Source: a virus. From it: a stretch of 36,548 nucleotides of DNA. The stretch's first letter is position 1, and each line of letters begins with the position of its first letter. A model generated the notes under the pieces. The model worked only from the letters and a program-made list of their open reading frames with translations. It did no database searches and was not told the DNA's origin. Shown piece after piece: positions 1 through 36,548 of this stretch. The translations under genes and the position numbers were made by a program. Location: positions 1 to 36,548 of the IMG/VR virus record IMGVR_UViG_3300020469_000116; one strand, 5' to 3'.

Positions 1-23
1 TTACAACTTCAAAACTCAAGCAA

Positions 24-140
24 CTAAGTTGACAGTTTCAAACTGTGAGTACAAGAGGTCTCCAAACATAAAGAGCAGTTTTCCACAGCGTGATCAAAGA
101 TCATCTGATTGTTGCTCACCCCTGCCTTGCGTTTGCCCAT
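24..140 (-). CDS. possible 38-aa small protein
   Basis: Reading right to left, an ATG at 140 opens a 38-codon frame that stops with TAG at 24-26. The product starts MGKRKAGVSNNQMIFDHAVE and ends with a Cys-containing stretch (NCSLCLETSC, three cysteines, one CxxC pair). It continues the direction of the next genes, with a 48-base gap to the 58-aa gene upstream. An in-frame TAG at 186-188 limits the 5' extension. I do not recognise a family. Short length and the absence of a clear ribosome binding site keep confidence low; the mixed, non-repetitive composition is the main argument that it is coding. Confidence 0.4.
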   Translation of the reverse strand: MGKRKAGVSNNQMIFDHAVENCSLCLETSCTHSLKLST

Positions 141-188
141 TCTCAAAACTGTTAGAGTAGATGAACCCTTAACTGTTTCGCTCTTCTA

Positions 189-365
189 TTATAATGCATC
201 TAGGTCACTGTGCAATTGTCTGTGTGACACTTTATCAACTGGTTCTTCAATGAATGTTCTTTCTTCACCATCCTCATTAATAATGACCCTGCATCTTTCT
301 GTACTACCTGCCTCCCTTACATATATGGTAGTCCCACCATCAGGTGATTCATAAATTTTTGGCAT
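189..365 (-). CDS. small hypothetical protein, 58 aa
   Basis: Starts with ATG at 365 and ends TAA at 189-191, giving 58 residues (MPKIYESPDGGTTIYVREAG...). The start codon overlaps the stop of the upstream gene as TAATG, the coupling seen through most of this window. The sequence is polar and looks like a short beta-hairpin protein: IYESPDGGTTIYVRE followed by CRVIINEDGEERTF. No family is recognised with certainty; similar small soluble proteins are common in cyanophage accessory regions. The opposite-strand reading frame over the same bases is taken as a shadow. Confidence 0.7.
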   Translation of the reverse strand: MPKIYESPDGGTTIYVREAGSTERCRVIINEDGEERTFIEEPVDKVSHRQLHSDLDAL

Positions 366-592
366 TAGTAAAACCTAGGTTGTTGTACTTCAACTTCAAT
401 AGTATTAAATAATCTATTTAATGAGTTTGCGAATGATCTGTAACCAGCACCAACATATAATTGACCTGCCACTACAGAGAATGTTGCAATGCCCCAAAAT
501 AGATAATAAAATCTAGACTTGACTTGATTTCTCACTTTTGCTCTCCTTGTTGGACTCCATTCTGGTAATGGTGGTAATGATGGCGATGTCAT
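365..592 (-). CDS. small single-span membrane protein, hypothetical
   Basis: A 75-residue product if it begins at MTSPSLPPLPEW (ATG at 592), one base after the TGA of the upstream gene; in-frame ATGs at 613 and 628 would extend it into that gene. It has a Pro-rich N-terminus, a basic patch (RRAKVRNQVKSR), then one hydrophobic helix (FYYLFWGIATFSVVAG) and a short polar tail. The basic patch before the helix predicts an N-in topology by the positive-inside rule. Function unknown. It is translationally coupled to its neighbours on both sides. A role at the host inner membrane is inference only. Confidence 0.75.
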   Translation of the reverse strand: MTSPSLPPLPEWSPTRRAKVRNQVKSRFYYLFWGIATFSVVAGQLYVGAGYRSFANSLNRLFNTIEVEVQQPRFY

Positions 593-593
593 C

Positions 594-884
594 TCATATT
601 TGTTGCTGTTCATTATTATAACATACATTTATGATGTTTACAACTTCATCACATTTATCAGGATAATCTAGTTTATCTTTAAGATGATCAGAGACAGTAA
701 AACCTATATCATCAAGTGCCTTTGCATAGCATTTCTTTACACTATTACAAATAGCTACGATGTCCTGAAATGCTACATCATCCATTATAAAATTATGTTT
801 ATCTGGATGTGAGTTAACCTCAGTCACTAAATGATCTAATTGTTCCATTTGAAATAGATCTAATTTAATGTTAATTTTATCCAT
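594..884 (-). CDS. hypothetical protein, 96 aa
   Basis: The chosen start is MDKINIKLDLFQ at 884, because a GGTGAG stretch lies just upstream and the ATG overlaps the end of the previous gene by 8 bases; a further upstream ATG (899) would lie inside that gene. The product is predicted mainly alpha-helical and acidic, with four cysteines spread through it (AICNSVKKCY, DKCDE, NVCYN). No catalytic motif or family is recognised. Its place in a run of small coupled genes suggests an accessory, possibly host-takeover role, but nothing in the sequence proves that. Confidence 0.8.
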   Translation of the reverse strand: MDKINIKLDLFQMEQLDHLVTEVNSHPDKHNFIMDDVAFQDIVAICNSVKKCYAKALDDIGFTVSDHLKDKLDYPDKCDEVVNIINVCYNNEQQQI

Positions 885-1113
885 CAAACTCACCTCCATC
901 AGTTATTTCAAACATATCATATATTTTAGATAATGCACCATTAATAAACTCTTGTTTATTATTTTCACTATTAAATACATGAACACTTTTAAATTTAGTG
1001 TCCCAATATTCTTTTTTGTTTGATGATAATTTGAGAGATTCAAATATCATATCCCACTCTTCATCTTTGAAGTATTCTCTAAGATATAAGTGTTTAGCAT
1101 TTTTAAGATACAT
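877..1113 (-). CDS. hypothetical protein, 78 aa
   Basis: ATG at 1113 and stop at 877; the start codon touches the stop of the 249-aa gene upstream, so the two are coupled. The protein is small, charged and probably helical (MYLKNAKHLYLREYF..., ...GALSKIYDMFEITDGG). It ends with an acidic Gly-rich tail that overlaps the next gene. No known domain is visible. Confidence 0.8.
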   Translation of the reverse strand: MYLKNAKHLYLREYFKDEEWDMIFESLKLSSNKKEYWDTKFKSVHVFNSENNKQEFINGALSKIYDMFEITDGGEFDG

Positions 1114-1862
1114 TATAGTATGCTGTTGTAGTTAATATTGTAGATGTGGAACATCATAGAATGATAACCAGAGTTATACTTTGCACCACTACCTTTCATT
1201 TGTAAATGAAATAGTTTCCTACCGTCTGCAATTCTAAACTCTAGAGTTGTGTCATTGAGTGTCCATCTACCTTCTTTAACCTGTTTAGCTATAGTATCTA
1301 CTGGAACCATTCTAATCATTTCAGATCCTTTAGTATGAAATATCATAGTATCAACTGCATCACCATTATATCCCTGTTTAACAATAACATCAAAAATTGC
1401 ACACTTGTTTCGATTCATCCATGTTACAAAAGAACTGCAAATTTTCTTTTCTATATTATTTTTATAGACCCTATTCTGCTTTATCTCCATAGCACTAAGA
1501 GTTAACTCAGGATGTTTCTCTTCTACAATAGATACTCTTTCATCATTATAATATCCAAAGAACATATCAAGAAACTGTTTATTATTTCCTTTGATCTTAA
1601 AGTGTTCAATAAATCCTCTAGTAGATAATAATGCTACTTGAGTATGATTCTTTGACATACTCTTACATGAATATCTCCTCTTGTTGCCATTAACTTCATA
1701 TATGTCTACTTTAGTTTGAGGTCCACCATCAACTTTATGCTCACCACCAAATAATTTAGTAAATGTTGCAGCAATATGGTGTTCAAACTCATGTCCTTTT
1801 CTCTTAGCATTTTTACCAGCAGTTACAGCAGCAGTCATATCGGTTCGTTTAGGTATCTTCAT
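1113..1862 (-). CDS. possible PD-(D/E)XK nuclease-like protein
   Basis: A 249-aa protein. The first third reads like a restriction-endonuclease-fold core: a helix with E25/E27 (KGHEFEHHIAATF), then a strand with D53 (TKVDIYEV), a turn, and a second strand ending S65-C66-K67 (RRYSCKS). This E...D...xxK order is the PD-(D/E)XK pattern, although the usual Glu two before the Lys is Ser here. The C-terminal two thirds contain paired beta strands (WTLNDTTLEFRIADGRKLF) and no second motif. Such folds serve in phages as Holliday-junction resolvases, homing or host-DNA nucleases. The coding call is firm; the function is inference from a short motif. Confidence 0.6.
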   Translation of the reverse strand: MKIPKRTDMTAAVTAGKNAKRKGHEFEHHIAATFTKLFGGEHKVDGGPQTKVDIYEVNGNKRRYSCKSMSKNHTQVALLSTRGFIEHFKIKGNNKQFLDMFFGYYNDERVSIVEEKHPELTLSAMEIKQNRVYKNNIEKKICSSFVTWMNRNKCAIFDVIVKQGYNGDAVDTMIFHTKGSEMIRMVPVDTIAKQVKEGRWTLNDTTLEFRIADGRKLFHLQMKGSGAKYNSGYHSMMFHIYNINYNSIL

Positions 1863-1879
1863 TGTACTCTACTATTATA

Positions 1880-3379
1880 TCAGATATATGGTAAAATGGA
1901 CACTTCTTTAAGTGTCTCAAGAAATTGTTTATGATCTACCATTTCAAATTGTTTCTTTGAGTTGACGATAAACTCATCTTGTAAGATAGCATCTTTATAT
2001 AGATGATCACTATTAAATCTTGAATCAACAAAATCTTTAATAGCTTTTTTATTAAACATATTAATACCATTCATCACCTGTATATAATTATCGTGACCCC
2101 AATAGTCTAACATATCATCTGTCCTAAAAAGATCTAAGAACTCATGCTTACATTTTTGTTCCATAGTTCTAACCCAATCTGTTTTATTATCAGTCATATG
2201 TTTCCAGAATGGTGAATCATTTCTATTTGTACAATAATGTAAATTAAGAAACTGTGTATAATCAAAGAATATTCTATTTTGTACCATATTAAATCTATCT
2301 CTATTATAATCTAAGTTCTTTAATGTAGAGTTTAAACTTAAGAAAGTATCGACCATAAAGGTTAGATATTGATGAGTCAATGCTTCAAGTGGTTCAATAA
2401 AACCACCAGACAATCCTACTGCTAAACAATTACCAACCCATGCCTTTTTAAGGTGACCTGATTTCCATTTAATTATTCTATCTGACTTTAACTCCACACC
2501 ATGATTATCATTTAACCATTTATTATAATCTTCCTTTGCTTCATCATCAGTTGTGAACTTAGAAGAATATAGATAACCAGTACCAAATCTATGTTGAGTT
2601 GGTATCTGCCAAATCCAACCATTCTTCGTAGCTTCTGCTAAAGTATATGTTGGAATTGTACCTGTATTGTTATCTACTACTTGAGGTATTGCACTATCAA
2701 GTGGTAACCATTGTGATAAGTCTACCCAATCAACATTTAATTCTTTCATTAATATAGGATCAAACCCTGTTGCATCAACAAATAGATCTGCCTCATACTT
2801 ACCAGTTTTATCACATATTATACTATCAATATTATCACCACTAACATTTACCTTCACAACTTTATCAGTAATAAGTGTTATTCTATCTTTCAGATAATCA
2901 AATAGAAAATTAACTAATTTATCTGTTGTTATATGGAACGCATAATGATAATCTTTTAGTTTATTGGGAACAACTGTAGATGCTTCATTCCAATTAATAC
3001 CACCAGTATAAGTATCATTTAATAATGTATGAATACATGCAATATTAGATGATAGTTCATCTGATTGTTTACCATCACCATCTGTGACTACTTGACCAAA
3101 TCCATGATAATATTCTTCATTAGGAATCCAATTCTTAAATAATACTCCTAGCTTGAGAGTTGCATCTAAAGATTTAATAGAATCCTCAGTATTGTATCCT
3201 AAATTATTTTTAAATACATCAATAAAACTAGGTGTAGTACCCTCACCAACACCAATAGTTTTACTATCAGGATCATATATTAGAGATATGTTAACTTTAT
3301 CTTTCCAAAAATTCTCCATCAAAGCAGCAGTAACTAACCCTGAAGTACCACCACCAACTATTACTATATTCATAGACAT
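1880..3379 (-). CDS. flavin-dependent tryptophan-halogenase family protein
   Basis: Family enzymes use FADH2, oxygen and chloride or bromide to halogenate tryptophan or related aromatics. The 499-aa product has every landmark: an FAD-binding VGGGTSG loop at 8-14, GVGEGTTPS (43-51), a Lys at 76 (ATLKLGVLF) matching the catalytic Lys79 of PrnA, the GWIWQIP signature at 254-260 that blocks monooxygenation, YSSKFTTDDEA, FIEPLE with E332 matching Glu346 of PrnA, and RNDSPFW. Length is typical (about 500-530). After E332 the PrnA Ser-Thr-Gly is replaced by Ala-Leu-Thr, so the halide site may differ. The start is ATG 3379; ATG 3373 (MNIVIVGGG), giving an ATGA overlap with the upstream halogenase-like gene, is equally likely. 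No flavin reductase gene is seen nearby; host reductase may serve. Substrate unknown. Confidence 0.9.
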   Translation of the reverse strand: MSMNIVIVGGGTSGLVTAALMENFWKDKVNISLIYDPDSKTIGVGEGTTPSFIDVFKNNLGYNTEDSIKSLDATLKLGVLFKNWIPNEEYYHGFGQVVTDGDGKQSDELSSNIACIHTLLNDTYTGGINWNEASTVVPNKLKDYHYAFHITTDKLVNFLFDYLKDRITLITDKVVKVNVSGDNIDSIICDKTGKYEADLFVDATGFDPILMKELNVDWVDLSQWLPLDSAIPQVVDNNTGTIPTYTLAEATKNGWIWQIPTQHRFGTGYLYSSKFTTDDEAKEDYNKWLNDNHGVELKSDRIIKWKSGHLKKAWVGNCLAVGLSGGFIEPLEALTHQYLTFMVDTFLSLNSTLKNLDYNRDRFNMVQNRIFFDYTQFLNLHYCTNRNDSPFWKHMTDNKTDWVRTMEQKCKHEFLDLFRTDDMLDYWGHDNYIQVMNGINMFNKKAIKDFVDSRFNSDHLYKDAILQDEFIVNSKKQFEMVDHKQFLETLKEVSILPYI

Positions 3380-4728
3380 TCGTAACTAATAGTACCAAAA
3401 TCTTCAGGTGGGTCAGTATCACCTAGTGTGCTCAATCTATCTGCATAAGGAGCACCCAATCCAATAGCATATTCATAGAACATATTAGAATTATTCATCC
3501 AATCATAAGGTAATAACTTAGCACCTTCTGCTTGATCTACATGATGAGATATTCTATAATCTTCTTCACTAAATGTATCACTAATTAATACTTGTGATAC
3601 TGGTTTGCCAGGAAATATAGATGGCATGGTGAAATATGGTTCATCAAGATATTCTCTTGCTTCTTTTGATACTTTATTCCAAAATGGTGTATCATGCCTT
3701 GATCCATATTGATATGAGAAACATATAAATGACTGTAAAGTTTGCAGCACATAATGATTATAATTTAATTGCAATTCTCTACCAACTACCTCATCATTTC
3801 TTGCCTCTTCATTAAATAGATACCTACAAATCTGTGCTGAAGCAAACATGCTATATTGAGCACTTGTTCCAGGACTTCCAGGATCTATATTAATTAGTGT
3901 ATTACCATTCCTAAAATATCTTTTATTATCTGGATGTAGTATATAATTAGATACTCTTGGTCTAAATGTAGACTCATAACTCTTATACTCTGACATATCC
4001 TCATCAGGGAATATAGATTTAAAGTCTTCCCAAATTTCTTCTCTCGTACTTATTTCATTATCATAAAGATACACCCACACCTGTTTACTTTGGAATGGTA
4101 GTCCAGTAACATGACCATGTTTAGCAGCATATTGTATAGTATAATTAAAATTACCTGCTATTGGTTTCTCTATGATTGCATAGCTATTGGTAAACATAAC
4201 AGAGGGATTCATATAATCCTCTTCACCAATCATAGGCAGTTCTTCACTACAATCAATGACATAATCATACTCCTCACCATTAATACTAACCTTATGCTCA
4301 TCTACTTGAAATGAATCAATCTTTTCTTCTTTGATAGTAACAAAATCACCAAATATCTTTCCACCATCTTTAATAAACTCTGCCCTAAACATATCCATAT
4401 CAATCATATGACTACAACCTTGAACTACAAAGTTCTTATCTCTTCTATTACCCCATCCAATATATTTGTAACCACAACCCTCAACAGCATCACAATATTT
4501 CTTTAACCATCTTTTAGTAAAGAATATCTCTGACTCCATCATCTCTTGAAATGCTAAACCAGCACCATTTAATGCGTATGGACTTACTTTACTAGGATCA
4601 TGTATTAATACATATTCATCATCTTTATATGTTGTTAAACCATCGCCATATCTTTTATTATTAACCAAATCACATAATTGGAGAAACCCCTCCATACATG
4701 CACCTACTATAGCTATCTTTCTAGACAT
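3370..4728 (-). CDS. divergent halogenase-like flavoprotein, probably non-catalytic partner
   Basis: A 452-aa protein that aligns by eye with the halogenase encoded immediately downstream: an N-terminal strand-loop (KIAIVGACMEGF) in place of GxGxxG, a hydrophobic YDYVIDCS strand before the second FAD segment, and SRHDTPFW matching the family's R-x-D-T/S-P-F-W near the C-terminal third. The catalytic features have gone: there is no WxWxIP (GHVTGLPFQSKQVW sits there) and the FxEPLE stretch is replaced by NIDPGSPGTSAQ. It overlaps the true halogenase gene by 4-10 bases, so co-translation and a heteromeric complex are plausible inference. A CTAAATA box lies 20 bases before its start. It could instead have become a different flavoenzyme. 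Confidence 0.75.
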   Translation of the reverse strand: MSRKIAIVGACMEGFLQLCDLVNNKRYGDGLTTYKDDEYVLIHDPSKVSPYALNGAGLAFQEMMESEIFFTKRWLKKYCDAVEGCGYKYIGWGNRRDKNFVVQGCSHMIDMDMFRAEFIKDGGKIFGDFVTIKEEKIDSFQVDEHKVSINGEEYDYVIDCSEELPMIGEEDYMNPSVMFTNSYAIIEKPIAGNFNYTIQYAAKHGHVTGLPFQSKQVWVYLYDNEISTREEIWEDFKSIFPDEDMSEYKSYESTFRPRVSNYILHPDNKRYFRNGNTLINIDPGSPGTSAQYSMFASAQICRYLFNEEARNDEVVGRELQLNYNHYVLQTLQSFICFSYQYGSRHDTPFWNKVSKEAREYLDEPYFTMPSIFPGKPVSQVLISDTFSEEDYRISHHVDQAEGAKLLPYDWMNNSNMFYEYAIGLGAPYADRLSTLGDTDPPEDFGTISYECL

Positions 4729-4747
4729 GTTAATACTTTAAGTAAGA

Positions 4748-5320
4748 TTATTTAGATGTGGGTAAATAATTAAAATTAATTAAATATCTTATATCTGAAG
4801 GTGGTGATCCTGCATGATAATTGTTAGAAGGAAATAATATTATTCTATTCTTCTTTGGTGCAACTTGATCAATAGGTTCCCAATTATAATTTGATGTATC
4901 ATTATTTTCTACAAATGATATATCATTCATATCTTTCTCTTTAAACAAATATGTATTACCTGTACAATTAGTGGGATAGTATATTAAACTATATCCACCA
5001 TCATCAGTCATATCTGTATGCGGTGGATAAAATTGAATATTATCACTAATACTTTTTTGTTTAACTCCTCTAATCCTAACTGGATGCTGATCAGGCAGTA
5101 ACTCATCTATTATTTGACCAATTAAACCTGCAAGTGTATAGTACATTGTATTATGTACTATATGATATCCATCATCAAGAATTCCTAGAACTTTTTGTGG
5201 ATAGCTATCATCGTGATCCATGTGATCTTGATGCTCCCATCTAATACCCTTAGATAATATTAAAGTTTCTAGATAATTAGCATATGATGGTAACAAAAAG
5301 TTATCATATACTTTAAACAT
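4748..5320 (-). CDS. 2-oxoglutarate/Fe(II)-dependent oxygenase
   Basis: A 190-aa double-stranded beta-helix oxygenase. Iron ligands are visible as H101-x-D103 (PPHTDMTDDGG) and distal H169 (NNYHAGSPP); R178 (SDIRYLINF), nine residues later, is the expected 2-oxoglutarate-binding Arg. The strands between carry the normal spacing (YSLIYYPTN..., NRIILFP). Family members hydroxylate proteins or small molecules, with succinate and CO2 as by-products. ATG 5320 is chosen; the frame also allows a TTG at 5326. It overlaps the 87-aa gene upstream by eight bases and precedes the halogenase pair, suggesting joint action on one substrate, which cannot be identified from sequence. Confidence 0.85.
   Translation of the reverse strand: MFKVYDNFLLPSYANYLETLILSKGIRWEHQDHMDHDDSYPQKVLGILDDGYHIVHNTMYYTLAGLIGQIIDELLPDQHPVRIRGVKQKSISDNIQFYPPHTDMTDDGGYSLIYYPTNCTGNTYLFKEKDMNDISFVENNDTSNYNWEPIDQVAPKKNRIILFPSNNYHAGSPPSDIRYLINFNYLPTSK
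4749..4755 (-). promoter_or_regulatory. late-promoter-like CTAAATA box
   Basis: On the minus strand CTAAATA lies 20 bases before the ATG of the halogenase-like gene, inside the last codons of the oxygenase gene. T4-like late promoters use a single TATAAATA-type -10 element without a -35, and cyanophage versions are often NATAAATA or CTAAATA. The same motif recurs at a similar distance before other genes in this window. Confidence 0.45.
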
Positions 5321-5576
5321 CGTCAAACAAATTGATAGGTATTATATTATCATCAAGTAGAAAATCATTTAACCTATCAGGATCATCAAAGTTCTCTTCC
5401 ACATTATCAACAAATCCTTTTAGATCTCTTATGAGTTCCCAACATGCTTGTTGCTCCAACTCCTCTTCGGGTGATAGATTGTCTCTCATCCTACCCAACT
5501 CAGCATAATACTCATACTTAAGAGTAATATACTCTCTAACTTTAATAAAGTCTTTGAAGGTTGCTACTGTTGCCAT
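5313..5576 (-). CDS. small acidic helical protein, hypothetical
   Basis: 87 residues, rich in Glu and Asp, predicted almost fully helical (FIKVREYITLKYEYYAEL; LSPEEELEQQACWELIRDL). The ATG at 5576 overlaps the stop of the ligase-like gene by 13 bases, and the 3' end overlaps the oxygenase start, so it sits in the middle of a coupled set. It has no recognisable domain. High negative charge would fit a binding partner for a basic protein or a DNA-mimic, but that is speculation. Confidence 0.8.
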   Translation of the reverse strand: MATVATFKDFIKVREYITLKYEYYAELGRMRDNLSPEEELEQQACWELIRDLKGFVDNVEENFDDPDRLNDFLLDDNIIPINLFDDV

Positions 5577-6748
5577 TGTTTCACCACTGTAATGTTTGCT
5601 CTTCTAAAGTCATCATCAACAAACTTTAGTGCTGTACCATTATATGATACCACATAACCCTCAGGTTGTGAAGCAATACCATCTACAAATGTTTGAATAT
5701 CCTTAACTTTATTCAACTGATCTATTATCATCTTCTTAGCAGTACGAACTGAAATATAAGATGCGACAGTAAAATATATCTCTTGCTCATACTTAGCAAT
5801 AAATGCTAAACCTGTTTTCTTCATGTCAATATATCTATTCTTACCTCTCTCTGATTTTTTACCATCAATCTCATCATCCATTCTGCTAGAGTAAAAATTA
5901 GCAAAATCAGATGCAACTCTCTTAGTATCAGCAATTGCTTTACCTTTACGAATTCTTTGATTGAAGTATTTTTTAAATAACACTGCCATGATGAACTGAG
6001 ATTCACCATACTCATGTATAATATTTAAGAACTTTGATGATCTCTTTAATGATCCAGTTGCTCTATTAATCAATGCAGTAAACTTAGCAGACTGTTGAAC
6101 ATTAAACTTAGTAACACCTGCTTCATCAGCAAAGTTAGCATTAGCTATGAATATATTCTCATCAGTATGAATAGTATGCAAATTCCAATTAGGATTAAAT
6201 ACTGCCTTCATATCCTGAAGTGTTTCACCAATGTATAATGTATGAAGTATTATACCTAACTTTGCTTCCATCACACTGATGCCCTTGAGTGAATCAACAG
6301 GCACTGCATATGTAATAGCATTAGGTTGGAAGGTGACCACTCGTTTGCCACCTATCCTAGCAAATTTCTTATCCTCTTCAGTGAACAGCAGATCACCCTG
6401 CATCACTCCAACTATACCAGTTTGAGATAGATATTTCAAACAAGTCTTTAATTTCCTTCTTAATAACTCTGCTTTATAATAACGATCTATATCCGTATCA
6501 TCATAACATACTTTAGGATTAACTTTATTGAATACAGATTTAGTACCAATAAAGAATCTCTGATTAACTGGATCTCTACCACATACTATAGCAGGTGCTC
6601 CATCCCACTTAGTTGATATTGATATATCACTCTTCTTGCCTGTGAGCATATTTCCGAAGTTTTGCAAAAACTCAACAGTCTCCAGTCCACCAGTAGAACC
6701 AGCGTTGAGAATATTATCTTCTAAATGCTCTAGGTGTGTGTTTTTCAT
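5564..6748 (-). CDS. conserved cyanophage protein with nucleotidyltransferase/ligase-like motifs
   Basis: 394 aa starting MKNTHLEHLEDNIL, a start I recall as usual for this family in T4-like cyanophages; an in-frame ATG lies at 6766. Function is officially unknown, but the motif order resembles covalent nucleotidyltransferases: K47-W-D-G50 (motif I, KxDG, the AMP-accepting Lys in ligases), VMQGDLLF at 115-122 (motif III-like), E363-G-Y-V-V (motif IV) and K375 (motif V), with 12 residues between motifs IV and V. T4 RNA ligase 1 has EGYVA followed 13 residues later by its motif V Lys. The helical middle (about 215-350) is unusually long, so this would be a divergent ligase or an enzyme reusing the fold. 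The gene overlaps the next by 13 bases. Confidence 0.75.
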   Translation of the reverse strand: MKNTHLEHLEDNILNAGSTGGLETVEFLQNFGNMLTGKKSDISISTKWDGAPAIVCGRDPVNQRFFIGTKSVFNKVNPKVCYDDTDIDRYYKAELLRRKLKTCLKYLSQTGIVGVMQGDLLFTEEDKKFARIGGKRVVTFQPNAITYAVPVDSLKGISVMEAKLGIILHTLYIGETLQDMKAVFNPNWNLHTIHTDENIFIANANFADEAGVTKFNVQQSAKFTALINRATGSLKRSSKFLNIIHEYGESQFIMAVLFKKYFNQRIRKGKAIADTKRVASDFANFYSSRMDDEIDGKKSERGKNRYIDMKKTGLAFIAKYEQEIYFTVASYISVRTAKKMIIDQLNKVKDIQTFVDGIASQPEGYVVSYNGTALKFVDDDFRRANITVVKQWQQ

Positions 6749-6810
6749 ACTACCATTATACTCCATATGAGAACTTAATGGGGCGTGGCTAGACACTTTG
6801 TAAGGTGTCA

Positions 6811-7413
6811 CTAACGAAAAGGGGGACCACATAACCATACTACTAGACTCCTTCTAATTCCTTTTGTAACAGGTGTAACTTGATGTAAACTATAACTAGG
6901 AAATGCTATAACTAATCCTTTCTTTTTAGGACAAGTATTCAATCTACTGGCATTTATTTGAAATTCACCGCCTTCATACTCATGTGGTTCAGATAATTGT
7001 AAAGTTAAACTCAATTTCCTTTGAGGATGATCTGATTTAGTTACTCCACTATCAATGTGCCAATTATAAAATGATTTGTCATCATTATATCGTGTATACT
7101 GTAAATCTTCACTAAATCCTGATACATCAAATCTCCAGTGCATCCCATTAAGACACCTAGAGATATTAGCTAATCTATTGTATATCCAATCAGTTTCTTC
7201 ACTAACTTTTAACCAAGAATTTAATGATTTGCGAATATTATTATTGACTGAATTATTATGTTCAATCTTACCACCTACAGTAGAATCCTTAGCATTAAGA
7301 GATTCACCAAGACGAATAATTTCATTACATTCATCATCAGTAAATCCATCTTCCCAAGTAGCAAAATCAATCTCATCAAATGTAGGATGAGGTAATATAG
7401 GATAAAACGACAT
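6811..7413 (-). CDS. PKHD-type 2-oxoglutarate/Fe(II) hydroxylase
   Basis: A 200-aa oxygenase close to the prolyl-4-hydroxylase/PKHD group. Iron ligands H119-x-D121 (YNWHIDSG) and H177 (YSLHQVTPV), followed by R187/R188 (KGIRRSLVVWL) for 2-oxoglutarate; the strand RKLSLTLQLSEP and the EGGEFQI turn are typical. Length matches the family (about 190-230). Phage members are common in cyanophages and probably hydroxylate peptidyl proline or other side chains; the target is unknown. It is three bases downstream of the glycine-rich fibre gene, whose collagen-like Pro-Gly repeats are an attractive but unproven substrate. A 62-base gap follows it, the longest in this block. Confidence 0.9.
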   Translation of the reverse strand: MSFYPILPHPTFDEIDFATWEDGFTDDECNEIIRLGESLNAKDSTVGGKIEHNNSVNNNIRKSLNSWLKVSEETDWIYNRLANISRCLNGMHWRFDVSGFSEDLQYTRYNDDKSFYNWHIDSGVTKSDHPQRKLSLTLQLSEPHEYEGGEFQINASRLNTCPKKKGLVIAFPSYSLHQVTPVTKGIRRSLVVWLCGPPFR

Positions 7414-7416
7414 AAT

Positions 7417-9336
7417 TTAGTAGATTACTCTAATGTCACCTCCATTAGGGATGACGGTATATTTAGACCCTGCCACAGCACGACCAGCAGTACCACCGCC
7501 AGGATTTGATTTACCCCAGTCACCACCAGCAACACCAGGTTGACCAGGATTGCCAGGTGTACCAGAAGTACCACTACCACCAGGATTGCCGTCATTACCA
7601 GGATTGCCGTCAGTACCGTCATTACCAGGATTTCCGTCATTACCAGGATTACCAGGATTGCCATCACCTCCAGGATTTCCTGAGTTACCTCCTGAACCAG
7701 GATTGCCTGGTGTTCCAGCATTACCTGGAATTCCTCCTAGACATCCAGGTCCACTTCCAGGTGTGCCTGGTGTGCCTGGTGTTCCAGCATTACCTGGAGT
7801 TCCTGATCCACCTCCTCCACCTGAGTTTCCTGAGTTACCAGGATTTCCGCTATTTCCAGGTGTGCCAGAAGTACCATCATTTCCGTTATTACCTGCAGTA
7901 CCTGGATTGCCAGGATTCCCTGCACCACCAGCGTTTCCAGCGTTACCAGGATTTCCTCCACTACTACTTAATGGTGATGATAAGTTAGTCCAACCTCTAC
8001 CAGCAGATCCTGATCCAGCGTATCCCTTAAATCCTTTAGTACCATTAAATCCACCATATCCTTTATATCCACCCTGACCACCTGTTCCTCCAGAACCACC
8101 TGATCCTCCAGAACCACCTGATCCTGCATTTCCACCTGATCCACCTGATCCACCGCTACCAGCACCACCGCCTGATCCTCCTGATCCTGCTTGTCCACCT
8201 GAACCACCTGAACCACCAGAGCAAGGTTGACATTCTTGTACAAGATACTGTTGATTAGTTCTAGTGTCTATTGTTATAGTATTCTGAGCATATGTTGTAC
8301 TGTTCTGTGGATACCTACTCCACCACTCTCTTCGTCTACTACTTCTTACATGAGCTATACTTTGTTGTTGAGTGCTAGTACCAGCAACTCGTTGCCATTT
8401 GTATGATGACCAACACCACTGACCTGGTGGCATGGAGAAGTTAGGGTTACCAGATTGACCTGGACTTCCATCAGATCCTGAGTTACCTGAACTTCCATTA
8501 CCTCCGTTGTTACCGCTATTTCCTGGATTTCCATCATTTCCTGGTGCTCCACTCGTTCCAAAAGTACCATCAGTGCCATCAGTACCATCACTGGTATTTG
8601 ACGATCCACTAGTACCATCCACTCCATCTACTCCATCATATCCTCCACCACCTCCTGCCCATATCTTAGATTCTACACCTTCACACTCAACATATACTAC
8701 ACGAGTAGCAGGTGCAGATGGATTGTTAATAGAAATAGCATTACCACCAGGTTGTCCAGAAGATGTACCTTTTGCTCCACCTGCTGCCATAACACCATCA
8801 CCTGCAGGTGCATTATTCACATATATGTTAAGATTAGATGATGCTGAGCTAGCAATAGATACAGCAGGTTTGCTAACATCATCAGATATTATTCTTCCTC
8901 TAACCTTAAGATATTTGGAAATATTCTTATTTAAATTTGAATTCCAGTTTACAGCAGCAGTAGGTGTATTTGGTCCTGTAAGAGTACCAACATCAAACTC
9001 TTCCTCCTGTTTATTAGGATCTTGTTCAATAACATATTCTTTAATAACATCCTTAACATCTTGAGGAGATATAGCACCACTAGTAGGTACACCTACATTT
9101 TCAGTGGCATCTAAGATATATGGTAAATGAGGAGTAGATGTTGTAGGAAAACTATTTTGAGCAAAATTATATGGTGCATCAAGGTCAGTTATCCTATGCC
9201 ACTCTGATGCTCCAATAGGTTTAGATGTATCACCTATCGCTGCTCTGATAGCACCAAATGATATCTCACTATTATTTGGTATATCTGTAGTTTTAAGTAA
9301 CTTTTGAGTAGTATTTGACCAATCAGGTGCTGCCAT
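7417..9336 (-). CDS. glycine-rich collagen-like adhesin/fibre protein
   Basis: A 639-aa protein with an AGGTAA ribosome binding site before ATG 9336. The order is: N-terminal region (1-145) with a phage structural FGAIRAAIGD motif; a beta-rich part (165-228); a first Gly-x-y tract (233-298); an island with WCWSSYKWQR and RRREWWSR (305-345); a GGS-rich tract (373-423); GYKGYGGFNGTKGFKGY; a long PGN/PGT/DGN tract (461-603); and a C-terminal beta motif AVAGSKYTVIPNGGDIRVIY. T4-type gp38 adhesins also use glycine-rich motifs packed as polyglycine-II helices, so a receptor-binding or fibre-tip role is inferred. It lies with two other large fibre genes. The long proline-rich frames on the other strand are artefacts of the PGN repeats. 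Confidence 0.8.
   Translation of the reverse strand: MAAPDWSNTTQKLLKTTDIPNNSEISFGAIRAAIGDTSKPIGASEWHRITDLDAPYNFAQNSFPTTSTPHLPYILDATENVGVPTSGAISPQDVKDVIKEYVIEQDPNKQEEEFDVGTLTGPNTPTAAVNWNSNLNKNISKYLKVRGRIISDDVSKPAVSIASSASSNLNIYVNNAPAGDGVMAAGGAKGTSSGQPGGNAISINNPSAPATRVVYVECEGVESKIWAGGGGGYDGVDGVDGTSGSSNTSDGTDGTDGTFGTSGAPGNDGNPGNSGNNGGNGSSGNSGSDGSPGQSGNPNFSMPPGQWCWSSYKWQRVAGTSTQQQSIAHVRSSRRREWWSRYPQNSTTYAQNTITIDTRTNQQYLVQECQPCSGGSGGSGGQAGSGGSGGGAGSGGSGGSGGNAGSGGSGGSGGSGGTGGQGGYKGYGGFNGTKGFKGYAGSGSAGRGWTNLSSPLSSSGGNPGNAGNAGGAGNPGNPGTAGNNGNDGTSGTPGNSGNPGNSGNSGGGGGSGTPGNAGTPGTPGTPGSGPGCLGGIPGNAGTPGNPGSGGNSGNPGGDGNPGNPGNDGNPGNDGTDGNPGNDGNPGGSGTSGTPGNPGQPGVAGGDWGKSNPGGGTAGRAVAGSKYTVIPNGGDIRVIY
7528..7956 (-). 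repeat. PGN/PGT/DGN collagen-like coding repeat
   Basis: Codons 461-603 of the glycine-rich adhesin. Gly occurs every third residue with Pro, Asn, Thr, Asp or Ser between (NPGNAGNAG, GTPGTPGTPG, DGNPGNDGNPG). Triplet periodicity is nearly unbroken, interrupted at GGGGG and GCLGG. Near-identical DNA units (CCAGGATTGCC-like on the plus strand) make it prone to recombination and length change. Confidence 0.85.
8068..8220 (-). repeat. GGS-rich polyglycine coding tract
   Basis: Codons 373-423 of the adhesin: a run of Gly-Gly-Ser units with occasional Gln, Ala, Asn or Thr. The composition differs from the PGN tract, containing almost no Pro, and is more like the glycine-rich motifs of gp38-type phage adhesins than collagen. 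Confidence 0.8.
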
Positions 9337-9346
9337 ACTTAATTAC

Positions 9347-12070
9347 CTATGATAGTGTGCCTAGGGATACAGATCCTATACCTGCTACATTTAGTATAGC
9401 AGTAGTACCGTCTATAATTATCTCAACACCAGTTGTAGCACTACCAACTTGTGATATCCAACTACCTTCAGCAGTTCTATGCTGGAATTGATTAGTTGGT
9501 GTGTAATATATCACATTTGAGGTATTCCATCCAACTGGTTCTTCTATTGGTACATCAGGAATAATATTAACATTAGTGTCTCTATCAGCTTGTGAAGTTA
9601 TAATAGGACCAGTAAATCCTCGTTTTGCAGCATAACTAAACACATCCTTTCTATAACTATCTGTTTTGATTCCAGCATATGCAGCACTACCATTACCCAA
9701 ACCAATCTTCAGTTGCATATCCTCCTTACTGAACCATAGGTTACCCGTATGGTCTCCTTCAGTGTGGAAATATGACATTCCACTACCATCTTGATCTCCA
9801 GTAGCTATGGGTAGACATACTGGACCTCCTGCATATCTCATGTCGAGAGCACCACCAGGTTGAGATGTATTAAATCCTACCTGAACTATATTAGTTCCAA
9901 TACCAGCAGTACCAGCAACACCAGTATTATTACCGTGGAAGTTTACATTTCTGTAGATATTTACAGATTCAACACCATTGGTTGATACATTAACAGATGT
10001 AGTACCAATACCAATATTACCACACTCAAATATTGATGTACTATTTTCTATTAAACCAGCTTGAGATCTTACATATCCATGATGGAATCTAACATCTCCA
10101 CCTCTATCACCTGCAGTGGATCCAATACCAACTCCTAGTGTCTCATCATTAAGGAATAACTCTGCTGCTGCACCATTAAGCTCAACACCATCAGTAATTT
10201 TAGGAGTACTAGTATTAAATCCAATATACCTAGCAAACATGTAGGTATCAGCTCCATTTGTAACACGAACATTAGCAAATGTACTTAACCCCTCAGGTGC
10301 ATTAATAGAAACACAAGAGACAATTCCAGTAGCATTATTAAAGTCAAATTTACCACCAGTATTTACATTAAGAACAGAACAATTTACTGTACCTAATGTT
10401 GCTATACCAGCAGGAGTTTGATCAATTAACTCACCTCTTAAATGACCAGCAGATATAATTGAAGTTGTAACAAATTGCCCATTACCAACAATAGAACCAA
10501 TACCAGTTATTCTATTAACACCACTAAACTCACCAGCACCTGCCATAGCTATGGTAGTAATACCACTAAGTTGTCCAGATGCAGAAATATCAGTAACACC
10601 AGTAATTTCACCACTAGCAGCAATCGAAGACATACCACTAAGATTTCCATTCATTACTATATCAGTAACACCCTCAATAGCACCATTCATAGTGATACCA
10701 CTACCAATGATGATTCCACCACCATTAAGAACGCTTATTGATGAACCAGCAACAGTAGTACCAGCAACAATTCCACTACCACAAGTTATACCACCACCAG
10801 CAAGGATACTATCATCTGCTTCAAGTTCATTACCAACAACAGTTCCTGATACATTGAAGTCAGCACCACCAGTTACAGATCCAGTAAATGTGGATACACC
10901 AGCAACAGATAAACCAGCACCAACAATTAATTCATTAATTTCTTGCGTACCACCAAGAGGTACAGTACCTACAAGACTACCACCAATTGATATACTACCA
11001 CCAAGTATTAAATCTCCTTCAGATATTCTAACAGTACCAATAAATCCTCCTGCTTGACCAGAAGCTGCTGTTGTATTACCTACTCCTAAGAACTCACCAA
11101 CATTAAGAACTGAACCAATTGTACTAACACCAGTACCTTTGATGGTGGTAGGTGTAGTGCCATTAACAGTTAATTTATCTACCTGAATGTCAGGATCACC
11201 AGCGATTCCATATGCTACTGCTGCATTTTGAGCAGTAGTGGCACTACCACTAAAGGTAGTAGCAGTGATAACTCCTGCCTCACCAATAACTCCACCACTA
11301 ATTCTAAGTGTTTGGAAGCTAGTTATACCAGTAAATGTACCACCAACACCATTAATATAATTAACAGCAACATTAGGTGAATCAGTCAGACCTGCTGCTA
11401 CTACTGATCTTGTTGCATTTGTAACAGTACCAATAAAGGTAGGGGCAATTATATTTGTAGTTGCCGTTACAGTTGAGAATGTACCAACATCTGCATTAAC
11501 ATTACCCTGTCCTGCACCTGTACTATTTGTGACTGTTATATTTTTAGTTACTATACCTTCAAATGTACCGACACCTGAAACAGGATCCATGTATATTTCA
11601 TATCCTACTCCAAAACCAGCACTATCTCTTGTTAATGTTGTTCCTATACCAACAATTTTTGTAGAGTATATTGTATTACCAGCACCAGGATTAACCCATA
11701 CTGATGCAGGAATACCAGTTAATTCTGATCCATCTCCTATAAACTTTTGTGCTATTATAGTACCACCAAGACTTATAGTTGCTCCCGTACTACCTACACC
11801 AACTTGGAAAGACTCTTGTGGAACTGTTGTACCAATTCCTATTGATGACCCACTGGCGACATTTACAACATTGAAAAATGTAGTAACTCCAGTAACTTTT
11901 ACATTATTAAACTCTGATACACCAGCAACAATTACATTACCTCGAACATCGAGTTGTTGTCTAGGAATGGTACTACCAATACCGACCAGACCGTTATTAG
12001 ATATCAGGTCATCAGTATCAACCTGAATACCATCTCTGAAATTGATGACAGTTTTATAATTGCTAGGCAT
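9347..12070 (-). CDS. large beta-repeat virion fibre protein
   Basis: A 907-aa protein. The N-terminus (MPSNYKTVINFRDGIQVDTDDL, then LVGIGSTIPRQQLDVRG) is of a kind shared by cyanophage fibre-like proteins. The body is Gly/Ser/Thr/Ile-rich beta sequence with recurring VGIGTT, GVSTF and LSGITTI phrases; around residues 450-540 a loose unit of about 15 residues (EGVTDIVMNGNLSGMSSI, then GVTDISASGQLSGITTI) repeats, as expected for a trimeric shaft or beta-solenoid. The C-terminal 150 residues are less repetitive (YAGGPVCLPIATGD, WISQVGSATTGVEIIIDG), perhaps the tip. No chaperone domain is seen. It follows the S74-bearing gene after 27 bases. Role as tail-fibre or whisker component is inferred from composition and position. 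Confidence 0.8.
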   Translation of the reverse strand: MPSNYKTVINFRDGIQVDTDDLISNNGLVGIGSTIPRQQLDVRGNVIVAGVSEFNNVKVTGVTTFFNVVNVASGSSIGIGTTVPQESFQVGVGSTGATISLGGTIIAQKFIGDGSELTGIPASVWVNPGAGNTIYSTKIVGIGTTLTRDSAGFGVGYEIYMDPVSGVGTFEGIVTKNITVTNSTGAGQGNVNADVGTFSTVTATTNIIAPTFIGTVTNATRSVVAAGLTDSPNVAVNYINGVGGTFTGITSFQTLRISGGVIGEAGVITATTFSGSATTAQNAAVAYGIAGDPDIQVDKLTVNGTTPTTIKGTGVSTIGSVLNVGEFLGVGNTTAASGQAGGFIGTVRISEGDLILGGSISIGGSLVGTVPLGGTQEINELIVGAGLSVAGVSTFTGSVTGGADFNVSGTVVGNELEADDSILAGGGITCGSGIVAGTTVAGSSISVLNGGGIIIGSGITMNGAIEGVTDIVMNGNLSGMSSIAASGEITGVTDISASGQLSGITTIAMAGAGEFSGVNRITGIGSIVGNGQFVTTSIISAGHLRGELIDQTPAGIATLGTVNCSVLNVNTGGKFDFNNATGIVSCVSINAPEGLSTFANVRVTNGADTYMFARYIGFNTSTPKITDGVELNGAAAELFLNDETLGVGIGSTAGDRGGDVRFHHGYVRSQAGLIENSTSIFECGNIGIGTTSVNVSTNGVESVNIYRNVNFHGNNTGVAGTAGIGTNIVQVGFNTSQPGGALDMRYAGGPVCLPIATGDQDGSGMSYFHTEGDHTGNLWFSKEDMQLKIGLGNGSAAYAGIKTDSYRKDVFSYAAKRGFTGPIITSQADRDTNVNIIPDVPIEEPVGWNTSNVIYYTPTNQFQHRTAEGSWISQVGSATTGVEIIIDGTTAILNVAGIGSVSLGTLS

Positions 12071-12097
12071 TATCTTTTAGTTGGCAAGACCTTTTAC

Positions 12098-15000
12098 TTA
12101 TTTATCTTTGATGTCATCGACCTGTTGTGACAAGTCTTTGACCGCCTCAATTAATAGAGGAATCAGTTTATTATAGTGGACACCCTTAGTGCCGTCAGGT
12201 TTAGTTGATACTGCTTCAGGAAGAACTTTCTCTACATCTTGAGCAATGACACCAATGTCATGTCCAGTGTAGCTCTTATGACCTTCCTTCCAATCATATT
12301 CAGTACCACGGATACCCATTAGTTTTTCTAATGAACTATCTAAAATAGTGACATTTTCTTTAAGGTTGACATCTGATGTTTGACCATAGAAGGCAACAAT
12401 GTCATCACAACAATGTAATGGACCACCACAGAATGTAGCACCTGCTCCACTATGGAAGAAGTCACCACTAAATGTAGTAAATCCAGTGAAATTAACAGTA
12501 TCGTTGAAGTTAACTTCTGCAGAATATGCAGTATCAGTTGCAATAGCAACCTTAAATCCTGGTGCTGCATTAAGAACTAAGTCACCAATGTTAGGTTCAG
12601 TAGTGATCTCAGTTTTATTAGTACCAACACCAATACGAACATTGTTAACTCTAGCACCATCTGGGAATTGACCAGTAAATGCTATATCACCTGCTAGTTC
12701 AATACTACCACTAGATACAACCTTACCAGTAAAGTTTACATCATTGGTAAATGTAACAGGACCATCGAATTGTGATAAGATATTCTGTTGAATACCACCC
12801 TCAACATTAATTCTCTGCTTGACTGTAACTTCATCAAATACAACTGAGTTGGCAGATGGATCTTCACCAGTAATAGTAGGAATAGGAATACCAAATGAGG
12901 ATTCTTTACCACTAGCTGAAGAAATACGCTTGTTACCAATATAGAAGTCACCTCTGTTATTTAATCCAGTGTAAACAACAGAACCACCACCTCTATTTTG
13001 TGCTTGAGCAAGATATTCTTCAGTATCAGTCAAAGTTCTATTCTGAACTTGAGGTAAACCAGTTGAGTAGTTACCTGGACCAAAACCAAGGTATTCAAAT
13101 GTATGACCTGACGCTCTCAATATAGATGGTCGTCTAGTCTCTACAGCAAATACATTTATCTTCTTAGCAAGACTATCAATAACATGCTCCTTAGGAATAG
13201 TTCCTAATTGACCACGAAGAACAGAAAGTGAATCATTATTAGATCCACTCAACCCTGTAGTTGAAACTCTTACTATTTCTTCATTAATTTCAAGATACTC
13301 ACCAATTTTAAATCTATTAGCAGTACCAATACCACTAGCATGTTGAACAGGTATTACAGTATCAGTATTACTAATGTTAGTTTTAATGCCTACACTATCA
13401 CCACCATATAAGTTAAAGTATCTTGATCCAATAGCTTCTTCAACACTAACTGATTGATTGTTCTCTGAGAAAGCATGTGGTAATATTCTATATCCTGATA
13501 CAAATACAGGATCACTAACTGTCTTAGCAGTGAATGAACTAACACCTGTTAATGTAGTCTGTACATAGTATTCACCAACTTTTTGGTTATTATTACTATT
13601 AACAAGACTGAACTTAGCACCTTGTCTCAACCCATGAGCATTAGATGTTACAAATGTTGTTAATCCAGTTGTAGTATCAAAATCAGTGGATGCAATAGCA
13701 ACAGAAGGTCCAACTCTAAAGACGAATTGATCTGTAGTAACTGTTGGATCTAATGTAGATATACCAATGATAAGAGAATCTTTTGTTGGTACACTAGTAA
13801 CTCTATAATATCCACCATCTGTTTTACCTGATCCAGTGACTTGAATTACATCATTAACACCATTGATTAAACCTGTAGTAGGAACACCAATTGAAGTACC
13901 AGCAAAATTTTCAAAGAATAATTGATCTCCACCATTATATCCTGACCCATAACTTTGAATCTCAACACCAGTGATATTAGTAGAACCAACACCAACAGTA
14001 ACTTTTGCAGTTGCACCATTCCAACCGCCAAGACTATCTAATAGTCTGACATTATATTTGGTAGTGACAGCAAATCCAGCACTAGGATAAGCATTAGTAT
14101 ATGATACTAGATTTTCATAATCAACAAAACCATTGAATCCATGCTGTTTTGTTAGTTGAACTGTAGCTATACCAGCAGATACAGTTGTAACACTGGATAC
14201 ACCAATACCAACACCCCAATTAGTGCTGAACTTATCAATAGATTCTCTTGTTATTGAATTAAGAAGACTATTTGTTTCTACCTTACCAACTGGATTTCTT
14301 CTTGCGAATGAAATAGAAGGTGGTGGATTCTTTCTTATGTTATCTCTATCTAATTGTGGATAGAAATCAGTAATCTGTTGATTATATGTTTGAGATGTAA
14401 ATTCTGTTGGTGGTGCATAGTCAGCAGCAACAACATCTAATAGGTAAACACCATCACTTTCATTTTTAACCCATTCTGATAATACTTTTGAACGATAAAT
14501 GCTAAAGTTTCCCTTATTATCATTGACACTGAACCTAGGAAGGAAGAAAGTTCTATTGGAAGTTTCATCAACATAGCTACCAGTATTTCTCTTGACACCA
14601 GAGTTATCAGTATTGCTAAACTTATATTCCATATTATTAGGAACATCAGTTACAGTGAAGTAACCATTGTATCCTTTATCTGCTGTAGCATTATTATTGT
14701 TAGAATCTTTAATATTCTGAGTGAATACTATATCACCAACACTAACATTATGAGGTAGTTCACATCTTACTGTTACAGTGTCACTATTTTCACTACATGT
14801 AGCAATGAAACCATAGTTTCTTTGATAGTTAGTATCATTAAGACTAATACTTGTAGCATTAATATCAGCAGTCTTAGCAAAACCAGTTTGACCTGACTGT
14901 TGAATGACAAATCCATCAACAGGATTTCTAGAATTATCTGCTTGCTTAGGTATTACATAACGAAGCTTATATAATTTGTTATCAATACCTCTACGATCTT

Positions 15001-17362
15001 CATATCTCTTGAAGTATGCAGGTGTAGTCTCCTCTAATGTCTTAACATAATCATTATTCACAACATTAGTATAGAGATCACTATTTGTTTCAGTTAATAC
15101 ATACCAGTTATTCTGATTAGTATCCCACTGAACTGGATGACCTATACCATTAGGAGATTTATCACTAACTCTACTCTCTACTCTTAAACTAGTACCACCA
15201 TATAATGCAATAGGTATATTATTAACTGCATTGGAGAATGTACTTGCAACCTTAATAGCAGTTGAACTAACTCTAATAGCATAATATACTGTATTTGGTG
15301 CTAAGTTCTCAGGTAGGTCACCATCATCACTAAAGATACGGATAGTCTCACCATTAACAATACCAATATCATTAACAGTTAATTCAAAATTAGTATTAGG
15401 AGCACTAGCTGAAGTAAATTTAGTTCCTTGATGCGAATTAATACCAATATTTGCAGTTTGTACACCTACAGTTACATTCTCAGGCATGTATATTGGTGAA
15501 CTATATTCAGTACCACCAATAGAAACATATAAATTTTCATTTAGATTTGCACCAATTCTATAACCTTGAGTTAAACCAAGTGGTGCTACATCTTGTCTGG
15601 TGAATCCAGAGAGATATAAATGTGATGATATACCAGTCTGTTGTGTCTTAGGTATGTCAATCTGGAACCAAGTTATATTATCTAAGTCTTCTTCATATGT
15701 TGATACCCATTCAGGAGAGACCACATGAGAAATAAATCCTTGATCGTCTCTTAAAAATGCATCTTTTCTAAATCCATCTGCAACTAAAGCATATTGTCCA
15801 AAGTTGGAGTTAGAGTTAGTGATAGATGCGTCAGCACCACTATCCCCTCTTAAGTGACCATTAAATCCAATAGCGAACACAGAAACAATCTGTAAGACTG
15901 CGTTGTTTGTTATCTTAACATGAGTTTGTTCCCATCCACTACGATATACTGCTCCACTATCTAAGTGATAAACAGTATTAGGATCAGTAGAACTAGACTC
16001 TGCAGCTAATGTTGCACCTTTAACGGTACTGTATGATATTGACTCATACAATCTTGTTTCTGGATTATATTTAACAAATGCTCTATCATCTTTCTGCAAT
16101 GAAATACCAGTAAACTGGGCAACAACCATTGAACGGAAACCAGTTGCCTTGCTACCATCTGCCTTCATTCCCTGCATACCATAAACTGAACGCAATGAAC
16201 AGTTAAAGATATAAGGTGATGCACCTCTAACAGTATCAGATTCAATAGTTATTCTAGCAGAAGTAATATTTGTTGGTTTAGCAGGTAAATTACTTGGAAA
16301 ATCTACTATTAAATATGTAAATTCTGTGGTTGATATAACACTCTGAACGATTGTAGATATATTATACTGAGATACATTAACTCCACTAATTTTAATAGGT
16401 GTACCAGCAGTTAACTCATGCGGTATCTGAGTCCTTACTGTTACCTGTGATGTAGGTGTTAATCCATCACCTGCAATAATTGATGATACAACTAATGGAT
16501 CAGTACCAAGAGCACCAACAATCTCAGACTCCTCACGAACCATATCAAAGTCACCTTCTGCATTAGGCCACTCATAGTTAACTGCACGACCTGTTGGTTC
16601 TTGATAAGCATAACTTAGCTTATAATAGTACATGCTAAGGTCTGTCTCATCAAATCCCTTAACTTCATTAACACCATCAGCATACTCAAAACAAGTTAGT
16701 TTGTGATGAGAGAATGTTGGTTTAGATTGATTAATTGTAGTAAACTGTTGATGGTCAGTATATACCAATCCATCTTGGTCTCCATCAAAGAATGAAAATT
16801 GCCAGAAGTAACAGTTACCAGTAACTCTGAATATAGCAGTTTCTGGGACACTATCATCTGTAGGGTTTGGTACATACTTAGGACGCACCTTAGTCTTTCT
16901 AAGATCCATACCTACAATAGATGTACCACGAGGTATAATTATTCCACCATTAACTGAGTTAAATTTGTATAATACATTATCCTCTACAGTTAAATCAAAT
17001 TCACTAGTTAAGCTAAGACTAAATGTTGTTGTAGCAAGAGTTTCCGCACCAGCAGGAGATACAGATAATGCTCTAGTAGTATCTGTTGGATCTGGTTTAA
17101 GTGCGAATCCTGGTCTATTATCAATAAGGTGTTCGCCTGGATATATTAAAATAGTAGTTTTATCGTTTATATCATTATCCAATCCTGACTGATATGAAAA
17201 TCTAGCAGATTCTAACAGTGCTCTCTGTATCGTTTTAAAGGGTTTTGTTAATGAGTTACCCTGATTCGTAATACTATCCGTTGAGTCCAAATCACTTGGA
17301 TTCACATAAAGAATTCTACCTTCGGTATTCTTTATAAAATTCTCTAACTTATTTAAAGGCAT
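12098..17362 (-). CDS. giant fibre protein with C-terminal S74 intramolecular chaperone
   Basis: 1754 aa, the longest gene here, with an AGAGAG ribosome binding site. The N-terminus (LYVNPSDLDSTDSITNQGNS, then TKPFKTIQRALLESARFS) is a pectate-lyase-like beta-helix entry typical of tail spikes. A long beta-rich body follows, ending in a GVGTNKTEITTEPNIGDLVL repeat zone. The last 92 residues form an endosialidase-type peptidase S74 chaperone: S1663-D-V-N-L-K1668 supplies the Ser/Lys dyad, followed by YTGHDIGVIAQDVEKVLPEAV, HYNKLIPLLIEAVKDL and a short coiled coil. In this family the domain trimerises the fibre and then cuts itself off before the Ser. A CTAAATA box lies upstream. It is probably the major receptor-facing or baseplate-linked fibre. 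Confidence 0.85.
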   Translation of the reverse strand: MPLNKLENFIKNTEGRILYVNPSDLDSTDSITNQGNSLTKPFKTIQRALLESARFSYQSGLDNDINDKTTILIYPGEHLIDNRPGFALKPDPTDTTRALSVSPAGAETLATTTFSLSLTSEFDLTVEDNVLYKFNSVNGGIIIPRGTSIVGMDLRKTKVRPKYVPNPTDDSVPETAIFRVTGNCYFWQFSFFDGDQDGLVYTDHQQFTTINQSKPTFSHHKLTCFEYADGVNEVKGFDETDLSMYYYKLSYAYQEPTGRAVNYEWPNAEGDFDMVREESEIVGALGTDPLVVSSIIAGDGLTPTSQVTVRTQIPHELTAGTPIKISGVNVSQYNISTIVQSVISTTEFTYLIVDFPSNLPAKPTNITSARITIESDTVRGASPYIFNCSLRSVYGMQGMKADGSKATGFRSMVVAQFTGISLQKDDRAFVKYNPETRLYESISYSTVKGATLAAESSSTDPNTVYHLDSGAVYRSGWEQTHVKITNNAVLQIVSVFAIGFNGHLRGDSGADASITNSNSNFGQYALVADGFRKDAFLRDDQGFISHVVSPEWVSTYEEDLDNITWFQIDIPKTQQTGISSHLYLSGFTRQDVAPLGLTQGYRIGANLNENLYVSIGGTEYSSPIYMPENVTVGVQTANIGINSHQGTKFTSASAPNTNFELTVNDIGIVNGETIRIFSDDGDLPENLAPNTVYYAIRVSSTAIKVASTFSNAVNNIPIALYGGTSLRVESRVSDKSPNGIGHPVQWDTNQNNWYVLTETNSDLYTNVVNNDYVKTLEETTPAYFKRYEDRRGIDNKLYKLRYVIPKQADNSRNPVDGFVIQQSGQTGFAKTADINATSISLNDTNYQRNYGFIATCSENSDTVTVRCELPHNVSVGDIVFTQNIKDSNNNNATADKGYNGYFTVTDVPNNMEYKFSNTDNSGVKRNTGSYVDETSNRTFFLPRFSVNDNKGNFSIYRSKVLSEWVKNESDGVYLLDVVAADYAPPTEFTSQTYNQQITDFYPQLDRDNIRKNPPPSISFARRNPVGKVETNSLLNSITRESIDKFSTNWGVGIGVSSVTTVSAGIATVQLTKQHGFNGFVDYENLVSYTNAYPSAGFAVTTKYNVRLLDSLGGWNGATAKVTVGVGSTNITGVEIQSYGSGYNGGDQLFFENFAGTSIGVPTTGLINGVNDVIQVTGSGKTDGGYYRVTSVPTKDSLIIGISTLDPTVTTDQFVFRVGPSVAIASTDFDTTTGLTTFVTSNAHGLRQGAKFSLVNSNNNQKVGEYYVQTTLTGVSSFTAKTVSDPVFVSGYRILPHAFSENNQSVSVEEAIGSRYFNLYGGDSVGIKTNISNTDTVIPVQHASGIGTANRFKIGEYLEINEEIVRVSTTGLSGSNNDSLSVLRGQLGTIPKEHVIDSLAKKINVFAVETRRPSILRASGHTFEYLGFGPGNYSTGLPQVQNRTLTDTEEYLAQAQNRGGGSVVYTGLNNRGDFYIGNKRISSASGKESSFGIPIPTITGEDPSANSVVFDEVTVKQRINVEGGIQQNILSQFDGPVTFTNDVNFTGKVVSSGSIELAGDIAFTGQFPDGARVNNVRIGVGTNKTEITTEPNIGDLVLNAAPGFKVAIATDTAYSAEVNFNDTVNFTGFTTFSGDFFHSGAGATFCGGPLHCCDDIVAFYGQTSDVNLKENVTILDSSLEKLMGIRGTEYDWKEGHKSYTGHDIGVIAQDVEKVLPEAVSTKPDGTKGVHYNKLIPLLIEAVKDLSQQVDDIKDK
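12099..12106 (-). promoter_or_regulatory. late-promoter-like GATAAATA box
   Basis: GATAAATA on the minus strand, 28 bases before the ATG of the 907-aa fibre gene and overlapping the last codons of the 1754-aa gene. It matches the NATAAATA form of T4-type late promoters. It would allow this fibre gene to be transcribed separately from its very long upstream neighbour. Confidence 0.45.
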
Positions 17363-17367
17363 CTCTC

Positions 17368-17376
17368 TATAATAAG
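17368..17376 (+). promoter_or_regulatory. possible -10 element for the rightward mini-operon
   Basis: TATAATAAG on the plus strand, 26 bases before the ATG of the 96-aa gene. It resembles both a sigma70 -10 box and the phage late element. The rightward genes need a promoter in this 40-base divergent gap, and this is the best candidate; there is no convincing -35. Confidence 0.3.
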
Positions 17377-17393
17377 ATACATTGTGCTGATGT

Positions 17394-17400
17394 TATTTAG
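17394..17400 (-). promoter_or_regulatory. late-promoter-like CTAAATA box
   Basis: CTAAATA on the minus strand within the 40-base divergent gap, 31 bases before the ATG of the giant fibre gene. It is a good match to the cyanophage late motif and sits where a promoter is required, because the neighbouring genes on the right run the other way. Confidence 0.5.
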
Positions 17401-17402
17401 TC

Positions 17403-17693
17403 ATGGATAAATACTTCGTTACTGATAAATACATGGACTTACAGAAGATAGCATCAACTGGCACAGCAGTAGCAGTGGTTGGAACTGGTGCATTTGTTGG
17501 TGGTGGTCATGTCATTGACCAAAAAACTGGTGGTCCTCAGAAAAGACAGGATGCCCAAATAGAACAAATTAGACAAGTCGTTAGAGAAGAGGTATACTTA
17601 CAACTAATAAACGCATGGCCAAAGACAAGTGGTCCTGTTAAGGGAACAAAAGTTCCTAAAATAGATTATCAACAGCAGATCCCACAAAAATGA
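17403..17693 (+). CDS. small membrane-associated hypothetical protein, 96 aa
   Basis: First gene of a three-gene rightward operon. After a short polar start it has a glycine/valine-rich hydrophobic segment (TGTAVAVVGTGAFVGGG, about 19-35) that could be one membrane span or a fusion-like peptide, then a helical charged part (QDAQIEQIRQVVREEVYLQL) and a polar basic tail. No family is recognised. The ATGA overlap with the next gene indicates coupled translation. The partnership with a structural-looking third gene suggests a virion or assembly role, which is inference. Confidence 0.8.
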   Translation: MDKYFVTDKYMDLQKIASTGTAVAVVGTGAFVGGGHVIDQKTGGPQKRQDAQIEQIRQVVREEVYLQLINAWPKTSGPVKGTKVPKIDYQQQIPQK

Positions 17694-17980
17694 TTCATCC
17701 TAATGGTTATACACAAGAGATGATCAAGGAGATACTAGGTACTGCTTGGTTGGACAAATCTAATATGCCTGAAACTGGTAATCAAATTAGAAGAAGAAAG
17801 GGACAAGAGATGAGAGCAGGGACAAGACCTTATCCTAAGTATCCATCAAAGGAGTCGAGGATAGCAGACACTTCAGGTATGTTTGATGAGAATGGACAAT
17901 ATATTTACCCTGAAGGTAGTGGGTTTAATTATATGGCAAAAATAGATCCTAATTCTCCTTGGAAGGTTAAAGTATCATAA
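17690..17980 (+). CDS. hypothetical protein, 96 aa
   Basis: Begins at the ATGA overlap with the preceding gene and ends TAATG into the next. The product is basic in its first two thirds (NQIRRRKGQEMRAGTRPYPKYPSKESR) and ends with a Gly/Tyr-rich segment (MFDENGQYIYPEGSGFNYM). It has no recognised domain and no membrane segment. Confidence 0.8.
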   Translation: MIHPNGYTQEMIKEILGTAWLDKSNMPETGNQIRRRKGQEMRAGTRPYPKYPSKESRIADTSGMFDENGQYIYPEGSGFNYMAKIDPNSPWKVKVS

Positions 17981-18843
17981 TGGAACCAATTGAAGTACCT
18001 AGTATAGAAACCAATAGTGTTAATATTCCTATCATTGAAGTTAATGGTACAGGTATTAGGCTAATTTCTGAGACGAGTGTTAGACCTATTGGTAATAGGT
18101 ATATCCAAGATACTCGTATATGGATGAATACACCACCACAATCAATACCAATAGAAGTTCCTGTTACTACTCTTATAGGAACTCCTATTGTTAATATGCC
18201 TGGTTGTGTAAAAGTACACAAAGAAAATCTTAAAGATAATAAAAATAAAATGTTGGTCGATGATGACCCTAAAGGCAATACAGTATTATGTGACGCTGGT
18301 GCTCCTTACTATGAACCAGCAGATTATGATTATAGAGATTTAACTTGGCAAACTATAACTACAGAAGAACCTGAAGCAGGTGGAGTAGATACTGGTACAC
18401 CACCAACTCCTGATCTAGACACTCCAGAACCTCCTCCAACCCCAAGCAACAATAAAGAGATAGAATGTCCCCCACTTAATGCAAGACGCATTGGAGACTT
18501 AAATGCAGCAGGTACAGAGAGAGTTAAAGAATATAAATTAACACCTGATAAGTTGATATGCGAAACCATATGGGAACCTGTTCCCACAGTAGAACAATTT
18601 ATACCTGCAATTCCAGTAATATCAACTACGGCAACGATTGCTGCGGTGGCAACTACATCTGCCCTACTTGCCAAACCCCTAGCAGACCTGCTCCTGAAGG
18701 TAGTGAAACCTGTGGTGAAGAAGACAATTGCAAAGGTTCAGAAGATTCTTGGGAAGACTCCTCGGAGACCGACTCTTCAAGAGAAGAGGACTGATCAGTA
18801 TCGAGAGAAGAAGGGACTTCTTCCAATGAAGAAGAAGAAGTAG
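17980..18843 (+). CDS. proline-rich structural-like protein with basic C-terminus
   Basis: 287 aa in four parts: a beta-rich N-terminus (1-115) with IxVPxx repeats; an acidic Thr/Pro-rich linker (128-158, TPPTPDLDTPEPPPTP); a polar region with two Cys; and a hydrophobic segment (about 207-240, FIPAIPVISTTATIAAVATT) running into a strongly basic tail (KKTIAKVQKILGKTPRRP, ending MKKKK). I recall no characterised homologue; this layout is typical of cyanophage virion-associated proteins. Its last 63 codons (18653-18843) are read on the other strand as the C-terminus of an exported protein. No terminator separates the converging genes. Function unknown. Confidence 0.8.
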   Translation: MEPIEVPSIETNSVNIPIIEVNGTGIRLISETSVRPIGNRYIQDTRIWMNTPPQSIPIEVPVTTLIGTPIVNMPGCVKVHKENLKDNKNKMLVDDDPKGNTVLCDAGAPYYEPADYDYRDLTWQTITTEEPEAGGVDTGTPPTPDLDTPEPPPTPSNNKEIECPPLNARRIGDLNAAGTERVKEYKLTPDKLICETIWEPVPTVEQFIPAIPVISTTATIAAVATTSALLAKPLADLLLKVVKPVVKKTIAKVQKILGKTPRRPTLQEKRTDQYREKKGLLPMKKKK

Positions 18844-19645
18844 GTTGCTGCCATAGTGGTTGTGGTATCTGATGCTCATGTGGCATTACCTTACCACCTG
18901 GTGCTGTAACTACAACATCAGCACATATACTATGATACGGCGATGCAGGATGGAAAAATATTCCTGCTTTTTTGAGCTCACCACAATTTTTCAATCTTGC
19001 GATTTCAAAATCGAGTCGTTTGTTAGATGTCAACTGCAATTGATGTGCTGTCTGTGCCTCTGCTGCCTCTTTACACCTCCTTTGCATACCTCTGTTCAAT
19101 GGTATTGAAAGTGTAGCAGATAATCCTAAGTTGAAACTCTGATTAGCTCTCATGTCAGTCCTAACTGGTTTGTACCATGTTGGATTCATAGTAGTTCCAC
19201 CATTAAGTACATCAGGTACTCCATCAGCAGCATCTACATCTACTTCTATTTGTATATCTTCTCCATCTGGGAACCATCTTGTCCCATCATCTTTAGTTCG
19301 ATTATCATACCAATCTTCCCAAGGGTAGTTCTTAACAGTAACAGTTTGTTTTACATTCTTACCCTCTACATCCGTTAGGTTATATTGTGGTTCGTTATAA
19401 AAATCTTCCCAAGGATCCTTCCTACTATCAGCAAATTGTAGGTATGGTGTCATATTCATAGTCGTACCCTGACATGACACCCCACCACCGTAGGTATTAG
19501 TTACATATGGACCTTGTAAAACTTGTATTGCCTGGTTGGTCACTGAGCCTGAAGAATTGGCGATTGGATTAGCAGTTGCACTAACTCCACCTACACCTTC
19601 TGCTCTTAATGGTAAAGATTGAACGCTGAGAAGCGTTGCTATCAC
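18653..19645 (-). CDS. exported protein with Ser/Glu-rich tail, possibly envelope-associated
   Basis: 330 aa from GTG 19645, which forms a GTGA overlap with the stop of the upstream gene; the open frame extends further 5' but only through that gene. The N-terminus (IATLLSVQSLPLRAEGVGG) is a Sec signal peptide with a likely cut after LRA. The mature part has PWEDFYNEPQ and PWEDWYDNRT repeats, then NLGLSATLSIPLNRGMQRRC followed by a heptad-like helix and ARLKNCGELKKAGIFFHP. The SATLSIPL-plus-helix pattern recalls the C-terminal half of TolC-type outer-membrane factors, but this is weak. Residues 267-330 (SSSSLEEVPSS..., SVSEESSQESSEPLQ) lie antisense to the converging gene. Third member of an exported trio. 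Confidence 0.75.
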   Translation of the reverse strand: MIATLLSVQSLPLRAEGVGGVSATANPIANSSGSVTNQAIQVLQGPYVTNTYGGGVSCQGTTMNMTPYLQFADSRKDPWEDFYNEPQYNLTDVEGKNVKQTVTVKNYPWEDWYDNRTKDDGTRWFPDGEDIQIEVDVDAADGVPDVLNGGTTMNPTWYKPVRTDMRANQSFNLGLSATLSIPLNRGMQRRCKEAAEAQTAHQLQLTSNKRLDFEIARLKNCGELKKAGIFFHPASPYHSICADVVVTAPGGKVMPHEHQIPQPLWQQPTSSSSLEEVPSSLDTDQSSSLEESVSEESSQESSEPLQLSSSPQVSLPSGAGLLGVWQVGQM

Positions 19646-20112
19646 TGGGTAAATGTACTTGTCGTATCTGTGACGCTTTGGATGGTGGTGACCCTCTGTA
19701 TGAGAGTTTGGTTGGTCATGCCTGGTCCTTGATAACTCTGGGTAAATTGAAACGCTGCCCCAGCTTCGTGAAGTGTAAAATTGTTTTGTGCCGACATGTC
19801 TAAGGCATCGAAGGAAGAAGTTACACTTCCCGACAATGCTCCTTCTCCTACTCCTACGGTTGGAGAGAGTGTTACTGTTGATGTCGATGTTGGTGGGTTT
19901 AAAGCAGCTCCGTTGTTGTCGATGCCTACCCCAGTGACTGAGTATTCCCATCCTGTCCTATAATCAATGGAATTAATAGTTTCCGTTACTGTAGATTCAG
20001 TTTCTGTGTGGCTCGTCATCGAACCTTGCTGAAAATTGGGGACCACTGGCACTGCTTTTGCAGCACCAGCACTTCCTAATAACAATACTAATATAGTTAT
20101 AAGCCTTTTCAT
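19642..20112 (-). CDS. exported small beta-rich protein (paralogue 1)
   Basis: 156 aa with a textbook Sec signal peptide: MKR, a hydrophobic core LITILVLLLGSAGA, then AKA for signal peptidase I. The mature part is Ser/Thr/Val-rich with few charges and no Cys. The segment AGAAFQFTQSYQG (about 117-129) matches AGSAFSFAQSYTA in the gene upstream, and both have an earlier GSxxD-TST(V/T)S stretch, so the two look like paralogues. It begins three bases after the upstream stop and overlaps the downstream exported gene by GTGA. A periplasmic or outer-membrane destination in the infected cyanobacterium is inferred. Function unknown. Confidence 0.85.
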   Translation of the reverse strand: MKRLITILVLLLGSAGAAKAVPVVPNFQQGSMTSHTETESTVTETINSIDYRTGWEYSVTGVGIDNNGAALNPPTSTSTVTLSPTVGVGEGALSGSVTSSFDALDMSAQNNFTLHEAGAAFQFTQSYQGPGMTNQTLIQRVTTIQSVTDTTSTFTQ

Positions 20113-20115
20113 GAC

Positions 20116-20610
20116 CTATCTTATAGTAACCTCGGTTACGAACTGAGTCGTAGCTGAAGTATTAGCTCCACCTGCTGCTACAGCACTAAATGTGTGAGCA
20201 CTAGATGTTTGACCAGCTAAGCTGCCAACAGTGCCACCAGCAGTACTACTAAGATTACCAAAGTTAGCAGTGTTGCCCACAGTTGGAGCTGCAGTTGGAA
20301 CAGCGTCAGCTGCTGTGTATGACTGGGCAAAGCTGAATGCTGAGCCTGCTGTGTCTTGTGTTGCTGCAATCGTTCCTGGAGCATATACACCAGCAGTGAT
20401 TGTACCAGCACTAACAGTTGAAGTAGTCGTACCATCAGTTGTATCAATATTACTACCTGAAATCGCAAAGGATGAACCTATTCTTTCAGCAGAAGTATGA
20501 GCACCACCAACGCTTAGCTGAACGCTAGAAGCGAATCGTGATGTAATATCAGCTCTCGCTGCAAGCGGAGCAGTCATCAATAACATTATGAAAGGTAAAA
20601 TCCTTTTCAT
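20116..20610 (-). CDS. exported small beta-rich protein (paralogue 2)
   Basis: 164 aa. The signal peptide MKRILPFIMLLMTAPLAARA is near-ideal, with cleavage after ARA. The mature chain is poor in charge and Ala/Ser/Thr/Gly-rich (AVQ-free repeats such as SGSNIDTTDGTTTSTVSAGT), likely extended beta structure. It shares the AGSAFSFAQSY block with the next gene. It is the first gene of the exported trio and has its own promoter-like element (AGTAAATA) in the 44-base gap before it. Low complexity makes family assignment unreliable. Confidence 0.85.
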   Translation of the reverse strand: MKRILPFIMLLMTAPLAARADITSRFASSVQLSVGGAHTSAERIGSSFAISGSNIDTTDGTTTSTVSAGTITAGVYAPGTIAATQDTAGSAFSFAQSYTAADAVPTAAPTVGNTANFGNLSSTAGGTVGSLAGQTSSAHTFSAVAAGGANTSATTQFVTEVTIR

Positions 20611-20622
20611 AAAAAATTTGAG

Positions 20623-20630
20623 TATTTACT
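20623..20630 (-). promoter_or_regulatory. possible late promoter AGTAAATA
   Basis: One mismatch from NATAAATA, 12 bases before the ATG of the exported trio, in a 44-base AT-rich gap (20611-20654) that is otherwise empty. The gap also contains a TATATA run. Placement fits transcription of the trio as a unit. Confidence 0.3.
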
Positions 20631-20654
20631 ACAGTATATATAACTTATTTTTCC

Positions 20655-21005
20655 TTAAAATTCCATCTCTTGTGCATGACTAGGTTCTAGTAATTCTTCA
20701 CCTGTATCAGTCAATACATTTTCGACAGGTTCAAAAGGAAGTCTCTCTTTTGCCTGTGGTAATCCTTGCTGACCACCTAATTGTTCTTGACCAGTTGCAG
20801 TGACATCAATGGTTTGATCAAGAATTGGTGCATTGATTTTTTTGTATGTCAATTGTTTTCTATCAGCAACTATAGAACAGTTCTGATTAAGAACCACAAG
20901 AGCTTGTGCATGTTTCTCCCATCCACAATCACAGTACTGCTGACCTTTCTCGTCATACACTCTGTAAAATGGATACATGTGTAAAGGGATTCTTCCTTTT
21001 GTCAT
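20655..21005 (-). CDS. conserved hypothetical protein, 116 aa
   Basis: ATG 21005 overlaps the stop of the 40-aa gene upstream (ATGA). The N-terminal half is compact (MYPFYRVYDEKGQQYCDCGW, then EKHAQALVVLNQNCSI), with a C-D-C pair and a third Cys that could bind metal or form a disulfide; the second half is Gln/Glu/Pro-rich and looks disordered (TGQEQLGGQQGLPQAKE). No enzyme motif is visible. Confidence 0.8.
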   Translation of the reverse strand: MTKGRIPLHMYPFYRVYDEKGQQYCDCGWEKHAQALVVLNQNCSIVADRKQLTYKKINAPILDQTIDVTATGQEQLGGQQGLPQAKERLPFEPVENVLTDTGEELLEPSHAQEMEF

Positions 21006-21124
21006 AATGTTACTCTTTTGTGTAATTTATCTAATGCTGCTTTTACTTCAGCAGTTTCTTCCCATTCCCACACATTACTGTGCTTAGGGTTTTTCTTTTC
21101 TTGTGTGAATGTTTTTTTAGTCAT
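21002..21124 (-). CDS. small ORF, 40 aa
   Basis: MTKKTFTQEKKNPKHSNVWE continues with WEETAEVKAALDKLHKRV and stops at 21002-21004. The evidence is positional: it overlaps the upstream oxygenase gene by ATGA and the downstream 116-aa gene by ATGA, filling exactly the gap between them. Very basic N-terminus, then one amphipathic helix with W residues. Too short for family recognition. Confidence 0.75.
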   Translation of the reverse strand: MTKKTFTQEKKNPKHSNVWEWEETAEVKAALDKLHKRVTL

Positions 21125-21816
21125 AATTGAGGAAACATTAAGTTTTTCATAGATGGAGATTGTGGTATCTCATCCTCCCAATCATTATAGGGAGACTGAT
21201 TCTGCATTATAGAATACATATTAGCTGCAACCACATATCTAGTGTCCTCTACATCAAGTGTAACACTCCTATGCTGTAACCATCCAGGAAAAATAATCCA
21301 ACTATTTTCTACGGGTGGAACTTCTACCACATCCCTACGAGTAATGACTGGATTATGAAAATCAGTTCCACCTGTGCTACCATCACCAGGATCTTTAAGG
21401 TAATATACACCAGCAAGATATGCAGGACTATGATCATGCCAAGGAGAATATATACCAAAATTATTTCTTATCTCTTCTTGAGAATCATTTAATGATTTGT
21501 AAGACTTGAATGCCCATGCTTCTGAATCGGTGAGAGTGTATCCCTTACCACCATAAGATGATCCTGCAAATCCAGTTTCTTTAATATAATAATGACAAGC
21601 ATCATAAAAACTTTTCTTTAATTTCTGCCAGTAGCTAGGGCAATTATCCTGAAATAGTGTATACTCTGTCTGATACTTGGGTGTTAGATATCCTTTTTGA
21701 TAATGCCCCTTTTCAATCTGAAGATCGACACTATTCATCATAGACTTCCTATCTTTGGAAGAAATGCTTTTACAGATATATCTTACAACACTTACAGGAA
21801 ATAAATTATATTTCAT
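21121..21816 (-). CDS. putative 2OG-Fe(II) oxygenase superfamily protein
   Basis: 231 aa. The core motif WHDHSPAYLAGVYYL (126-140) matches the conserved H-x-H/D plus SGVYYL strand of a phage/bacterial 2OG-oxygenase group; GGTDFHNP follows, then ENSWIIFPGWLQHRSVTL with distal H182 and R193 (DTRYVVAANM). Together these give iron ligands H127, H129 or D128, and H182, with R193 for 2-oxoglutarate. The first ligand pair is unusual (HDH), so iron geometry is uncertain. It overlaps the nitrilase-like gene upstream by ATGA. Substrate unknown. Confidence 0.8.
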   Translation of the reverse strand: MKYNLFPVSVVRYICKSISSKDRKSMMNSVDLQIEKGHYQKGYLTPKYQTEYTLFQDNCPSYWQKLKKSFYDACHYYIKETGFAGSSYGGKGYTLTDSEAWAFKSYKSLNDSQEEIRNNFGIYSPWHDHSPAYLAGVYYLKDPGDGSTGGTDFHNPVITRRDVVEVPPVENSWIIFPGWLQHRSVTLDVEDTRYVVAANMYSIMQNQSPYNDWEDEIPQSPSMKNLMFPQL

Positions 21817-22709
21817 TCCAAAATATCAACTTCCTTACCAGTCTGTTGATCAAAATATGTTTTCTCAGGTGGTGTATAATCATATTTAAAATATTGACGA
21901 CCAAACCTAGGTGCTTGAATTTGCCATCCAAGATGACTAACAAAACCACTTGGACTAGATGTTCTATACTTATCTACTTCATCTTCATTACCATCCCACT
22001 CCCATGTGGTACATGAATCAACAGTTAAAATTGGTATGTTAGTATTCCATGCTGCCATTCTAAGATATGCATTATGCCATAGATCAAAAACCTCATATTG
22101 TGTTTCAGATTCATCATTCTTAGCACCATTGGTAGCGTGAAATATCAAATCCAAAATTTTCATATCTTTATAATGTGTAGTAAGAGGTGTTTTTCCAACT
22201 TCATTTCCTCCATACAAATCATTACATATTAATCCAGCAGCTATAGATTGCTCATGAACTTTACCATCTGTAAAGATGTCTGTAGATTCTTCTAATAAGT
22301 CAACTACAACAACTGGTTCCCTGTCCTGATCTCTAGGAAGGGCAGACTCCATCATAAAAATGGGAAGAGTCTTAAAAGTAATGCCTCTTAGTTCACCACT
22401 TCTATTATAATGTCTTATTTCATTTCTATAAATCTCCCCTGAAGATTCTACTTCTTTAAAATTTGTACCTAGATGAAGACCTACTTTATCTTTTGCATGA
22501 TCTTCAACCTCTTTCAATGCTTCTTTTAGCTCATCCATCTTGGATTCCCATCCATGATACCATCCAGACAAAGAACCCTCTGGAGTAAGAAGATGATCTA
22601 CTTCATTCTCATATGCCCAATCAATTGCTTTGAGAATTTCTTTTTTATTAATTTGTATATTATTTCCTACAGGGATTTGAGCACCTGCTAATGTTATTTT
22701 TTTAGTCAT
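21813..22709 (-). CDS. carbon-nitrogen hydrolase (nitrilase superfamily)
   Basis: 298 aa with the Glu-Lys-Cys triad of the superfamily in order: E44 in LLTPEGSLSGW, K113 in ITFKTLP, and C162 in AAGLICNDLYGG (matching the usual GxxICxDxxxP element). The N-terminus (KKITLAGAQIPVGN) is the normal first beta strand. Length matches amidases of the family (260-330). Such enzymes cleave nitriles, N-carbamoyl groups or linear amides; which applies here cannot be told. It is fused to no other domain and is coupled to a 2OG oxygenase and two very small ORFs. I know of few nitrilase genes in cyanophages, so this is an uncommon auxiliary gene. Confidence 0.85.
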   Translation of the reverse strand: MTKKITLAGAQIPVGNNIQINKKEILKAIDWAYENEVDHLLTPEGSLSGWYHGWESKMDELKEALKEVEDHAKDKVGLHLGTNFKEVESSGEIYRNEIRHYNRSGELRGITFKTLPIFMMESALPRDQDREPVVVVDLLEESTDIFTDGKVHEQSIAAGLICNDLYGGNEVGKTPLTTHYKDMKILDLIFHATNGAKNDESETQYEVFDLWHNAYLRMAAWNTNIPILTVDSCTTWEWDGNEDEVDKYRTSSPSGFVSHLGWQIQAPRFGRQYFKYDYTPPEKTYFDQQTGKEVDILE

Positions 22710-22884
22710 GATTCTGCCAATGATTGATTAAAAGTTCTAACTCTACTATCCTAGTTTTTGCATTAGATATTTTTTCTTGAATGCTTGCACTCTTTTTTTG
22801 GCTGCTCTCAACGCTTGAGGTTTCAGAGTCCTCTTGGGTTCCTTGTTGCTGTGATGTTGCCAGTTCGGGGTTGTCATCGGTCAT
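22702..22884 (-). CDS. small helical protein, 60 aa
   Basis: Start set at ATG 22884 (MTDDNPELATS...), which overlaps the end of the preceding 42-aa ORF; the frame's longer version begins with a run of ATG from a GAT repeat in that ORF. The Ser/Gln/Glu-rich N-terminal half looks disordered; the C-terminal half (SIQEKISNAKTRIVELELLI) is a likely coiled coil. Overlaps the nitrilase start (CATGACTAA). Function unknown. Confidence 0.7.
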   Translation of the reverse strand: MTDDNPELATSQQQGTQEDSETSSVESSQKKSASIQEKISNAKTRIVELELLINHWQNHD

Positions 22885-23002
22885 ACTGTTTATGCAGTTT
22901 AATAAACTCGTCATCATCATCATCATCTTTATGCTTCATCTCTAGCATTCTTTTAAGTATTTCTGGTCCTTCATTAGACTCTTGCGACTTTGATTTCTTC
23001 AT
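22874..23002 (-). CDS. small ORF with poly-Asp tract, 42 aa
   Basis: MKKSKSQESNEGPEILKRML is followed by EMKHKDDDDDDEFIKLHKQY and DR, stop at 22874-22876. It overlaps the upstream 81-aa gene by 29 bases and the downstream 60-aa gene by 11, an arrangement that fits the coupled chain. The six Asp come from a (GAT)5GAC microsatellite. It fills a gap between annotated neighbours that otherwise would be non-coding. Confidence 0.6.
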   Translation of the reverse strand: MKKSKSQESNEGPEILKRMLEMKHKDDDDDDEFIKLHKQYDR

Positions 23003-23219
23003 AAGAAATATCCTCAGGTTCTAGTACAGTTTTGCAGAACTCAACTACATTTATAAACTCTTGTGGTGAGTCACATTCCACTAGTTTTTCGTCACCATCA
23101 GATGAGATGCAGAGGATACTCCTCTTACCTACATTGACGACCACTCGCATGATCCATTCATCTTCTTTTCCCATAGAGTGATGTAACCAGATGTGGTTAT
23201 TGTAGCATGAGAGGACCAT
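22974..23219 (-). CDS. conserved small beta protein, hypothetical
   Basis: 81 aa when started at ATG 23219 (MVLSCYNNHIWLHH...); GTG 23234 or the internal ATGs at 23174 and 23150 (MRVVVNVGKRSILC) are alternatives, and no start has a strong ribosome binding site. The core (EWIMRVVVNVGKRSILCISS, then DGDEKLVECDSPQEF) looks like a four-stranded beta sheet followed by a helix. I do not recognise a characterised family. The 3' end overlaps the poly-Asp ORF. Confidence 0.75.
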   Translation of the reverse strand: MVLSCYNNHIWLHHSMGKEDEWIMRVVVNVGKRSILCISSDGDEKLVECDSPQEFINVVEFCKTVLEPEDISYEEIKVARV

Positions 23220-23242
23220 ACCGTCAATACCCACAGAATATA

Positions 23243-24028
23243 TTATATAGAAAGATCTCTATTAGGACTATCCCACTTCTCTCCTTGATACTCTACTGTT
23301 ATAGATTTAATATCTTTTCTCTCTCCTATGACCATCCACGATATAGTATCTGTACAACTAGCAGTTTTTGCCTGTATTGTTAATGATCCATTCGTTACTG
23401 AACCTTTGATGGCAGTCCATCCAGTTTCATTTGTAGTAAAACACTGAACATTATCAACCAATGCTTCAAATGTACCAGCAGTCATATCACTAGTAGTATT
23501 AATATCAACGGTTGCAATACCAGCAACTAATGCAGTTTTGCCACGATAGATAAGATCTGCCTTTGGACTCTCTATACAACTGTGAGCAAGACGATTAGTT
23601 CCACCCTTAACTGGGTGTACAATATCAAATAGTTTACTAGTTGCAACAATAGATCCAGACCATGATGCAAATCCACCGATAGTCATATTACCACCAGTGG
23701 TCACATTACCTTCAAGATGGCTAGTACCTTGAACATGTAGATTGGACATGAAATCTACATCATTACATACATATAATTCTTTTTCTACCTGCACCTCTTG
23801 AAATGTTGAGATGCCTGGTCTAACTAAAAGATTACCAGTGTAAATTCTAACATCACCATTAGTAATTTCTATATCAGTTGGACGGGATGGTATTCCCTGT
23901 ACATCAATGAACCCTGAACATATAACAGGATCCTCAAAATAATTTGTATCATCACCAATTTTATATGGTTTATTTGCTATATCCTCTTTATCAGAACAAT
24001 TAAAAGAATTTGGATTAGATTCTGCCAT
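23243..24028 (-). CDS. tail/baseplate fibre-like protein with conserved C-terminal domain
   Basis: 261 aa. The middle (ISTFQEVQVEKELYVCNDV, LHVQGTSHLEGNVTTGGNMT) has the short beta repeats of phage fibre shafts. The C-terminal domain begins SKLFDIVHPVKGGTNRLAHS and continues CIESPKADLIYRGKTALVAG; this HP...L.HS..E.P....YRG pattern occurs in C-terminal domains of many phage and bacterial surface proteins, often next to S74 chaperones. It starts two bases after the beta-helix gene stop and heads toward the small-gene chain. A structural role at the baseplate or a short fibre is inferred. Confidence 0.75.
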   Translation of the reverse strand: MAESNPNSFNCSDKEDIANKPYKIGDDTNYFEDPVICSGFIDVQGIPSRPTDIEITNGDVRIYTGNLLVRPGISTFQEVQVEKELYVCNDVDFMSNLHVQGTSHLEGNVTTGGNMTIGGFASWSGSIVATSKLFDIVHPVKGGTNRLAHSCIESPKADLIYRGKTALVAGIATVDINTTSDMTAGTFEALVDNVQCFTTNETGWTAIKGSVTNGSLTIQAKTASCTDTISWMVIGERKDIKSITVEYQGEKWDSPNRDLSI

Positions 24029-24030
24029 AG

Positions 24031-25398
24031 TTATTCAAGTTTGAATTTCTTAGCAATATTTTTAAGATTGCCTACAATTTCTTCTCCTTCAAGAAGTCTC
24101 TTCTCAAGATCAACATTTGCTGCATCACCAACTTCCTTAAGAACATTGGGTGTATTAGACGCTGTAAGGAAATCTTGTTTCAGTTGCTCCATGTACATAG
24201 CAGTAGAATTAGCAATACCTTTGATTGTTTGCTCATCTGGTATATCTGGGTGAGTTGGTATAGTATCACCCACTAATGCAGCTAACTTATCACTAGAGAA
24301 ATTACCAATAGTAGCAGCAGCACCCTTACCAACACTTCCAGTACCAATCATCTTAGTAAGACCTGTAAGAGCATTACCACCTGGTTTGACACCTAAAGCA
24401 CCTGCTGCAGATGCTGTTAGAGTTTCTATATTACCAGTCAATACTTTATTACCAATACCTTGAATAGTATCCATTGCTCCACCAACGCCAGGTAATTGTC
24501 CACCAAGGAATTTTTTACCAGCATTAGCAATTGTCTCAGATCCAGATATCTTATCCAATCCACTAAGACCTAATGCACTTTTAACTGGATCGTTAATACC
24601 ACCTTTAACTTGATTTACTAGATCACCTGCACCTGCACCTTTTAACACATCTCCCAAATTATCCCCAAGTTTACCTGACAATAAGTTAGATGCTTTTTGT
24701 AATGGTCCGACAAGTTTTGATGCCATCGCTTTTTCTACATTTTCTATAGCATCTATTGCACCAGTTTGATCACTAATACCCAAGTCTTCAAGACTAAATC
24801 CATATCCTTTTAATGCTCCACCAGCAACACCATCAAAACCACCTGGTGCTGCACCTGGTTTTGTATTTTGAGATTTAGGATCAAATACTTTTGCTAAAGT
24901 ACTATCAGGTATAAAACTATTCTTAACAACTTTTGCCCCATAAGTTTCGGGAACCATGTTCCCTCTCTTTGCTTGAACTTGTGCAGTGTTTGCTTTGACA
25001 TAGAAACGACCCACACCAGGATGTAAATTAATATTTCTACCAGCATTCATATCAATATCTCTTTCAGCATTGAACATAAAGTCCTTTGCATTCATTCTAA
25101 TTCTACCCCTAGGAGCACTTATGGTAATGTCTCCAGTAGCTGCACATACTCTAATATCAATATTATTTGGATCATTCTTATCACCAGCATTAATTTCTAT
25201 AGACTTATCACATGCTATTCTACCAAGACCTGACCCATGACCATGAGCAATTAGGAATACTTCACCGTTATCATTAGATGAGTATATCTTAGTAGGTTCT
25301 GGACCATCTCTACCAACCCTAGGGCTGCCAGTTTCTATACGGAAATGTCCTCCCCGTGAATCTATAATTCTTCTTGCCCAAGTGGATTCTGCTGCCAT
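24031..25398 (-). CDS. beta-helix baseplate protein (gp5 C-terminal-like)
   Basis: 455 aa from ATG 25398 (MAAESTWARRIIDSRGGHFR), four bases after the gp5 stop; the frame is open further into gp5 but that is only overlap. Residues 65-140 hold regular short repeats (SIEINAG, ITISAPRGRIRMNAKDFMFN, then DIDMNAGRNINLHPGVG) like the triple-stranded beta-helix of T4 gp5/VgrG spikes. The rest is Gly/Ala/Leu-rich with repeated small helices (LVGPLQKASNLLSGKLGDNL). T4 has the needle as the C-terminus of gp5; here it seems to be a separate gene. It probably forms or caps the spike. Confidence 0.75.
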   Translation of the reverse strand: MAAESTWARRIIDSRGGHFRIETGSPRVGRDGPEPTKIYSSNDNGEVFLIAHGHGSGLGRIACDKSIEINAGDKNDPNNIDIRVCAATGDITISAPRGRIRMNAKDFMFNAERDIDMNAGRNINLHPGVGRFYVKANTAQVQAKRGNMVPETYGAKVVKNSFIPDSTLAKVFDPKSQNTKPGAAPGGFDGVAGGALKGYGFSLEDLGISDQTGAIDAIENVEKAMASKLVGPLQKASNLLSGKLGDNLGDVLKGAGAGDLVNQVKGGINDPVKSALGLSGLDKISGSETIANAGKKFLGGQLPGVGGAMDTIQGIGNKVLTGNIETLTASAAGALGVKPGGNALTGLTKMIGTGSVGKGAAATIGNFSSDKLAALVGDTIPTHPDIPDEQTIKGIANSTAMYMEQLKQDFLTASNTPNVLKEVGDAANVDLEKRLLEGEEIVGNLKNIAKKFKLE

Positions 25399-25402
25399 AG
25401 TA

Positions 25403-27760
25403 TTATCCTGAACAGTCGATGACCGTAATAACTCCTTGTTGAGCCTCTGGTGGTATTTCACCAAAGACAGGTCTAAGGACTGCACCCGATCCAGTTGGAG
25501 ATATAATTTTTATAACTGGTGGAACGCTGTACTTAAGAATATTTAGAACCCTTACAGCCTCGATTCCTCCTGTATCTGGATTAACTACAAGATCAAATAC
25601 AGGTCTATCAGAAAGATTTTGCAACTGAACTCTTTCACCTGTTGGAACCAAACTAGTATATGGATCAGGAATTAGCTCTGGATTATAATCTGGATCATCT
25701 GGATCTGTTATTGTTGTAGTAATAGGTGTACCAATTCCAACATCAGGATCTGGGAATCCTGTTGGGAATTCAGTAACAAAGATAGTTTCATCAATCGTAT
25801 CTCCTGGAACATATCCAGTACCAGGATCTTCAACAAATACAGTAGTCAATCCAACATTCTCTGGAGGATCTGTAACAACTGGATATCCCTCACCAACAGT
25901 ATCAATAACAACAGCACCAATTGTACCTTCAGGAGTAAGCACAGCATGACCATGAGCACCGTAACCTTGACCACATTTATCAGCAAATCTAATAGCAGGA
26001 GGTGATTTATAATTCATACCAGGAACTTTTATATCTACACCAATAATACTTGCAGTCTTACTAATACCTTCTGCGATTCCACCCAAACCACTATTCTCAA
26101 TAGTTTTGCCAAGTACAACATTTCCAATAGCACCAAATCCACCACCACCAAATATCTCTATTTGAGGGTTACCACAATTCTTCTTACCACCACTACATGA
26201 TCCACCACCACTAAGATCATCAATTAAACCTGATATTCTATTAGCAGTACCGAGAGTTTTACTTATACCAGGAGGTATAAGATTACCAAACTGACTGGTA
26301 ACAGCACCTTTTATTAAACTAGTAGGATCAGATACAGCATTTACTATATTTTGTACATCACCAAGAGCACCTTGTATACCACTTGTTAAATCACCTAGTC
26401 CACCAGACAACCCAGTTAATCCACTAGCTAATCCACCAAGACCACCACCACCTTTAGCACTCTTCTGCATTTGACTAGAAAGATAATTAAATGGATCAGC
26501 ACCTTTCTCCATTGGTCCACCAGCAATCTCAAATTTCTTGACTGGAGGACACTTATCTTTATTTGTCTGTCCACAATCCAAGAACCCAGAGAAATCTTCC
26601 AATACAAATGCAGAACTTCTTAAAAATTCAGCAATGTCAATACCTGGAGATAATATATCACCTAATCCACTTAAAGGAGATTTCAACCCATCTCCAATAC
26701 CATTAACCATATTACCTAAAAACTTACTGACAAAATTAGCAGAGACGCAACCTGCCATTCCAAGACCTGAAGCAAGAAGGTCTTTTAACATATCAGATAC
26801 AGTACCTCTTAAACCTTCAACTACCTTATTACCAACACAAGATAAAGCATTCTCTGCATTTTTAATTGCAGGTACTTGTGAAACTTGTGAAGCAACACCA
26901 GCAGCATGTGCTGAAGCATATGATTGAGGGGAATTACCCATCTGAGCAAATACTTTACCAAAAGTATCTTCATATACCTTATCTAATCCCTTTTGCAGTT
27001 GTGGTTCAAGGAAGTCATATGTAGCATCCATCATACGACCAACAAATCCATTAGCCATTGACTCTACTTGATCAGCAACAGCATCAATCTCTGCCTCAAG
27101 TTTCATACCAGTTAATGATAGATCTTCAACTCTCTGTGCCAAATCTTCAACTGCCTGTGCCATTCTAGACACAGAGTTAGTAGTACAAGTATCTGGAGCA
27201 ACTACAGGTCTACCAGCACCTGACTGATCTACATTCTTACCTTTAGTAGCACTAGAGTTAGTAGGATTTGATTTCTTATTCTGTTCACCACTTTGATCTG
27301 GTAAACCTTCCTCATTAACTTCTGTTTTTGGATTAACTGGTGTATTATCAGTGAATGCAGAACCAGGTTTAAATTTACCTTTCAAATCTGAGTTCTGATC
27401 CATGCCATTAGCATGTCCAAAATGCCCTAAAATTGCAGGAACCTGTCCTTCATCACCATCTAAGAAGAAACCAAATACTACATCACCCTGCTGCAAACAA
27501 GTTGTTGTAGTATAGTTAGCAGCACCACTACCAGCTGTGTTAGGTAATAGTGCAATTGCCCAAGGTAGATCCTCATCAGTAACATCATCCGTAAAAGGAT
27601 GATATCCCATAATTCTAACTTTATACCTATAACTCCATCCTTCGCCATCATCCGTTTGATCAGCCTGAGCTTCCCTAGGAGCAACCTGACCGATCCACCA
27701 ACGGAATCCATCCCTGCCTAAAAATTGACTGTTACCTAGTAAAGACTCTTCTATACTCAT
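25403..27760 (-). CDS. 5: baseplate hub protein gp5 (OB-fold, no lysozyme domain seen)
   Basis: 785 aa. Residues 18-115 match the gp5 N-terminal OB fold: FRWWIGQVAPRE, YRYKVRIMGYHP, LPWAIALLPNT and the strand GDVVFGFFLDGDEGQVPAILGHFGH. In T4 this fold is followed by a lysozyme domain that cuts peptidoglycan during injection; here I find no E-8aa-D-5aa-T catalytic pattern, and the region after the OB fold is a Ser/Gln-rich linker, a long coiled coil (MAQAVEDLAQRVEDL, 200-240), Gly/Leu-rich stretches, and a Pro/Asp-rich C-terminus. Its stop overlaps nothing and the beta-helix protein follows after four bases. Murein cleavage may have passed to the M15 domain encoded upstream. Confidence 0.85.
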   Translation of the reverse strand: MSIEESLLGNSQFLGRDGFRWWIGQVAPREAQADQTDDGEGWSYRYKVRIMGYHPFTDDVTDEDLPWAIALLPNTAGSGAANYTTTTCLQQGDVVFGFFLDGDEGQVPAILGHFGHANGMDQNSDLKGKFKPGSAFTDNTPVNPKTEVNEEGLPDQSGEQNKKSNPTNSSATKGKNVDQSGAGRPVVAPDTCTTNSVSRMAQAVEDLAQRVEDLSLTGMKLEAEIDAVADQVESMANGFVGRMMDATYDFLEPQLQKGLDKVYEDTFGKVFAQMGNSPQSYASAHAAGVASQVSQVPAIKNAENALSCVGNKVVEGLRGTVSDMLKDLLASGLGMAGCVSANFVSKFLGNMVNGIGDGLKSPLSGLGDILSPGIDIAEFLRSSAFVLEDFSGFLDCGQTNKDKCPPVKKFEIAGGPMEKGADPFNYLSSQMQKSAKGGGGLGGLASGLTGLSGGLGDLTSGIQGALGDVQNIVNAVSDPTSLIKGAVTSQFGNLIPPGISKTLGTANRISGLIDDLSGGGSCSGGKKNCGNPQIEIFGGGGFGAIGNVVLGKTIENSGLGGIAEGISKTASIIGVDIKVPGMNYKSPPAIRFADKCGQGYGAHGHAVLTPEGTIGAVVIDTVGEGYPVVTDPPENVGLTTVFVEDPGTGYVPGDTIDETIFVTEFPTGFPDPDVGIGTPITTTITDPDDPDYNPELIPDPYTSLVPTGERVQLQNLSDRPVFDLVVNPDTGGIEAVRVLNILKYSVPPVIKIISPTGSGAVLRPVFGEIPPEAQQGVITVIDCSG

Positions 27761-28029
27761 TAGTCGTCATATACTCTGCATTCCAGAGAATCTGGGTGGT
27801 TATCACAATAAACTTCTAAATGCTTATCCTCATGGCGTGTGTGCCAATCGTTTATCTTACCTTCATTAGGTACGACTTCTTCTTCTGTGTGATCATGGAA
27901 AGCATCGTTATGCATTTCCAAATCCTTTTCAGTATATTCAATCATGCCATGATTGACATGCTCTTTATGATCCTTAGGATCTATATAAACTTCGTGATCT
28001 AAATCATGCTTTGGGGTTTCGGTTGCCAT
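27760..28029 (-). CDS. histidine-rich acidic small protein
   Basis: 89 aa with 12 His and many Asp/Glu (HDLDHEVYIDPKDHKEHVNH, then NDAFHDHTEEE, DWHTRHEDKHLEVYC). This could bind divalent metals. The end YCDNHPDSLECRVYDD has two Cys. It sits between the gp27-like hub and gp5 genes with a TAATG join to gp5, so a baseplate accessory or chaperone role is inferred. No family recognised. Confidence 0.75.
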   Translation of the reverse strand: MATETPKHDLDHEVYIDPKDHKEHVNHGMIEYTEKDLEMHNDAFHDHTEEEVVPNEGKINDWHTRHEDKHLEVYCDNHPDSLECRVYDD

Positions 28030-28030
28030 G

Positions 28031-29329
28031 TTAGTCTCCTGGAGTATCCCTGATAACTTTCAGAGCTGAATAGGACTTGTTACCACGCATGTAGTGACTA
28101 ATTTCCTTAATAATATATAGACCACTTTGGGTATGGTCTATATCATCTTCAGCACTGACTTGTGGGAATGTACACTTAATTATATCACCAGCTTCCAAAT
28201 ATGGATTAAGTGCCACTGTCATTGTCATGACTTCAGTAAATATTGAAGCATATCTAGAAATAGACTGTCCAATATCTTCAACATGATCTTGATTAACAGT
28301 AGTTGAAGCAGCAGCTACATTTACATCAGCAATCTCTTCTAAAGTTCCACAAGCATAAACTCCCGAAACGATCCTATGTGCCATTTCTGGGTTGGGAATT
28401 TTTTTCGGGTCTGCTGTATCTGAAATCTCATTTTCCTCTGTACCTAGAGATTCCTGTCCTTCTGGTTTGAATACAGATTGACTAGGATTTGTAAACTCAA
28501 ATGTATATGGATTAAAATATATCCTATAAGTAGAATACTCACCACCCCTTTGAGCTGCCATCACATTATTATTATGCTGAGTGCTATATGATAGAATTTT
28601 CTGGAAGGATGCTTCAGGATTTTCTAATCCCTCATTTTTACGATTAAAAACATACTCTTCTGAAATTTCTTTATCTTTAATAATAGATTCAATAGATTTA
28701 AATTTTATACCAGATTTTGTTTGCCATAAAAAGAAACCAGCACTCTTGCTATTTGCACCTTCAGGAATTGCCCTAGCACATAAACCAGGAATAAGTGTAA
28801 ATGGTTTCCTCATATTACCAATAAAATTAACTTTATTCTGAGCTTTCTCAATATCATCTGTTTCATATTCACACTCAAGGATATCAAGAAAATCTGTTAT
28901 AACTTCATCAATTCTTTTTTGCTTATACTTCTTAATTATCCTTTTATTTAAATTTGCAATTCCTTCTTTAGATACTAAATGTAATGTGAAAAGTTCTTTT
29001 TGTTTTTCCTGTATATAATCAGTAACATGATTAACATACATCTCAAGTTCTAAACGACCAGGACTTTCTTCTCTTTGCTCTTCAATAGGAGTAGTAAAAT
29101 GCATTTTTACTTGCTCTCCACCTTGAATAGGAAGACTATTATAGACTCCGTTACCAGAGGCGGTGACTTGCATCACAGCAGTAATAACTGGAGACATTAA
29201 ATCCTCAAAATACTGAAATTGTATAATTCCTTGTCTTAAATCAACAGCTGATTTTGGATTATCTTCACCCCCAAGTGGGTAAATTTCTGCGATCTCAAAA
29301 GTTGTTCCTTGGGTTGGATTTGCTGGCAT
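28031..29329 (-). CDS. baseplate hub protein, gp27-like
   Basis: 432 aa. The N-terminus (FEIAEIYPLGG, then LRQGIIQFQYFEDLMSPVIT, LPIQGGEQVKMHF) follows the pattern of gp27-type hub proteins, where FEDLxSP and GGExVxI mark the first tail-tube-like domain. A helical central part (IANLNKRIIKKYKQKRIDEV) and beta-rich C-terminus (EAGDIIKCTFPQVSAE, YIIKEISHYM) complete the two-domain layout. T4 gp27 is 391 aa, forms the trimer that holds gp5, and is likewise encoded near the tape measure. Overlaps the upstream M15-bearing gene by TAATG. Assignment is by pattern and synteny. Confidence 0.65.
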   Translation of the reverse strand: MPANPTQGTTFEIAEIYPLGGEDNPKSAVDLRQGIIQFQYFEDLMSPVITAVMQVTASGNGVYNSLPIQGGEQVKMHFTTPIEEQREESPGRLELEMYVNHVTDYIQEKQKELFTLHLVSKEGIANLNKRIIKKYKQKRIDEVITDFLDILECEYETDDIEKAQNKVNFIGNMRKPFTLIPGLCARAIPEGANSKSAGFFLWQTKSGIKFKSIESIIKDKEISEEYVFNRKNEGLENPEASFQKILSYSTQHNNNVMAAQRGGEYSTYRIYFNPYTFEFTNPSQSVFKPEGQESLGTEENEISDTADPKKIPNPEMAHRIVSGVYACGTLEEIADVNVAAASTTVNQDHVEDIGQSISRYASIFTEVMTMTVALNPYLEAGDIIKCTFPQVSAEDDIDHTQSGLYIIKEISHYMRGNKSYSALKVIRDTPGD

Positions 29330-31014
29330 TATGTGTAGAGAGTATTGATTGTATTGACCATGCCTAGGATAGATCCACTAGATACAACTTCCGTTGTACC
29401 TACTCCACCATCATTGACTCCTGTATTGGCAGGAGGTGTCATTTTAGTAATAGTATTTATTGGTATAGGAACAGTGGTTTTATTACTACCCTTTTTAATA
29501 GATGCTACCTTTTCACCAGTATTCATATTACTTTGCATCCAATTATTTCTTCCTGGTTGTATCCAATGTTTATTATCTGGGTTACCTCCCATAAAATCAA
29601 AGTGAACAGGATCATTAGGATCAGTATTCCATCTCCAACCATACTTAGATCCATTCTTCTTCAACCAGTTCCACTCAGGAGTTCCTGCAGCTAAATCAAC
29701 TGCCCAACCTTGAACATGAGGAGATTTATCAACAGGGGCAGGTGTCATTGAATTTGGATCTGCAATTATTTGTCTTTGCTTCTCTGGTGATCTATATGAT
29801 GATGTAACTGCATTAGTTAAATCAATACCATCTTCTGCTGCTGCTCTAAGAACTTTAGTCCATCCTCTTGCAGCATCAGGGTTTAGTATAATCTTACGAC
29901 TATACATATCCATTCCTAAACCTGATGGTGTAACTACTTTCTTTTTCTCACCACCACTATCACCTTTCTTCACATTAACTTTTACTTCTTTCGGAACTTC
30001 TTCTTTTTTTTCTGGATATGTGCTACCACCTTTACCATCGCCAGGAATAAATCCACCAAGACCTGGCATTCCCCTAGGATATGTCTTTCCATCAAAGGTG
30101 ATTGTTGATAGATCTGATTTTATAGTGCTTGTAACAGTTTCTATTTCGGTCTTTACTACAGGTTCAACCTGTGGATTCTCTTCAACCTTAGGTTTACTGC
30201 CGTTAGGATCAACACCACCTTCTTTACTCTTTATCTCACCTTCCATATTTTTATGGAGTTGTTTATGACCAGACATATCCAATCCTTTATCTGGTTTGTC
30301 ACCAGAAGAATGAGCTTTTTCATCTGTATCATGAAGTGGGATATCACCGTCACCTCTATCATTAGCAAACTTAGCAATAGCAGCTTTTGTATCCTCAATA
30401 TTTTTATCTAAATCCTCCCTTGTTTTTTTAAGATCATCCTCTATATTTTTAAATTCTTCTATTGTTTTATCACTATCCTTAGGAATATTATCCTCACCTT
30501 TAAAAGCTTTTGTTATCTTTGCTGCTGTATCATAAACACCAACCAACGCTGTACTTATAGCAGTCCATACTTTCTTAGCACCTTCAAAAAATCCTTTTAA
30601 TTTCTTTACCATACCATCGATCCATTCAAAAAGTTGAGGTATTTTGTTTAAGAACCACCCAACAAATATCCAAGAGGCAGCAGCTAATACTCTCTGGAAT
30701 ATATTTCCTGTTTTTTTCTTTATACTTTGACCAAAAGAAACCTTAGATTCTTTAGGTTTACTCTCAAGTTCTTTCTCTTTATCTGCTTGATTCTTAGCAC
30801 TTAATAATCTAGCAGATTGTATTTTTTTATCTGCATTTATCTTTTCTTTTTGTGCTAATCTATCTTTAAATGAATTTTTGATTCCTTGTGATGTTTGTTT
30901 AATAGCACTGACACCAAAAGAAATAATATTAAAAGCTTCTCCCACAGGAATCAACCTATTAGGATCAATCTTTTCATCATAAGATTTTGACATTCTATCT
31001 ACAGTATCAGGCAT
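29329..31014 (-). CDS. tape-measure-like tail protein with M15 metallopeptidase domain
   Basis: 561 aa from ATG 31014 (a GTG at 31017 is possible and has AGGG six bases upstream). Parts: a charged coiled-coil N-terminus; a KKKTGNIFQRVLAAASWIFV segment at 100-119 also found in the next gene upstream; helical linkers (190-215); a Lys/Pro/Gly-rich spacer (235-360); then a D,D-carboxypeptidase/endolysin-type M15 domain at about 370-490 with SSYRSPEKQRQ, SPHVQGWAVDL (zinc ligands H433, D440) and DPVHFDF (H471). D468 stands where a catalytic Glu is usual. It probably cleaves peptidoglycan cross-links during tail penetration. The last residues are Thr/Val-rich. Confidence 0.85.
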   Translation of the reverse strand: MPDTVDRMSKSYDEKIDPNRLIPVGEAFNIISFGVSAIKQTSQGIKNSFKDRLAQKEKINADKKIQSARLLSAKNQADKEKELESKPKESKVSFGQSIKKKTGNIFQRVLAAASWIFVGWFLNKIPQLFEWIDGMVKKLKGFFEGAKKVWTAISTALVGVYDTAAKITKAFKGEDNIPKDSDKTIEEFKNIEDDLKKTREDLDKNIEDTKAAIAKFANDRGDGDIPLHDTDEKAHSSGDKPDKGLDMSGHKQLHKNMEGEIKSKEGGVDPNGSKPKVEENPQVEPVVKTEIETVTSTIKSDLSTITFDGKTYPRGMPGLGGFIPGDGKGGSTYPEKKEEVPKEVKVNVKKGDSGGEKKKVVTPSGLGMDMYSRKIILNPDAARGWTKVLRAAAEDGIDLTNAVTSSYRSPEKQRQIIADPNSMTPAPVDKSPHVQGWAVDLAAGTPEWNWLKKNGSKYGWRWNTDPNDPVHFDFMGGNPDNKHWIQPGRNNWMQSNMNTGEKVASIKKGSNKTTVPIPINTITKMTPPANTGVNDGGVGTTEVVSSGSILGMVNTINTLYT

Positions 31015-31016
31015 CA

Positions 31017-32807
31017 CTAATTACCCTGCTGATAAACATGAGAATAGAAGAATCTATATTCATTACCAATATTTCCAGTGTATAGTGTTGGTATCTCAGA
31101 TGCATCCCCAAGATTCATATCACTAGAAGTATCAATACCATCATTCATTGCTTGTTCAAATGGAACAAATTCAAAATTATTCTCCGAATCCATTAGGTTA
31201 GAAGAAATACTAGAAATTTTCTCATTATTAGCTCCACTACTCATTTCTATTGCAGTCTTAAAGTCAATACCATTATTTAAACTAGAACTAGAGGAATTAT
31301 TATCAATCTTAGTTTCGCCACCATTATTGGTTTTAGGAAGTACTTTAAGTTCACCATCTATAATCTTTGTTTCAAAATTTTCATTATTAAATCCATATTT
31401 TTCTAACTGATTTTCTATCTTTTTAATTTCAGTATTACCAATTTGTCCATGATCAACAATTTCTGATTTAAATTCTGGCATAGTAGCAACATCATCATCA
31501 AATAATTCTGGGAATTCTAATCGCAATCTCTTATGATAGCTAGCTCTAATCTCAAGCTCTTTCGCTTTCCATAATTGATCTTGCATTGACCACCACTTAC
31601 CAGCAGAAGTATCAAATGCACCAGTAAGAGAAATCTTCTTCCAATTTGCACCGCTTATTACACCGTTATCTCTTAATATCTTTGCCTGTTCACGAGCATC
31701 ATTGTAAAACTTTTCCTTTTTAGCTTCAAGATCACTATTCATCTCACCAACCATATCTTCTTTCACTTTCATTAAATTTTGATATTTATTATATCCAGTT
31801 ACCCATGTGTCATATTGATCTTTTCCATATTTCTCTATGATAAAATCTTTATGAGTAGGATCCATTATATTAAGTTTAGTTTGTGCATTTTTATTACCGT
31901 CGCCTGGTTTCCACTCTTTACCTGTTATACTATCTTTACCAAACATCGGAACATTTATATGATTACCATCATCACCAAGAATTAATCCCCCAGTATTAAA
32001 GTTCTTAACATCTAATCCCAAATTCTCAGTACCAGCTCTTAGATTTTTATCAAATGTTTTAAAGTCTCCACCACCTGTAATAGTTTTATCAAGATGCTTA
32101 TAACCAAAGTAACCTGCTACACCAATACCCAGTACAACCCAAGTCCAAGGATTTGCAAGAAGTCCAAGAACTGCTGGTATACCTATCTTAAGACCAGCAA
32201 CAAGCAGTTTCATAGAACCAATAATACCAACAAGATTAACTGCAAGTAATAGACCACCTACAACTGCTAAAGATTTTACTATTTCATCCTTCATCTTATT
32301 GAAGGTTTCCATATCACCATCACCCCATGCAGTCAACATCTTTCCACCCTTATCCAACAACCAACCAGCAAAAACAGCAGATAAAGCATCAAACAACCTT
32401 TGAAAAATATTCTTAGCTGTATCTTTTACTTTTTCTACTGGTTTGACAATCTTTTTTGTCTGTTCTAATTCAAGAAATTTTTCTGCCTTACCTTTCTTAA
32501 GAGCATCTACTTCTCTTTTATTTTTATTCTTCTCATCTATAGCAGATTCTTTATCTGCAACCAATTCTGCTGTTAATGCATCACCTATTGCTTGCAAATT
32601 ATTATTAACTGCAAGAATACCCCTATTAAGTTCAGTAAATTTATCTATGTTTATTCCACCACTACCAGATTCTATCTTGTCTACTCTCTTTTCCAACCCA
32701 ATAACTCTTACCAGAGTCTTCCTTTGCAGACCAAACGACTTTGACATCGTAGAATGACTAGCAAATGATTTATCTTTTTTCTGACCTTCTGGAACTGGTA
32801 AATCCAT
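31017..32807 (-). CDS. tape-measure-like tail protein
   Basis: 596 aa, close to the 590 aa of T4 gp29, the tape measure for a 100-nm tail. It has long coiled coils (residues 60-130), then AKNIFQRLFDALSAVFAGWL at 131-150, shared with the downstream protein, and hydrophobic segments at about 180-196, 200-217 and 222-236 that may form a membrane-inserting part. The C-terminal half is polar, Asn/Ser/Lys-rich. The gene follows directly after gp26 and a 56-aa ORF, where tail-assembly-chaperone genes normally precede the tape measure. Calling it gp29 is inferred from length, helical content and order; sequence similarity to T4 gp29 is not obvious. Confidence 0.7.
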   Translation of the reverse strand: MDLPVPEGQKKDKSFASHSTMSKSFGLQRKTLVRVIGLEKRVDKIESGSGGINIDKFTELNRGILAVNNNLQAIGDALTAELVADKESAIDEKNKNKREVDALKKGKAEKFLELEQTKKIVKPVEKVKDTAKNIFQRLFDALSAVFAGWLLDKGGKMLTAWGDGDMETFNKMKDEIVKSLAVVGGLLLAVNLVGIIGSMKLLVAGLKIGIPAVLGLLANPWTWVVLGIGVAGYFGYKHLDKTITGGGDFKTFDKNLRAGTENLGLDVKNFNTGGLILGDDGNHINVPMFGKDSITGKEWKPGDGNKNAQTKLNIMDPTHKDFIIEKYGKDQYDTWVTGYNKYQNLMKVKEDMVGEMNSDLEAKKEKFYNDAREQAKILRDNGVISGANWKKISLTGAFDTSAGKWWSMQDQLWKAKELEIRASYHKRLRLEFPELFDDDVATMPEFKSEIVDHGQIGNTEIKKIENQLEKYGFNNENFETKIIDGELKVLPKTNNGGETKIDNNSSSSSLNNGIDFKTAIEMSSGANNEKISSISSNLMDSENNFEFVPFEQAMNDGIDTSSDMNLGDASEIPTLYTGNIGNEYRFFYSHVYQQGN

Positions 32808-32977
32808 TACTGTTGTTGTGCTCTAAGATTCTCATCTTCAATATGCTGTTTCAATAAACTAATGTATATTTCCCGTTCCCACGGGATCATATTTTCAATA
32901 TCACTCAAACTATATTTATGATGCTGCATGAGAGCGAAGTTGATCCTGTAATATGCTACAAGATCTTCATGCAACAT
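32807..32977 (-). CDS. 56-aa ORF, candidate tail-assembly-chaperone extension
   Basis: Starts MLHEDLVAYYRINFALMQHH at 32977, two bases after the gp26 stop, and ends TAATG into the tape-measure-like gene. The product is helical with an IPWEREIYISLLKQHIEDEN block; a WERE-x-Y motif with following helix is typical of the second half of tail assembly chaperones (the T part of lambda GT). The frame is -1 relative to gp26 and remains open upstream through the gp26 stop to a T TTT TTC heptamer. It may thus be made both alone and as a 296-aa gp26 fusion. Confidence 0.8.
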   Translation of the reverse strand: MLHEDLVAYYRINFALMQHHKYSLSDIENMIPWEREIYISLLKQHIEDENLRAQQQ

Positions 32978-32979
32978 CG

Positions 32980-33696
32980 CTAGTTGAAAAAAGCTGCTAG
33001 TCCCTCCAGTTTAACCGTATTTTCTACTTTAGTTTTAGGATTAGTAACAGTAAACTCGTGGGTAAGTTTAGGCATAGTAGTAAAGAACTTCTCCAACTCT
33101 TTAAACTGTTTAGATCCTAAACCTTCCAGAAACTCAACCATTTCTTTCTTAGTAAAATCTGCTGTAGCCCATGTCTCTTCTTCACTAAAGATCATATCAA
33201 CACAACCAGCAATCATATCAATAGACTGTTCAAACCCAACACCTTCTACAGCAAAGTTTTCTTTGATGAACTGGTCAAGTGAGGGATACTTCATCCTCAT
33301 AGTCAAATTATCATCCAATTTAATATCCTTATTATGATCTGGATCAAATGTAACTTGGATCGCATCCAAATCTACAGTAATTGGAACTTGGGTTTCCCCA
33401 TCATCATTACAAGTCACTAATACTTCTACTGATTCACCTACAGATTTACCCCTAACATTAAGGAATAGATATTCAATATCAAATGTAGATAACTTATCAA
33501 TCTTGATCCCTCTAGTAAGGATACAATTTCCTAGAACCTGTTTAACTGCTCTAGCAATATCTTTTATATCATTACTTTCCATAGCAATGACAAGAATCTT
33601 TTCTTCCTTAACCAAAAATGGTCTATATCTAATCTTTTTGTCAGATGAAGGAATCACCAACTCATAGGTCGGTGCATTAATCTTAGGTAGTGGCAT
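32980..33696 (-). CDS. 26: baseplate hub/tail assembly protein gp26
   Basis: 238 aa of the T4 gp26 (T4-type baseplate) family. The opening PTYELVIPSSDKKIRYRPFL, VKEEKILVIA and CILTRGIKIDKLSTFDIEYL, FLNVRGKSVGE is the conserved part; the end is EFLEGLGSKQFKELEKFF followed by a beta hairpin. In T4, gp26 is needed for the baseplate hub, and comparative work treats such proteins as tail assembly chaperone equivalents. It begins 14 bases inside the heme oxygenase gene's end. The terminal codons GCT TTT TTC AAC TAG contain a -1 slippery heptamer. Confidence 0.85.
   Translation of the reverse strand: MPLPKINAPTYELVIPSSDKKIRYRPFLVKEEKILVIAMESNDIKDIARAVKQVLGNCILTRGIKIDKLSTFDIEYLFLNVRGKSVGESVEVLVTCNDDGETQVPITVDLDAIQVTFDPDHNKDIKLDDNLTMRMKYPSLDQFIKENFAVEGVGFEQSIDMIAGCVDMIFSEEETWATADFTKKEMVEFLEGLGSKQFKELEKFFTTMPKLTHEFTVTNPKTKVENTVKLEGLAAFFN
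32986..32992 (-). promoter_or_regulatory. candidate -1 ribosomal frameshift site T TTT TTC
   Basis: On the coding strand, GC-T TTT TTC-AAC-TAG ends gp26; T TTT TTC fits X XXY YYZ in the zero frame. A -1 slip continues CAA CTA GCG ATG TTG CAT, joining gp26 to the 56-aa ORF. The site lies 3 bases before the stop codon, a position known to raise slippage. No downstream pseudoknot was worked out. Confidence 0.55.
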
Positions 33697-34369
33697 CAGT
33701 TTTTCCTTTAATTACTCCACATATGTAAGCCAATGTGGATTTGAGTGCATTGCCGTCCAACTCTTCAAACATAAACATATTCAAACGAAATGCATAGTTT
33801 GCCTCAGAGACAATAGCAGAGAGCTGTGATTCTGTCACAGGCAGTGTATTTAGTGTGGCACGATAGTTATTTTTAAACTCCTTCTTATTCTCTATTAAAG
33901 GGAACTCATAAAAGTCTAAACCACCATCATTTAATTTAAGAGCGTTCTTAGCAATATTTCTAAGGATCTGACCCCCAGAGAGATCACCCAAATATCTAGT
34001 ATAATGATGACCCACAAGAAGTTCAGTCTCGTCATGTGCCACTTCACGAATACGATTTACATACTGCTGACATGCTTCAGTAGGGTAAATTGTCTTGTCC
34101 CAACCCTCTCCATAAAAATACTCACAGTCTTTTGCTAAACTACGATGTCTATAAAGTTCCTTCATGTTCAATGGTCCCACAACAGGATCATCTTTTAATC
34201 GAAGCACTTCTACCTCCATCGCTTGATAGATGAAATAGTAGTTAGCAACAAGTTGTCTATATTTTTCTTTGTTTACCACTCCACGCAGGAACGATGAAAC
34301 AAATTTCGTATTCTCTGCAGCAGAGTGTGATTGTTTAGTTCCTTCTTTTAATTCTTTTGCTAATCCCAT
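33683..34369 (-). CDS. ho1: heme oxygenase
   Basis: 228 aa from ATG 34369; a TTG at 34375 is the only upstream alternative. Heme oxygenase opens heme with reduced ferredoxin and oxygen to biliverdin IXa, CO and iron, feeding bilin synthesis for phycobilisomes or phytochromes. The proximal heme ligand His is H15 (GTKQSHSAAENTKFV), and the distal helix motif GHHYTRYLGDLSGGQILRNI is complete, including the flexible GDLSGGQ. Length equals cyanobacterial HO1. The gene is a known cyanophage auxiliary metabolic gene (often with pcyA or pebS, neither of which is seen here). It lies between tail genes and has a TATAAATC box 15 bases upstream, suggesting its own transcription start. Confidence 0.95.
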   Translation of the reverse strand: MGLAKELKEGTKQSHSAAENTKFVSSFLRGVVNKEKYRQLVANYYFIYQAMEVEVLRLKDDPVVGPLNMKELYRHRSLAKDCEYFYGEGWDKTIYPTEACQQYVNRIREVAHDETELLVGHHYTRYLGDLSGGQILRNIAKNALKLNDGGLDFYEFPLIENKKEFKNNYRATLNTLPVTESQLSAIVSEANYAFRLNMFMFEELDGNALKSTLAYICGVIKGKTDATT

Positions 34370-34384
34370 ATACAAATATTCATT

Positions 34385-34392
34385 GATTTATA
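34385..34392 (-). promoter_or_regulatory. possible late promoter TATAAATC before heme oxygenase
   Basis: One mismatch from T4's TATAAATA, 15 bases before the heme oxygenase ATG in the 36-base gap 34370-34405. No ribosome binding site is recognisable between them. Placement supports separate expression of this metabolic gene inside the tail cluster. Confidence 0.4.
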
Positions 34393-34405
34393 TATCATAG
34401 CACAC

Positions 34406-35260
34406 TTAAGCTATATTTGCACTCGATCCACTTAAATCATTAGCACCTATATCTAAATTATTATTAGAAGATTCTGTTGTACTACCATCATCTGTACTAA
34501 CTTGTTCTGTATCAGATTCATAAGTTACATTATCACTTTGCTGACTAGGAGATTGTTTTACTTGGTTACCAATAGCAGAAGGTGTTGGTACACCGTTATT
34601 GGGGAAGTAAGTTCTCTTATCAACAGAAGTAATAGGACCAAAGAAATATCTATCATAAGTAAATGTCACCTGACATTCAAGAACTTGGTTGCCATCATAA
34701 GAAACAGGCATTGCTGATATTGCAGTTGGAAATGCATTGAGGAAAGTATACTCAACATTTCTAAAATGATCTTTATTAAATTTCTGTATTCTTATAGTAT
34801 CAACTTTATATTCTGTAGGCCATTGCATACGATGGTAGTATGCTCTATGTGTTGTATCTGCCCTATCATTACTATCACCATAGTGTGATCCAGAAGCTAT
34901 AAATTCATGCCATAACTCAAAGAATTCTAATGTTCTATAATCACTATCAACATAGAATGTAAAAGTAGAATCAGTATATACTCTTGTATGTGCAAACTTT
35001 TCAACTATACCCATTCTATTACCTTCAATCTGTGCTGTAGCAAAAGAAGTTGCAGGTAATTCGGCACTATTACATAACAATCCAAGATCTCTACTAATAA
35101 AGAAGTTACTCACTCTCGGATTCTTTTGACTTATATAACCCCTAAGTTCTTGCAGAGAAGCAAATCCATTAAAAAATACCTCATAATGGTTTGTAGTAGC
35201 AACCTTTTGGAATAGACTACGGATTTGTTCAGTTTTCTTTGCTCTAGGATAGACTGGCAC
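34406..35260 (-). CDS. tail-tube-family protein, gp54-like baseplate/tube initiator
   Basis: 284 aa from GTG 35260 with AAGG eight bases upstream. Core: SRDLGLLCNSAELPATSFAT, MGIVEKFAHTRVYTDSTFTF then YVDSDYRTLEFFELWHEFIA, and a final strand pair (FPTAISAMPVSYDGNQVLEC, QVTFTYDRYFF). T4 gp54 and gp19 share a P-x-xxSYDGxxxxxFDVTFxYR-type last strand and the DSxYRxMxxWxxxV helix, so this belongs to the tail-tube/tube-initiator fold. The C-terminal 60 residues are Ser/Thr/Asn-rich and probably disordered. gp54 is preferred over gp19 because of length and the baseplate context. It is divergent from gp4 across 30 bases. Confidence 0.6.
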   Translation of the reverse strand: MPVYPRAKKTEQIRSLFQKVATTNHYEVFFNGFASLQELRGYISQKNPRVSNFFISRDLGLLCNSAELPATSFATAQIEGNRMGIVEKFAHTRVYTDSTFTFYVDSDYRTLEFFELWHEFIASGSHYGDSNDRADTTHRAYYHRMQWPTEYKVDTIRIQKFNKDHFRNVEYTFLNAFPTAISAMPVSYDGNQVLECQVTFTYDRYFFGPITSVDKRTYFPNNGVPTPSAIGNQVKQSPSQQSDNVTYESDTEQVSTDDGSTTESSNNNLDIGANDLSGSSANIA

Positions 35261-35268
35261 AATAAATA
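35261..35268 (+). promoter_or_regulatory. late-promoter-like AATAAATA box before gp4
   Basis: AATAAATA on the plus strand, 22 bases before the gp4 ATG, in the 30-base divergent gap. Matches NATAAATA. The spacing to the start codon is the same as at the gp48-like and halogenase-like genes (20-22 bases). Confidence 0.45.
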
Positions 35269-35276
35269 CCTTAAGG
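35269..35276 (+). promoter_or_regulatory. palindromic CCTTAAGG, ribosome binding site on both strands
   Basis: The 8-base palindrome gives AAGG eight bases before the leftward GTG (35260) and AAGGGA twelve bases before the rightward gp4 ATG (35291). It explains how both divergent genes can have a binding site in a 30-base gap. The rightward spacing is longer than ideal. Confidence 0.4.
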
Positions 35277-35290
35277 GATCTTTACGACAT

Positions 35291-35725
35291 ATGGCTCGTT
35301 CAGGAAAGTATAAACCTTCTAATATTAAAAAGTATAGAGGGGATTATCGTAACATTATTTATCGTAGTTCTTGGGAAAAAGTCTTTATGGCTTATTGCGA
35401 TAAGAATAATAACATTATAGAATGGGGAAGTGAGGAGGTAATAATACCATATAGATCACCACTTGACAATAGATTGCATAGATATTTTCCTGACTTTTAT
35501 GTTAAGGTAAAAGATAAATCAGGAGTACCTAAGAAGTATATTATTGAAGTTAAACCCAAAAGACAATGTATTGCACCAAAAGTTCAGAAGACTAAAAATA
35601 AAAAATATATAAGAGAAGTAATGGAATATGCTAAGAACCAAGCAAAATGGGATGCAGCAGAAGACTGGTGTGCTGATAGAAGAATGGAATTTAAAGTACT
35701 GACGGAGGATGACTTAGGTGTCTAG
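35291..35725 (+). CDS. 4: head completion protein gp4
   Basis: 144 aa beginning MARSGKYKPSNIKKYRGDYR; an open frame continues 22 codons upstream but without conserved sequence. The gp4 family of T4-like phages closes the filled head before tail joining. Diagnostic segments: IIYRSSWEKVFMAYCDKNNN, IIEWGSEEVIIPYRSPLDNR and HRYFPDFYVK, YIIEVKPK. E...PDFY...EVK is a PD-(D/E)XK nuclease arrangement, which fits the view that gp4 trims DNA ends. Length matches T4 gp4 (150). Overlaps the next gene by eight bases. Confidence 0.9.
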   Translation: MARSGKYKPSNIKKYRGDYRNIIYRSSWEKVFMAYCDKNNNIIEWGSEEVIIPYRSPLDNRLHRYFPDFYVKVKDKSGVPKKYIIEVKPKRQCIAPKVQKTKNKKYIREVMEYAKNQAKWDAAEDWCADRRMEFKVLTEDDLGV

Positions 35726-36068
35726 ACTACAACCAATTGTAGATAATTTTGTTGGGACAGAAGATCCTGAAGATACGATGCTGGAAGTTTTAGATGCTTT
35801 ACAAGATAGTAAAGTTATCTTACCAGAAGAAGGTGGGTTCTATACTTTCGTATATCTACCAAAGACTCCTAATATAGAATATGATGAGTTTCCTTTGATA
35901 GCATGTATGGAGTTAAAACAATGGGGATTTAGAGGATTTAATTATCATTGGAATAAAATGAGAAATTATACATGGGCTGAACTGGTAGGAGAATTTCATG
36001 AATTATCAGTTGCTGAACTAGAACATGCTAGATCACTGTCATATGCTAAATTCAAGCTAAATATATAA
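35718..36068 (+). CDS. conserved small protein following gp4, 116 aa
   Basis: GTG start with a strong ACGGAGG nine bases upstream. Product is acidic at the N-terminus (PIVDNFVGTEDPEDTMLEVL), then an aromatic conserved-looking core (GGFYTFVYLPKTPNIEYDEF, PLIACMELKQWGFRGFNYHW, NKMRNYTWAELVGEF). In T4 the gene after 4 is the baseplate wedge gene 53, but length (196 in T4) and sequence do not let me equate them. Stops in the same frame as the gp48-like gene that follows. Confidence 0.8.
   Translation: MSRLQPIVDNFVGTEDPEDTMLEVLDALQDSKVILPEEGGFYTFVYLPKTPNIEYDEFPLIACMELKQWGFRGFNYHWNKMRNYTWAELVGEFHELSVAELEHARSLSYAKFKLNI
36057..36063 (+). promoter_or_regulatory. late-promoter-like CTAAATA box before gp48-like gene
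   Basis: CTAAATA on the plus strand, overlapping the last codons of the 116-aa gene and 20 bases before the GTG of the gp48-like gene. A second AT-rich element (GTATAAAATA) lies between them. Confidence 0.45.
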
Positions 36069-36083
36069 AAAGCGTATAAAATA

Positions 36084-36548
36084 GTGTCAAGAGTTACCAG
36101 TTTTGGAGATAAACTACTAAGATATCCAACGGATATGATAGATCAGCATACTGATTATTTTCAGATTGAAGTTTTGTCTTTGAAAGATGTGAGTGGTACT
36201 GGTGGAATGTCTGATTTGATGGGAACAACAGAATTCGTAGGATTTGAACAAGGAAAAGGACCAGTATCCGACCCAAAGGAGGCATATAAAGGCATATACA
36301 AAACAACAGGTGGTGGTGGACTAAAAGGTTTAACTAAGCAAGCTAGTGATAAGTATCAAAATGCTCCAACATCACATGTTATTATTCTACCCGTACCATC
36401 AAGTATAAAAGATCAGAACGGAGCTAGTTGGGGTGAAAGTAAATTGAATGATTTTGCTGCTTGGGGTCTTAGTAAAATTGGGGAAGCAATGAGTTCAAAC
36501 ACTGCTATGGATCTTTTAAAATCTCCTATAGAAATAGGAAAAGATCTT
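36084..36548 (+). CDS. 48: baseplate tail-tube cap gp48-like, 3' end outside window
   Basis: An open frame from GTG 36084 to the window end (155 codons, no stop): SRVTSFGDKLLRYPTDMIDQ, HTDYFQIEVLSLKDVSGTGG, ..., APTSHVIILPVPSSIKDQNG, ASWGESKLNDFAAW. The YPxDxIxxxTDYFQIEV and ILPxPxxIxDxNxxxWG segments are what I expect in cyanophage gp48 N-termini. gp48 caps the baseplate hub and starts tube polymerisation with gp54. No Shine-Dalgarno is visible, and no ATG occurs before codon 18, so GTG is the best start. Incomplete sequence limits certainty. Confidence 0.65.
   Translation, partial: MSRVTSFGDKLLRYPTDMIDQHTDYFQIEVLSLKDVSGTGGMSDLMGTTEFVGFEQGKGPVSDPKEAYKGIYKTTGGGGLKGLTKQASDKYQNAPTSHVIILPVPSSIKDQNGASWGESKLNDFAAWGLSKIGEAMSSNTAMDLLKSPIEIGKDL

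What the first reader, a model, noticed from the sequence alone, without database searches (positions are those of the whole stretch)
5564..6748. Conserved unknown protein with DNA/RNA-ligase-like motifs
KWDG at 47-50, MQGDLLF near 116, EGYVV at 363 and a Lys 12 residues later follow motifs I, III, IV and V of covalent nucleotidyltransferases; the IV-V spacing resembles T4 RNA ligase 1. The long helical insertion is unlike any ligase I know. If right, many cyanophages encode a second, unrecognised ligase or an AMP/GMP-transferring enzyme.
Basis: partly seen in the sequence, partly recalled or inferred. Interest (0 to 1): 0.72.

Follow-up and report, generated by a model that had tools for sequence, protein, structure and literature searches.

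The report
Unrecognised ligase-like enzyme family in cyanophages
A protein family of unknown function found in hundreds of ocean viruses of cyanobacteria has the predicted shape and active-site residues of enzymes that join broken RNA or DNA strands, and it may be the ligase these viruses were thought to lack.

Summary
The gene is real: minus strand, 5564-6748, 394 aa, all cited motifs at the stated residues. It is Pfam DUF6267 (PF19782; phrog_455; T4-GC 71), an unannotated family with no solved structure. K47, D49, K70, D119, Y147, E363 and K375 are 99.5-100% conserved in about 360 homologues. AlphaFold models of the window protein (pLDDT 88.8) and of a short form (91.6) align almost only with RNA/DNA ligases (49 of 50 and 50 of 50 VIA-align rows; best Z 8.6 and 8.9). 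It is not a known family: no ligase HMM matches, motif III has Asp for Glu, the second motif V lysine is always Val/Ile, no domain follows motif V, and a helical insertion precedes motif IV. In cyanophages it usually lies in the replication cluster, next to or fused with a HIGH-type nucleotidyltransferase. It is not a second ligase there: 12 cyanophage-type genomes show no recognised ligase in the families searched, a gap noted in 2010. Best reading: a divergent lysyl-AMP polynucleotide ligase. Activity and substrate are untested.

The parts
5564..6748 (-). CDS of the DUF6267 protein, 394 aa (MKNTHLEH...); an in-frame upstream ATG would extend the ORF to 6838
   Evidence: PF19782 E 2.9e-111
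6716..6736 (-). N-terminal signature H5-L-E-H8-L-E10-D11 before motif I; lies where the SLEN segment of T4 Rnl2 lies in the fold alignment (placement inferred)
   Evidence: H5/H8 99.7%, E10/D11 98.9%; range alignment with T4 Rnl2
6599..6610 (-). Motif I K47-W-D49-G50, predicted nucleotidyl-lysine
   Evidence: K47 99.7%, D49 100%
6530..6553 (-). Motif Ia F66-x-G-T-K70-S-V-F73
   Evidence: K70 100%, F73 99.7%; compare KSKGS of T4 Rnl1
6389..6403 (-). Motif III M-Q117-G-D119-L (Asp where ligases have Glu)
   Evidence: D119 100%, Q117 99.2%
6308..6325 (-). P142-N143...Y147, motif IIIa position (assignment inferred)
   Evidence: P142 99.2%, N143 99.5%, Y147 100%
6233..6244 (-). H169-T170-x-Y172, family-specific invariant strand motif
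   Evidence: H169 100%, T170 99.7%, Y172 99.5%
5714..6100 (-). Helical insertion, residues 217-345, with invariant N263 and K338; shorter in the 300-aa forms
   Evidence: AlphaFold secondary structure; N263 and K338 99.7%
5651..5662 (-). Motif IV E363-G-x-V366
   Evidence: E363 99.5%, G364 99.5%
5615..5626 (-). Motif V K375-F-V377-D378; the second lysine of motif V (KxK) is replaced by Val/Ile
   Evidence: K375 100%; position 377 V 95.3%, I 4.7%, never K

Best explanation
The protein is a divergent member of the lysyl-NMP (polynucleotide ligase and capping enzyme) fold class, closest in structure to RNA ligases. Lys47 most likely attacks a nucleotide cofactor (ATP by default) to form Lys47-AMP. 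AMP is then passed to the 5' phosphate of a nucleic-acid end, and attack by a 3' OH seals the strand. The internal helical domain with N263 and K338 would hold the substrate in place of the extra domain that known ligases carry. It works as part of the phage replication and recombination gene set, often with a HIGH-family adenylyltransferase-like partner. Shown here: gene, family, conservation, predicted fold, gene neighbourhood, absence of other recognised ligases in cyanophages. Inferred: adenylation, ligation, substrate, role.
For: Two AlphaFold models: window protein pLDDT 88.8, pTM 0.84; short form pLDDT 91.6, pTM 0.88. VIA-align: 49 of 50 rows are ligases, best Naegleria RNA ligase Z 8.6, 3.8 A over 185 residues; short form 50 of 50, Naegleria RNA ligase Z 8.9, 3.8 A over 180, and T4 Rnl1 Z 8.4, 3.6 A over 162. 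Foldseek's top PDB rows for the short form are mostly ligases, first an archaeal RNA ligase, E 0.024. Motif I, Ia, III, IIIa, IV and V positions near-invariant in about 360 sequences. Gene order gp43-uvsX-gp41-mazG-...-DUF6267-nucleotidyltransferase in cyanophages, and next to helicase genes in a Vibrio phage. Cyanophage genomes hold no other recognised ligase.
Against: No sequence-level match to any ligase family or to any PDB chain. Foldseek alone gives no E below 0.001 in PDB, and Z 8-9 is moderate. The second motif V lysine, essential in ATP-dependent DNA ligases studied (PMC4609770), is missing throughout. There is no OB or C-terminal helper domain. No PNK-type kinase passes the cut-off in the 10 cyanophages. 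In the window's own virus the gene lies among tail and oxygenase genes, not replication genes.
Confidence: 0.62

Rival explanations
1. An RNA-repair ligase: it reseals tRNAs cut by host or rival-phage nucleases, like T4 Rnl1, with no role in DNA replication.
For: All the closest folds are RNA ligases. T4 Rnl1 shares the EGYV...K spacing. In pelagiphage HTVC008M a Zeta/AAA_33 P-loop kinase lies two genes downstream.
Against: It sits in the DNA replication cluster in cyanophages. No PNK-type kinase passes the cut-off in the 10 cyanophages. P-SSM4 has the gene but no phage tRNAs (PMC2984593 table). EniLVp02 and XaC1 carry it beside their own Rnl1- and Rnl2-type ligases.
Confidence: 0.25
2. A lysyl-NMP transferase that does not ligate: it moves AMP (or another NMP) to a small molecule, protein or DNA base, as one step of a pathway with the neighbouring HIGH-type nucleotidyltransferase.
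For: Adjacency to that nucleotidyltransferase in 142 of 246 loci with room downstream, and fusion with it in S-PM2. No OB domain. Missing second motif V lysine and family-specific invariants H5, H8, H169, N263, K338.
Against: The nearest folds are strand-joining enzymes. The partner is absent near the gene in the window's clade and many short-form loci.
Confidence: 0.2
3. A ligase fold that has lost lysine adenylation and serves as a nucleic-acid-binding or step-3-only protein.
For: The second motif V lysine is lost everywhere.
Against: The motif I lysine and five other catalytic-motif residues are near 100% invariant over very divergent members (25-35% identity), which argues for active chemistry.
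Confidence: 0.08
4. Chance motifs in an unrelated fold.
For: No HMM-level match to known ligases; moderate Z.
Against: Two models, almost ligase-only VIA rows, and motif conservation.
Confidence: 0.03

Closest known systems
Naegleria gruberi RNA ligase (NgrRnl)
   Same: Best structural match of both models (Z 8.6-8.9 over 180-185 residues); K-x-D-G motif I; linear extrapolation from the C-terminal end of the alignment puts K375 at Lys326
   Different: NgrRnl carries an extra N-terminal domain outside the aligned part; no long helical insertion before motif IV and both motif V lysines present (from memory); no sequence-level similarity detected
T4 RNA ligase 1 (Rnl1, PF09511)
   Same: Fold Z 8.4, 3.6 A over 162 residues; EGYV...K spacing of 12 against 13; KSKGS-like motif Ia
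   Different: No HMM match; Rnl1 has E159 at motif III, KIK at motif V and a C-terminal helical domain
T4 RNA ligase 2 / RNA-editing ligase family (PF09414)
   Same: Fold Z 6.9-8.1; SLEN-like N-terminal segment; motif order
   Different: No HMM match; motif V second lysine absent; E-to-D in motif III; no C-terminal domain
ATP-dependent DNA ligase (PF01068, for example T4 gp30)
   Same: Same core fold (Z about 5-6.5); gene lies in the phage replication cluster
   Different: No OB domain or motif VI; no HMM match; T4 gp30 motif V is KFK
C12orf29 (RLIG1)
   Same: A former orphan with a KxDG lysine whose top DALI match was also NgrRnl; shown to auto-adenylate and ligate RNA (PMC11071452)
   Different: Eukaryotic and giant-virus family; not compared by sequence here

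Membership tests
Polynucleotide ligase / capping enzyme superfamily (lysyl-NMP transferases) | Nucleotidyltransferase core fold | tested here: met
   Predicted models only: 49 of 50 and 50 of 50 VIA rows are ligases, best Z 8.6 and 8.9
Polynucleotide ligase / capping enzyme superfamily (lysyl-NMP transferases) | Motif I KxDG lysine | tested here: met
   K47 99.7%, D49 100%, G50 99.7%
Polynucleotide ligase / capping enzyme superfamily (lysyl-NMP transferases) | Acidic residue of motif III | tested here: inconclusive
   Invariant, but Asp instead of Glu (D119 100%)
Polynucleotide ligase / capping enzyme superfamily (lysyl-NMP transferases) | Motif IV Glu-Gly | tested here: met
   E363 and G364 99.5%
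Polynucleotide ligase / capping enzyme superfamily (lysyl-NMP transferases) | Motif V with two lysines (KxK) | tested here: not met
   First Lys K375 100%; the second position is V or I in all sequences. I therefore call it a superfamily-level relative and file it in no named ligase family
Polynucleotide ligase / capping enzyme superfamily (lysyl-NMP transferases) | Covalent enzyme-NMP intermediate | not testable with these tools
   Needs a bench assay
T4 Rnl1 family (PF09511) | Match to the family profile | tested here: not met
   No Pfam ligase hit among the families listed for 76 members; no PF09511 match in the cyanophage genomes
Rnl2 / RNA_ligase family (PF09414) | Match to the family profile | tested here: not met
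ATP-dependent DNA ligase (PF01068) | Match to the family profile | tested here: not met
ATP-dependent DNA ligase (PF01068) | OB domain with motif VI after motif V | tested here: not met
   The protein ends 19 residues after K375; only helix 379-387 follows
NAD+-dependent DNA ligase (PF01653) | Match to the family profile | tested here: not met
   No Pfam ligase hit among the families listed; no genome hit
DUF6267 (PF19782) | Profile match over the curated cut-off | tested here: met
   372.9 bits against a cut-off of 27, full length 1-376/376

The most novel reading that the evidence does not exclude
DUF6267 is the long-missing replication/recombination ligase of cyanomyoviruses. It is a new ligase family that lacks the second motif V lysine, uses an internal helical domain instead of an OB or C-terminal domain, and is coupled to a nicotinamide-nucleotide-adenylyltransferase-like partner that could supply or recycle its cofactor (for example NMN back to NAD+).
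Probability: 0.2. Interest if true: 0.88.

Novelty: new variant of a known kind. Interest (0 to 1): 0.72.

Why it matters
A 2010 review of T4-like cyanophages stated that homologues of T4 DNA ligase (g30) are not found in cyanomyoviruses, so that they either have distant homologues not yet identified or do without (PMC2984593). DUF6267 is a concrete candidate for the first option. It was present in every Kyanoviridae-type genome checked, mostly in the right gene cluster, with the right fold and catalytic residues. One expressed protein and one labelled-ATP assay would test it. If active, it would give a function to one of the most widespread unknown genes of ocean viruses (471 phage records match) and add a ligase architecture with an altered motif V, possibly useful as a reagent.

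Tried and rejected
Sequence routes to known ligases failed: Pfam, PHROGs and NCBIfam scans, PDB sequence and profile searches, hhalign against T4-type Rnl2. Foldseek against PDB gave no significant match for the long form, where the helical insertion dominated; the VIA second look and the short form resolved this. The Vibrio-phage protein as a viral-contig query found no relatives. Foldseek linked an Agrobacterium phage Atu_ph07 'RNA ligase', but a profile search of that genome found no DUF6267, so it was not used as a bridge. The idea that the upstream gene is a PD-(D/E)xK nuclease came from reading (TDx...SxK). A strict pattern matched 26 of 194 upstream neighbours, all in one homology cluster, against 2 of 1,027 other ORFs, and no Pfam model supports it; left open. 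A simple 'replaces DNA ligase' claim was weakened because EniLVp02 and XaC1 carry DUF6267 together with DNA and RNA ligases. Literature on DUF6267 or 'T4-GC 71': none in the held library; subscription papers and InterPro/Pfam clan pages could not be checked. Key mutational papers on T4 Rnl1 and NgrRnl are not held, so roles of individual motif residues beyond PMC4609770 and PMC6035275 rest on my own knowledge.

Full report
Observation. The gene is on the minus strand at 5564-6748 and encodes 394 aa from MKNTHLEH. The protein is a full-length member of Pfam PF19782, DUF6267 (E 2.9e-111) and of phrog_455, unknown function. It matches no PDB sequence. In older cyanophage annotation the same family is called T4-GC 71.

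Distribution. tblastn finds 471 phage records: Synechococcus, Prochlorococcus, Pelagibacter and Methylophilales phages, plus a few Vibrio, Xanthomonas, Stenotrophomonas and Pseudoalteromonas phages. There are hundreds of IMG/VR loci. The 38 hits in bacterial and archaeal assemblies are mostly from marine metagenome bins and look like viral contigs (my judgement). Two length classes exist: about 390-415 aa, and about 300 aa with a shorter helical region.

Conservation. Over about 360 aligned sequences: K47 99.7%, D49 100%, G50 99.7%, K70 100%, D119 100%, Y147 100%, H169 100%, N263 99.7%, K338 99.7%, E363 99.5%, K375 100%. Position 377, where ligases have the second lysine of motif V, is Val or Ile in every sequence. 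A spaced motif pattern matched 282 of 293 family ORFs, 0 of 908 other long ORFs and 24 of 29,300 shuffles. The pattern was written after seeing the family, so this shows specificity, not an independent discovery.

Fold. AlphaFold2 gives confident models for the window protein (pLDDT 88.8, pTM 0.84) and for a 306-aa short form from a 179-kb phage genome (pLDDT 91.6, pTM 0.88). Foldseek alone finds nothing significant in PDB for the long form. For the short form its top rows are mostly ligases, without significance (best E 0.024). The VIA-align second look is decisive by consistency rather than by one score. For the long form 49 of 50 rows are RNA or DNA ligases (NHEJ complex chains judged by LigIV numbering), best Naegleria RNA ligase, Z 8.6, 3.8 A over 185 residues. 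For the short form all 50 are ligases: Naegleria RNA ligase Z 8.9 over 180 residues, T4 Rnl1 Z 8.4, 3.6 A over 162, T4 Rnl2 and REL1 about 7. The aligned ranges are collinear with the motifs. Counting back from the C-terminal end of the short-form alignment, its motif V Lys falls on Lys326 of the Naegleria enzyme and within one residue of Lys240 of T4 Rnl1. This is extrapolation, since residue-level alignments were not available. hhalign against T4-type Rnl1 independently picks only the IV-V segment, weakly.

What is different. The protein ends 19 residues after motif V, with no OB domain or C-terminal helper domain. A helical insertion (217-345) with invariant N263 and K338 precedes motif IV. 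Motif III has Asp. The second motif V lysine is absent; this lysine pair is essential in ATP-dependent DNA ligases (PMC4609770). From memory, not tested, NAD+-dependent ligases also have a single lysine there. An N-terminal HLEHxED signature and an HTxY strand are family-specific.

Context. In S-CAM1, Syn2, S-PM2, syn9, P-HM2, S-PRM1, DSL-LC02, P-SSM4 and S-ShM2 the gene lies in the replication cluster. Where gene names allow, the order is gp43, uvsX, gp41, mazG, (unknown), DUF6267, 'cytidyltransferase', then toward gp61/nrdA. S-SKS1 is an exception: there the gene lies among small unknown genes. In the Vibrio phage it lies between helicase genes. Among loci with room downstream, the nucleotidyltransferase follows within 1.5 kb in 142 of 246 (all groups summed), and in S-PM2 a 591-aa fusion is the best BFVD match. 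The phrog_455 profile itself spans both. The partner has GRFNPPTxGH and SAxxMR signatures. Its NCBIfam hits are repeatedly nicotinamide- or nicotinate-nucleotide adenylyltransferases, all far below cut-off, and its best PDB profile hit is MJ0541 (1f9a), E 0.19, which I know as an archaeal NMN adenylyltransferase. So 'cytidyltransferase' may be a misnomer; this is a lead, not a result. In the window's own virus the gene is instead flanked by 2OG oxygenases, halogenase-like genes and tail genes, so the neighbourhood is not universal.

A missing function. Clokie and colleagues (PMC2984593) wrote that DNA ligase g30 homologues are not found in cyanomyoviruses, leaving open distant homologues. I searched ten cyanophage genomes and one methylophage for PF01068, PF01653, PF09414 and PF09511: none has any, while T4, EniLVp02 and XaC1 have PF01068, PF09414 and PF09511. 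S-ShM2, pelagiphage HTVC008M and nine viral contigs also lack PF01068 and PF09414. All the named cyanophage-type genomes have DUF6267. So in cyanophages it would be the first ligase, not a second. Two facts restrain the claim: the host supplies a ligase (a cyanobacterial control genome has PF01653), and EniLVp02 and XaC1 keep DUF6267 beside DNA and RNA ligases, so its role is not simply that of gp30.

Mechanism, with status. Fold and catalytic residues: shown by prediction and conservation. Lys47-AMP formation: inferred. Transfer to a 5' phosphate and sealing: inferred from the nearest folds. DNA rather than RNA as substrate: weakly favoured by gene position and by the lack of a PNK-type kinase in the ten cyanophages, against the RNA-ligase-like fold and a Zeta/AAA_33 kinase two genes downstream in HTVC008M. 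Cofactor: ATP by default; the altered motif V and the adenylyltransferase-like partner make another donor thinkable.

Verdict. It is a new family of a known superfamily, not a member of any named ligase family. C12orf29, another KxDG orphan whose top structural match was the same Naegleria enzyme, proved to be an RNA ligase (PMC11071452), so a bench test is well justified.

Noticed in passing
L349:6992-8771 (S-PM2 NC_006820): In the older S-PM2 record DUF6267 is split across two frames (103037-103534 and 103530-104222), while a UniProt S-PM2 entry (A0A0M6VVW4) is a 591-aa fusion with the nucleotidyltransferase. The two records disagree; a sequencing frameshift is one possibility.
   Followed up: partly
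L394:5268-6326, L036:1602-2429 and other genes just upstream of DUF6267: The upstream unknown gene sometimes carries a TDx...SxK signature like PD-(D/E)xK nucleases (26 of 194 upstream neighbours against 2 of 1,027 other ORFs), but no family model supports it.
   Followed up: partly
L394:8063-8725 (HTVC008M gp129): A Zeta-toxin/AAA_33-type P-loop kinase lies two genes downstream of DUF6267 in pelagiphage HTVC008M and in a few related loci.
   Followed up: partly
L388 (PA5oct, record 151145-151420 and flanks): A Pseudomonas jumbo-phage protein (449-aa frame) with EKIDG and EGYVIRTPSMQVKIVDK looks like a remote relative with the same K-x-V-D motif V and extra C-terminal sequence.
   Followed up: partly
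window 1880-4728 (-): Two adjacent genes match the phage tryptophan-halogenase family (phrog_2928), the one at 3370-4728 only weakly.
   Followed up: no
window 4748-5326, 6811-7413, 21121-21816 (-): Three 2OG-Fe(II) oxygenase-like genes; the first two flank the DUF6267 gene and its small 87-aa neighbour.
   Followed up: no
window 7417-9336 (-): A 639-aa glycine-rich, collagen-like repeat protein with weak tail-fibre matches, next to very long ORFs (9347-12070 and 12098-17362).
   Followed up: no
L394:1036-2160 (HTVC008M gp122): A DruA (Druantia) domain protein is encoded beside the phage DNA polymerase in HTVC008M.
   Followed up: no
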